Of a stretch of DNA of 64,000 nucleotides, positions 1-64,000 are shown piece after piece. Numbering within the stretch: position 1 is the first letter of the stretch; each line of letters opens with the position of its first letter. Below the pieces are notes generated by a model. That model had not been told where the DNA came from and did no database searches. It was given only the letters and a program-made list of their open reading frames with translations. The stretch lies in contig NC_092672.1 in assembly GCF_964355755.1 (NCBI RefSeq), positions 23,184,501 through 23,248,500 on the forward strand, in the 5' to 3' direction. Made by a program: the position numbers and the translations under genes. The stretch is from Antedon mediterranea. Taxonomy: Eukaryota > Echinodermata > Crinoidea > Comatulida > Antedonidae.

Positions 1-3000
1 ATATCTATATAGGCCTATATTAAAACAAGTAATTACTAATACACAACCCAGGGTATAGATACTAATATCTATATAGGCCTATATTAACACAAGTAATTAC
101 TAATACACAACCCAGGGTATAGTATACAAATAATGAATGTTTATGAGTGCAATGGTACAAATAATGGCACGAGGTGAATGATGAAATGTTATATCAACGA
201 GGCAAAGCCGAGTTGATATAACCTTTCATCATTCACCAAGTGCCATTATTTGTACCATTACACGAATACAAAACATTCATTATTTGTTTTATATAACATC
301 TAAATAACAAACAAAAATGTTTCAAAAAGTACTATTTAACGATCGTTGAATAGTGCGTACTATTGCACGCCATGTGACCCACATTCGTCCAATCAAATGA
401 CAGGAATTTATATAGGTGTTATATAAATACTAATATCTATATAGGCCTATATTAAAACAAGTAATTACTAATACACAACCCAGGGTATAGATACTAATAT
501 CTATATAGGCCTATATTAACACAAGTAATTACTAATACACAACCCAGGGTATAGATACTAATATCTATATAGGCCTATATTAAAACAAGTAATTACTAAT
601 ACACAACCCAAGGTATAGATACTAATATCTATATAGGCCTATATTAACACAAGTAATTACTAATACACAACCCAGGGTATAGATACTAATATCTATATAG
701 GCCTATATTAACACAAGTAATTACTAATACACAACCCAGGGTATAGATACTAATATCTATATAGGCCTATATTAACACAAGTAATTACTAATACACAACC
801 CAAGGTATAGATACTAATATCTATATAGGCCTATATTAAAACAAGTAATTACTAATACACAACCCAGGGTATAGATACTAATATCTATATAGGCCTATAT
901 TAAAACAAGTAATTACTAATACACAACCCAGGGTATAGATACTAATATCTATATAGGCCTATATTAAAACAAGTAATTACTAATACACAACCCAGGGTAT
1001 AGATACTAATATCTATATAGGCCTATATTAACACAAGTAATTACTAATACACAACCCAGGGTATAGATACTAATATCTATATAGGCCTATATTAACACAA
1101 GTAATTACTAATACACAACCCAGGGTATAGATACTAATATCTATATAGGCCTATATTAAAACAAGTAATTACTAATACACAACCCAGGGTATAGATACTA
1201 ATATCTATATAGGCCTATATTAACACAAGTAATTACTAATACACAACCCAGGGTATAGATACTAATATCTATATAGCCCTATATTAAAACAAGTAATTAC
1301 TAATAAACAACCCAGGGTATAGATACTAATAGGCCTATCTATATAGGCATATATTAAAACAAGTAATTACTAATACACAACCCAAGGTATAGATACTAAT
1401 ATCTATATAGGCCTATATTAAAACAAGTAATTACTAATACACAACCCAGGGTATAGATACTAATATCTATATAGGCCTATATTAAAACAAGTAATTACTA
1501 ATACACAACCCAGGGTATAGATACTAATATCTATATAGGCCTATATTAACACAAGTAATTACTAATACACAACCCAGGGTATAGATACTAATATCTATAT
1601 AGGCCTATATTAACACAAGTAATTACTAATACACAACCCAGGGTATAGATACTAATATCTATATAGGCCTATATTAAAACAAGTAATTACTAATACACAA
1701 CCCAGGGTATAGATACTAATATCTATATAGGCCTATATTAAAACAAGTAATTACTAATACACAACCCAGGGTATAGATACTAATATCTATATAGGCCTAT
1801 ATTAACACAAGTAATTACTAATACACAACCCAGGGTATAGATACTAATATCTATATAGGCCTATATTAAAACAAGTAATTACTAATACACAACCCAGGGT
1901 ATAGATACTAATATCTATATAGGCCTATATTAAAACAAGTAATTACTAATACACAACCCAGGGTATAGATACTAATATCTATATAGGCCTATATTAACAC
2001 AAGTAATTACTAATACACAACCCAGGGTATAGATACTAATATCTATATAGGCCTATATTAAAACAAGTAATTACTAATACACAACCCAAGGTATAGATAC
2101 TAATATCTATATAGGCCTATATTAACACAAGTAATTACTAATACACAACCCAGGGTATAGATACTAATATCTATATAGGCCTATATTAACACAAGTAATT
2201 ACTAATACACAACCCAGGGTATAGATACTAATATCTATATAGGCCTATATTAACACAAGTAATTACTAATACACAACCCAGGGTATAGATACTAATATCT
2301 ATATAGGCCTATATTAAAACAAGTAATTACTAATACACAACCCAGGGTATAGATACTAATATCTATATAGGCCTATATAAAAACAAGTAATTACTAATAC
2401 ACAACCCAGGGTATAGATACTAATATCTATATAGGCCTATATTAAAACAAGTAATTACTAATACACAACCCAGGGTATAGATACTAATATCTATATAGCC
2501 CTATATTAAAACAAGTAATTACTAATACACAACCCAGGGTATAGATACTAATATCTATATAGGCCTATATTAAAACAAGTAATTACTAATACACAACCCA
2601 GGGTATAGATACTAATATCTATATAGGCCTATATTAAAACAAGTAATTACTAATACACAACCCAGGGTATAGATACTAATATCTATATAGGCCTATATAA
2701 AAACAAGTAATTACTAATACACAACCCAGGGTATAGATACTAATATCTATATAGGCCTATATTAAAACAAGTAATTACTAATACACAACCCAGGGTATAG
2801 ATACTAATATCTATATAGCCCTATATTAAAACAAGTAATTACTAATACACAACCCAGGGTATAGATACTAATATCTATATAGGCCTATATTAAAACAAGT
2901 AATTACTAATACACAACCCAGGGTATAGATACTAATATCTATATAGGCCTATATTAAAACAAGTAATTACTAATACACAACCCAGGGTATAGATACTAAT

Positions 3001-4624
3001 ATCTATATAGCCCTATATTAAAACAAGTAATTACTAATACACAACCCAGGGTATAGATACTAATATCTATATAGGCCTATATTAACACAAGTAATTACTA
3101 ATACACAACCCAGGGTATAGATACTAATATCTATATAGGCCTATATTAAAACAAGTAATTACTAATACACAACCCAGGGTATAGATACTAATATCTATAT
3201 AGGCCTATATTAAAACAAGTAATTACTAATACACAACCCAGGGTATAGATACTAATAATAATATCTATATAGCCCTATATTAAAACAAGTAATTATTAAT
3301 ACACAACCCAGGGTATAGATACTAATATCTATATAGCCCTATATTAAAACAAGTAATTACTAATACACAACCCAAGGTATAGATACTAATATCTATATAG
3401 GCCTATATTAAAACAAGTAATTACTAATACACAACCCAGGGTATAGATACTAATATCTATATAGGCCTATATTAAAACAAGTAATTACTAATACACAACC
3501 CAGGGTATAGATTCTAATATCTATATAGGCCTATATTAAAACAAGTAATTACTAATACACAACCCAGGGTATAGATACTAATATCTATATAGGCCTATAT
3601 TAACACAAGTAATTACTAATACACAACCCAGGCTAGATACTAATATCTATATAGGCCTATATTAAAACAAGTAATTACTAATACACAACCCAGGGTATAG
3701 ATACTAATATCTATATAGGCCTATATTAAAACAAGTAATTACTAATACACAACCCAGGGTATAGATACTAATATCTATATAGCCCTATATTAAAACAAGT
3801 AATTACTAATACACAACCCAAGGTATAGATACTAATATCTATATAGGCCTATATTAAAACAAGTAATTACTAATACACAACCCAGGGTATAGATACTAAT
3901 ATCTATATAGGCCTATATTAAAACAAGTAATTACTAATACACAACCCAGGGTATAGATACTAATATCTATATAGCCCTATATTAAAACAAGTAATTACTA
4001 ATACACAACCCAAGGTATAGATACTAATATCTATATAGGCCTATATTAAAACAAGTAATTACTAATACACAACCCAGGGTATAGATACTAATATCTATAT
4101 AGGCCTATATTAAAACAAGTAATTACTAATACACAACCCAGGGTATAGATTCTAATATCTATATAGGCCTATATTAAAACAAGTAATTACTAATACACAA
4201 CCCAGGGTATAGATACTAATATCTATATAGGCCTATATTAACACAAGTAATTACTAATACACAACCCAGGGTATAGATACTAATATCTATATAGGCCTAT
4301 ATTAAAACAAATAATTACTAATACACAACCCAGGGTATAGATACTAATATCTATATAGGCCTATATTAAAACAAGTAATTACTAATACACAACCCAAGGT
4401 ATAGATACTAATATCTATATAGGCCTATATTAAAACAAGTAATTACTAATACACAACCCAAGGTATAGATACTAATATCTATATAGGCCTATATTAACAC
4501 AAGTAATTACTAATACACAACCCAGGGTCTAGATACTAATATCTATATAGGCCTATATTAAAACAAGTAATTACTAATACACAACCCAGGGTATAGATAC
4601 TAATATCTATATAGGCCTATATTA
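1..4624. repeat. 64-bp satellite array
   Basis: About 67 head-to-tail copies of a 64-bp AT-rich monomer. Each monomer contains the palindrome ATATAGGCCTATAT and the word ACACAACCCAGGGTATAG. Copies differ at a few recurrent sites: TTAAAAC or TTAACAC, CAGGGT or CAAGGT, AGGCC or AGCCC. The array is interrupted once, at about 127-425, by a foldback element. It ends at about 4624 where unique sequence downstream of the myosin stop codon begins. No coding potential is seen. Confidence 0.97.
127..425. mobile_element. Foldback (palindromic) MITE-like insertion in the satellite
   Basis: A non-satellite insert splits the array after two monomers. Positions about 131-290 form a long imperfect hairpin: a left arm with AAATAATGAATGTTT, GGTACAAATAATGGCAC and GTGAATGATGAAA is mirrored by a right arm with TTTCATCATTCACC, GTGCCATTATTTGTACC and AAACATTCATTATTTG. 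The loop is near 205-215. The remainder to about 425 is unique and rejoins the satellite mid-monomer. No ORF is present, so it would be non-autonomous. Family not assigned. Confidence 0.75.
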
Positions 4625-4948
4625 TGATTTACGTAAATTTTCATTCAATTTCATATTCATTGACATGAAACTTACTCATGCGTGAAAACCAAATCAAAGC
4701 TGAAAGAGCTCCACAAAGACCCTGAATTCTTACAGTGTAATGGATCTTAAGTATTATTGTACAACATTTGTATTATTGTTTGTATTGTGAATACAAATTG
4801 CTACGACAGCACACGCATGTAAAAATGGAATTTAGTCAATATTCATTATTCTTTCAACATATACAGTAGACAATTTGCGGCATTTGACACAACCTTGATA
4901 CTGGTGGTAGTTCCTGGATTAACATACTTAATCCTGACATGAACTGTA

Positions 4949-5545
4949 TTATAGCCTAACTGGACCATGATACAGCAAACCAAGTAACGCAATACCAAAA
5001 GCTATATCAACTGCAGGAGTTGTTGCAACTTGCACAAACTTGTTATTGATGGTAGTAGATCCTTGATTTACAGGCGCCTCTTCAACACGTCTACCATTCT
5101 GGTGCTCACTAACTTTTGGTTTATGTGTAGCACATTGTTCATCTGAGCTCTTCTTTTGAGATATTTCATTCCCATCTTTCTTTTGTTCAATGTTTACTAT
5201 GCCTATTGTATTTCCCTCACTTCTACCACTATTACAGTTCAGGTTACCATTTTCATGAAATTGTATTCTAGAATCGGTAAACTTATCTCTCTTGTCGTGA
5301 TCTTCAACTTCTTTACTGGTAAACTTATCTCTCTTGTCGTGATCTTCAACTTCTTTACTGGTAAACTTATCTCTCTTGTCTTGATCTTCAACTTCTTTGG
5401 TGCCATTGCTTGAACTAATCACTGACAGGTTACTGTCATGAGGTTCATTATCCAATGATACTGCTGACAGTATACCTTCTGTTAATATGCTATTGTTTTG
5501 TTGCGATTGTTCATCATTGCATTCTTGCACATCAGAATCAGCAAA
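4949..5545 (-). CDS. MYO19: MYO19 C-terminal tail exon with 14-residue repeats and hydrophobic end
   Basis: Last coding exon, 199 codons including the TAA stop at 4949-4951; acceptor TTTTTACCAG lies just upstream. It is acidic and serine-rich and contains three tandem copies of a 14-residue unit, [14 protein letters not shown] (plus strand about 5271-5396, 42-bp period). The extreme C-terminus, [20 protein letters not shown], is hydrophobic for about 15 residues. In vertebrates the MYO19 tail binds the mitochondrial outer membrane; the hydrophobic end seen here could be the local anchor, but that is inference. Low complexity makes the tail unalignable by eye with human MYO19, so orthology rests on the motor. 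Confidence 0.8.
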   Translation of the reverse strand, partial: FADSDVQECNDEQSQQNNSILTEGILSAVSLDNEPHDSNLSVISSSNGTKEVEDQDKRDKFTSKEVEDHDKRDKFTSKEVEDHDKRDKFTDSRIQFHENGNLNCNSGRSEGNTIGIVNIEQKKDGNEISQKKSSDEQCATHKPKVSEHQNGRRVEEAPVNQGSTTINNKFVQVATTPAVDIAFGIALLGLLYHGPVRL

Positions 5546-8500
5546 CTGGTAAAAATAAATGTTAAATTGTATTAAATTGTATCAAGAAAAAAAAATATTA
5601 GATTAAAAATCATAAACTGAATGTTTATGATGTGAATATGGAGAATATTTCACAAAAATTAACTGATTGACCATTTAATGAAGCGGAACCAAGCACAGGC
5701 AATCTCTCAGTAAATGAAATATACTTTATTCAACATTATTAGTTTTATAACACAGTACATATGATGATGTGTTAATTTAACATCATTAAAGTAAGTACAT
5801 GTAAATGAGGATGTGTTAGTGATGAAGGAACATACTTCACATTGTAAAGTTTGTTGGTGCAGCGAAGATTGAAAATTGTGAGTTTTAAGTAAAAGGCCTA
5901 CCTCGTCTGAATTCAATTCATTTAATTGTTCATCTAACTTGCGTTGGTGTAAACGAATTGAATATCCAATCATAGCATACTGTATGACACGTGCTGCCTC
6001 ATGTCGTCTCTTTACATCTTCTCTCGCCTTCCAGCCTCTCAAACCTACAACATATCAATTCTAATTAGTGACTCAGCATCATAGCATACTGTATGACACG
6101 TGCTGCCTCATGTCGTCTCTTTACATCTTCTCCTGCCTTCCAGCCTCTCAAACCTACAACATATCAATTCTAATTAGTGACTCGGCATCATAGCATACTG
6201 TATGACACGTGCTGCCTCATGTCATCTCTTTACATCTTCTCTCACCTTCCAGCCTCTAAAACCTACAACACATCAATCCGTGACTTACAGTATATAAACA
6301 CATTTAGTTTAATTTTAAAGTGGAGCTACACTCAGACTTTCTCAGCTTATATCATGTTTAAGTATGTTTAATTGAAAGTGATTGCATAAAAAAAACCAGG
6401 AAAATACGGAAATATTTTCCAAAAACTCATTTCTAAAAAATCGGTCAGGAAATAGTGTTTTTTAACACATTACAGTTTTTCAGTAACTTAGGGGTTATTA
6501 GTTTACAATACGTCGCAAAACGCGTTACACTTAGCGACTGACGCGTTTTAGTCGCCGGTCAACGCATTGACGAAATGTCTCCCCTTTGGTAAATTATGTG
6601 TCGAAAAATGGGGAATAAATTTTATACACACAATTAATACGATTTGTTTAGGCCTAAGTAATATTTCCGATAAGAATGTCAGTATAATTTACATGTAACC
6701 TCATGATTTTCACTGTACAACAACAGCATAATAATCTTATCAGATTGCTTTTAACTTTAAGCTAGGGCTAGGCCTAGCTAGCTCAGCCGTCTGCTCAGCC
6801 TAGCTAGCCTTGAATTTTTGTCTAGAGCCTAGAGGCCTATGTATTCATAGGCATGGTCGTTTAGCCCCATTTATCGTTCCTGGGTTTTCTCGCACATTAA
6901 GAATTGTGAAACACAAAATCCTATAGTATACAGAACAAGAGTAGTAAAGAGTAGTAAAGCGATGTGCAAGCTTAGACCTGACTGAAAAGCAACTATTCAG
7001 GCACCCTATCATGGCCCATGGGTAGGCCAAGGTCGGGTGCCAGCAAAACAAACTTCACTGCTGTCAGCCTACTAGCCTATCTAGAGGCCAAGCAGCATCG
7101 GTACATACCTACACTCTAGTAGGCCTAGGCCTAGCTTTATTGAATATATAGCCACGTCTTTCTCAAATCTCGTTAAATTTGACATTTTAGTAATAGTCTC
7201 ATAATCACATTATTACACTGTGAAACATAATAGGGTCACATTCAGAATGTTTTAATATATACTTTTCGCCCGTCAAAAATAACATCGCGACAAAATAACA
7301 GATCGCCAGCTGCAGTAGTGTGATTGTGAAAAATGTCACGTGATCGTACTCCCTAGCAAAATAAAAAACCCAATTGGACCCGAACGGGGGAAAGTGTCTA
7401 TTTACGCAAAATTGCGCAATGTATATGTGATAAAAATACCAGAAATAGAAAGATCTGGAAAAATTACATCAATATACATTTTTTTTTTGGTGAAGAAATG
7501 AATTTTTTAGGATTATTCAAATATACCCCCCTTTTGCATGTAAAATAATAGGAAATTACAAGGTATCCCCCCAAAACGCAAAAAGGCGTGATTTTCAAGA
7601 AAATCGTACTCGTTGAAAAAAAATTCAAAAAAATATGAAGTATAAGGGATGATATTTTTAAATAATAGTTGAAATATATGAAAAATAGTAATTTTCTGGG
7701 TGGAGCTCCACTTTAAAAATGTTAAAATGAATAAAAGTCAAGAATGTAATTGGTAACAGCATAATGCCTGCAAGATATTTGGCAAAACACTATTACAATC
7801 AATACCTGCTTGAATGATGACCACAGCTGCCTCTTGTTTACTTTTGGTTGCCAGGATCTTCCTCCACCATATCTGTATTACACCAGCACTTAAATTGAAT
7901 TCCTTCAATCTTGCAACTTCAAGTTTATCCAACTAAATAAAAAATAACGGAATATAATAAATATACAATGATGCAGATTCTTACTTACTTTTTTACACTG
8001 ACAAGCTAAAAACAAAGTACAGTATTATAATTTGGTGCTACAACTTTTTCATGTTATAAGATAGCAATTTTACTGATTTTCATTGACTTACACACATTAA
8101 TGGGTAATAATTTTTAATAAAATGGTATTTTTAAATTGTGTCAAATTAATTGTTCTTTTCTTTTTTTATATTTATATACTTTTTTAAAAAACAAAAATGC
8201 CTCAATTTTACATAATTATTTAGTCAATTTTGGTGAATTTCATATCTTATACTACAAAAATATTCTTGTAGCACTACTTTAAAAAATAAATGTTTATTTC
8301 ACGACACTCATTCAGCTCTACTGACAAGGTTTATATTATACAGATATTGCCTGCTTAGAGGTGAAATATAACAATTGACATCACAGAGGGAATGATATTT
8401 TTCTCGAGGAACTAAATAATAAGATTGCCTAGTTCACCTTACCTTGCCTAAGTAATAAGACTGCCTAGTTCACCTTACCTTGCCTAAGTAATAAGACTGC

Positions 8501-11500
8501 CTAGTTCACCTTACCTTGCCTAAGTAATAAGACTGCCTAGTTCACCTTACCTTGGCGAAAAATGACCGTATAAAGTCAAATAATTGCTAATGATTCCTTT
8601 GCCATAAAATATTCACTTAAACTAATTAAAATTTAATTTATTCTACTGCAAATATAAAATAATTAAATTATTATTAAACTACTTTTAAGTACCTGTCCCT
8701 CTCTTAGGAATATCTTTGTTTTTCCAAACAAAAAGCTTTTCATTTTATTTTCTTTGTCTGCTTCAGCTAAAACCAGATTCGTAATAACAGCACATTTACT
8801 TTTTGTATCCAAATCTTTTACATCTTCTGAGTTTGACCTTATTAATAATTCATACCTCTTAAGAAAATCACTGTACAACATTCTATAAGAAAATTGTCAT
8901 TATCGTTGAGAATCAAGTATAACAAACAACACACTGGCAAGTATGTTAGTAGGTGTTCAACATGTACAGTATGTACAGGGATATATATAGTATATATTAT
9001 AAACATCACAGGCACAGAATAAATTCTATACCGCCCAGTGATATACTGAAATTTAATTAATTAATTTGAAACGATAAAGATGAGGAAATCTGTGAGAATG
9101 AGAAAAAGTTGCCCCCACTGAGATTCAAACCCAGAACCTTCTGCTTGATATGCAGATATCCTAACCATTAGACCACTGGGGCTTTCATGGTATTGTTCAA
9201 ACTAGATTGGATAGCAATATCACTCTCGGTGTGGTACGGTGGAACAGCACTAGTCCCTCAGTTGTACGCACGCGCACTAGAGATCAAATTGATACGCCCT
9301 CATCTTTTAGTATTAAGTCCTAGAGCAAGCTATTTGATTGGTAATAGTAAAAAATACAATAAAAATACAAATTACGACGCACGATTTTGGTTTTTGCTTA
9401 ATTATTCAATATCGAAAATGTTTAGCCAGCGTATCAAAAACAAAAACAAATAGCTGTAAGCTGACCTGGTAGGGAAGCCAATGTACTGATCTGAATTGTT
9501 TCAAGTGAACTTAACTAACTAGGGTATCAACCAGTCATAGATGGGTGCATTGTTAGTATAAAAAGAACACAAAACAATAGCTGTAAGCTGACCTGGTAAG
9601 GAAGCCTGTTGCACTAATCTCAATTGTTTCAAGAACACCGCAAGCACGTAGTTGATTTATAACATGAGCGTTATCAAAGCTGTCTGGTTGACACTCAAGA
9701 CTTGGTTTGATACAGCGGATGTAGTGAGGTGTTGTTTCATGTAAAGTAGCCATAAGACTGTCCAATGAATTCTAAGATATAAGATACAATTGTTAGATTG
9801 TTACCCCGAAGATTACATGTAAAAACTAAATGGTATCAACCAAAATAAGTATAAGTAAATACAAAATGGATTGAGGAAATATGTCTGATAATCAAAAAAA
9901 AAAATATCTTGCATATATTTATTATTATAAGTTACATTTTCAACAGAAGTTAAAAAAAAATTGGGAAGAAATAATTTGAGTGATCCTGCAGATGTTTATT
10001 TGATTTATTTCAGCATCATAAAAAACAATTTACAGATAAATTACAATTAATATAATATACAGGAAACAAAATATGAAACATCAACAATATACAAAAACAG
10101 GGATGCTGAGGATAACCCATAAAAGGCCTTGTTTCCCTGTTTCTCCTTTTTTCAAGAAAAAGCAAAAACAACAACAAAGCAAAAAAACCTATCTAAATTC
10201 TAAAGCAAGAGCTCAGTCTTGAAGCTATTTTTCCATACTAAATTCATCAAGAGTCTAAATTAAGTTTTGAATGAGTTTCAACTTTCAGGATTCTGTACCT
10301 TAAATTTTGATACCACTGTAGTAGTCTTTTTGCCTTTTGTTTTACTTGGACTCTGAAAAAAATTCATAAAATTAACCTATTTTAGGTTAACACGTTCACT
10401 GCCAAGGCATTTTCCGTAATTTCTGTCCCAGTGCCAAGTCCCGTTTACATATTAAATTACAGTTTGAAAGTGTAACATCTGGTCACAGACTATCATGATG
10501 TCATTCAAAATACGATGGCGGGAAAAACCGTTGAGACGTATAAATACGTCACTGGCAATGGTCCAACAATTTTATTGACTTTGCCAGGAACGTAAATATA
10601 CGTCGGGGATTTTCCGCGCTAAAATCGGTCAAACCTATCATCGAGAGATAAAAACAGTAAACCACACTGAATCATTTCATCCTTTATTATTTTTATTTAC
10701 TATTAGCGCAATTTATGACATGTTTGAGATGATTATATTGAGTGTGAGGGCGCCATCGTATCAACCATATTCAATGCATGAGGGAATAAACACAAACAAA
10801 CATATGACATTTATTTTTAGATTATCGTTTACGTACATCATTCATAAACTGCCATGCGATAATTCCTGTTCCAATCACCACTGCCAGCGATTCTACATAC
10901 AATACAAAAGTGCTACGATTTTGACGTAGTATTACGTCTTGGCAAGTAGCGACACGCAATTTTTGACGTATAAATACGCCGTGGCAGTGAACGTGTTAAA
11001 CAGAACTATTAACATAACTGATGCAAAGGCATTATAAATATCACACATTTATTCTTTGTTTAAAAGTTTCATGATGTAACATTGATGAAGACAGAACTTT
11101 AAAAGCAATGGTATAGTGTTAGTACAGTGTTAGTATGGTGTTACTAGAGTGTTAGTATGGTGTTACTAGAGTTTAGTATGGTGTTACTACAGTGTTAGTA
11201 TGGTGTTACTACATTGTTAGTATGGTGTTACTACATTGTTAGTATGGTGTTACTACATTGTTAGTATGGTGTTACTACATTGTTAGTATGGTGTTACTAC
11301 ATTGTTAGTATGGTGTTACTACATTGTTAGTATGGTGTTACTACATTGTTAGTATGGTGTTACTACATTGTTAGTATGGTGTTACTACATTGTTAGTATG
11401 GTGTTACTACATTGTTAGTATGGTGTTACTACAGTGTTAGTATGGTGTTACTACATTGTTAGTATGGTATTACTACATTGTTAGTATGGTGTTACTACAT

Positions 11501-14500
11501 TGTTAGTATGGTGTTACTACAGTGTTAGTATGGTGTTACTACAGTGTTAGTATGGTGTTACTACATTGTTAGTATGGTGTTACTACATTGTTAGTATGGT
11601 GTTACTACAGTGTTAGTTTGATGTTACTATGGTGTTACTACATTGTTAGTATGGTGTTAGTATAGTGTTACTATGGTGTTTAAAAACAAATGATAAGATC
11701 AATCACCTGTAAACTGGTAACATTAGCATCAACTAATTGTTGCACAAACTTCTTGCTGCTAATTTTAAGCAAATCTACAAGTTCTGCTGGAATACCATCC
11801 TAAAAACATCAAATGATACACAATAGATTAATTAGTAAATGAACATTCACCTGTGTACACTGCACATCAAATCTAAACAAATAATAATCTAATATAATAC
11901 ATTCACATATTCTTGTCAAAGAACAGTGAAGATTTATAAATCGCAATGGAATGAATAAATTCTAGGTAATCTAGCATTTTTGTATTTGAGGATCATATAG
12001 AATGCGTTCACGGTTATACGCTTAACACGCTGCATTGTGTATTGTTCTCACGCAGATAGGCTCAAAACAGGCATATAGCAGTGCGTACTGCGTAGGGCAT
12101 ATCTGATTGGTCGATTGAAAGTCGCTATTTTGTTGGTTCCCTCTCCATAGAGAATCACCTTTTGAACTGCGATAACAGAGCATAATAATAGATAGAGCAT
12201 TACCTATAGCTACAAACAGCCATTCATACATTTTACTGTGGTATTTATTTTCAGTTATAAGATTATGAGAAATGAGTTTAAACGAAGCAGATGCACTATT
12301 CCATAATTGTAATGCTTTGAGAAACTATTTATGAACTTCTAACCCCCTTTTTTTGTGAATATACTGTAAAACTGGCTTTCAGTTGTAAGTATATTACCTT
12401 ATTCTTTTCAATTAGACCATCCACTTGGTACGTAACTTTCTCTGCATAGTGATGCACAACAAAAGCTGGTGATGTCACTGATATATGTGCACGAGATAAG
12501 CTTGCACTGCTGATGGTGTCATAAAGAAACTCACAAAATGAACTTGGATCTGAATGTCTGTTTAACTTGCATTGCTATAAACAAGATAAACTTGCAATTA
12601 GAAAGTAAATGACATAATAACATGATTGTGATCTTAGATGGACAGTCTAAGCACAACAACTTGTAGTTTCAATTCAATTTCAATTCATCGACATTTTTAT
12701 TCCATAATCAAAATAAAAACATATACAAATACAATACAAATAATAAGATAATGGAATGGGATACAAAATAAGCACAAGTGCTTTAAGCATGTAACCCTAA
12801 CAAAAAGATCAAACAATTAGTACAAACAAAAAGAACAAACCAAAATAACATAATGTGATTTACTTAACTTAAATATTTCTATTGTTATAATATTTCTTTA
12901 ATCTCTGTTTAAACAAACTTAAAGTGGGGGATTGTTTTATATAGTCTGTTAAATTGTTCCAAATATGTGTTCCTTGGTAGGAAATACATTGCTGTCCGAC
13001 TTTGGTGCGTTTTAGTTGTGGACAGTAGTTTGACCTGTTTCTAGTTGAGTAATTATGGAATGAGGCAGATGTACTAAATAAGTTATTAAATGATTCAGGT
13101 AATAGATTATGTTTATATTGATACATAAATATAGCAGTGTGTTTCGTATAAAGGTCAAAAATATTTAATGTTTGGGTTGAAATAAAAAGTGGATGAGAAG
13201 GATGCATAAAATGAACATGACAAATATTTCTAAGTGCTTTTTTCTGGAGAATATGTATACGGTTTAAGTTTGTAGCAGAAGTAGCACCCCATACTGTGAT
13301 AGCATACGTTATTCTAGGTAATATAAGTGCATTGTATACCGTTAACAAGATTTTACTTGATAACATAGACTTCACTTTGTTTAAGACACCAATTATTCTA
13401 GAAATACTGTTTGCTACCTCATTTACATGATAATTAAACGATAAAGTTTCATCCAGAAATAAGCCTAGAAATTTAACTTCAGTAGCTTTTACTATACATT
13501 CATTTCCCATCCTCAATTCTAGTGAGGTAGTGTCAGCTGACTTATTTCTAGCCTTAAATATAACATATTTTGATTTGTTTACATTTAGCGTTAATTTGTT
13601 AGCAATAAACCAGTCCGAAAGTATAGATAACTCCTGGTTCATTGTATCAAAAGCTTGAGTAATATCATTGTGACTATAAAACACATTTGTGTCATCTGCA
13701 TACATAATCATCAGTTTGCAACTGGTTGTGGTGTTACTGTACTTTTGCACCTAACTCACTGGGCATAAGGTCACTCACCATCACTGATGTGCAGCAGGTG
13801 AATATTAGGGTTAAGCTTGAGGTGCAAAAGTACATCAGCAGCAGGTTTTCTAGTGTAAACTAGGCTCAAAAGTCCATTATTTATCTTCTTACAAACTACA
13901 GTTTATTTCTTGATTTGGGCAATCAAGACAAACTATGGTTTTAAAGACAAACTATGCCTGTCGGGTAAAAACCACTTTTTTTTCAAAATGTAAAATTCAA
14001 AATAGGAAGGAGTTATTATTTTACGACATACTGTACTACGATTGAGAAAGGCGAATTCTTAATACAGCACTGGGACAACTCATCTTTTTGTTGTCATACA
14101 TGCAGCATGGTTTCATGGTACAGCAGTTTATCTTTCAATAATAAGTACAAACTACAGAATACAGGTTGTCTTTTTCAACCATTATTTTTTGTCTTGCGAA
14201 AAACTATGACTTAGAAACTTATTGTTTGTATTTTAATCGAAAGACAAACTACGACACCCCAATATTCAACATCAAAACATGTTTTATTGTGAGTGGAATA
14301 GCAACACTTACTTGATTCATGAGAGCAAATATACTGATGTTGCCTTCAATAACATCAAAACATGTTTTATTGTCAGTGGAATAGGAACACTTACTTGATT
14401 CATGAGAGCAAATATACTGATGTTGCCTTCAATAACATCAAAACATGTTTTATTGTCAGTGGAATAGGAACACTTACTTGATTCATGAGAGCAAATATAC

Positions 14501-17500
14501 TGATGTTGCCTTCAATAACATCAAAACATGTTTTATTGTCAGTGGAATAGGAACACTTACTTGATTCATGAGAGCAAATATACTGATGTTGCCTTCAATA
14601 ACATCAAAACATGTTTTATTGTCAGTGGAATAGGAACACTTACTTGATTCATGAGAGCAAATATACTGATGTTGCCTTCAATAACATCAAAACATGTTTT
14701 ATTGTCAGTGGAATAGCAACACTTACTTGATTCATGAGAGCAAATATACTGATGTTGCCTTCAATAACATCAAAACATGTTTTATTGTCAGTGGAATAGC
14801 AACACTTACTTGATTCATGAGAGCAAATATACTGATGTTGCCTTCAATAACATCAAGACATGTTTTATTGTCAGTGGAATAGCAACACTTACTTGATTCA
14901 TGAGAGCAAATATACTGATGTTGCCTTCAATAACATCAAGACATGTTTTATTGTCAGTAAAGTCTTCAAATTGCCATGGAATTCCCTCAGATTGACAGTC
15001 ATCCTAAAATAATATAAAGATGACTATTTAATCAGCAGTATGATTATGTTTATAAAGGTTCATCATTATCACTATTAGATAAAAAAAGTGAAAGATAATT
15101 CTCATAAACTTTAATTATTATTGTTATCTTATTATCATTTTATATTGTATTATAATTATACTAGTACTTTGATATTATTAATTGTTTACAAGATTCATTT
15201 GATATCAACTAAAAGAAGTGCCATATTATTTTTCTCCATTTTTTTTAATGAATAAAAGAACTGTTGTTATTATCACTCTTATATGGTGCTAATAAAACAC
15301 TGTTGCACCAACTGTATATTAGCATACTCTATATATAGAAAATAAGTTTGTTGGAATACCTGTTCTGCTTTGAGGAAGTTGTGCACAAAATGTTGCTGAA
15401 GCTTCTCATTTGCATAATTTATGCATAATTGCTCCAAACTGTTAAATGAAAAACTTTCAAATCCGTAGACATCCAGTAGACCAATGTAAGACTGCCAACT
15501 CCTGGCCATGGTACTGTCATTGATGAATCCAACGAGCCAATCAAAAACTCTGAAACATTAAAACATAATTTAGTCAGTCTTCAAAGCTAGTTTTTTTGGT
15601 AAAACCAAAGCAGGGTTGAAAACGTTTGCATGAAAATATTTTCTCCTGTTACATACTAACTACATGACAAAGAAAGAAATTAGGCAGAAAGAAAAAAGTC
15701 AGACCATGACAGCAAGAGAGATTAGGCAGAATAAAAATGAAATTAAAGTGACTATGTATTAGAGTTTGCATGTAATGTATGTTTATTTAATTTTTGTGAA
15801 TGTTTAAAGGTGTATGTACGATTTGTTGTGGACAATCCGCCTCGGTGCAGACCAGCATGCATATGGGGAAGCAAATACAAGTTATTGGATTTGTACAACA
15901 TCTTCTGTGGGTTTGTTTTGAATGTATAACAGGTCAGTAAAAAGGCAAATACTGCACAAGATCATTTTCAAAAGAGTAAATAGGTTTCTTTCACTACAAA
16001 CAAATATAGCTTTAATGTTTGTAAAATACCTGGCAAGCATAGAGTAACTTTGCAAGACAATCTCTCCTTGTATGACATTCATCTTTTAAGCAAGGTTTCA
16101 TAAAGACACTCTTTCTACGCTTGTGAGATGCAGTGATTTGTCGGAATGCAAGACATCTAGTTAAGGCATCAACATCAAGACCAAGTAACTGTGCAGCAGC
16201 ATTAACAGATGTGTCAACTCCTGATGAAGCAACATCAATAGTATTAGTACTATTAGTACAACAATATGATATAAAAAAATATATATATACACACCATCTA
16301 ATAGGATTAATTTACTTTTGTCAATACTAAAGTTTTATATATATATAACTAAGTTTTTGGGCCTCCTCTCATCCACCGGCCTCATAAGCTTTGTAAAATA
16401 TTACTTTACAATTAAAAAGTTTAGATGTTTGATTAATAATAGAGCCGAAGAATGGGAAGAGTGGAGAGCCTGCGATAATCTTCTGTAACATAGATTTGTA
16501 TCACTCTATATTGTGCCTTGACGTGCACAACTGTATTTCCATAAGTTTATAAGAGGGTGTTTATATAGGTGAATTGATTATGTATAATTTTTCTATTTTT
16601 ACTCTGTGTGATGTAATGTCTGCTTTTTTTTGTATTCCAATGTATTAAAGAAAGATTGAAAAAAATTAATAAATAAAAATATGATATATTGAATAATTAG
16701 TAAATTATAAAATCTCTGTTTGGCTGAAATATTTTATCAAAAGAAAGATTTTAAAATGACATAATTAATAACGATATTTTTTTACCAACCTACAATAATA
16801 TTAAGCTATTCCTTATGTCTGTTTTTAGTTATTTCTCATATATTATATTATGATAGAAATAAAAACAAATTAAAAAATACTAAAAAGATATATAAACTGT
16901 TGATAGAATTTTTTGAATAATAAATAAATGCCAATTTAATATAGATTAAAAATTCTAATAAAACCAAAAAAGAATGAAAACTAAACTAGATTTGAACTCG
17001 TCACTTTGACGAGCTCGGGTTATCCGCGCAAACGCAACTTGCACATATTATGTTTAAACTATATGAACGCCAACAATTATTATGCCATCCTATGACATGA
17101 ATTAAATATGTTTACAGTGCTGAATTGTACCTATTTTGTGTCATACAGCATATTACAGTATTTACAGAAAACAATGTATATGTTATATACAGTGTAACAT
17201 ACTGTAGACGAAATTACGAGACCCATCTTTTAAATCCAATTATAAACACAATGACGTCATCAAATTGACATACAGTATAAAGATAACTATTTTAGAAGAT
17301 AATTATCTAAATAATTACTTTAAGACAAATTTGAAGAATTTTGGGCACGTAAAAGTGAGATGCGCTCTCATTTAAACGCGATGAACTTTTACGCAAGAGA
17401 TGAAAATATGACTTTTTGAATTCAACTGGCCATATAATAACGTCATGACATCAGATAGACACAATATGTATATGAATTCAAATCTACAATTCAACAACTT

Positions 17501-20500
17501 TCATAATAAGTTTTAATCATATGGGTCACTTTTCATTACGATGAGCTATAACAGATTAAAATATACTAGGTAAAGATGCAATTAAGTAACTTATGTTATA
17601 TTTTTGTATGATGACGCAATAAAAATTAAATTTGTTGTAACTCATGTGAAAAAGAATTGATTGCGAAAGAACTTATTAAAATCTAGGAGAAAATGGGGTA
17701 CGCATTAGCGCGATGCGCTCTACTAAATTGGATTAACTAGAACAAAAGAGAAAAAAAATCTATTTTAAAAATTTGAGTGGCCATATGGTGACGTCAGAAC
17801 ATCCTGTAGGTACAAATTGTACATGAATTGATATCTACAACTCATTAGCTTCCATAATACATTTAAAAAAACGGGGGTAACCAGCCACTCTGAGGAGCTA
17901 TAACGATTCAAAATAGGTATATTTTTGCACAAATTTGCATTAAATTACCTATTCTTCAGCACATGATTATTAAAGTTTAACGTGCACATGCGTCGTTATT
18001 TTGCAATTAAAGTTCATCAAAATGAATGAAATCTGATACAGAAGGTACAGTATGAAAAGCGAAGATCAATTTCAAAAACCATTTTCCTACTCTTTGTACG
18101 AGCTGTGCGCACAAGTGCGTGCGCAAAACGCAAAAAAATTTGAAAATTTTGAAATGCTTAAAATTGCCAGAAATGTATGCAAAATTAATTAGAAATTGCG
18201 CAATTTAAAATTTCAAATATGTGTACTCACTTAATATTTTGCATAGCTTGCCATTTTTATCATGTTAAACATTGTTCCATATTATTAAATACACTTTTGT
18301 AAAGTTTCATTGAAAAATAAATTTTTGTTCAGAATTTATTATCAACCATACAATTTCATAAAATCGCGCGTAACTTACGCTGTGCGACTGTAAAGTCATG
18401 TAACAAATTTTCTTGCACATATACAGCTACAGGTCAATCATATGACAAAGTTATACAATCTTATGTTGACCAGAATTAGAGATACGCTGCGAGCAAAATT
18501 TGTGTAAAGAAGAATTACATAGAAAAAAAAAAGATCCAGAATATAAAAAAAAGCAACCAATTAAAACTTAAAGGTCGCAACTACTTTAAATTAAACTATA
18601 AATACTGTATGCAATCTTAAAGGTCGCAACTACTTTAAGCTAAACTATAAATACTGTATGCAATCTTAAAGGTCGCAACTACTTTAAGCTAAACTATAAA
18701 TACTGTATGAAAGGTCGCAACTACTTTAAGCTAAACTATAAATACTGTATGCAATCTTAAAGGTCGCAACTACTTTAAGCTAAACTATAAATACTGTATG
18801 CAATCTTAAAGGTTGCAACTACTTTAAGCTAAACTATAAATACTGTATGCAATCTTAAAGCTTGCAACTACTTTAAGCTAAACTATAAATACTGTATGCA
18901 ATCTTTTTATTGGTATAATACAGAAAATAATTAAACAGCATAACCTTGATATCATTTACCTTGTTTTTCAGAATCAATTTCACATGGTCCAGTGACATCA
19001 TCACTAATAAACTCTATATTTCCAAGATGAAGTATACCACTTAGAACCTACAAATAAACACATTTTCAAATTCAATTCAATAATTCAAAAAATAGAATTA
19101 TAACATTACTATTAGATTTATGTATAAAAAACATCAAAGTCTATTATCACTTATTTATATACTGTACTACCATATGGTTTTCATTACCATAAATTTGTAA
19201 AAGTTGTTTTGAATCAATATACTATCATAATTGTAAAAACTAGGTAAAAGTTCACTGATGTTTACTGTCCACATGTGCTGGATTAGTTCAACCAAGGCAT
19301 CTAAACACATTGCTTTGGTTCAGTTACTAATAATATCACCACTAAGTTTAACCATGTTTTACCAGTGAATTCACTCTTCCCTGGTAAAACATGTTTGTTA
19401 AGTAACCAGTTATAATTAAGTAAAAGTTTCTTACTTTAAATAATTCTTGTTGCTGTGACCTGCTAAGTCCAACATTAGACATCGCTTACTAACTAATGAA
19501 GTAAAAGTTTCTTACTTTAAATAATTCTTGTTGCTTTGACCTGCTAAGTCCAACATTAGACATCGCTTACTAACTAATGAAGTAAAAGTTTCTTACTTTA
19601 AATAATTCTTGTTGCTGTGACCTGCTAAGTCCAACATTAGAAATTTCTTACTAACTAATTAAGTAAAAGTTTCTTACTTTAAATAATTCTTGTTGCTGTG
19701 ACCTGCTAAGTCCAACATTACACATTGCTTGCTTTGTAACTATAAAATCTTGTTTATCCTTTTGATTACATGCATCTTCTGAACGGTTTAGTTTCACATA
19801 GTTTAAGTTGTCTGAACTCAATACATTTGGTAGTAACCAGTTCCTCATTTCCCTTTCATTTGCGCCAAACAGCATCTATGATAATTTGAAAGAAGAAATG
19901 TTAATGATATTATTAAAAAGACTAATAATGAGAATAATATAAACTAATAATATATTTCATGCTTTGATAACATTAGTAGAGTGAGTGCTTTCTTGCGCTA
20001 TATTACAAAATATTACAAAGTGACAATTTTGTTTCAAGATGTTTAATATCAGTACCAGAAAGATCCTTTTCACATCTGCCTACATTGATCTCCAGACTTA
20101 TTACATGTTTTCATATTTACTCACGAACCTTGTGAAATCACGGGAAAAGTATTGTCATTGTATAGTTGACGGTGCTATCATTAGTACAATCTCAAGTTTG
20201 TGAGAAAAAAAAAGTCACGCTTCGATACTTTCAAACAGGTGTACGGTCAGTTAAATACCAGGACAAAGCACAAATGCGCAGAACAAACAAAAAAACAGGC
20301 CCCTGTGAATATCAGTAGAATTTTAACAACCTGATTAAAACCAAAGGGTATATGTTTGCTATTAGCCTACTCACTTTAGAAACATGGCAACAGAAATATG
20401 CAAATGTATCACAGTTTCCAGCAGTTAAGTTAAACAGTTGGTTATCCGGTTTAAAGGTACACAAAAATGAAACATAACTAATACTAACTTGGTAAAAGAT

Positions 20501-22977
20501 GTGAAAATTCCTGGCACCATCACATTGATAAACAACTCTAGTTTTCTCAAGAAGATATGTCTGAATAGAAGCACCAACAACATGATTTCCACTGAAAACA
20601 AAATTGTAAAGTTAAAATAAGAATTCCTCTTGTGTGTAATTTCATTCTTCCCTGCTATGACACACAAAATGGCATATGTAGAAACTCAAAATGCATGGCC
20701 TGTATACAGTATGTTGGTTGAACATTGACAAATAAAAATAATGTATGAAACTTACCGACTGAATTGTAGCTGAATGTACTTTCCAAAGCGGCTACTATTG
20801 TGATTCCTGGTTGTGCTAGCATTGCCTACGAAAATGAAATAATAGTTGTCTAACAGAGATGGAGTTGTAGGGAGGTGTAGGGTACTGGGTGGCAAAAGAT
20901 TAATATTACTGTATATATATATACTGGTGCAGGCCATCAAATATTGCCATCAATTGCAATTAATTCTACTAGTCTTAATGATACCAAATCTGCCAAAAAT
21001 TTAATTTGAGCATAAAATCTCACCAAATTCATATTTAGAACATACTGTAAGTTGGCCACTGCTGATCAACAGTTTTAGCCTATATATTATATTAGGAGTT
21101 TAAAGGATTTTGGCACCATGACTGAAGGTTAAAGATTATGCAGGAATTACAAAATGTAAAATCAGTACACAAACTGCTTTAAATTATCATTTTAAATTTC
21201 ATTTTACATAAAGCGTTAATCAATTTTAGGTTAGGTGTAGCTTTATTTATTTATTTTTAAATCAGTATGATATTTATTGACTTTTATATTTCAGTTTTCT
21301 CAGGGAAGAGTTAAATTACAATTTAATTTAACTCTTCCCTGGTTTTCTTGTAATTTTAATGGTACACTATCATTATGCTCATTTTTATTTGGTTCTCATC
21401 TCTTTATCGACTGTTCTTATTCTATTTTTTCTTTATCTGTTGATGATAATGATGATGAATATAGAAAATTTGATATATTGATATGATTTAAAAATTCTGA
21501 TTTTGTATATTTAACAAAAATAAAGGTCCAACTTCTAGCGATCTTTATTAGGACCATAACAGTACATAGATGTTTTTACATTTGAGAATGACATGTGTAT
21601 CTTACTGTACTTTATTAAAGATAAACATAATAATTACCAAATGCTTCAAGAATAGGATTTGAGTCTAATATTCTACGTTCAATGCAATCTGCTGGTGATG
21701 GTGTAAAACCACTATGAACAAAAAAGACAACAAGTTATCACAAATAAGTAACAAAACAGAGACAAATCTATAATTATGATGAAATAAAAACTGTAATTTT
21801 ACATACATGAGATTGTTTAATGATATTAATGTGTTTATTTTTATTACCCAGGGTTACATACTGCCACCATTGTCAGATATTTTAGTAAACATCTTGCATT
21901 CCATGTCTGTAATAAAACAATAATAAATGACAGAGAATAACAAACGTTTTTGTATGCTCACAAAAAATATTGACTAAACTGCATTTGTGAAAATGGGTTG
22001 CCAACATTCCCTCTTTGCACGTCTGGCAAGCATTTATGTGACATTCAATAAATGCTGATTTTGTAACAGTGTCCTTTGAAACAGTAAAAACAAATTATAG
22101 CACTCTCTATTACTTGTCCATGCTTTTAGCCTCTCTATTTTTATTTAAGTTTGGGCCTCTCCATTATTTCAAAATAAACAAGAAATGGTTTTAAAGGTAA
22201 AAAATTGACTCTGATTGCATTGGTGAAAACAAACGTAAAACTGAAATTGTTGAATTACCTTTCCAGAACCACTTTCACCGCTGACAATTATTGACTGATT
22301 AATCTTGTCTAGTCTTCTAGTAAGATTACACAAAGCTGTTTCTGCAATTCCAAATACATGTGGTGGGTGTGCCTGAAAAAAAATAAAATAAAAAGATGTA
22401 TATTCCCCAAAAAACATGAAAATGAGGATTAATAAAATCAAGCCATTTTGCTGTTTTAAAAAAGTTATTCATTTTAAAGAAATAAAAACAAACAAATATA
22501 GTGTTTTTACTTTAAAAAAAGACAAAATTAATGGTTAAACTTAACCAAATGTTAAAAAATTACAGTTTTTCAGGTAAATAATGTTTTTTTTCCAATTTTT
22601 GGTCAAAGTGAATAACTACAGTATTATGTGACATAAAATAGCATATTCAGCAAAACAATTATCTTTTCAGAGGAGCTCTGCATATATCTCTAAGTTCTCA
22701 CTTCTAAGTGCAACTGAGGACATTTTAATATTTTTGCCCAATATTGAAGATAAAGTGAAGTCAAGATTTTAATAGTGATGTCACCAACATATAAATTTTC
22801 CTAAAAATCAATAGTATACTAGCGAATCATTGTTTACCTTTTGATCACTATGGTAACGATGAATCATATGAACATCAAAATGTCCAGTTTCTTTGAAAGG
22901 ATTTAAAGTAACAAGGGTGTTGCCAGTCTGAGTGTGGTATCTACCAGCTAAGTAGCGCTCACGTAAACAGTTCAGCA
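4949..22977 (-). CDS. MYO19: Unconventional myosin XIX (mitochondrial myosin), 5'-incomplete, 19 exons
   Basis: Actin-based motor that in vertebrates attaches to the mitochondrial outer membrane. Exons, in gene order: 22838-22977, 22259-22372, 21848-21906, 21638-21711, 20756-20825, 20489-20591, 19678-19875, 18960-19047, 16030-16220, 15360-15549, 14893-15003, 12398-12574, 11707-11799, 10299-10352, 9593-9771, 8693-8882, 7806-7932, 5902-6044, 4949-5545. Junctions are GT-AG and phase-consistent except 16030/15549. About 965 codons are visible; human MYO19 is 970 residues. Diagnostic stretches are GESGSGKT with [51 protein letters not shown] and [11 protein letters not shown]; the wording around these fits MYO19 rather than class II or V myosins. 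The coding exon(s) before the P-loop exon pair were not found, and several exons carry tandem edge copies. Confidence 0.93.
5902..8882 (-). CDS. MYO19: MYO19 converter and IQ-motif exons 16-18
   Basis: Exon 8693-8882 reads [16 protein letters not shown] and ends [11 protein letters not shown], the converter-to-lever junction of all myosins. Exon 7806-7932 continues [20 protein letters not shown] with [22 protein letters not shown], an IQ-like light-chain site. Exon 5902-6044 gives [21 protein letters not shown] with [14 protein letters not shown], a second IQ-like segment. Phases agree (Q|L, A-G|GT, E|F). Two partial tandem copies of the last exon and its acceptor lie at 6045-6275. The intron 6045-7805 also holds a 1.4-kb inverted-repeat element. 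Confidence 0.9.
5966..6290 (-). repeat. Three tandem copies (109 bp) of a MYO19 exon start with acceptor
   Basis: The functional exon 5902-6044 is followed on the plus strand by two further copies of its 5' part, each with the TACAAC-type acceptor region (starts of the shared CATAGCATAC word at 5971, 6080 and 6189). Copies differ by a few substitutions. In gene sense the copies lie upstream of the real exon and offer extra acceptor sites. They are incomplete exons with no donor. Confidence 0.85.
6313..7718. mobile_element. 1.4-kb element with short terminal inverted repeats, intronic
   Basis: The left end TTTTAAAGTGGAGCT at 6313 and the right end AGCTCCACTTTAAAA at 7704-7718 are inverted and match over about 18 of 19 bases. 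The interior (ACGCG-rich at 6510-6560, AGGCCTAG words, poly-A/T runs) has no coding ORF. Probably a non-autonomous DNA transposon in the MYO19 intron between the IQ exons. Target-site duplication is not clear. Confidence 0.6.
8419..8557. repeat. 36-bp minisatellite, four copies
   Basis: Four copies of a 36-bp unit containing CTGCCTAGTTCACCTTACC and AAGTAATAAGA in a MYO19 intron. Read on the minus strand each unit contains AAGGTAAGG, a good donor-like string, but no adjoining exon was recognised. Confidence 0.9.
9110..9182 (-). tRNA. tRNA-like gene or tRNA-derived SINE head, anticodon ATC by position
   Basis: On the minus strand a 73-nt cloverleaf can be drawn: acceptor GCCCCAG against TGGGGGC (one A-G mismatch), A-box-like TGGTCTAATGG, anticodon stem TCTGC/GCAGA with loop ATATCAA, T-arm CTGGG-TTTGAAT-CTCAG. 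The loop gives anticodon ATC, nominally aspartate, which is unusual for a functional gene. It lies inside a MYO19 intron. A tRNA pseudogene or SINE promoter is as likely as a working tRNA. Confidence 0.5.
9450..9506 (-). repeat. Partial second copy of a MYO19 exon end and donor
   Basis: About 57 bp closely match 9577-9633, which spans the 3' end of MYO19 exon 9593-9771 and its GTCAGC donor. Both contain CTGTAAGCTGACCTGGTA. The copy begins about 127 bp downstream of the real donor in gene sense and has lost part of the exon match after TTTCAAG. Confidence 0.75.
9593..12574 (-). CDS. MYO19: MYO19 motor exons 12-15: lower 50K, loop 2, actin-binding helix
   Basis: Exon 12398-12574 (59 codons) begins [16 protein letters not shown] and contains [22 protein letters not shown], split here only as a description of the HYA-type strand. 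Exon 11707-11799 gives [18 protein letters not shown]. Exon 10299-10352, only 18 codons, reads [18 protein letters not shown]: this is loop 2, lysine-rich as expected for the actin interface. Exon 9593-9771 holds [11 protein letters not shown] and [17 protein letters not shown], the end of the lower 50K domain and the SH1-helix region. Introns between these exons carry a minisatellite, a piggyBac-like MITE and a LINE remnant. Confidence 0.92.
10391..10995. mobile_element. piggyBac-like non-autonomous element (MITE) with TTAA target sites
   Basis: Ends are CACGTTCACTGCCA and, inverted, TGGCAGTGAACGTG, each bordered by TTAA (10387-10390 and 10996-10999). TTAA duplication and this kind of terminus are typical of the piggyBac superfamily. 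Internal ACGTATAAATACG and GTAAATATACGTC words repeat near both ends. About 605 bp, no transposase ORF. Inserted in a MYO19 intron. Confidence 0.85.
11101..11680. repeat. 22-bp minisatellite (TGTTAGTATGGTGTTACTAC type)
   Basis: About 25 tandem copies of a 22-bp unit, TGTTAGTATGGTGTTACTAC plus AT or AG, with shorter variant units at both ends. It ends about 25 bp from the donor of MYO19 exon 11707-11799. Confidence 0.95.
12668..13750 (-). pseudogene. 5'-truncated CR1/L2-like non-LTR retrotransposon (reverse transcriptase C-terminal part)
   Basis: An ORF of about 293 residues (12869-13750) begins just before the RT catalytic box, MYADDTNVF, and continues with [12 protein letters not shown], a [17 protein letters not shown]-type thumb region, YAITVWG and a C-terminal IWNNL segment. 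This order is that of CR1/L2-like RTs. The EN domain and RT fingers are missing (5' truncation). The 3' end carries a short TTGAA-type tail near 12668-12690. The coding frame is intact over the remnant, suggesting a fairly recent insertion in the MYO19 intron. Confidence 0.85.
13739..13834. repeat. Short inverted repeat at the LINE 5' breakpoint
   Basis: GTACTTTTGCACCT at 13739 is mirrored by AGGTGCAAAAGTAC at 13821. The left copy coincides with the 5' breakpoint of the LINE remnant, so an inversion formed during insertion is possible. Confidence 0.6.
14268..15003 (-). repeat. 83-bp tandem array of a MYO19 exon end with eight donor sites
   Basis: Nine starts of the same unit (14268, 14351, 14434, 14517, 14600, 14683, 14766, 14849, 14932). 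The last lies in exon 14893-15003; the others repeat the exon 3' part, CTCATGAATCAA, its donor GTAAGTGTT and some intron. Eight donor strings result, at 14892, 14809, and every 83 bp down to about 14311. Because 83 is not a multiple of three and the next unit meets TGA, use of a downstream donor would truncate the protein. Confidence 0.92.
14893..16220 (-). CDS. MYO19: MYO19 motor exons 9-11: switch II and relay; one junction out of phase
   Basis: Exon 16030-16220 reads [19 protein letters not shown] and ends [14 protein letters not shown] plus CQ. Exon 15360-15549 opens with [11 protein letters not shown] and carries the switch II segment [10 protein letters not shown], then [19 protein letters not shown]. 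Exon 14893-15003 reads [20 protein letters not shown] and ends ISIFALMNQ. The first junction does not keep frame: the donor exon ends in phase 0 but the acceptor exon opens with one leftover base, giving an early stop. Four bases (plus-strand GGCA, 16032-16035) account for the mismatch, because without them the exon would end in the expected phase after LLYA. This may be a sequencing error, an allele or a disabling insertion. Confidence 0.9.
16976..18540. mobile_element. Dispersed element with tRNA-like end and repeated TGACGTCA modules, copy A
   Basis: Its left end (ACTAGATTTGAACTCGTCAC, then GGTTATCCGCGCAAACGC) recurs inverted at 62818-62878, the end of copy B. Read from the other strand this end has an A-box-like GCGCGG.GGATAA and a B-box-like GAGTTCAAATCTAG. 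The interior has four modules, each with a GACGTCA-like palindrome, about 170 bp apart (about 17271, 17440, 17609, 17790). The distal end is approximate. No ORF. Confidence 0.6.
18567..18903. repeat. 49-bp minisatellite, seven copies
   Basis: Seven copies of a 49-bp unit with AAAGGTCGCAACTACTTTAA and ATAAATACTGTATGCAATC; the fourth is shortened. Late copies change GGTCGC to GGTTGC or GCTTGC. Intronic in MYO19. Confidence 0.93.
18960..20825 (-). CDS. MYO19: MYO19 motor exons 5-8: switch I and upper 50K region
   Basis: Exon 20756-20825 holds switch [10 protein letters not shown], followed by YIQLQFSR. Exon 20489-20591 reads [17 protein letters not shown] and ends at NFHIFYQ. Exon 19678-19875 has exactly 66 codons ([16 protein letters not shown] to [10 protein letters not shown]) and starts with an ATG codon that is internal to the protein, since it joins in phase 0 to the preceding exon. 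Exon 18960-19047 gives [13 protein letters not shown], the conserved helix-loop after the upper 50K domain. All four junctions agree in phase. Three extra copies of the 19678 exon end lie downstream of it. Confidence 0.92.
19428..19720 (-). repeat. 81-bp tandem copies of a MYO19 exon end with four donors
   Basis: The 3' part of exon 19678-19875 ([11 protein letters not shown]) and its donor GTAAGAAAC occur four times: donors at 19671-19677 (real), 19590-19596, 19509-19515 and 19428-19434. The period, 81 bp, is a multiple of three, but read-through meets a TAG shortly after the first donor. Copies are nearly identical, with a G/T change in one. Confidence 0.9.
21301..21341. repeat. Perfect 18-bp hairpin
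   Basis: CAGGGAAGAGTTAAATTA is followed after five bases by its exact reverse complement. It lies in a MYO19 intron. Could be the core of a small foldback element; function not known. Confidence 0.85.
21638..22977 (-). CDS. MYO19: MYO19 motor exons 1-4 seen: start of motor, P-loop
   Basis: Exon 22838-22977 reads [17 protein letters not shown] then [15 protein letters not shown], the conserved strand-and-loop before the P-loop of myosin heads; it starts in mid-codon, so at least one upstream coding exon exists. Exon 22259-22372 (38 codons) reads [12 protein letters not shown] and ends exactly at the P-loop GESGSGK. Exon 21848-21906 supplies the threonine and [16 protein letters not shown]; a GTATGT site inside it is rejected because only the later donor at 21847 keeps phase with the next exon. 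Exon 21638-21711 gives [18 protein letters not shown], the segment leading to switch I. Confidence 0.92.
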
Positions 22978-23125
22978 CTATGAACAGAAAAACTTAGGTT
23001 AAGAACAAGTGTGTTGCCAGTTTGAGTGTGGTATCTACCAGCTAAGTACCGCTCAAGTGTGTTGCCAGTCTGAGTGTGGTATCTACCAGCTAAGTACCGC
23101 TCACGTAAACAGTTCAGCACAACGA
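22921..23125 (-). repeat. Tandem partial copies of the MYO19 exon 22838-22977
   Basis: The exon segment [17 protein letters not shown]-like (real copy at about 22917-22977) recurs at about 23014-23056 and 23057-23125. The outer copy also repeats the GTTCAGCAC start and the AACAGAAA acceptor region, though with AACGAACAG in place of ATGAACAG so its AG is lost. The copies join directly onto a LINE remnant. Confidence 0.85.
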
Positions 23126-23681
23126 ACAGAAATATTAGGTTAAGTAACAAGTGTGTTGTTCTATCTGTTAATTTAATATCTATCATCTTTCGCAACATTT
23201 TCCTGTGATATATATCTATACTCTCTTGTAATTTTTTGTTTAGTACCCAGAGTTCACTGTTATATAAGAAAATACTTGCTCTGTATGCGTCAAACAAACG
23301 GGATTTCACGTCTATAGACATCGTTTTGTGTTCTAGCGACGGCTTCAGCTTGTTATATGCCATAGCTGCTAGTGATTTTCTTCTTTCTCCATTATTGTTC
23401 GTTTTTCCTTTACCATATCTTCCTACACATTGTGGGTAATCATGATGGCTGTCCCCCGTTTTTGCATTCATATCTCCAGCTAATATTAGGATATCTCTGT
23501 TTTTTGCTTCATTTAATGCTTCTTGTACTTCGTCTACTATACTACTATGCATGACAGAGAGAATATCAACAGCATTTTCCTTTACCTTTTTAAAACGACA
23601 TGCTGGTTTCTTTTTAACTTGGGGTGGAAAGCATCTAGGCCTAGATTTAGTAATAATCTGAAAAAAATAGCGAAATTCCAA
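23126..23681 (-). pseudogene. Internally deleted non-LTR retrotransposon remnant
   Basis: One open frame contains endonuclease text, DILILAGDMNAKTGD and GRYGKGKTNNNGE, then jumps directly to RT C-terminal text, SIDVKSRLFDAYRASIFLYN and SELWVLNKKL. The RT catalytic core between them is missing. The endonuclease N-terminal part is also absent. The frame runs on into the MYO19 exon copies, which is a chance read-through rather than a real protein. Confidence 0.75.
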
Positions 23682-23699
23682 ATTTTTACAAACAAATTT

Positions 23700-24255
23700 T
23701 TATGAACATATAACCACTTGTGACCTAGCCTAGCTAGGAATTTAAATGGTTAGCAGAAAAGTGTAGTCGGTCTGATTTGATTTGAATTGATTAGAAAATC
23801 ATCATAAAAAATACATACAAAAGAAAGTGATAACATAAATTACTGACATTACAAATAATACAATTATAAAAGATTTTGCAGGATAGCTCAAAAAGCTTAG
23901 GCCTAAATAAACATTCATCCCTTATAGTACCAGACAAATATTGACCAGAACCAGCAATCAGCAACGCTCCATACCGAACACCCGATTTTATCGGAACCAA
24001 AATAAAACGTTATCGATTTTACCATTATATCAAACATAAAACTACCGCATTGGGCCCTGCGCTAATATGATCGGGCCCAGCAAATGAGACGATAGAGACC
24101 AAACTGGTTCCTAACACATGAGACGATCGGGCCAACGCATGAGACGATTGGGACCACGTTTTCTGGGCCCAAGACGATCGGGCAGCAAATAAAAACAATT
24201 TACTGTGATAACCGGCCTAGACTTAGGTTAGGCCTAATATAGTAATAATACGATT
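23700..24255. other. Gene-free stretch with repeated GAGACGATCGGGCC words
   Basis: No coding signal. Around 24050-24185 the word GAGACGATCGGGCC or a variant recurs four to five times, with GGGCCC motifs, suggesting debris of an inverted-repeat element. Confidence 0.5.
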
Positions 24256-24259
24256 TTGA

Positions 24260-25011
24260 TCCAAGTCGGCCCTAACCGTCTCGGGCAAAGTCAAGTCGGC
24301 CCCAAGTCAAGTCGGCCCGTAGTCAACTCGGCCTCAAGTCATCTCGGCCAAAAAATAATCGGTCAACTCGGCCCCATTAAAGTATGGAACGCAAAAAGTG
24401 CAAATGAAGGGGATTGATAAAATAATATTTCTTCAAAATTTTTTAACTATGAATAATTCTGACTTATAATGAATATTAATATTTAGACAATAATATATTT
24501 AGCAAAAAAAATAGGAATGATTTCACCAACTTTCCTTTATTTACGTTTAATAAAATTTCAAATTGCACAATTGAAAACAATTCGTAGCTGCGCCTCCCTG
24601 CGCGTTTGGCAGCTTTTTCGATATCTACAACTGCTATGTGTTTTCGCTGACCGGGGGATTCCCCTTTTTTAAAAACGCAAAGCATGGACAAAAACGATGT
24701 ACGATCATTTTTTCTATGGCCAAATGTGATGAAACGTAGGCCTCCGTCCGTAACACGCGGGTACTTCTATTCATATCGGCAATGAGTTCATTTTTTTATA
24801 TGATATTATTTAATTATATTATATTTTTTATTTCTTCATTTTTTAGAGTGGATAGGCCTAAGCCTAGTAATAATCATAATAACATTAAGTACTTTTTGCG
24901 TTCCATATTTTATTGTGGCCGAGTTGACGTGAGGCCGAGTTGACTTGGGGCCGACTTGACGTGGGGCCAACTTGACTTTGGCCGAGACGGTTGGGGCCGA
25001 CTTGACCTGCA
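24260..25011. mobile_element. 0.75-kb element with about 140-bp terminal inverted repeats
   Basis: Left arm: AAGTCGGCCCTAACCGTCTC, then several GTCAAGTCGGCCC/GTCAACTCGGCC units, then TATGGAACGCAAAAAGT. Right arm is its inverse (ACTTTTTGCGTTCCATA, GGCCGAGTTGAC units, GAGACGGTTGGGGCCGACTT). No convincing ORF in the interior. Non-autonomous DNA element. Confidence 0.85.
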
Positions 25012-25089
25012 CCCAATAATACCCTACCCAGGCCTACCTACCTAGCCTAGCTAGGCCTAGAGGCTACTCTAGGGCCAGGCTATAGTAGT

Positions 25090-25852
25090 ATATAGGGCGC
25101 TACTGCAGTTTCGCACCACACCGTTATATCTTTGATTTCTCACCAAAACTTTCCTTTTTCAAACTCACAACATAATATTATGCAACATGTTTATACGATT
25201 CGACCACTTACGAAGTAATTTTTTTTAAATAACAATACTTTTCAAACATTTTAAACCATACTGAACTCGCTGTCAACACACTGCGAAATGTTCGCCATCT
25301 TATTATATTTATCACTTAATTGCCAGAATGTATGCTTCATTTTCCCCAAAAAAATGTAGAAACTATAGAAGGCAGTGTTATAAAATACGATTACACAATA
25401 TATATAGGCTTATTTAGTTTTGAAAGGCAAGAATGTTTTCAGCTGGTGAAATAGAGGTTAAATTAATATTTCATTATTAGTATTATTATTCATATTAAAA
25501 GGTCCTTATGTACGGACTCATATCGTCGCCGTTTTGATATGTACAGCTGGTTCGTTATAAAAACCACTCTTTGCAGTTTAAAAATAAAAACAGAAAATAA
25601 AACATACATTGATTTCTGCTCTGGCAATTTTCTGATTCTAAAATGGCCACAGTTCGATCAAAGTATTCGCGGAAAAAGAGCGGTTTTGAAAGGCATTTTT
25701 TATTGTGATAAAGGTAATATAACGGTGGCTAAATCATGGGAACATGTTACAGAATGGCCCAAAACTGTATGATGTGGGTGTGAGAAAAAAAATTAAGCGA
25801 GAAGTCGAAGATATAACAGTGTGGTGCGAAACTGCAGTGGCGCCGTATATAG
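25090..25852. mobile_element. 0.75-kb MITE with about 40-bp terminal inverted repeats
   Basis: GGCGCTACTGCAGTTTCGCA at 25096 and GTGCGAAACTGCAGTGGCGC near 25824 are inverted partners, extended by GTTATATCTT / AGATATAAC. Both ends are bordered by TATATA. The interior includes ACATACATT and a short spurious ORF. No transposase seen. Confidence 0.85.
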
Positions 25853-26399
25853 GCCTAGCCTAGCCTAACTAGCTGGGGCCTAGGCCTAGCTAGATTTATT
25901 GCACCTGACCTGCATTATCCTACATAATTGCCTGTACCTAGCCTAGAATTAAATTCTAGTTACAAGTTGTACTTGGATATCAAACTGTCTCTATTTGGTC
26001 GTCTTGAGCCTCAAGAGAATAGCAACTATGTATGAGCTGTAATAAACAGTAAGTACAGTATAGAAATCATATATCGACTAGCATTAAAATTAAAAGTAGG
26101 AGTCTGTAGTACAGTGAAAAATTTCATTTCAAAATTTTAGCAAAATTGCTAATCAAACTGATTTAGTCGAGAAACATAGTTTTGTATTGTATTTTTTGCT
26201 ACACAATTTTCGAAATGTGTAGCAATAAGGTTGTTTTGTATAGCTTTTTGCTATGCCACACTGGCGAAATTATTCCTTGTAGTAGATAAAAGAGACGTTC
26301 AAAACAGGTTAAACAAGAATATTTCTTACAAAAAACGCTGCTCGCTTATTGTTATTGCTAAGGTCAAGTCTGGGGCCCAGTGGGCAAAAATTGGTTGAA

Positions 26400-27250
26400 T
26401 TAACGTTAATTCAACGTTATCTGCAAACGTTGAAATAACGTTGAAAAAGTGGTTGAAAATGAAAGTTTGCCTCAACGTAAATGTCAACGTTGAATCAACA
26501 TAGAAATTATCAACGTTGAAACAACGTTAAAATAAGTAACGTTGAAATAACGTTGAAAAAATGGTTGAAAATGAAAGTTTGCCTCAACATAAATGTCAAC
26601 GTTGAATCAACATAGAAATCATCAACGTTGAAACAACGTTAAAATAAGTAACGTTGAAATAACGTTGAAAAAATGGTTGAAAATGAAAGTTTGCCTCAAC
26701 TTAAATGTCAACGTTGAATCAACATAGAAATTATCAACGTTGAAACAACGTTAAAATAGGTAACGTTGAAATAACGTTGAAAAAATGGTTGAAAATGAAA
26801 GTTTGCCTCAACGTAAATGTCAACGTTGAATCAACATAGAAATTATCAACGTTGAAACAACGTTAAAATAGGTAACGTTGAAATAACGTTGAAATAACGT
26901 TGAAAATGAAAGTTTGCCTCAACGTAAATGTCAACGTTGAATCAACATAGAAATTATCAACGTTGAAACAACGTTAAAATAAGTAACGTTGAAATAACGT
27001 TGAAAAAATGGTTGAAAATGAAAGTTTGCCTCAACAAAAATGTCAACGTTGATTCAACATAGATTATCAACGTTGAAACAACGTAAAAATGTCTATGTTG
27101 AAATTATCAATGTTGATTCAATGTTGAAATTATTAACGTTGAAACAACGTAATAATTAAGTTGAAATGAAAATTTGCATCAACGTAAATTTAAACATAGA
27201 TTTAACGTTAAAATTTGATTTGTTGAATTACTATATCCAATTTGAATCAA
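26400..27250. repeat. Left-arm array, about 112-bp unit with AACGTTGAAA words
   Basis: Six to seven copies, each with GGTTGAAAATGAAAGTTTGC, TCAACGTAAATGTCAACG and CATAGAAATTATCAACG. Several single-base changes convert AACGTAAA to AACATAAA or AACTTAAA. One copy (about 26880) is shortened. The array decays towards 27250. Confidence 0.9.
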
Positions 27251-27259
27251 CGGTTTTAA

Positions 27260-28240
27260 AGTAGTTAGTAGTAAAGGTACTGTTACGTCGCAGAATCCAT
27301 CAATAGAGACATTTTATAAATACTGTATACCTTACTAATCTTTAATTTCTATAAAAACATAAAATAACATTTAATCAGGTGTTATCAAATCATCAGGCAA
27401 AATCCAAGCAACAATCAAATAATGTACATCCTCACTGACAGTTCTCAGGTACCAATGTTAAGTATAAAAAATATACAAATAACCAGTTTGTAATATGTTT
27501 GCCAACTAACATGATTGAATAACTATAAATATTGGCTGATTACAGTAAAACACAATAAATACAACACACGTCACAGGTGCCTTGTGCTAATGTTGCAGAA
27601 GTCCAAATGATGGCAATAACACAATACTGTAATTGCATTGTTCCGATTAGTCAATAAACAGTTGCCTCGATTCCTGTGTTGACATTGTCCTATGCTTTCC
27701 AAAAGTGTGGCAATATTATTTTTCCAAACCTGAAACAAATTCAATCAAGTTATTGTAGTTTTAAACAAAAATAATACAGTAAAAAATTAATTGTTGAAAG
27801 ATTTATTGTCCCCAAAAAATATGAACAATGAAGATTAATACAATCATACTTTGAATACCTTGCCATTTTGCAATTTTAACAATTTAGATATTCACTTGCC
27901 GTAGAAAATAAACAAAAACAATAAAGATTTCACTTAACAAAAATACAAAATAAACAGTACATTTAACCAAAAACCAATTGTTTGTTTAAATTGTCCCCCT
28001 TTTAAGGTACAAATGCATTTTTAAAAATCTAATTTTTGGTCAAAGTGAACAACTCTATAGTGACGGCATATTCAACAAAACATTTAAAAAAAAATTGTTC
28101 AGTTCAATTATATCTTTAACACATTGTTCAAAAATCATACTGTACATAAACAAAAATTCAATTCAGAACATCATTTCACACTTACACGTAACATATGCAA
28201 TCAATTCAATTTATGTAAATAATATTGCAACACTGTATTA
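27260..28240. other. Core spacer of the foldback element; resembles MYO19 intron sequence
   Basis: No gene. About 27810-28085 is collinear and similar to 22390-22640 in the MYO19 intron (shared CCCCAAAAAA, GATTAATA, GCCATTTTGC, TTTTTGGTCAAAGTGAA, CATATTCA.CAAAACA). On the minus strand an open stretch of about 50 codons follows an acceptor-like site at about 27728, but it matches nothing I recognise. Confidence 0.5.
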
Positions 28241-28246
28241 ATATTT

Positions 28247-29237
28247 ACGCCGTGGTTAGGATTCCGGCACCGAAACTCAACTGCCCAGCGTTAGGGAATC
28301 CGACACGCTATTGCGCATGCCCAGAGCAAGGTAATCGGCGATTTTTGTCTACAACAGACCAAAGCGTGGTTCCCACTAGCGACGCAACACAAGAACGTAA
28401 CGCAACGCAAGTAAATTGACCAATCACAAGCGATGGCTTATTCGCTTGTGATTGCTAACTGTCTATAACTTCGCTTGTCATTGGTTAAAACGCTTGCGTT
28501 GCGTTTATGTCCTTGCGTTACGTTCTAGTGGGAACCAAGCTTTACAGCGATGGATCATTTTAATAGCTGCGCCACGGCGAACTAGCCGGCCTACATGCCT
28601 ACTAATACTAGTAGGCCTACCAGCTAGATGTGACCATTGGGCCTATTTATTTCGTAATTAAATTTGCTTCATTCATATATAAACTTTATATATTTATGAA
28701 TTATAATAATTGCATGACTAGTTTTATTTTTTATGATTTTTCAAGTACAAAATAAAAGATTTCATATAACGCATTTATACTGTACATATTAACATCATGC
28801 AATCGTATACAAGTTGATTTGTTGACAGCAGCCGCCGTGCGGATTTGAAAAAAAAAAAACAGAACTGTTCGGGAGAAGTCGATGTCGCAACGCTACGCTA
28901 TTCATTTTCGTACATTTCTTGAAATACGCAAGCTGATTCTTATCAATATCATAATAATTATTTTAACGCGTGGCGTAATTATTAATTCATGTATGGCCTA
29001 GGCCAAGTTTCATCCATCGCTCTCTCCCCCGCGCGCCGACTAACTAGGCCACAGCAAAGATATCTTTGGCTACACAGTACATCCCTAGTTAACACTCCGA
29101 CTCTCGGGTAATGTGGTGCGCGGTCTGTGGCACTAGTGCAAGCTATAATTACTTCGCTCTGGGCATGCGCAATAGCGTGTCGGATTCCCTAACGATGAGA
29201 AGTTGAGTTGCGGTGCCGGAATCCTAACGACGGCGTA
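28247..29237. mobile_element. 1-kb nested element with about 80-bp terminal inverted repeats
   Basis: ACGCCGTGGTTAGGATTCCG at 28247 and its inverse CGGAATCCTAACGACGGCGT ending at 29236. Arms extend through GGGAATCCGACACGCTATTG and GCGCATGCCCAGAGC. It sits within the core of the 8.4-kb element. It contains a smaller element at 28361-28543. Confidence 0.88.
28361..28543. mobile_element. 183-bp MITE nested inside the 1-kb element
   Basis: AAAGCGTGGTTCCCACTAG on the left and CTAGTGGGAACCAAGCTTT on the right, with inner GAACGTAACGCAACGCAAG-like arms. The centre holds a second hairpin, CAATCACAAGCGA facing TCGCTTGTGATTG. Confidence 0.85.
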
Positions 29238-29610
29238 ATATTTATTCAATTCAATATTAAAGTTAAGAACTATAAATACCAACCTTTTGTATATAAAAAT
29301 ATTGATCATCCATTAGATTTTTCTCGTTTGATTCACATAGAAAAGATTATAGGCCTACATGTACTTCATTATTTTGTACTCTAGCTAGGCATAGGCCAGG
29401 GCCTTAGCTAGGCCTACAATCTGAAATAAAGAAAGCAAGTAAGTTTAACAAATAGCCGTCCTAGGCTAGCAGCATGTGTTTGTATATTAACACTAATAAT
29501 AGCATTAGCAGCTACTGTAGACAGTCTACTCTAGCAGAAAGCTAGCTAGGCCAACTAATTATATATATTATTATAATGTTATATATGTATACTTTTGGAT
29601 AAATAAAGAA

Positions 29611-31606
29611 CGCCGTGGCTAAAGATACGGTACCGTATTCTAACTTCTGTTTACTAAAGGTACGGTAAAATTGCATTACGTCATAGCCAACCAATGGGGT
29701 GCTGGTACGTGTGTGACGTCATAGTATAAGGACTTTGGATTTTTTTTCATATCGCGTCTCTGTTGTTTTGTGTAGAGAATTCCTATCGGCGGCGCCAGGC
29801 TGCGTGGGTGTGTGTGCGCTGCAGATGAGGGTTTTATTTTTATTCCAAATGGCCTATTTATGCCTATATTTTTTATTAAACTTTGTTTACAATGGTGACC
29901 ATAAACAACAAGCAAATGCAGACAATAAAGGGGCCCTCAAATACTATGATTTTGACAGTAGCCCCAGGCTAACGAGTCACAGAAATCAGCGCACACATGC
30001 AGCTGGCCCCAGCCTGGCATCGCTTTCCCTACACAAACAAACTCATATACTGTAATGAGGTTATAGTAGGCGTAGTAGGCCTAGCCTAGGCCTCTTTTGA
30101 AACGGTTTTCTACGAAAGCCCATTAATGCCATTTTAAGTATATGTTTTTCGAACGTAATCCGTTATAACGAATTAGTAATTCCTTTGAACGGATTAATAA
30201 TCTGTTCAAACGAATTAGTAATCCATTCAAACGAATTGCAACATATACAACAAGTGCCATTTAAAGTATATGTTGTAATTCGTTTGAACGGATTACTAAT
30301 CCGTTCAAACAAATTACTAATTTGTTTAAACGGATTACTAATTTGTTTAAACGGATTACTAATCCGTTCAAACGAATTACTAATTTGTTTAAACGGATTA
30401 CTAATTCGTTCAAACGAATTACTAATTTGTTTAAACGGATTAGTAATCCGTTCAAACGAATTACTAATTCGTTCAAACGAATTAGTAATCCGTTTAAACG
30501 AATTAGTAATTTGTTTAAACAAATTAATAATTTGTTTAAACGGATTATTAATCTGTTTGAACAAATTAGTAATTCGTTTGAACGAATTAGTAATCCGTTT
30601 AAACAAATTATTAATTTGTTTAAACAAATTAATAATTTGTTCAAATGGATTACAATAATTCGTTTGAACAAATTAGTAATCCGTTTAAACAAATTACTAA
30701 TCCGTTTGAACGGATTCCTAATTCGTTTTAACAGATTATTAATCTGTTTAAACAAATTAGTAATTCGTTTGAACAGATTAGTAATCCGTTCAAACGAATT
30801 ACAACATATTCTTTAAATGGCACTTGTTGTATATGTTGCAATTGGTTTGAACGGATTACTAATTCGTTTGAACAGATTAATAATTTAATTTAATTTAAAC
30901 GAATTAATCCGTCCAAACGGATTAGTAATTTGTTTAAACGGATTACTAATCTGTTTAAACGAATTAGTAATCCGTTTAAACAAATTATTAATTTGTTTAA
31001 ACAAATTACTAATTTGTTTAAACGGATTACTAATTCGTTCAAACGAATTACTAATTCGTTCAAACAGATTAGTAATCCGTTTAAACAAATTAGTAACGAA
31101 TTAGTAATTCGTTTGAACAAATTAGTAATCCGTTTAAACAAATTAGTAATTCGTTTGAACGGATTAGTAATCCGTTTAAACGAAATACAACATATACTTT
31201 AAATGGCACTTGTTGTATATGTTGCAATTCGTTTGAACGAATTACTAATTCGTTAGAACGGATTACGTTCGAAAAACATATACTTCAAATGGCATTAATG
31301 GGCTTTCGTAGTTTTCTGTATTCTAGAATTAAAATCAACATGTTTTGGCTTTTCAATAATAATAACAGACGTAGGCTACATTTAGTTTTTGTCACACACG
31401 ACGGCGATAATAGCGATAAATAAAGCATAAAGAAAAAAAATGCGGTTGATCACTGTTTTCGCGATATGAAAAAAATCCACAAAGTCCTTATACGATGACG
31501 TCACGCACGTCCCAGCACCCCATTGGCTGGTTATGACGTAATGCAATTTTACCGTACCTTTAGTAAACAGAAGTTAGAATACGGTACCGTATCTTTAGCC
31601 ACGGCG
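29611..31606. mobile_element. 2-kb element with about 145-bp terminal inverted repeats and 9-bp target duplication
   Basis: Left end CGCCGTGGCTAAAGATACGG, right end its exact inverse; the arms stay about 95% alike by eye for about 145 bp, including GGTACCGTATTCTAACTTCT and CCAATGGGGTGCTGG. AATAAAGAA is present directly outside both ends (29602-29610 and 31607-31615). Long inverted repeats with a 9-bp duplication resemble Mutator-like elements. No transposase ORF; the centre is occupied by another element. Confidence 0.85.
30111..31310. mobile_element. 1.2-kb foldback element of 21-bp palindromic modules
   Basis: Ends TACGAAAGCCCATTAATGCC and its inverse, with GTTTTC outside both. Inside are about 45 modules of 21 bp. 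Each has an ATTAGTAAT core flanked by CGG, CGA or CAA type arms and a TTTAAA or TTCAAA/TTTGAA spacer, so the array reads alike on both strands. A 45-bp spacer with CAACATATACAACAAGTGCC occurs at 30237, inverted at 30797, and again at 31187. Because 21 is a multiple of three, long frames such as RITNLFK repeats open on both strands; these are not believed to be genes. Confidence 0.88.
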
Positions 31607-32269
31607 AATAAAGAAAGTATTGAACTAAAAGGCCTAGTAATACATACCATTTTATAACCATAATAAGTACAGTACTGTAGTTATCCTTGACAAGGCAAAT
31701 GTTTGCCCTTGACATGCATAATACTAAATGCTTCCACTAGGCCTAGTGAGTGAATTCAGTTCATCAGTTTGGCAGCCTGCCTAGCCTCTAGGCCTAGCCT
31801 ACCAGGCTATAATAGCCTACTAGCTATGCATGTGTGGCCTACTAGACTAGAGGCTAGCTATTGATAAGGGTAAAATAGTCAAGCTCAAAGCTTAAAAATT
31901 AGTAGATTACAAATAAAAAAGATTGTTTTCCTACCTCAAAACATACTTATTTGACAATTTCAATGATGAGCCTTTTTTTTCTACACACCACTACTACTGT
32001 AGGCCTAGCCTACGTCGAAGTAACTGAAATTACTGACACCAGTTTCAAAATTTTATCAAAACGAAACTAAACCAATGACAAGCTCGTATCTTATGAAATT
32101 TGATCTTGCATATCATGAATGAAGGGATCATTCAATTTTCAACACAACTTCTAGAACATTTTTGTATTATACAGAGACAATAATATTTGCCAATCTAAAA
32201 TTCCTAAATAACCAATAATCATTTGTTTTACAATAAAGGATGATAAAATAAACCGCCAACTGAAATCTA

Positions 32270-34700
32270 ATGTTAATTTAACGTTGAAACATCAATGGCA
32301 ACGCACTTAGTATTAAAAAATTTAAGTATTAAATAGAATTTATCTTTAATTTAACGTTTAATTCACATTGAAAAACAAAAATAATAATTGTTTGAAAAAA
32401 CAACATAATTTCAAGAGTTTTTCAACGTTGAAAACATGTCATTTGAAAATGGCAACTGGATTTCAACGTTAAAATAACGTTGGAATAACATTGAAAAACA
32501 AAAATAATAATTGTTTGAAAAAAATTATTAGTTAGAAATACAATGTTATTTCAACGTTGGATCAACATTGATAAATTAACGTCAATTACTAGTTAGAAAG
32601 ACAATGTTATTTCAACGTTGGAGCAACATTGATAAATTAACGTAAATTTCTTGTTAAAAATACAATTGTTATTTCAACGTTGGATCAACATTGATAAATT
32701 AACGTAAATTACTAGTTAGAAATACAATGTTATTTCAACGTTGGATCAACATTGATAAATTAACGTAAATTTCTAGTTAAAAATACAATGTTATTGCAAC
32801 GTTGGATCAACATTGATAAATTAATGTAAATTTCTTGTTAAAAATACAATGTTATTTCAACGTTGGATCAACATTGATAAATTAACGTAAATTTCTAGAT
32901 ATAAAGACAATGTTATTTCAACGTTGTATCAACATTGATAAATTAACGTAAATTACTAGTTAGAAAGACAATGTTATTTCAACGTTGGATCAACATTAAT
33001 AAATTAACGTAAATTTCTAGTTAAAAATACAATGTTATTTCAACGTTGGATCAACATTGATAAATTAACGTAAATTACTAGTTAGAAATACAATGTTATT
33101 TCAACGTTGGATCAACATTGATAAATTAACGTAAATTACTAGTTAAAAATACAATGTTATTTCAACGTTGGATCAACATTGATAAATTAACGTAAATTTC
33201 TAGTTAAAAATACTATGTGATTTTAACGTTGGATCAACATTGATAAATTAACGTAAATTACTAGTTTAAAATACAATGTTATTTCAACGTTGGATCAACA
33301 TTGATAAATTAACGTAAATTTCTAGTTAAAAATACTATGTGATTTTAACGTTGGATCAACATTGATAAATTAACGTAAATTACTAGTTAGAAAGACAATG
33401 TTATTTCAACGTTGGATCAACAATGATAAATTAACTTAAATTACTAGTTAAAAAGACAATGTTATTTCAACGTTGGATTAACATTAATAAATTAACGTAA
33501 ATTTCTAGTTAAAAATACAATGTTATTTCAACGTTGGATCAACATTAATAAATTAACGTAAATTTCTAGTTAAAAATACATTGTTATTTCAACGTTGGAT
33601 CAACATTGATAAATTAACGTAAATTACTAGTTAAAAATACAATGTTATTTCAACGTTGGATCAACATTGATAAATTAACGTAAATTACTAGTTAAAAATA
33701 CAATGTTATTTCAACGTTGGATCAACATTGATAAATTAACTTAAATTTCGAGTTAAAAATACAATGTGATTTTAACGTTGGATCAACATTGATAAATTAA
33801 GGTAAATTACTAGTTAGAAAGACAATGTTATTTCAACGTTGGATCAACATTGATAAATTAACTTAAATTACTAGTTAGAAAGACAATGTTATTTCAACGT
33901 TGGATCAACATTGATAATAAAACGAAAATTTCTAGTTAGAAATACAATGTTATTTCAACGTTGGATCAACATTGATAAATTACCGTAAATTTCTAGTTAG
34001 AAAGACAATGTTATTTCAACGTTAAATCAACATTGATAAATTAACGTAAATTACTAGTTAGAAAGACAATGTTATTTGAACGTTGGATCAACATTGATAA
34101 TAAAACGTAAATTTCTAGTTAGAAATACAATGTTATTTCAACGTTGGATCAACATTGATAAATTAACGTAAATTTCTAGTTAAAAATACAAGATTATTTC
34201 AACGTTGGATCAACATTGATAAATTAACGTAAATTTCTAGTTAAAAATACAATGTTATTTCAACGTTGGATCAACATTGACAAATTAACGTAAATTACTA
34301 GTTAGAAAGACAATGTTATTTCAACGTTAAATCAACATTGATAAATTAACGTAATTTACTAGTTAGAAGGACAATGTTATTTTAACGTTGGATCAACATT
34401 GATAAATTAACGTAAATTTCTAGTTAAAAATACAATGTTATTTCAACGTTGAATCAACATTTATAAATTAACGTAAAACATTTGTTTGAAAAACAATGTT
34501 ATTTCAACGTTAAATCAACATTTATTAATTAACATAAATTACTAGTTAAAAAGAAAATGTTATTTCAACGTTGATTCAATGTTTATTACTAAACGTAAAA
34601 AAAATAGTTAGGGAAAAAATGTTATTTCAACGTTGATTCAACGTTTGAAATACGCTGACAACATGATTTCAACAAATCAACTATATTTCAACGTTGATTC
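32270..34700. repeat. Right-arm array, about 63-bp unit with TTTCAACGTTGGATCAAC
   Basis: About 35 copies of a unit with ATACAATGTTATTTCAACG, TTGGATCAACATTGAT and AAATTAACGTAAATTACTAG. Variation is frequent at AGAAAGAC versus AAAAATAC and ACTAG versus TCTAG. Copies near 34500-34700 diverge toward the terminal TTGATTCAACGTTG form. Confidence 0.92.
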
Positions 34701-34734
34701 AACGTTGAAATTATGTTCTGTGCCCACTGGGGGG

Positions 34735-36897
34735 TCACTTCATCACGCCTAGATACTTCAAGTATCCTATTACAAACAAAAACTTCAATGGACTGTTTTG
34801 ATAATAATTCAATGATTATCTGACAGCGAATTATATCATGGGACTCATAAATACCAGAATGCTTTGGGATTTGTCGTTAGACTCTTTTCTCAGCCGTTTT
34901 TGGATTCAACAGGTGGTACCAATAAATTATAGTGGAGTTTCCATTTTAACAAAAATGTCAAAGTGTAGTACTATAAAGCTGCTTGATTTCATCTAATGAA
35001 TGAGTCATCTCGTGTGACGTAGCGGGCTAGAGCAGCAGCGTGAAAAGAAAATCATAGTACGGTTATTATTGTACAGTATATTAATTAAACAAGCTGAACA
35101 TTTTATATAGTGATTTAATACGCAAATAATGTTTCTACATTTTTTTTACTGCAGAGTTTACGTGAATTTCTGTCAGCATTGATCATGTTGTATTCCACCA
35201 CCAGATTTGCATTTGTAAAGAACGCCTTTGTCTTAAAATTCCGTCTCCACCCTGCTTTGACGTGATTTCTTTGTTTAACATACCTAGGTCTATTGTTCCA
35301 TTGTGGCAGTCCAGCAATCACATAGTGGTTTTCTAACGTTAGTGTTTGGTTAATGTTTAGGTTCACTAATAACCGTTATTTTATTACATTTCTATAACGT
35401 CAAAAGAAACATTCAGATAACGTTTTTAGGTTAGCATTTACAGGATACATAACGCTATAAAAACGGTACTTGAACTTTAAAACTATAAAAATTTGAAAAA
35501 AAAATCAATAAAAACATTATTAGATAATGCCTCATTTCTATCATTTTATTATACATAACCCTAACCCTTTATTTGTTAATACTGTACTAACTTAGTTATT
35601 TAGATAGATTTAGATACACATAGGCGCTAGGCCGGCAAAAGTTATTAAAATATGTTTCAGAACACCAGGTTTATTTCATTGGTACATTATATTTTATCAG
35701 TAAACCGTATATTAAATGCCTGGAATTTTTATCATTTTATTTTATTGATGATCCTCCTATCTGCAAAAAAATAAAAACATTATTAGATAGATATACATTG
35801 TTATATAATTATGTAAACATTTTGTATATTCTTAAGTTGTTGGAATTCAATCATGATTAAGTCAATTACAAGGCGGTAGACCGGGAACCAGTCAACTGAC
35901 AGAAGAGGGCTCTCAATGTCATTTCTATTGACGTACCTGCACACAATATTCATAACCACACACCCCCACTTTAATAATGGAATAACCCTAAAAAAAACTC
36001 CGGAACCAAAACGGCAGTTGATCCGGCGCCGCCTAGTAATTGCATTAATTTAGTAACTTACTTTTTTGCCTACTGGAATGTAATTATTGCTTTTTTCCAT
36101 CAAAATAGTTGTCATTTTGATAGGCGCGCCTCCTCTCACTTCCCCAAAACCAACAGTTCCTTTTTTTTTTTCAAAAACACCGCCGCGCGCCACCTATAAT
36201 AAAGTATCTAATAAAAAAATTAAAGAAAACCGCTGTGTACCGCCCTCTCTGTTATGACTCGGTGACCTTAAAATAAACAACAGCTATTTAATTACACATG
36301 TTTTTTGCTATGATTTTTGCGATCAATCAATCAACAAGGTATGTTTGTAGCTGTTACTACACCCATAACATATTTTTACCTAAGTTTAAACTGCATGTGA
36401 CGTATATAGATGATAAAATATTTGCTGATATTTGGAAACCGGTAAAACCTGTTGCTGCCAAATCTTCTTTGTACTAGGCCTAGACAGCAGAACCTGGTCT
36501 GGTCCTAGCTAGTTAAGTAGAACTAGTAGGCCTGTCTAAACTAACCCTACCCTAGACCTAGGCCTTTATTTTGGAAATTAGATTTTTTCCGCTGTAGCCA
36601 TACTGAAAACTTTACATATATGAATTTATGATATAGGCCTTAGTCTAGGGTATGCAGTATTTTTATAATTTACATGCACAGGTCAAAATTAACAAATTAT
36701 GCATTATGATGGTACAGTACGGTAGTACTGTAGTTTCCATAAGTGCTCCGTTTAAGCACTGAGTGAGTACATAATTATATGGTATGTAATTTAAATGTGA
36801 ATGGGAAATAGAGAGAAACAAGCTTCAAATTGGAGCTACTGTATAGTACATATAATATTAATAATAAAATGTGAATTGCTTGTGTATTATTTTGTAG
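34735..36897. other. Gene-poor spacer upstream of the OGFOD2-like exons
   Basis: AT-rich with CpG-bearing stretches near 36050-36200. I recognise no exon here, although the 5' coding exons of the OGFOD2-like gene are expected on this side. A minus-strand 83-codon ORF at 35115-35366 has no recognisable domain and is not called. Confidence 0.5.
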
Positions 36898-38487
36898 ATT
36901 ATTAAAAACAAAGGGTGTGAAAATGAAGAAGGATTCACAGACGTTCTGAGAGTCGTAAGTAATTGATGTTTTAATTTATGTAATTATGTTAAGTTATCTG
37001 GCTGATAATGGTACAAGTAGCAAAATACAGTTCATGTGTGTGTTGTAGCAGAATACGGTACCTGTATAGCAGAATATGGTACATGTGACAGTGTAGCAGA
37101 ATACGGTACATGTGTATCAGAATACGGTACCTGTGTAGCAGAATACGGTACCTGTGTAGCAGAATAGTGTACATGTGTAGCAGAATACGGTACATGTGTA
37201 GCAGAATACGGTACATGTGTAGCAGAATACGGTACATGTGTAGCAGAATACGGTACCTGTGTATCAGAATACGGTACATGTGTAGCAGAATACGGTACCT
37301 GTGTATCAGAATACGGTACATGTGTAGCAGGATACGGTACCTGTCTAGCAGACAATTTTCCTTTTTTGTCAATAAACTCTTCTAGGAATAAAACAGAATT
37401 TGGCTCATGCAGACAATTTTCCTCATAGTGGGACATTCAAATGCAAAACTATATTTTCTTTATTTTATTTCATACCATTAAACACATGTTATCTCACTAA
37501 CAATTCATTTCAGGTTAAAACAGAAGTAGAACGTAGAAAATCACTTGGCCGAGATTATTTAAAGAGAAAAGAGACAATTTTAAAATATTACACACCACTC
37601 AATCAAGAGATATACAAACTACAGGTATGGAATTAAGTAGTTAAAAAAATGAAATAAATATTTTACCTGTTAACTACACCTTGCTGATGGAATACAACTA
37701 TGAATGCATGTCTGATTTTGTAAAGACCAACTATTACAACAAATGTTTAGCTTGACTACTACAACTGACAAGGACAACTTCCCCTTTAGTTATATGTTTA
37801 GTTATATGTTTAGTTAAATATCTTGACTAAAAATATTTGAAATAGTTGGAAAGTTTTACTTCTTTATGGTATTATATTTTCTCGTTGAGATTGTTATAGA
37901 TTTCATTTCTGAGCCTAAAATTTCTGAAGTTGGTTGAACATAGCAAGCAGAAAAATGCATCAATGCAAAGTTTGATAAAACTCATGAGTACTGAAAAAGG
38001 TTTGTTGATAGTTGACCTATTGTAATCAAATTCTATAAAAAATTAGTAAAGGAGTCTAACTTAAATAACTGTACATTGTGAAGCTCATTCTGCCATGGAA
38101 CAGTAATCGAAAAAGATAAAAATCAAAGCTATACACTAGTAGAGCAAGCTTTCCTATATGATTAAAACTATTTGACGAAAAGGCATATTTCAAACACATT
38201 AAAGGAAAAGTTAAGCACACAAAAAATGGCAAAATTACATGTTTTTGCATTGTTATTTTGTGAACAATGGATGTTCTATAACTCAAAATGGCATTCAAAA
38301 ACTTGCATATTTACTGTAATTACGTTTTATGTTTCACATTTAACTGTTTTTTTTTTATGTAGGAGAGCGTATTTACTCTTTTCCAATATTTACTGAAGAG
38401 TTTTGTAATTCATTTAAAGAAGAAATAGAACATTTTGAAAACACAGATTTACCAAAAGGAAGACCAAATACAATGAACAATTATGGT
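36898..38487 (+). CDS. OGFOD2: OGFOD2-like 2-oxoglutarate/Fe(II) oxygenase, N-terminal half only (four exons)
   Basis: Exons 36898-36954, 37514-37624, 37900-37999 and 38363-38487 join by GT-AG in phase (0, 0, 0, 1). The text runs IIKNKGCENEEGFTDVLRV, VKTEVERRKSLGRDYLKRKE, SFLSLKFLKLVEH and finally GERIYSFPIFTEEFCNSF and HFENTDLPKGRPNTMNNYG. The last block is the hallmark of OGFOD2, upstream of its double-stranded beta-helix. OGFOD2 is a predicted dioxygenase with little-known substrate. Missing are the first exon(s) and the whole catalytic part with the HxD...H iron ligands; none was found before the next gene at 52.4 kb. Either the introns are huge or this is a truncated copy. Confidence 0.85.
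37040..37353. repeat. 21-bp minisatellite inside an OGFOD2-like intron
   Basis: About 14 copies of GTAGCAGAATACGGTACATG plus T, alternating with variants containing TATCAG and GTACCTG. The 21-bp period opens frames on both strands (for example LLHMYRI repeats); these are artefacts. Confidence 0.95.
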
Positions 38488-38599
38488 GTAAGTGTGGCTA
38501 CCGTAAATGCCCTGCTTTGCATAAACTAATCAAAAACCCCACCTCAAATATTAACTCCCCTACCCCATTAACATCATTTGGTATAAATGCCCCTCATAA

Positions 38600-39075
38600 A
38601 CATTAGTAGGGTAGGAAGGAGGGGTTACCATGCACCCCCATGATGTATTTTTTTAATGTACATTTTTGTAATCCTGAATATATATAATTAACATTTTTTG
38701 ATGTTCCCAAGACGAAATATTGTCCCATGGGGTCTTTTGGGGGCCATTTTGGTGGCCATCTTGGATTTATCAAAATCATAAATATAGACGGTACTTGACA
38801 AAGACTGATCATAGAGGTCTGATTTTGGTCTTAAATTGTTCAGAATATGCACATTTCTATGTACTATAATGAAAAGTTTTCGTTCAAAATGGCCATAAAT
38901 GCCACTTTTGACCTTTGACCTTGTTTTTACATAAGGGTCATATCTTGGTAACCCCTGGTCATAAAGATTTTATTTTTATCTTAAATTGTTCAGAATATCC
39001 ATATTTATATTAGCTTTAATGGAACATATTTTTGAAATTTGGCAGGAAATATCATTTTTGACCTTTGACATTATT
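38600..39075. repeat. Two diverged copies of a dispersed repeat
   Basis: About 38805-38925 and 38955-39068 share TCTTAAATTGTTCAGAATAT, then GGCCATAAAT/GGCAGGAAAT and TTTTGACCTTTGAC. Similar AAAATGGCC words recur at 50010-50060. No coding signal. Confidence 0.65.
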
Positions 39076-39124
39076 GCATAACGATTTTCTCAATAATTAA
39101 TAATAATAATTTTTGTATTTTGTG

Positions 39125-39548
39125 ACAATTGTAACAAAAGGTGTGTACACACTATAACAAAAGGTATGTACACACTATAACAAAAGGTATGTACACACTA
39201 TAACAAAAGGTATGTACACACTATAACAAAAGGTGTGTACACACTATAACAAAAGGTGTGTACACACTATAACAAAAGGTGTGTACACACTATAACAAAA
39301 GGTGTGTACACACTATAACAAAAGGTGTGTACACACTATAACAAAAGGTGTGTACACACTATAACAAAAGGTGTGTACACACTATAACAAAAGGTGTGTA
39401 CACACTATAACAAAAGGTGTGTACACACTATAACAAAAGGTGTGTACACACTATAACAAAGGTGTGTACACACTATAACAAAAGGTGTGTACACACTATA
39501 ACAAAAGGTGTGTACACACTATAACAAAAGGTGTGTACACACTATAAC
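39125..39548. repeat. 23-bp minisatellite ACAAAAGGTGTGTACACACT
   Basis: About 18 copies; the first four carry GGTATG in place of GGTGTG and one copy lacks an A. The unit contains the near-palindrome GTGTGTACACAC. Confidence 0.96.
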
Positions 39549-39989
39549 AGAATGGCATGTTTTTTTGTTTAGTAATGTATGAAATATTTATTTTAGATGC
39601 CCCACGGTACAGAGGGTTACTTGTAAATTTAAAAATTGGTGAACATATGAAAAATTGACATAATTCGTTTTTGCTTTAGCGTACATTCTAGGCTCCCCGA
39701 CGAGGGGGTTAGATTGTAGTAATTTAAAGCAAAAAAATAGTAAAATTGGCTGCTAGTCAGTGGGTTTTTGCTTGAATGTAACCATTTATTTTGTCATTTT
39801 ATAAGTGACCAATTTATTTATTTTTTTCATTTTTTTTTTCATCTTTCATGTTTTTTTGTGGGACAATACATCTTTAATGAAATTGTTGTTAATATAAAAG
39901 TTGCTTTCAAAAGACATCAGACCTCCCAACTCTCTCCCTAAAATACAATTTATTTTGGATTAACCAACAAAATATCCAAAGTTGTTAAA

Positions 39990-40765
39990 AACAAGGCCAA
40001 CAGCCATTAAGTCGCGTGTTACAATGCATAGTGATACCGGACAGACAGACAAACAGACCGACAGACAGACGGACGGACCGACCGACATAGTGAACTATAC
40101 TGACCGAAATTACTGAACATGTTTAAAAATGTTGAAATGTTTAAAAACATTTATATTTTTTTAATTTACACGTGCGTAGCCTGTCACTTTTGACGTGCTC
40201 GTATAACGTAATTTTGAGTTGAAAAGTAAGTCAAGAAAACAGAAATCGGGCAAAAAGAGTGCGCAATAACATTTAACGCGCAGTGCGCGCGCAAAAGGCT
40301 GCGCACTCATGGCAATTTTGTAAACGCTTAAAATTGCCTGAAACGTACTCTTATTTTATCGAAAATAAATTTTGAAAATTGTAGGCGCGCGTACGCATGC
40401 GTTACATGCGCTACGCACGTAATTGTATTGCCATATGATGATTTATGCCCTGAAATTTATGAGTACCAAATTTTATTTAATTGTGATTCATGGTTGTTAA
40501 GATATGATTACAAACGTGATTTCGTTAAATCGTGCGTAGACCGCGTAATTTTTTATTGCGCACCGTGAAATCATAACCACATCGATTCCTGGCCATAAGG
40601 AATATTCTGTGAAAAATTGATTTAGCTAGATTAAACTGATATCAAGATAAGGTCATAAAGCGATAAAACGCATAGTGATACCGGACCGACAGACAGACCG
40701 ACAGACAGACAGACAGACCGACCGACCGACATAGTGAACTATAGAGTCGCTTCCACGCGACTAAA
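39990..40765. mobile_element. Element bordered by CAGACAGACCGAC repeats
   Basis: Two direct blocks, about 40030-40095 and 40670-40745, each read GCATAGTGATACCGGAC, a run of CAGACAGAC/CCGAC units, then CGACATAGTGAACTATA. AGTCGCGTG lies before the first and CACGCGACT after the second. The sequence between is rich in GCGC words (about 40160-40440), resembling the interior of the TGACGTCA elements. No ORF. Confidence 0.65.
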
Positions 40766-41229
40766 AATGTTACTACTCTAGAAATAAACTGAACGTAAGA
40801 TATTCATGGATTGTTTAATAAGTGAAGTAATAAGTTTGCCATGTTTACTATTATAAATAATAAGTGTTCTTGGATTGGATGTATTTTTTTTGTAAGTAAA
40901 TATTATAGCACCCCTCTATAGTGTGGACATGCTTTTATAAAATCTTCCAATATTTCTAAGTTGGGAAGTCCAAAACTTCCGTATAATGGTTATCTTCTAA
41001 ATTATATTAATAATTAGAGCATAACAAAAAGTCTTAGTAGTTATAGCTCTATAGCGGTTAGCCTTATAGTCTATCCAGCTTAGTAGATATAGAGCTGTCG
41101 CCTATTTATCACCTACTAGTAGATAGATATTTGATAGATTTTTTATAGTCGTTAGTAGATTTTTGCCTCATTAGCATATTTCGCGATGACATTAGTAGGC
41201 GACACCTACTAAATACAACTATTATTAGA

Positions 41230-42425
41230 CTACCAATAATCTATCTAGAATGGATTCTTAATTGGCTATTATTTGGCTTTTAAAAATCTACATTAATTTG
41301 CTATTTATGGGCTATTAAAAATCTACTAATTAAATGACTATTATTGGGCTATTAAAAATCTGTATAAATTGCCTATTATTTGGCAATTAAAAATCTACAT
41401 AAAATGGCTATAATTTGTCTACTTAAAATCTACATTATTTGGCTATTAATATACTATTAAAAATCTACTAAATAATTGGCTATTATTCAGCTACTAAAAA
41501 TCTACATTATTTGCCTATTATTGGGCTATTAAAAATCTACTTAAAAATGGCTATTATTTGTCTACTAAAAATCTACATTATTTGGCTATTATTGGGCTAT
41601 TAAAAATCTACATAAAAATGGCTATTATTTGTCTACTAAAAATCTACATTATTTGACTATTATTGGGCTATTAAAAATCTACATAAAAATGGCTATTAAT
41701 TGTCTACTAAAAATCTACATTATTTGGCTATTATTGGGCTATTAAAAATCTACATAAAAATGGCTATTATTTGTCTACTAAAAATCTACATTATTTGGAT
41801 ATTATTGGTCTATTAAAAATCTACTTAAAAATGGCTATTATTTGTCTACTAAAAATCTACATTATTTGGCTATTATTGGTCTATTAAAAATCTACTTAAA
41901 AATGGCTATTATTTGTCTACTAAAAATCTACATTATTTGGCTATTATTGGGCTATTAAAAATCTACACTATTTGGCTATTATTGGGCTGTTAAAAATCTA
42001 CTTAAAAATGGCTATTATTTGTCTACTAAAAATCTACATTATTTGGCTATTATTGGGCTATTAAAAATCTACATTATTTGGCTATTATTGGGCTATTGAA
42101 AATCTACATTATTTGGCTATTATTGGACTATTAAAAATCTACATAAATTGGCGACTATTGGGATATTAAAAATCTACATTATTTGGCTATTCAAAATCTA
42201 CATAAATTGGCTATTATTGGGCTATTAAATATCTACATTATTTGGCTATTAAAAATCTACTAAATAATTGGCTATTAAAAATCTACATATAACTATTATT
42301 GGGCTATTAACAATCTACATATAGATACTATTGGGCTATTAAAAATCTACATATAAATTGGCTATTAAAAATCTACATAAATTAACTACTGTTAATTTAG
42401 ATACTTAAAATCTACAGAAATTAAA
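41230..42425. repeat. About 71-bp satellite-like array (TTAAAAATCTACAT)
   Basis: Units contain GGCTATTATTGGGCTATT, AAAAATCTACATAAAAATGG and TTTGTCTACTAAAAATCT. Copies become shorter and irregular after about 42120. Confidence 0.9.
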
Positions 42426-42536
42426 AATCTAATCTTTTCTGGCTAAAATACAGATACAGAACAATAATTCATCTTATTGGCAAATAACAAATGTATAATG
42501 ATTAAAAAAATAACAAATTAATTTTTTCCCATATTT

Positions 42537-43115
42537 GTAAACCTTAATCTTGTCCATACATACAGTATGCGAGTCCGAAAACTTTAAGCACATATTTTAA
42601 CTCAGTTGAACATGTAAAAGGAAGAATACCAAACAACAACAGTTACTTTTGTAACAATTTAGACTTATTAAGTGAAACAAGACATTAGTAACCAAATATA
42701 CAGTATACATTTTATAAATTTATTTAACAAAAAATTAAGATAGTACATTATTTGTAAACCTTAATATCTTAACCATAACATTGCACATGTTTTAACTCAG
42801 CTGGACATGTAAAAGGAAGAATACCAAACAACAACAACAGTTACTTTTGTAACAATTTAGACTTATTAAGTGAAACAAGACATTAGTAACCAAATATACA
42901 GTATACATTTTATATATTTATTTAACAAAAAATTAAGATAGTACAGTATTTGTAAACCTTAATATCTTAACCATAACATTGCACATGTTTGAACTCAGTT
43001 GGACATGTGACAGGAAGTATACCGAGCAACAGAGCAACACTCATCACTTTTGTAACAATCTAGACTTATCAAATGAAACAAGACACAGTATCCAAATATA
43101 CAGTATACATTTTAT
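42537..43115. repeat. Three direct repeats of about 200 bp
   Basis: Copies start near 42537, 42752 and 42953. Each has TTGTAAACCTTAAT, AACTCAG.TGAACATGTAAA-like text, GGAAGAATACCAAACAACAA and ACAGTATACATTTTAT. The third is the most diverged. Confidence 0.88.
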
Positions 43116-43654
43116 TTAAACTTCAAAATTCAAAACAATTCCTGAATGGAATTAGACCAGACAATAAGAAATGCACCAAATATTGTCACTATTGACATGA
43201 AAAATTAATTACGCAAAAGCACACTTCACCATAAATTAATCATCTTTGCACTTGACCATCAAATTTGTACTAGTATAGGTTAAAGATCGTCTCTCTGAAA
43301 AAATAATTGTTTAAACATTTTTTTGTTGAATATGCCATTTGAATTTTGCTATACAAGGGCTACCTACCAGTAACCTATTAACAGACTATAAACAAACTGA
43401 TAATAGCCAGTAACTATTAATAAACTATTTATTTTATATACTTAGGCCTACTAAGAATTATTACAAATAGATACAGTAGATATAGCTAGATGACCTAGGC
43501 CTCTAGGCCTAGATACTGCATTAGAAATCTATTATTAATATCACAGTTGTAATATCTATCAACTGCATACTTACAATGGGTGTCACGAAACCTAAGACCA
43601 CGAAAGCTAAGACCCCCTAAGACCTAAGATCACGAAAGCTAAGACCCAACACCT

Positions 43655-44345
43655 AGATTACAAATATTTATCTTTCGCACCTGCCTTGTATTTTAACTCC
43701 CAACATTTATTCTGAATACCACACCTTAGAATTGGCACTTTCATGAAAAAGAATCACATAAAAAGTAACAAATACATTTTTAAATTGATGATTTTACAGA
43801 CGTTTTTCTCGCACACAAAATGACTAGCCTACAGTACAGTAGGCCTACCCCATGGGCCATGTTCAATGTTTTTGTTTCTATGGAACGTCAAAAGAGCAAA
43901 AATTATATAGAGGGCTGAAAACTCTGTGGAGTCCATCTACAGTGTGGATGGAACAATGTAAAATTAAAATTGTAATGATAATAGTATACTCATGCAAGTA
44001 CGAAGAAATAAATACTGGCAAATAAATTTTAATTTAAAAATCATGATAAGTTTTTTTGTTTCGTTTTCTTTCTGTTTTTATACTTGTACTATTATTGTTG
44101 CTCTTTTGGCGCTCCATAGAAACAAACACATTGAGCATGGGGAGCTCGAGGAGTTACATTACAGTATACAAAGAAACACATCTGTAAAATCATCAATTTA
44201 AAGGATTTATTTATTTGTTATTATGTGTTTCTCCTTCTGAAAGTACTTATAAGTCCTAATTTTAAAGTGTGGTGTTCAGGATAAAGTTAGTCAACAAATT
44301 TGGAGTCAAAATACAAGAAAGGCAGGTGCGTAAGAAAAACATCCT
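43655..44345. mobile_element. Old foldback element, imperfect inverted arms of about 150 bp
   Basis: The left arm (CGCACCTGCCTTGTATTTTA, CACACCTTAGAATT, GATGATTTTACAG) is mirrored on the right (CTGTAAAATCATCAA, CCTAATTTTAAAGTGTGGTG, TACAAGAAAGGCAGGTGCG). Arms are clearly diverged. It lies within the 41.0-48.4 kb region. Confidence 0.7.
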
Positions 44346-45224
44346 CTGAACCAACACAATGGAGTAAATATATACCAACAAACAACCCGTCAAGTTTGTT
44401 TGTTGTAAAGTAAAAATATACATTTACTCAACGGGCGAAAATAATGTGAGTTTATCTAGTAGTAGTATTAAATTATATTTATGGTAATAAATGAAACCTA
44501 CTGTGTTTAAAATTATGTATAATAATAACCTATTAATAGACTAGGCTTAACAAACTGATAATAGGCCTAGGCAGCCCAGTATAACTATTTAGTATTAATA
44601 TTATAAACTAAAAAATCTATTTTATAATTGAACCCTGGGAAGTAGGCCTACAACTTGTGGCTTATTACTATGTTTTCATTTATGTACACACCTATAATTA
44701 TATTATACTGTATAATGCCATTGTTGAATAAATAAATGTTTTTTGAACAACAAACAGGCAATGTAGGGCCTAGGCTAACTAGTAGTAGGCCTATAAGCCT
44801 AGGCTATAAAGTATATTAGGCCTAGCTAGGCTAGGCTATTATAATTATAACTTGAATGAAAAATGCCTAGTGCAATTTAAAAAAGACTAGGCCTAGGCTA
44901 GGGCCTACCTAGCTTAGTAGCCTAGCCTAGGCCTAATAACTAATATAGGCCTGGCTAGGTTATAAAGCCTACTAGAGGCCTACTAGCCTAGCTTCTAGCC
45001 TATCAAAAAGGAACACTTTAACTTTAACAAATAAAATGTAAAGATATGGATTGATTCACTTACCACTAAACTGACATTGTGTATAAATAAACATTCTTGG
45101 TCTGATCGAAAAGGCCTACAACAAGCGAATGCTCCTTTTTTCTCTGATCATCTGCATCGTGCCTGCTGCTGCTGCAAAAAAGAAGCGGGAATTTGGGTGT
45201 AACAATTGTTATACACACGCACTA

Positions 45225-48130
45225 ATATATAGACAACGGCTATCTATAATCTATTAACAAACTACATTTTACATTTTACATTTAACTTATATTCCATACC
45301 TACTAAATATCTATTATATATAGATAGATGGAGACTACTACAAGTCTATTAGAAATCTATGAGTAACACAGTTTTGTATTATCTATCAACTGTCTACTTA
45401 TAATAGATAGACAACAGCTATCTATAACCTATTAACAAACTACATTTAACATATATTCCATACCTACTAAATATCTATTATATATAGATAGATGGAGACT
45501 ACTACAAGTCTATTAGAAATCTATGAGTAACACAGTTTTGTATTATCTATCAACTGTCTATTTATAATAGATAGACAACAGCTATCTATAACCTATTAAC
45601 AAACTACATTTAACTTTCCTTCCATACCTACTAAATATCTATTATATATAGTAGATGGAGGCTACTACAAATCTATTAGAAATCTATGAGTAACACAGTT
45701 TTGTATTATCTATCAACTGTCTATTTATAATAGATAGACAACAGCTATCTATAACCTATTAACAAACTACATTTAACATATATTCCATACCTACTAAATA
45801 TCTATTATATATAGATAGATGGAGACTACTACAAGTCTATTAGAAATCTATGAGTAACACAGTTTTGTATTATCTATCAACTGTCTATTTATAATAGATA
45901 GACAACAGATATCTATAACCTATTAACAAACTACATTTAACTTATATTCCATACCTACTAAATATCTATTATAATATATAGATAGATGGAGACTACTACA
46001 AGTCTATTAGAAATCTATGAGTAATACAGTTTTGTATTATCTATCAACTGTCTACTTATAATAGATAGACAACAGATATCTATAACCTATTAACAAACTA
46101 CATTTAACTTATATTCCATACCTACTAAATATCTATTATATATAGATAGATGGAGACTACTACAAGTCTATTAGAAATCTATGAGTAACACAGTTTTGTA
46201 TTATCTATCAACTGTCTATTTATAATAGATAGACAACAGATATCTATAACCTATTAACAAACTACATTTAACTTATATTCCATACCTACTAAATATCTAT
46301 TATATTTAGATAGATGGAGACTACTACAAGTCTATTAGAAATCTATGAGTAACACAGTTTTGTATTATCTATCAACTGTCTATTTATAATAGATAGACAA
46401 CAGATATCTATAACCTATTAACAAACTACATTTAACTTATATTCCATACCTACTAAATATCTATTATATATAGATAGATGGAGACTACTATAAGTCTATT
46501 ATAAATCTATAGCCCCTTTCTCACAGATGTGCCTGCAATATACCGGTACAGTGCTGGCGTCGTGCCGGTATCGTTACCGGCATATAACCATTCTCATCGG
46601 ACTATCGTGCCGGAAATATAACCGGTATATACCGGCTTTCTGTGAGAAAGGAGTCGGGCATATTCGGCCAATAAAAAGTCTCTGACAAAATAATTATTGA
46701 GGGCGTCCTTTAATGTTATTATTTTTGTCTAGCGATGATATGGCGGCGAATGTCAAGTTACAGATTATTATCTTCCTTTATAGCATATTTATGCAATACA
46801 TGCTATGTACAGTATATTGTGCATATATTATACAGGTATAGCAATTAATTTGTCGTCATCGGCAATCTGTAAAACACCTTAGAAGGCTGTAGGCCTACAA
46901 TTTACAAGGCGACGAAAGGTCAGGCACCAACAAACAAAGAGCTAAATGGCCTAGCCTAGCGGCCTATAGATTATGCTACAAATTTCTTCTTGTCCCCTTA
47001 TTTTAAGCAGCTCTCTTATCTCATTATCCCTCCAGTTCGACATTATTATTGTTAATTGAATTGAATAGGCGCCAAAGTGATACACTTGACCGCGCAATGT
47101 GTCTAGGCCTCGACGGGGAACCCCGGAATATAACGGCGATACGTTCTCACAGAATGCCCGTCTGGCATTGCGGGGAATATCCCTAGAATATTACTAGGTC
47201 TAAAGCAGGTCATGTCGATGCCGGCATGGTGCCGGCATGATGCCAAGACGACCCGTTCTCACAGAAAACCATACCGGCATGGTAATGGTATATTCCCGCA
47301 ATATTCCTGGCACACAACTCTGTGAGAAAGGGGCTTATGAGTAACACAGTTTTGTATTATCTATCAACTGTCTACTTATAATAGATAGACAACAGCTATC
47401 TATAATCTATTAACAAACTACATTTAACTTGTATTCCATACCTACTAAATATCTATTATATATAGATAGATGGAGGCTACTGTAAGTCTATTAGAAATCT
47501 ATGAGTAATACAGTTTTGTATTATCTATCAACTGTCTACTTATAATAGATAGACAACAGCTATATATAACCTATTAACAAACTACCGTTAACTTATATTC
47601 CATACCTACTAAATATCTATTATATATAGATAGATGGAGGCTACTGTAAGTCTATTAGAAATCTATGAGTAATACAGTTTTGTATTATCTATCAACTGTC
47701 TACTTATAATAGATAGACAACAGCTATCTATAATCTATTAACAAACTACATTTAACTTGTATTCCATACCTACTAAATATCTATTATATATAGATAGATG
47801 GAGGCTACTGTAAGTCTATTAGAAATCTATGAGTAATACAGTTTTGTATTATCTATCAACTGTCTACTTATAATAGATAGACAACAGCTATCTATAACCT
47901 ATTAACAAACTACATTTAACTTTTTTTTCATACCTACTAAATATCTATTATATATAGATAGATGGAGACTACTACAAGTCTATTATAAATCTATGAGTAA
48001 CACAGTTTTGTATTATCTATCAACTGTCTACTTATAATAGATAGACAACCGCTATCTATAACCTATTAACAAACTATATTTAACTTTTTTTTCATACCTA
48101 CTAAATATCTATTATATATAGATAGATGGA
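45225..48130. repeat. About 163-bp satellite array, split by an 825-bp insertion
   Basis: About 13 copies of a unit with AGATAGACAACAGCTATC, AACCTATTAACAAACTAC, CCATACCTACTAAATATC and GAGTAACACAGTTTTG. It is interrupted once, at 46511-47335. The last copies carry CTTTTTTTTCATACC in place of TATATTCCATACC. Confidence 0.93.
46511..47335. mobile_element. 825-bp inverted-repeat element with TAT target duplication
   Basis: AGCCCCTTTCTCACAGA at the left and TCTGTGAGAAAGGGGCT at the right are perfectly inverted and bordered by TAT. The host repeat (AAATCTATGAG) is restored exactly if the element and one TAT are ignored. Subterminal parts are rich in TACCGGCAT/CCGGTATA words. A 3-bp target duplication is typical of PIF/Harbinger-type elements. 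No transposase. Confidence 0.9.
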
Positions 48131-48439
48131 GACTATTCCCTGTCTACATAAAAACTCTTAAGGTGAAAAATATCATTAAAAACTACTAACAATGATGTAG
48201 CTTAAAGACCTACTTTAAATAGTGCTACATCAACTATGATACAACTACCTACTGTGTACTTTTAATAGGTAGTACCTATATGTCACCTATCTATTTTATG
48301 TAGTCAGAAAGTAGTCAAAGAAATTATGATAAAATCCTTAGTAGCCAAGAGAAAAAAACTACTAACGGCCTATTAAGCCTACTAAGGATAGAGCTATTTC
48401 TATTAAAGACTATCTAAATATACTTAGTTATTTCGTTAT

Positions 48440-48945
48440 GGGCAGACTATATTTGGGTGGCATGGTCTGAGTCCTTGGTATCTAGGGCCTATATATGTGT
48501 ACCACACTATTTTTCAATTCAATTTGAATCAGCTTTTATTATTTCACAACAAAAAAAAAGCTATGCTTTTAGTATTAAAAACTAGATGAATATATACGAA
48601 ATATAACACAATTCAGCCTATTTTTTTTCTTAGAAATTAATACTTAAATTATGTAATTAATGGATAATTTATTACAGTTGTTTTTAACCATTATTTTATA
48701 TGATTTTACTGATTCGCACTTTACTGTCATTATTTTTACTTCTTTGTACAGTGTATAACTGTATATTGCTATATTTGATCAAATTTGGATATGTTGTAGA
48801 ATAGACGTCACTGAATCCAAAAAGTATTTGCTCCATTTTCATACGCAAGTGAGGGGGGGGTGGGGGGGGGGCTAGGGATGCTTTTCATCCATTTTTGTTC
48901 TAAAATTGTTAAAATATTTCTTTCATTTATTTATTTATTTCAATT
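48440..48945. other. Gene-free stretch with a G-rich run
   Basis: No coding signal. At 48850-48871 a run of eight and then ten G, separated by a T, could form a G-quadruplex on the plus strand. Confidence 0.6.
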
Positions 48946-48949
48946 TACA

Positions 48950-49905
48950 AATATATAAATATAAAGTGGAGGAGCCTAAAAGAAAGCAAAGCTTGTGGTG
49001 AATAGGCTCCTCAAAACAAAAAATAAAATATAAATAATTACAACACAATTAGAAACTCCAAAAAGAAACAACAATTTAACTAATATCTTTTCTCTAACAC
49101 ATAAGTTTAACATGTTTAAAACGAAAAAACAAGTAAAAAATAGATTATATAGATTATTTAAGAAATATCCAAATATGTAAATAATAAAAGAATTTACAAA
49201 GAATCAACAACCAATAATAGTTTAAATTTACGTTTAAATAAAGCACAGTTATGAGATTTTTAAAGAAATAAAGGGAGAGAATTCCAGAGTTTAGGTCCAG
49301 TGTATACACCGGGTGTTCATTTTAAGACTAGTTCGAGTAAGTGGCAGATGATACTGATCTTTTTGTCTTGTTTGGTGAGTGTGGTATTGTTTATTTTGTG
49401 TGAATTTACTGGATATTATGGGTAGTGTTCAGGTTAATTGAAACATGATGACACCAACATTAGATCTATAGAGGTCCTCAATTTTTAATATTTTATTTTT
49501 TTGAAAGAGATCTTGGGTGTGAGCACGAAAAGTTTCCCCTGAGATAATTCTGACACTCGTTTCTGGATTAATAACATTTTAGTAATTATTGATTTTGAAG
49601 CATTTCCCCAAGCAATAACACCATAATTTAAGTATGATAAAATAAGAGTAGAATATAAAATATTTAATACTTTTTGAGGAAATATTGATTTCAATTTATA
49701 CATCATGCCAACATTTTTTGATAATAATTTGCAAAGGTAATTAACATGGGCTTTCCAGTCAAGTCTGTCGTCAATATACCAAGAAATTTTGTGTTGGTTA
49801 TTTGATTAATAGGAACATTATTGAAAATAATATCTTTTGGTAACATACTATATTTATTACTAAACAACATAACATTGGTTTTTAGCATATTTAGTGATAG
49901 CATGT
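48950..49905 (-). pseudogene. Non-LTR retrotransposon 3' remnant, frameshifted
   Basis: Two frames give RT C-terminal text in order: MLKTNVMLFSNKYSMLPKDI and TNTKFLGILTTDL (49703-49903), then MMYKLKSIFPQKVLNILYST and YLNYGVIAWGNASKS (49485-49706). The frame changes near 49705. The RT catalytic box is absent. The 3' untranslated part continues to about 48950. Family is CR1-like by layout. Confidence 0.75.
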
Positions 49906-49909
49906 TTGT

Positions 49910-51100
49910 TTATGACATTAAAAGATGTTATTGAGATAGAAATTCAATCATAAAAGTACCAATAAATGTTCAAATAATATTTCACATCATTTTTGTAACT
50001 GAACAAGTCAAAATGGCCACCATTATGCCCAAAATGGCCCTTTTATCTAAAATGGCCACATATATCAATCAAATATTTAGGAAGCTATTTTCTAAGATAT
50101 CACTCCTTAAAAATGACCAAAACTTCAAAATTAACTATACAATTTGTAAAAAATCACACTTTTTGCAGCTTCCTCAATAAAAACCTATTTAAGATTGCAA
50201 TACTAAATGTCATATGCTGTTTACCAACCATCTCAAGAAGTCATACAGAAAATATAAACATGGTATGTGAATTATTTATGACTAGATGGTATGCGAATGA
50301 AGTAAACGTACCATCTAGGGGTCCCCACAGATGGTTCTCGAATACAATAGAACCCACCGGGGACATTTTTGGGACACTAAACAAATACGGAAGTGTCCCT
50401 TTAATTGGAGTATTCGGAAATAAAGACAAAATAACGAATACTGGACAATTAATTGATGTGGATTCAAGAAATTGAGGAGAAATGAAAATTGGGATTGGGC
50501 GGCACGGGGTGGTGGTGATGGAACCGCAGTAATAAAGTTGATTGTATTTATACAGTATGAGAACCACACTAAATAAATACAGTAAGATATTTGGCGATCG
50601 CAAACGGTAGCTCTTATTTAGTAGTAAACTGTAGTGTACCTCTTATTAAGCTATGGATTATGAGACAGTTTGCTAAATATTTAGGACTAATCATCGATTG
50701 CGGTGTTAAAATTCCTTGAAACATTTGTGTGAAAAAAATGGGATCGAATTCCTGTCATGGGTACTGATTTGTTGGGCCGTGATTTATGACGCCTATCTAT
50801 CTAGACTTATTGTTTTCGAATAAATGTACGTACCTATCAGATACACTTGTCTTGTGTCGTATAACAAATAAATACTGTAATAGTTACTGAAGTTAGTATT
50901 ACAACCTCGTCAATAAAAAAACAAATATGTACTGTATATGTTTATTCACCTATTTATGAAAACGCATACTATAAAGTTTCCTTTGTAAAATGATGTAATC
51001 AAGCTGTTTACACGAGTAATTAGAAACCAAATTGTAGTTGGAGAAAAGAAACTACGAAACATGTTTATGTTATGTTGTGTGCCGTTATGTTTTCACCATT
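49910..51100. other. Spacer without a recognised gene
   Basis: AAAATGGCC words at 50010-50060 and a 10-bp hairpin, CTAGATGGTA facing TACCATCTAG, at 50283-50318. A plus-strand 120-codon ORF at 50113-50475 includes VPLIGVFGNKDKI, faintly like a GTPase strand, but nothing else in it supports a gene. Confidence 0.5.
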
Positions 51101-51104
51101 GACA

Positions 51105-51345
51105 GCCATTGGAGTAGAGCTGTATCATAGAGGTTGGTGTTTGCCTTCCAATCCCAAGGTCCGGGGTTCAATCCTGATTTAGTGCCATATGGTTATAACT
51201 CACACTCTTTCAACTGCACTCCCTAAGCCTCAAATGAGACTTAGTTTAACTGCATGATGCCTATTATCTCTATGATAATCATTTGATTTCAGAACTTGAT
51301 GTTGTATGAGTAGGCCTAATAAAGTTTATTTTGTATTCTTGTTTA
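51105..51345 (+). mobile_element. tRNA-related SINE candidate
   Basis: Near the start, ATAGAGGTTGGTG (A-box-like) and, about 40 bp on, GGGGTTCAATCC (B-box-like) are spaced as in a tRNA promoter. The body follows (CACTCCCTAAGCCTCAAATG) and it ends near AATAAAGTTTATTTTG. No protein. Confidence 0.6.
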
Positions 51346-51890
51346 TGTAACCATGTACACATCAGTAGGCCTAATTAAATATCTGGTTGGATTGTTACCG
51401 AAAACGTGAACTATAGCCGCAAAAAAAAAAGACCTAGTTTAGTTCTTATAAGCTATACACTGCCGGTTTGATGAATCTATCGGTCGTGGATCTAAATTTG
51501 TTTTAATTGTCAATAACTAATTATATAACTCAATTTAATTAGTAAACAGGGTTACATCAGGTGGTTAAAATCAGTACCGAAAGTATGAACCAACTTTATA
51601 TACCATCGAGTAAACATTCTAGAAGTAACATTGATTTACCAAATTTTGCCCTCAAATACAGAATACGCAGATTTTAAATTATGTGTTTACAATCCACTTG
51701 ACTACCCAAATAAATATAATAACATTTGGTCAAGTATTAATTTGTAAAGTTATTACTACATAAAAATTGGTCCAGACCTAAAAAAAGGCTATAATTGCAG
51801 AGCTATTGCTCAAAATTGACTGGAACTTTCAAAATGTAGACCCTGAACGAAATTCATTTTCTAGGCCTTTTTTCAGCTACTGCTTATGGC

Positions 51891-52335
51891 CTAAAAATTA
51901 AGTTTGAGAAGGAATTGCATTATATATCTAGCATTCGTGTGTTCTGCCATTGTCAGAAATATTTTAAAATGTTTTTCAAAAATGTTACTTGCTAATTTAT
52001 ATTTATCATGGGTTAATTGAATTGGTGTAATTTTGAATTCATTATGGATTTTAAGATCATCAAAGAATAAGTGGTATTTAAGATCTAGAGAGCTAGTAGA
52101 AAACAATTCACAGAACATGGATAGATTATTATTGTTTAGTTCATCTTTAAGGTTCATGAGTATTGGTTTTCTTAAATGTATAAGTCGTTTGCATTAAAAT
52201 ACGAAATGATATACAGTTTCGTTTTCATTACAATTACACAATAAACATATACCTGAATTTTGAGGTGACTGTGCTTCTTTTCTACCTTCAAGTGGTAGTG
52301 AATTGGAGCTGAATTTTAGGCCTGAAGTATATGGT
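51891..52335 (-). pseudogene. Non-LTR retrotransposon C-terminal remnant
   Basis: Minus-strand text LKFSSNSLPLEGRKE, then CLLCNCNENETVYHF, matches the end of the LINE at 54.9-57.8 kb (LKFKLRSNTLPLERK, CKLCNRNEEETIMHF). An additional ORF (51891-52157) follows downstream. It lies 120 bp before the first COR exon. Confidence 0.7.
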
Positions 52336-52454
52336 AATACACTTATCTAATAGATTTTTGTTTTCTAATTTTGGAGAGGTTTTAGTGACCAGAAGAATAG
52401 TAATTACTTTGTTGCATTGACAAATTTACACTTTTGTGCTTTTCTTTTTTTTAG

Positions 52455-54875
52455 CCATCTCTGAAACAGCTTTGGAGAAATTTAAACGAGGGTAAACTAG
52501 ATGAAAAACTGTTGCGGCATATTTGGAAGGAGTCAGATGAGATGATTATCTTCTTTGTGTCTCTAATGCAAACCTTTGGGTTAATGTGTGAAAAAAGGAG
52601 TAAAGAGGTATTTACATTTTATTTAAAATATTTAATTCAATTATTTTTTAATATATTCCATCTACTACTCATGTTCTATTTTTTTTTCTATAGAATGTTG
52701 GACGAACGTTCTATGTTCTTTCACGCCTAAAGCCCCTACGTGATGATACAGAGGCTGTTGAATATGAAGAGAAGCGTGCTGTTTCTCTCTTTCATGACTT
52801 TGATGGCTACCTTCCAGATGATCTCTTTCAACGTGTTGCGACTAAATTTATCGAGCAATTTCAAATGGAAGATGTTGAGCCTACATTATCTTACGAGCAT
52901 GTAGAACTGAATATTAATGGCCATCATCTTGTCGTTCTAAACGTAGCTACCATCAACAATTGCCGTTTGTTCCAGGTAAACTTAATAATGCAATCATGAC
53001 TTGAATGCCAGTAAAATCACAAGTATTATATTGGGGGATTGTTCTTATGTTAACAGATATTAAAATATACACTGTCAGTAACTTTAAATTTACTTGGTTT
53101 ATTGCCATTTCTGGAATGATATCAGTGGTAATCACGTTGGAATTGATTTGTTTTTTTGTAATTGCAGACAACAATTGTCAGAACGAAAATCATGAACACA
53201 GAATCAGGAAACAGCTCTCCTGCTAGCCCTTCTAAAGATGATGATCCACAACCTAGCATCTGTAAGAAGGTAAGCTATAAGTACCAAATAAACTAAAATA
53301 CTTTATGCTACATTGAATTAGCACAAACTTTGAATTTCATTAGTTTAGCTGTTGTTACAGAAGTGTGTTGATTTTACAATGTTATCTATGCCTAGTATAA
53401 TTTACTTGCTTGATGATATTTGGTCAATGTAAATGTATAAGCTCTGTGAATCTGGGTTGTTTATTGTGTAGTAAAAGTAATTTCTTGATATTATTTGGCA
53501 TACAGTATCTGTGTATCTGAGTTCAAATATTTTTTTTTTAAATGAATGAACAAGACAAGCCCAGTTGCCAGATTATACATGGTCTATGGATATAAGCTTG
53601 TTTATTCTTGTAAAGGCGTGTATTAGATTTTGGACTATTGATTGTGAGTTCAAATCCAATGCTCGTCGCATTGCTTGTACCAGCTGCATTATGGGAGTAT
53701 TTTTCCATACGTGTTTGATCCAAAAATGACCAGGGTAATAATTTATACAGTGCTTAGAGGTTTCACAACATTAGGCGCTTTATAAATCCAGGAAGGATAA
53801 TATTATTATTATTCTCTATAAGTCATTTTAAATGTAGTAAATGTGACAGGGACAAGCCAGATCAGTAGCCTATCGCAAATATTTAATTTGGAGATAATAT
53901 CATATCATTATGCAGCTAATTTTCTGTTTTATAATGGTAAAAAAATTATTGTAATCCGACTTTTAATTACAAAGTTATGGGAAATTTATAACATGTATGT
54001 GTTGGAACTCTCTGGATTATGTTTCGGAGAAATGTGTGTTCAAAGTTTACCGACACGCTGCTGGGCCGTGGTGGCCTTCGCTGAACAGCGAGGCTGAATG
54101 AACGCCCGAACAACGGACAAGAGGACACAGAGAACACGGTTTTATTATTGTTCTAGTTATCAGATGTTAATAAAATTCCGGAATTTGTTTTTATTTTATT
54201 CTCGACAAGCGACTGGTTTGACTTGTCTGTGCCACAAATTCATTTTATTGATATTATTTATAATATTCTATAACAATATTTATTATTCTTATTTTTTCTA
54301 GGTCCTTAATTTCCTTGAAGAAGAATTGCAAGTTTTAAGTCAGAATGGTGCACGTGGTGTTGAAGTAAAGATGTACATCCGTTGTGCATGTTCAAATAGT
54401 GAACGTACTCATATGCAGGCTATTCGCAAATTTGACCAAGATGTGTTGCCATGTAGAAGCAGAGCAATGGACGTGAAACGTTACCGTAAACTGTTTAGCA
54501 AAATAGAAGTAGAACAAGGTATAGGCCTAATAATCCATAATAAATACGGCATAAAACAAAACATGCAAACATATTTTTGTTCTTTAACTAATGATACTTG
54601 TGACATACAATTTCACAAACTTCAAATTTTCAGTTGATGCATTTTAACCTTTATCTGTAGTTTTTATGTTATATGTTATAAAGAGAAAAATAAACCATCA
54701 GAAAATGCTTATAATGCGAGTGGCAGCAATGCCAAATCTCGATCTTTATCAAAAGTTCAAAGAACTGCTGGTAGCATCATCTGATGGATCATGTAGATGT
54801 GGAAGGCAACAAACAACTGACATAGACCATTTTAAATCTCTATGTTTTATTAGCCTCTTTATCTACTCGCACTAG
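52455..54875 (+). CDS. ROCO-family protein, COR-domain portion (5' end not found)
   Basis: Exons 52455-52607, 52694-52975, 53168-53269 and 54302-54518 join by GT-AG, all in phase; a last exon from 54661 to a stop at 54873-54875 is possible but weaker. The first two exons read SLKQLWRNLNEGKLDEKLLR, SDEMIIFFVSLMQTFGL, TFYVLSRLKPLRDD and FDGYLPDDLFQRVATKFIEQF: the helical-bundle and PxDL pattern of the COR domain that follows Roc GTPases. The third is an SSPASPSKDDD linker; the fourth has VEVKMYIRCACSNSER and DVLPCRSRA. The Roc domain expected upstream was not found. In animals ROCO proteins signal in growth, immunity or death pathways. Exact orthology not assigned. Confidence 0.75.
53530..53815 (+). 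mobile_element. tRNA-related SINE with ATT-repeat tail
   Basis: GGCGTGTATTAG and GAGTTCAAATCC give A- and B-box-like spacing; the body ends AGGCGCTTTATAAATCCAGG followed by (ATT)n at 53800-53812. It is in the intron between the linker and last COR exons. Confidence 0.65.
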
Positions 54876-57778
54876 ATAATAATAATAATAATAATAATTT
54901 ATTGGAAACTTCACTTTTACAACAGTGGCACACTTTGATGATAAAGGTGCGTCCAAATAATAACATACAAGAATAAATAAAATTATTAACTTAAAAATAA
55001 ATCAAAATGAATGAATGAAATACAAAACATAACTCTTACAAAAACAAAACAAAATAAATAAATACTTTAAATCAAAATAAATAAATAAAACAAACTTAAG
55101 AGGAATAAAAATAAATAAAAATGTTTAGATACACACAAAATAAATAACAAAATTAATTTCATGGTATGAATCAAAATAAAGAGTATAACAGTGTGTGTAA
55201 TACTCAACACTAAGGCATAATAAATAAAATAAAAAGACAAAGATTACTAAACAGAAATCAAAATGACACACAAAAGTTGAAAAGCAATTCAAAACACAAC
55301 AGCATTGACATTACAAGTTTAAAAGAGCACAACGTTCTTCCATAAAGATTTAGCCAATGATTTACAAAATTACATGTTAGGAGAAAGTGCATAATGGTTT
55401 CTTCTTCATTTCTGTTGCACAATTTACAACAACCATTAGCATTAGGGTCATTTGACCATTTAGATGTTTTTCTTTCAAGGGGAAGGGTGTTTGATCGCAG
55501 CTTAAATTTTAACGATGCTCCTTCAAAGTCAATTTTATCAAGTAGATACTGTTCAAGTTTTGGTTCATTTTTTATATACATATAATGTTCAATTGACGTT
55601 TTACATTTACCGTCTTCAACCCAGTACGAGAGAGCTAGATTTTTCATAATTATTTTTGTATTGGAAGCCCAGTTGGCATCAAAGTTATCATTACCATTTC
55701 GAATATCAGAAAAAATATCATGTGTACCACAATTATCAATGATATTTCAAACACACAATGGAATTTTAAATGATAGATCATTAAAATTCTGTCAATTTAA
55801 CTAGTGTTTTCAGTAATATCCTAGGCCAACGTTCATCTTCCATCTTTAAAATTCTTTCCATATAATTAATTCTATTTACATTTTGAATATATGAGATTTT
55901 TGACCACCCAAGTTCCCCATAAAGAGTAGCACAAGGAGTATTCCTAGAGGCCTTAAGGATAAACCTTGCCATTTGTAATTGTAGTCTTTCAATTCTTTCA
56001 CAATCACTTTTGCTACCAACCCAAATAGTACTACCATAATTTATTGATGGAAGTGCAATTGTTTGCCAGAGGATATCACCATAATATACTCTATTAAAAT
56101 TGTTTAAATTACCAATTATGGCTTTTATATAGCCTATGAGTCGGTTACATTTTTGTATAATATATTCTACATGGCTATGGTCATTTGCACCTCTTGATAT
56201 CATTACACCTAGATATTGATACGTTTCACACTCAGTTATCGACTGGTCTCCTAATTTCCATAACTTTTGTTTATCTATTTTCTTACCTACAACAAGTATA
56301 TTTGATTTAGTTGGGTTAAATTGCATTTTCCAATCAATGGCAAATTTTGCAGTTAGCTGTAAACATGTGAGTCATTTGTTGCTCATTTTCAGCTAATAGC
56401 ACAATATCATCTGGCCATATGTTATTAATATGAACTCCTATATCATTTAATTTTAAAATGTTTGTGAGCTCATTGATAAATATACAAAACAGAATAGGAG
56501 ATAGCACACATCCCTGTCTAAATCCTTGTTCAATTGAAAATTCATTAGTTACAGTATCGACAAATTTTACTTTCCCTTTGACATTTGCACACATGTTATC
56601 AATAATTCTCCACAAACGCCCTCTTATTCCTATATTCCATATGGCTTTCAGGAGCCCATCTCTCCAAACGGAATCAAATGCCTTTCGGAAGTCCAGGACA
56701 GCTAGATAGGTGTTTTTTCCTTCTTTTTTTCTTAAAGCAGTTATACTTTTAATTTACAAAAATATGGTCCTCACACCTATGATCTTTCCTGAAACCACCC
56801 TGGACTTCCGTCAATTCATTATCACTTTCCAAATAGTTTGATACATTCATAGCAATTACTCTATTAAATAATTATGATACACAAGATGTAAGAGAGATTC
56901 CACGATAATTGTTCAAATCTCTCTTATCACCAAGATTGGAATAATTAAACTTAAATTCCAGTCTTCTGGTGGGTGTTCAAAAAGGATGATTCTATTAAAT
57001 AAATCTAACAGATATTTTACCATAATATGACCACCATTTTTTTAAAGTTCATTAGCAATGTTATCTTTCCCTGGAGATTTAAATTTTTTTTTTCACATAG
57101 AGGATCTGTAGCCTCATCCTCATCTCTGAACAAGACTTGTTTCTAATGTTTTGTATACAGTTCTCAGTCATGTATACATTATTAATGAATGTATTATTTT
57201 TAGAATTACTTAGTGATTCCCAATAGTTTCTTAATGTTTCGGCTTTTTCTTCAACGCTAGTAACTTGTTCCGACCCTGGAACCTTAAAACAATCAATATT
57301 TTGTTTGTTAAACTTTGACCCTCTAATTGTTTGCCAGAATTCCTTACAATTATTACCTCCTTTGTTTGCAATTAACAATTGATTTATCTACCCTCATTTC
57401 TAATATCTTAATATCAAATTCTTAGCAAACAACCGCTTTTATTGGTAATTCTGCCAAAGGAAGTCACATGTTGCAGCATCTTTGTCTTTTCTTTTAACAT
57501 AATTTCTATGAATTTGCATCCCATTCTTTAAAATCCCTTTCTAAATAGGTAGTATATTCACTAAAATCTTCACCAAACTTAATGTTCCATATATATTTCT
57601 TACTACACCTATTATCTTTGTTTTTCGAGTTACTTATATTTAATTTAAGTAGTAACATATTATAATATTTTGTTGTTTTGTTATTCAATACATTTTCATT
57701 GTAGATTCTGTCAGATTTACAATTGTTTTTTGTATTAATATAAGGATGAGATATAACACAGGATGACAGTTTTAACAC
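54872..57778 (-). pseudogene. Degraded non-LTR retrotransposon
   Basis: In gene order: 57079-57778 pre-RT text (NCKEFWQTIRGSKFN), 56334-56615 RT core with IEQGFRQGCVLSPILFCIFI and a decayed catalytic box (WPDDIVLLAE in place of YADD), 55781-56326 with ECETYQYLGVMISRG and INYGSTIWVG, then 55258-55647 with the C-terminal CKLCNRNEEETIMHFLLTC zinc-knuckle-like motif. Frames are broken several times. The 3' end carries an (ATT)n tail at 54882-54900. The endonuclease is missing. Confidence 0.85.
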
Positions 57779-57779
57779 T

Positions 57780-59000
57780 TACCCCAAATTAAACAAGCAT
57801 TATAAATAATGTATTTCTAAAAATCATCATGTCTCAAGTTCAGCAAATTCTAAATGGAATTTAAACAAAAATCATGAAAGATGTGTTGGCTAGGTGTGGT
57901 AGTTCGAGATCAGTCGGACACAATCATATGAAGGCAGCATTGATTTCCATCAGTATTTCATTTATTCATATTCACATTCATATTCACTGGCATTTATCAC
58001 ATAAACTACAATCAGCCATCTCTTGGAAAAAAACCCTATAAATACAACAGACAAACATACATAATAATAATCCACATATGAACAATTGCTAACCATTGTT
58101 ATACTCATTATGTTATCTTTAGTACAATACATACACATCACATCAGTATTACATTATTATCAATTATATATAACAAGTGATAACCACATCTATATCTGGA
58201 TTAAACTATGTTAATTTTGGAGGTGCATACCCATCTTTAGTCAGCCTCCATTCCATTCAGCCCAATCTATTAATAAACATGTAAAACCAGGTTCTTAACA
58301 TCATACTATTCACAACTACATATGACCACAACATTGGTCGCCATATTGGAATCCGAACTCGCACACGTATCGGCGAGTCATTCTACCATCAATTATAACT
58401 ACATATATGAGCATAAATAACACATTTAATACAATACTACTATTCATTATCATGACTAAATACAACAATTGATTATCTTAATTTATGATATAGTATTACA
58501 ACGTACCTGGAAACGAATAACTGATAATTTAATTAGTATCTGCCTCTACTCAGCCACAATGGATATGCCCAATCTGTACCCACGTGCGGGAAATGGAAAT
58601 ATCTGTTTTTAAACAAAACTGTGTGAGCTATTATTTTAGGCCTAAATTTTTATGTTATCTGAGATTAACAAAAACATACAAGTATTAACTAATACTGACA
58701 CACAAGCTAATTTTCCCACAAAAAATATAAACGTCGTAGTGGTGTATCGTTACATGTACTTTACTATTTCAGTCGACTATGACAGTGACAGTTTTAACAA
58801 AGTATTAAATCGCAAATGTTATACTCTATTTAGTGAGACAAATCTCATGACACAAAATACATGAATAAGGTCCAATGTGAATGGCATAATAAAACAGTGT
58901 ATCCTAGTGTTAAAAGAATGGTTTATTTAATAAAAACTAACTTTAAAATCTGTATTGTATAAATTGTACGTGATACTGTTTTTGTTATTTGTTTATTTTG
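57780..59000. other. Spacer between LINE and the DED-Roc exons
   Basis: AT-rich. No exon recognised. Plus-strand ORF 58652-58864 has no known domain. TAGTTCGAGATCAG at 57900 is B-box-like but isolated. Confidence 0.5.
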
Positions 59001-59005
59001 CATAG

Positions 59006-59050
59006 ATACACAGACTGCTACTCCTCTGTCTACAAGCTCATTAGAGACAG
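59006..59050 (+). pseudogene. Decayed duplicate of the linker exon at 59195
   Basis: A 45-bp stretch after TTTTGCATAG reads TQTATPLSTSSLET in the frame equivalent to the linker exon APIAAPLAASFLGT. The donor G-GTATAG of the real exon is replaced by G-TGGTTA, so no proper donor remains. Confidence 0.6.
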
Positions 59051-59194
59051 TGGTTATCATTAGATCATTATGTATCATATGGACAGTTTGTCTGAAAATA
59101 CATGAATATAATAGCATAACATCTTGGTGTCATTAGCAGAATAGTTGATTTAGTACTGGTATTCTTGATTATGATATATGTTTATTTTGAATAG

Positions 59195-62100
59195 ATGCAC
59201 CTATTGCTGCTCCTTTGGCTGCAAGTTTTTTAGGGACAGGTATAGGTGAGTAACATTAGATCATTAGGGCAGTGTTACAACCATTTATGTAGTACCAGCT
59301 ATAATAAAACTACTGCTAAGAGAGAAACACTAAAGATATCATATCATTTATTTCATTTGAACAAATACAAACATGAAAACATAACAAATGTAAATCAATG
59401 AGGCACGATTACCTAAAATAACAGCGGAGAAGCCAAAATAAGACATTCAAACATTTTTAAAACATAATTAAAATACATTTTTTGGAAGAAAGTTCAAATT
59501 GCTGTATATGAATGACAAGATAGTTTAAATTGCATGAAGTTAAATGTATTACAGCAAAATCCACCACAGGTTAGCTAATTCTTTAAAATAATCAAAGCCG
59601 AACAAATCAGAATGGAATCGTGCTCATATTTCTTCTAACTTTCAGAAACATCAAATTATCAACATTATTTTCTTGATATTATTAATTTGAATACTATAAC
59701 AATTTTCAAATAGTAGACAAAACTTTTCTACGTAGAAAAGGTGGTCAAAATAATAACTAAAACATCCTTGAAAACAAAACAGCAATTTGTTAAGAGATTG
59801 ATTCACACATATATATATATAAACTTTTATGGGGATAAAAATGCAATAATTATCCATCATTTGTTTTGCAGAAAATACATTGCAAGAAAAGTATTTTATA
59901 TTACTAAAATATAAATATGCTTATTTTGCGGTGAAACATTTTAAGATTTGTTTAAGAGTGACTAGTATCAATCATAGTATAATAATTCTCAAACACTTGT
60001 TTTTGTAGTGAATACATCACAAGAACAATTCAACAAGTTGAAGTATGATCTTGGTTTACTCTATATTGGTGAGCGACTGCTGTTGTTGAAATGCTGTCTA
60101 TTTGAACACGTAGACTTACATCACCTTGGCAAGTCAAGTTGCACAGCAAATTACCTATTAAACCAACTACATGAAAGTCGTTATATCACACCTACTAATG
60201 TCCGTCTGTTGCTAGTGGTGGCTGAGATTTCACAGTTGAAAGATGCTGAAGATCTCATAAATCAGTATGTTGTAAACAACAAGGTTCCAAACACTGATGA
60301 AGAAACAAAGTCAGTTTCACCGTATAGGAAACGACTGTGCATGGCATTGCAGCAATTTGACCCACATAAGTTAAATGATGTAATTGCTTACTATGGATTG
60401 AACTTATTAAGTTTACCAACAATTTGGGAATTAGTGTTTCACCTTGAGAGCAATAGAAGATTAGTAGAAGAATCAGAAAAAAAGAGGTTTGCTGAGCTTC
60501 TTGGACCAATCGCTAAGAACATACTATTCAATGGTATGTATGTTGTATATTGTGTAAACATAATTTATAACAATTTATGTGATTTCTTACATACACAGTG
60601 TGATTACGGCCATACTGCGTTGAAACACCGGTTTTCGTCAGATCACCGAAATTAAGCAATGTTGGGCCCAGTTGCATTCTGGATGGAAGACCGTCTAGAA
60701 ATAGCGACGGTTGCTGTATATACACCAGAGAGTGATGGTGTAATGATAATATCGGACTAGCATTCGTGATAGGCATGGGTTCGAGGTTATCTGTACCATA
60801 CTAATTGTATCCTTAGACAAGATGCTTTACTCTCATTGCCTCATCCTTCGGATGTGAAGTAAAGCTGTTGGTCCCGTGTACTTACCAGTGCACATTAAAG
60901 AACTTGGTACACTATTCGAAAATAGGAAGGGATCGTCTCCCGGTGTGCTGATATGGTAGGCGCTGCACTGCTGGCTGCCGTGGGTCCGTGGAGGGCCTAA
61001 TCCGAATTTCCTCAGTTTCCAGTTAAACTTGAGGACCAGTAATAATACATTTAACATTTTTAACATTAAAAATGATTATAAATAATGTAAGTCATGTAAG
61101 TATATATTCAACTATAAATCACATCATATTTAAATATTGATACCGCAACCTGCGTAATTACACCAGAATTGTTAAAATAGTAAAAATCAATCTATATATA
61201 ATTAGTATTACCTAAAGAAATATCTTAATTATACTGTAAGACTTAGCATACATGTAAGACCATTTGCACTGTACAAAATGTCTTGTTTGACACAATTTTA
61301 TATGTTTTTGTAAAAAAATTACTACCCTTTACAAACAGTACAGGAAGGTCACACCCTCAACACTTTTGCTGACATTACAAGTTTTATAAAACTTGTTTTT
61401 AAAACTTGCCTAGTATCACAAATATATTCATGGAAGCTTATGCTTGCAAAAATCCTATTAGAAAATATATATATATTTTTTAATTTGTTGGCATACCTAC
61501 TCCTAGTTCCTTCCTATGTTCCTTTGTTACTATGTAAAAAAGCAAAAATATATTTGAATTGAATTTTACCTATGATCACTTTAAATGGCCTGTTTCAACT
61601 ATGTTATTACTGTAGATCGAAAACCATAAAACAATTTAAATTGAAACTTGGCAAAAGTGTAATTTATATCATGCGTTAACTTTCTGTGGAAAAAAAATGG
61701 AATGTTTTACAGAAAGTTACGCGCGTGTAAAATTTTGGAGGTGCGAAAAATCAATTTCTAATCACTTTTCTACGCGTTTCATTTCATTTTAAGCATGTAA
61801 AAATTTCCATGAGCGCGCAAATTTTTACATGCGCGATGCGCACGTAGCGCTAAGAACATCTTTTTTTCGTGTGAATTATGTTTTTTCTAGCCTTTTCTAG
61901 TAATTTTACCAACTTTTAAACAATTTCTACTTCGAATTGGACAATTTGCGCTCGTTTTTTATGAAAAAACTAAAAAATTCGTCAAAATTATTCCTTTTTT
62001 AAAACAGTCATAGATTGTAAACCACATAGTGAACTTTATTTTTTTTTAAACATATTATGGAAGTTGATGAGATGTAGATATCAGATCATGCATCAATATG

Positions 62101-63679
62101 GCTAACCGGACATTGTGACGTCATCGTATGGCCACTCGAATATAAAATATAAGTTTTTTGTCTCATCATAGCTCATCACATTTAATAGAGCGCATCTCTC
62201 CATTTTCCCCCATATTTTTATATTGTCTAGGTCAATCAATTAGCTTTCGCATAATTTACCATTTTTAAAATTGTTATGACGTCATGTACAAAGGGTGAAT
62301 AACTTTGGTCACTTATTTTCATCATTCCAATAAATTTCAATATGTTGTAGCTCCTCAGAATGAAAATTAATACTCATGATTAAAACGTTTTCTGGAAGCT
62401 GTTGAATTTTAGATACGAATTCATGTAAAAATGTTGCGCATCGGATGTTATGACGTCATCATATGGCTAGTTGAATTATAAAAGTCTTATTTTCATATTT
62501 TGCGTCATAGTTCATGACATTTAAAAGAGCGCGCATCCATATTCTACGTATCCAAATTTCTTCAACACGTTAATATGTTGTTGCTCAGATAATTCCCTTC
62601 CAAAATTGCTATCTACGTCATCATGTTAAAAATTGAAATAAAAGGCGGGTCCCGTTATTTTCACGTATTCTGCATTATATGTAGTACGTATACAGTATAT
62701 AGTGTATACTGTAGATACCTGTACTTAGATGTGACACAACATAAAGGGCACACTAACTTTTTTTCAGGTCACAATGGCATAATCGTTTTTCTGTGCGCAA
62801 TATTCTAACGTATGACGTGGCGTTTGCGCGGCGGATAACCTTTCTTGTCCATAGTGACGAGTTCAAATCTAGTTTTAATTGTGGTTGTACACAGGATAAT
62901 GTGGTTAGCACACAGGGTGCTAATTACAGTAGTGAAAAGCAGAAAATATTACTTTAATTTGTTTTTTAGATATAAATGTTCCATTGGAGATATTGGCACG
63001 AGGACCTGAAACAGTGAAAGCATTTCACAATGCACTTGAAGAAGGGAAAACAGAGTTTGATCAAGGAAGAATTATTTTTGTAGGACTTGAAAAGGTTGGA
63101 AAAACCTCAACAATAGATTCCTTTTTAAGAAAACCGTAAGCAAACCTACATTTCTGCTTAAACAGGGTTACAGTATATTATATATTCATTCATTTCCTTT
63201 TATTTTGGATAGTACATCCAAATGAAAAACATACAAAACAAAAAGAAAAAAATGTCACCAATTGCATCTTCCACAAAAACAACCTAAAATATCAATTTGC
63301 ACCAACACTAATACAGGTTGGATTGTGGAAGTACATTGACTATGGTTTTAATTGAACTATTAAAACTCATGAATTCTGTTCTTAAAACTATATGAATGGA
63401 GTTCCTCCAATATTAAAAAAAATGAAGGAACGTTATATTTTTTGTGAATGCACATAAACACCAACTGTACACAAGTCCTTTAATGTGTACTACCGATTTA
63501 CTGTATTTGGAAGTGATTTGATTGAAATTTATCAACGTTCATATATTTCAGTATGGATTATTATTTCATTCATAGATTTAATCCAAAGTATGAAATAACT
63601 GATGCAATGGTTAAAACAACGGTGTGCATGCAAGATGCAACTAATAAAGAAATGTTGAAAGAAACAAAGCAGGATATTT
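59195..63679 (+). CDS. Tandem death-effector-like domains joined to a Roc GTPase (3' end outside window)
   Basis: Exons 59195-59239 (linker APIAAPLAASFLGT), 60009-60533, 62970-63135 and 63576-63679 join by GT-AG in phase. The 525-bp exon gives FNKLKYDLGLLYIGERLLLL, VDLHHLGKSS, LLNQLHESRYITPTNVRLLL and DAEDLINQY: a six-helix death-effector-like fold; a second such segment follows (YRKRLCMALQQFDPHKLNDV to FHLESNRRLVEESEKKRF). The next exon has the P-loop in FVGLEKVGKTSTIDSFLRKP, typical of Roc domains, continued by FNPKYEITDAMV (switch region). Role in death or immune signalling is inferred from the families. The start codon was not found and the gene runs beyond the window. Confidence 0.78.
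59340..59990. other. Intron of the DED-Roc gene, LINE-3'-end-like
   Basis: No exon. AATAAATGATAT-type and AT-rich text on the minus strand resembles a LINE 3' untranslated region, but no RT is present. Confidence 0.4.
60596..61045 (+). mobile_element. 5S-rRNA-derived SINE (SINE3-type)
   Basis: The first about 120 bp resemble 5S rRNA: TACGGCCATACTGCGTTGAA, CGTCAGATCACCGAAATTAA, GCAATGTTGGGCCCAGTTG, CTGGATGGAAGACCGTC. Its internal promoter region is still recognisable. The body continues with AGACAAGATGCTTTACTCTC, AACTTGGTACACTATTCG and TCGTCTCCCGGTGTGC. It is in the intron between the DED and Roc exons, only about 60 bp after the donor. Confidence 0.85.
61650..62887. mobile_element. Dispersed element with tRNA-like end and repeated TGACGTCA modules, copy B
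   Basis: Inverted relative to copy A (16976-18540). Its right end (GCGTTTGCGCGGCGGATAAC, then GTGACGAGTTCAAATCTAG) matches copy A's left end. GTGACGTCATC, TGACGTCATG, TGACGTCATCATATGG and TACGTCATCATG occur at about 62115, 62278, 62450 and 62615. The GCGCGTGTAA/GCGCACGTAGCGC-rich part (61715-61850) matches the far part of copy A. No ORF. Confidence 0.65.
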
Positions 63680-63720
63680 GTAAGTATTCACTTTATTCAG
63701 ATAATGTCATTTTGTCATAG

Positions 63721-63817
63721 ATTAATCCAGTGTATGAAATAACTGATGCAATGGTTAAAATGGTGTGCATGCAAGATGCTGCTAATAAATTATTGAAAGA
63801 AACGTTGCTAGATATTT
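63721..63817 (+). pseudogene. Decayed tandem duplicate of Roc exon 63576-63679
   Basis: 97 bp with the same acceptor (CATAG) and donor (GTAAGT) as the preceding exon and shared YEITDAMV-coding and TGCATGCAAGATGC text. A T is lost in the first codons and other small deletions occur, so in the frame used by the real exon it meets a stop early. Confidence 0.8.
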
Positions 63818-64000
63818 GTAAGTACACTTTATTCAGATTTATGAAATAAATACATTTATGAAATGGGTAATATTTGATTTTAAAGTAGTATTATGTAGTA
63901 AATGTAATAATTTAAAATCAAATTAATATATTTTTAGTATTTATCAATAGTGGATATAAATTTTATTTTACTTCACAAAATTTACCTTGTAATTAACTTT

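Follow-up and report, generated by a model that had tools for sequence, protein, structure and literature searches.

The splice-site-bearing tandem arrays of a MYO19-like myosin gene family are probably minisatellites that arose within the gene and cross exon edges by coincidence. They look ordinary and seem to call for no new mechanism. The evidence requires no function for them.

Exon-edge arrays in a broken myosin gene copy

The window, the whole 64-kb stretch of DNA analysed, holds one copy of this gene, and all internal edges of its recognisable exons are GT/AG (Table 1). Its 5′ coding exons are missing, and it carries a frameshift. The window copy is therefore broken. A string search of the window did not find the strings of the paralogues' two upstream exons. 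The class label MYO19 (class XIX myosin) is putative and based on motor motifs. A Pfam search with the reading of the related copy at 22.08 Mb identified a myosin motor with an IQ motif (PF00063 Myosin_head, E = 4.7e-182; PF00612 IQ, E = 0.00018). Among the 60 of 150 PDB sequences listed there was no MYO19-named chain, and myosin Va was the best there. A search of open-access literature on MYO19 and gene family expansion gave no paper on this subject by title. The first-pass annotation spoke of one MYO19 gene, which is wrong, as at least 21 related loci span 19.6–25.1 Mb of a single chromosome, C3. Five further loci lie on C5, and the DNA of four of these was examined.

That annotation also assigned duplicated edges and splice sites to five exons, and for four of them this is borne out. 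The array A unit comprises the last 66 nt of its exon, the donor and 17 nt of intron, giving the eight donors that had been proposed (14893, 14810, 14727, 14644, 14561, 14478, 14395 and 14312). Array B has the four donors expected (19678, 19597, 19516 and 19435). The array E unit comprises the acceptor and the first 76 nt of its exon, with three acceptors as claimed (6044, 6153 and 6262). Units within A, B and E match one another at 95–99%. At site D the single extra copy, missed by TRF, lies 127 bp downstream and is diverged; its donor at 9466 brings the total to two. The fifth exon had been credited with three acceptors. Extra copies of its start are present (23006–23119), but none has an intact acceptor: GTTG replaces the real ATAG, or the edge is missing. 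This leaves a single acceptor at that exon in the window.

Table 1. Features of the myosin gene copy in the window (window positions)
Feature	Positions	Strand	Basis or remark
MYO19-like myosin gene copy, 18 recognisable exons	4952–22977	−	Exon model
Coding array in last exon, 42-bp unit, in frame (14-aa repeat × 3), away from splice edges	5276–5398	−	TRF, exon model
Array E, 109-bp unit × 2.8	5969–6277	−	TRF; precedes exon 6044–5902
Intronic array, 36-bp unit × 4	8412–8554	−	TRF; unit number differs between sister copies
Site D, end of exon 9771–9593 with donor and one diverged extra copy	9448–9633	−	Sequence comparison
Intronic array, 22-bp unit × 25.6	11111–11673	−	TRF
Intronic stretch, most of a putative retroelement-like reading frame (by eye)	12670–13712	−	Absent from paralogues L001 and L002
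Array A, 83-bp unit × 8.3	14268–14958	−	TRF; crosses end of exon 15003–14893
4-nt insertion (frameshift), end of exon 16220–16030	16030–16045	−	Comparison with L002 and the 25.12-Mb copy
Intronic array, 49-bp unit × 7	18567–18905	−	TRF
Array B, 81-bp unit × 3.9	19413–19730	−	TRF; end of exon 19875–19678, donor and intron start
Array C, extra copies of start of exon 22977–22838	23006–23120	−	Unit of about 95 bp in paralogues

Breakpoints had further been said always to fall across a splice junction. This holds for selected cases, since three arrays in the same gene copy are wholly intronic and one lies inside a coding exon (Table 1). The host animal genome is rich in short tandem repeats. Two other elements in the window were searched against Pfam: a putative retroelement-like frame near 23.5 kb had no match, and neither did a frame at 59978–60655 that looked death-effector-like by eye and was left unnamed. 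In the genome, the UCH family, taken as a second control family beside the kinesins, has 71 matches.

Unit number varies between paralogues and sister copies

Edges A to E carry 1–8 units in about 20 paralogues. An ungapped scan misses or splits units with indels, and its counts are lower bounds where this occurs (C, D and a few loci at B and E). Paralogue counts at site D, obtained separately, go up to 7. Loci with a single, clean unit occur at A, B, D and E; the only two with one unit at C are truncated. A sixth edge, site F, is lost from the window. Its unit counts cover three completely read paralogues, each with 14–17 units, out of 193 matches overall, and three copies have 14–16 exact donor strings.

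The sister copies at 22.08 and 23.85 Mb differ by 42 mismatches in about 13.9 kb (about 0.3%). Their arrays also differ in length by whole units, by 79, 122 and 330 bp at three exon edges, by 308, 103 and 38 bp at three places in introns and by 84 bp in a coding array, and seven of nine length changes of at least 10 bp correspond to array units. Edge, intronic and coding arrays are thus alike in this respect, and the edge arrays behave as ordinary minisatellites.

Placement of arrays relative to exon edges

The arrays themselves are beyond chance, given the matches between units at A, B and E and their recurrence in paralogues. Their placement on exon edges in the family is only marginally so. 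Of the 13 arrays in the family, six cross an edge, against 2.70 expected in a post hoc permutation (P = 0.032), or 2.99 with frame-breaking placements excluded (P = 0.052, also post hoc). The 13 are a hand-made union over the window and two paralogues, and in this permutation the edges of two upstream exons are off by about 1 base. For the window alone, five of eight arrays cross an edge (P = 0.014). Since edge crossing in the family is about twice the random expectation, a local preference may exist, which weighs against the minisatellite explanation.

The kinesin genes examined have 15 arrays, of which 2 cross an exon edge against 1.58 expected (P = 0.49). This sample is small and non-random (25 best-matching loci plus 20 hand-chosen stretches, covering 39 intervals and 106,471 bases). 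Its exon edges are approximated by the ends of HMM matches (119 of 134 used, 103 inside the examined DNA). An 8-bp criterion flagged one crossing array, and the second, on C7, was added by eye with about 7 nt of exon in its unit. Kinesin arrays thus cross edges at the random rate, which shows no general exon-edge preference and leaves genome-wide specificity unsupported by this sample. Two unrelated kinesin genes do have edge arrays (L108, 22 acceptor matches at a 70-bp period; L138, 11 at 50 bp). These two genes are located at C5:31.794 Mb and C7:0.4365 Mb.

These counts bear on whether exon edges are mutational hot spots, with breakage or slippage at strings resembling splice sites or at DNA structures coupled to splicing, such as R-loops and stalled forks. 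The family excess is what such hot spots would produce, and the site F junction, where GTAAG meets AAGAGG, falls within the donor consensus. However, that excess comes from a post hoc count in the very gene that raised the question, kinesin genes do not repeat it, and between sister copies the arrays in introns and in coding sequence change just as edge arrays do. We therefore regard hot spots as unlikely. It is similarly doubtful that the family's exon edges are true duplication hot spots of a splice-site- or splicing-linked process and that, in addition, the spliceosome reliably picks the exon-proximal site among up to about 20 near-identical competitors.

Splice-site integrity and coding constraint

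Units at sites A, B, D and F contain a donor. In the ungapped scan of the paralogues, extra donors retain GT in 12/12 copies at A, 35/39 at B and 26/29 at D, and extra acceptors retain AG in 24/24 at E and 60/75 at C. Pooled over the five sites, 157 of 179 extra copies have an intact splice dinucleotide. The coding parts of the units were compared by pN/pS summed over the five sites. Of the 279 units, 25 that differed from their site consensus by more than 12% were left out beforehand, including 15 extra copies at C. The ratio is 0.40 for exon-proximal segments (bootstrap 0.29–0.58) and 1.28 for extra copies (0.96–1.83). By this measure the exon-proximal copy appears to evolve as coding sequence and the extra copies do not. 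The contrast indicates that the exon-proximal copy is probably the translated one and that the extra copies would go untranslated. We infer that splicing may ignore the decoy sites.

Several observations count against the minisatellite explanation or limit it. Extra copies at site E are no more diverged than exon-proximal ones (1.86 versus 2.40 mismatches per 100 bp). The exon-proximal acceptor AG there is intact in just 18 of 23 copies in the ungapped scan, the failures being three plus one C5 copies and one C3 copy. Exon-proximal segments at site B have zero synonymous changes and hence give no ratio. Over the entire site-B exon, pN exceeds pS (2.18); the whole-exon ratios leave out seven exon pieces that were gapped or truncated.

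Intact splice dinucleotides in most extra copies, together with copy number that varies between paralogues, could also mean that the arrays are selected as splicing regulators, with decoy number setting the productive share of splicing. Recent copying alone predicts intact GT and AG, though, without any selection. The extra copies are free of coding constraint, which is nonetheless compatible with selection on splice sites, and most C3 loci have a single unit at site E (14 of 20) and at site A (14 of 19). Regulation by the arrays is accordingly quite improbable.

Origin of the arrays

All units read are unspliced genomic sequence, on the same strand, head-to-tail and beside their source exon. 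At two sites the breakpoints fall at short imperfect repeats. A minisatellite origin would begin with the tandem duplication, at the DNA level, of a short segment (about 50–130 bp) spanning a splice junction, at those two sites presumably between the imperfect repeats. Copy numbers suggest that the arrays then expanded and contracted by unequal exchange or slippage, and that amplification of the whole gene spread and reshuffled them. Extra splice sites would end up in the intron, and the exon-proximal end would retain an intact exon with its own splice site. Edge duplications would be tolerated because that intact exon stays in place.

The first-pass annotation suggested a mechanism common to the arrays, either replication slippage at splice-site-like strings or retro-insertion. 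DNA-level duplication with slippage or unequal exchange is upheld by the unspliced head-to-tail units, the whole-unit changes at about 0.3% divergence and the imperfect repeats. Specificity for splice sites is not, given the like changes in intronic and coding arrays and the random rate in kinesin genes. Assembly is difficult for tandem arrays and for near-identical paralogues, but an assembly artefact is highly improbable, as about 20 separately placed paralogues share the arrays, with differing unit numbers and point differences, and like arrays occur in unrelated kinesin genes. Retro-insertion of partly spliced RNA beside the source exon, for which we found no supporting evidence, can practically be dismissed: unspliced tandem units argue against it, no exon–exon join or poly(A) tail occurs in any unit read, and no unit lies outside copies of its own gene among the best candidate matches listed.

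Implications

Duplicated-splice-site constructs serve to study splice-site choice. The arrays are natural constructs of this kind, with 8 to about 20 near-identical donors or acceptors in a row in equal local context, and the roughly 20 paralogues, with 1, 2, 3, 8 or more units, already amount to a dose series. Contrasting the pN/pS of exon-proximal copies with that of extra copies provides an RNA-free way to infer the translated copy. For minisatellite-rich genomes we suggest an annotation rule, that exon-edge arrays are tolerated because duplication leaves one intact exon.

Comparison with known systems

The minisatellite of human IFI6 (6-16) reportedly supplies multiple splice donor sites, as Turri, Cuin and Porter are said to have described in 1995. 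Its unit is said to be shorter, with several of its donors used. The myosin arrays likewise multiply a splice donor, with a longer unit and with donors known from DNA alone.

In potato RdRp, a tandem genomic duplication with splice signals is described as giving a new intron (PMC4974935). The myosin arrays are also tandem genomic duplications with splice signals near an exon; a new intron arises in potato, whereas ours are seen at the genomic level only. Break repair with Pol alpha-primase fill-in yields small tandem duplications (PMC8355091). This general source could supply the first duplication here, although splice sites, a feature of our arrays, go unmentioned in that paper's abstract.

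The closest known system comes from human genes of recent duplication, whose exon–intron boundaries carry variable internal tandem repeats (De Grassi and Ciccarelli 2009, PMC2812944). Those units average 30 bp, are repeated 4 times, and can alter the transcript or make new introns. Units here measure 79–128 bp, in up to 17 copies at six edges of one gene; unlike what is reported there, most carry an intact splice site, and the decoys are seemingly unused. In both systems, boundary minisatellites vary among highly similar paralogues that lie mostly on the same chromosome. Here too an array crosses the exon–intron boundary and its unit number differs between recent paralogues.

Exon-edge arrays in the window's myosin gene

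The myosin gene, putatively MYO19 on its motor motifs, occupies the minus strand at 22977-4952, where 18 exons were placed with GT/AG at the internal edges. As read from the 22.08-Mb copy, the protein has a Myosin_head domain and one IQ motif (Pfam), and by eye the protein's terminal stretch resembles a membrane anchor. Six exon edges of the family bear tandem arrays. The units at sites A, B, D and F combine an exon end with its donor, and those at sites C and E an exon start with its acceptor.

At site A the real donor, 14893, is accompanied by seven more in extra units on the intron side, from 14810 to 14312. Extra-unit donors also lie at 19597, 19516 and 19435 (site B) and at 9466 (site D), and extra-unit acceptors at 6153 and 6262 (site E). 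Read in the extra units, these positions bear out the first-pass annotation, which had described repeated donors at A, B and D and repeated acceptors at E. It had placed repeated acceptors at exon 22977-22838 (site C) too, where the extra copies (23006-23119) are in fact exon start without the acceptor AG. Its statement that breakpoints always cross a splice junction holds only for the cases chosen, since the same gene contains three wholly intronic arrays (units of 36, 49 and 22 bp) and a 42-bp in-frame array inside the last coding exon. In the window (8412-8554) and in paralogues, the 36-bp unit itself contains TTACTTAG, which resembles an acceptor, and a few bases away the donor-like CAAGGTAAG. 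The coding array (5276-5398), a 14-aa repeat, has 3 units here versus about 5 in the 23.85-Mb copy.

Tandem arrays at exon edges of the myosin and kinesin genes
Feature	Position	Strand	Unit and basis
Site A array	14268-14958	-	83 bp; Tandem Repeats Finder
Site B array	19413-19730	-	81 bp; Tandem Repeats Finder
Site E array	5969-6277	-	109 bp; Tandem Repeats Finder
Site C pair	23006-23103	-	48 bp; Tandem Repeats Finder
Kinesin edge array (L108, L112)	C5:31794088-31795522		70 bp x 20.5; acceptor and about 20 nt of exon start
Kinesin edge array before its exon (L138)	C7:436514-437065		50 bp x 11; acceptor and about 7 nt of exon

The window's myosin copy is broken. Paralogues at 25.12 and 22.08 Mb have two further upstream coding exons (VWIH-EKEVWVPACV and DDLVL-NPLSEPAG), and the strings of both were not found in the window. 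Four additional bases at the end of exon 16220-16030 shift the frame relative to paralogue L002 and the 25.12-Mb copy. Retroelement-like fragments were seen by eye at 12670-13712 and 23160-23740; the second, for which Pfam gave no match, sits at the expected place of the missing 5' exons. Directly downstream of the gene lies a 64-bp satellite (422-4624; 65.5 copies, 97% match).

Segmental amplification on C3

The window's contig, C3, carries a large segmental amplification at 19.6-25.2 Mb. The genome that contains the window (354 Mb in 18 contigs) was queried with each of five exon edges. Full-length or near-full-length C3 loci numbered 19 each for A and B and 20 each for C, D and E, all within this interval and, with one exception, on the minus strand. 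Grouped by position, the matches form 21 related loci, 18 of them with all five sites, rather than the one MYO19 gene first described. Site E matches five additional places on contig C5. Searched as protein, one motor exon matched 19 copies on C3, of which one contains a stop, together with nine distant matches (44-67% identity) elsewhere. The reading frame at window 59978-60655 has at least 8 other copies (94-95%) at C3 19.97-25.11 Mb, so duplication in the region took in more than myosin. Across the 5.5 Mb, at least 21 myosin loci are accompanied by nine or more copies of this unrelated frame, counting the window's, and their relative orientation is mostly fixed.

Unit numbers among paralogues

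The arrays are real and well replicated across paralogues. At site A, 14 of 19 loci hold one unit (in four of them alongside roughly 27 bp of a second copy), three hold two, one holds three and the window holds eight; the 22.74-Mb copy has its own 82-bp, three-unit form. Site B ranges from 1 to 5 units. More than one unit is present at site C in 18 of 20 loci, the remaining two being truncated at that edge, at site D in 18 of 20 (maximum 7), and at site E in 6 of 20 on C3 (maximum 8), with two units in three of the four C5 loci fetched. The site F array is absent from the window. Its unit, the final 75 nt of the exon followed by GTAA, recurs 17.0, 13.8 and 14.8 times (Tandem Repeats Finder) in three fully read paralogues, which contain 16, 14 and 15 exact donor strings; 193 genome matches were reported, at C3 loci only among the matches listed.

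In the unduplicated intron at site A, CAGCAAAATACA resembles the exon string CTGACAATAAAACA at the unit start, and the site F junction falls within GTAAG/AAGAGG. Such short imperfect homology at the A and F breakpoints is consistent with slippage or unequal exchange.

Edge arrays change as intronic and coding arrays do. Comparison of the 22.08-Mb copy with the 23.85-Mb copy gives 42 mismatches over about 13.9 kb of gene body, and 70 in 15,489 over the whole alignment, diverged last exon included. From the site F array onward the two show nine length differences of at least 10 bp, seven of which are array units: at the edges, one unit each at F and D and three at E; in introns, four units of 77 bp, about three of 36 bp and about one of 42 bp; in coding sequence, two of 42 bp. 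The other two measure 91 bp and 1,547 bp.

Position of arrays relative to exon edges

Pooling the window with two paralogues gave 13 arrays with units of at least 30 bp, which were placed at random in a collapsed 11.9-kb myosin gene. An edge was crossed by 6 of the 13, a post hoc count on the gene that prompted the question. At a margin of 4 bp the expected mean is 2.70 (P(>=6) 0.032), or 2.99 (P 0.052) with frame-breaking placements within exons excluded. Since no more than 4 nt of the site F unit is intron, widening the margin to 10 or 15 bp leaves five crossing arrays (means 2.23 and 1.83; P(>=5) 0.053 and 0.022, respectively). Taken by itself, the window has 5 of 8 (mean 1.77; P 0.014).

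The control comprised 106,471 bases in 39 stretches surrounding kinesin exons, with arrays counted from a unit of 28 bp upwards. Two of 15 cross an edge (expected 1.58; P(>=2) 0.49). The C5 array precedes an exon coding GSERQSKTG; its repeated part was found nowhere else, the other match being another kinesin's exon. Exon-edge arrays thus exist outside the myosin family too, about as often as random placement predicts. Array density at the same unit threshold is about ten in roughly 17.7 kb in the 22.08-Mb myosin copy versus 15 in 106 kb for kinesin.

Exon-proximal and extra units

With sites A-E pooled, pN/pS in the exon-derived part is 0.40 (bootstrap over loci 0.29-0.58) for the exon-proximal unit, which lies at the real exon, and 1.28 (0.96-1.83) for the extra units. 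The extra-unit ratio fell below the exon-proximal one in 0 of 300 bootstraps. All five whole exons across the family give 0.40, with seven gapped or truncated exon pieces left out; two copies have an internal stop. Single sites are uneven. Exon-proximal segments at site B are without synonymous change and the whole-exon ratio there is 2.18, and at site E the extra units are overall no more diverged than the exon-proximal. Decoys that are not used would be expected to produce this overall contrast.

At site E an ungapped scan finds the exon-proximal AG intact in 18 of 23 copies, the failures being four on C5 and one on C3. In three of the C5 loci (L019, L020 and L021) it reads AT, not AG, at the exon-proximal acceptor, and the upstream duplicate keeps AG; these are possibly pseudogene fragments.

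The eight edge-array units measure 79, 95, 81, 83, 128 and 109 bp in myosin and 70 and 50 bp in the kinesins. Seven of the eight are not a multiple of three, and in the 81-bp unit reading from the exon meets a stop in the intron part. Splicing at a decoy would therefore shift the frame or terminate it.

Relation to known repeats

The arrays are largely explained as minisatellites of an amplified, repeat-rich region. Their useful aspect is that they form a natural series of competing splice sites. De Grassi and Ciccarelli (2009, PMC2812944) describe variable tandem repeats at exon-intron boundaries in human paralogues of recent origin that mostly share a chromosome. The myosin edge arrays are of the same kind, with longer units, more units and more edges.
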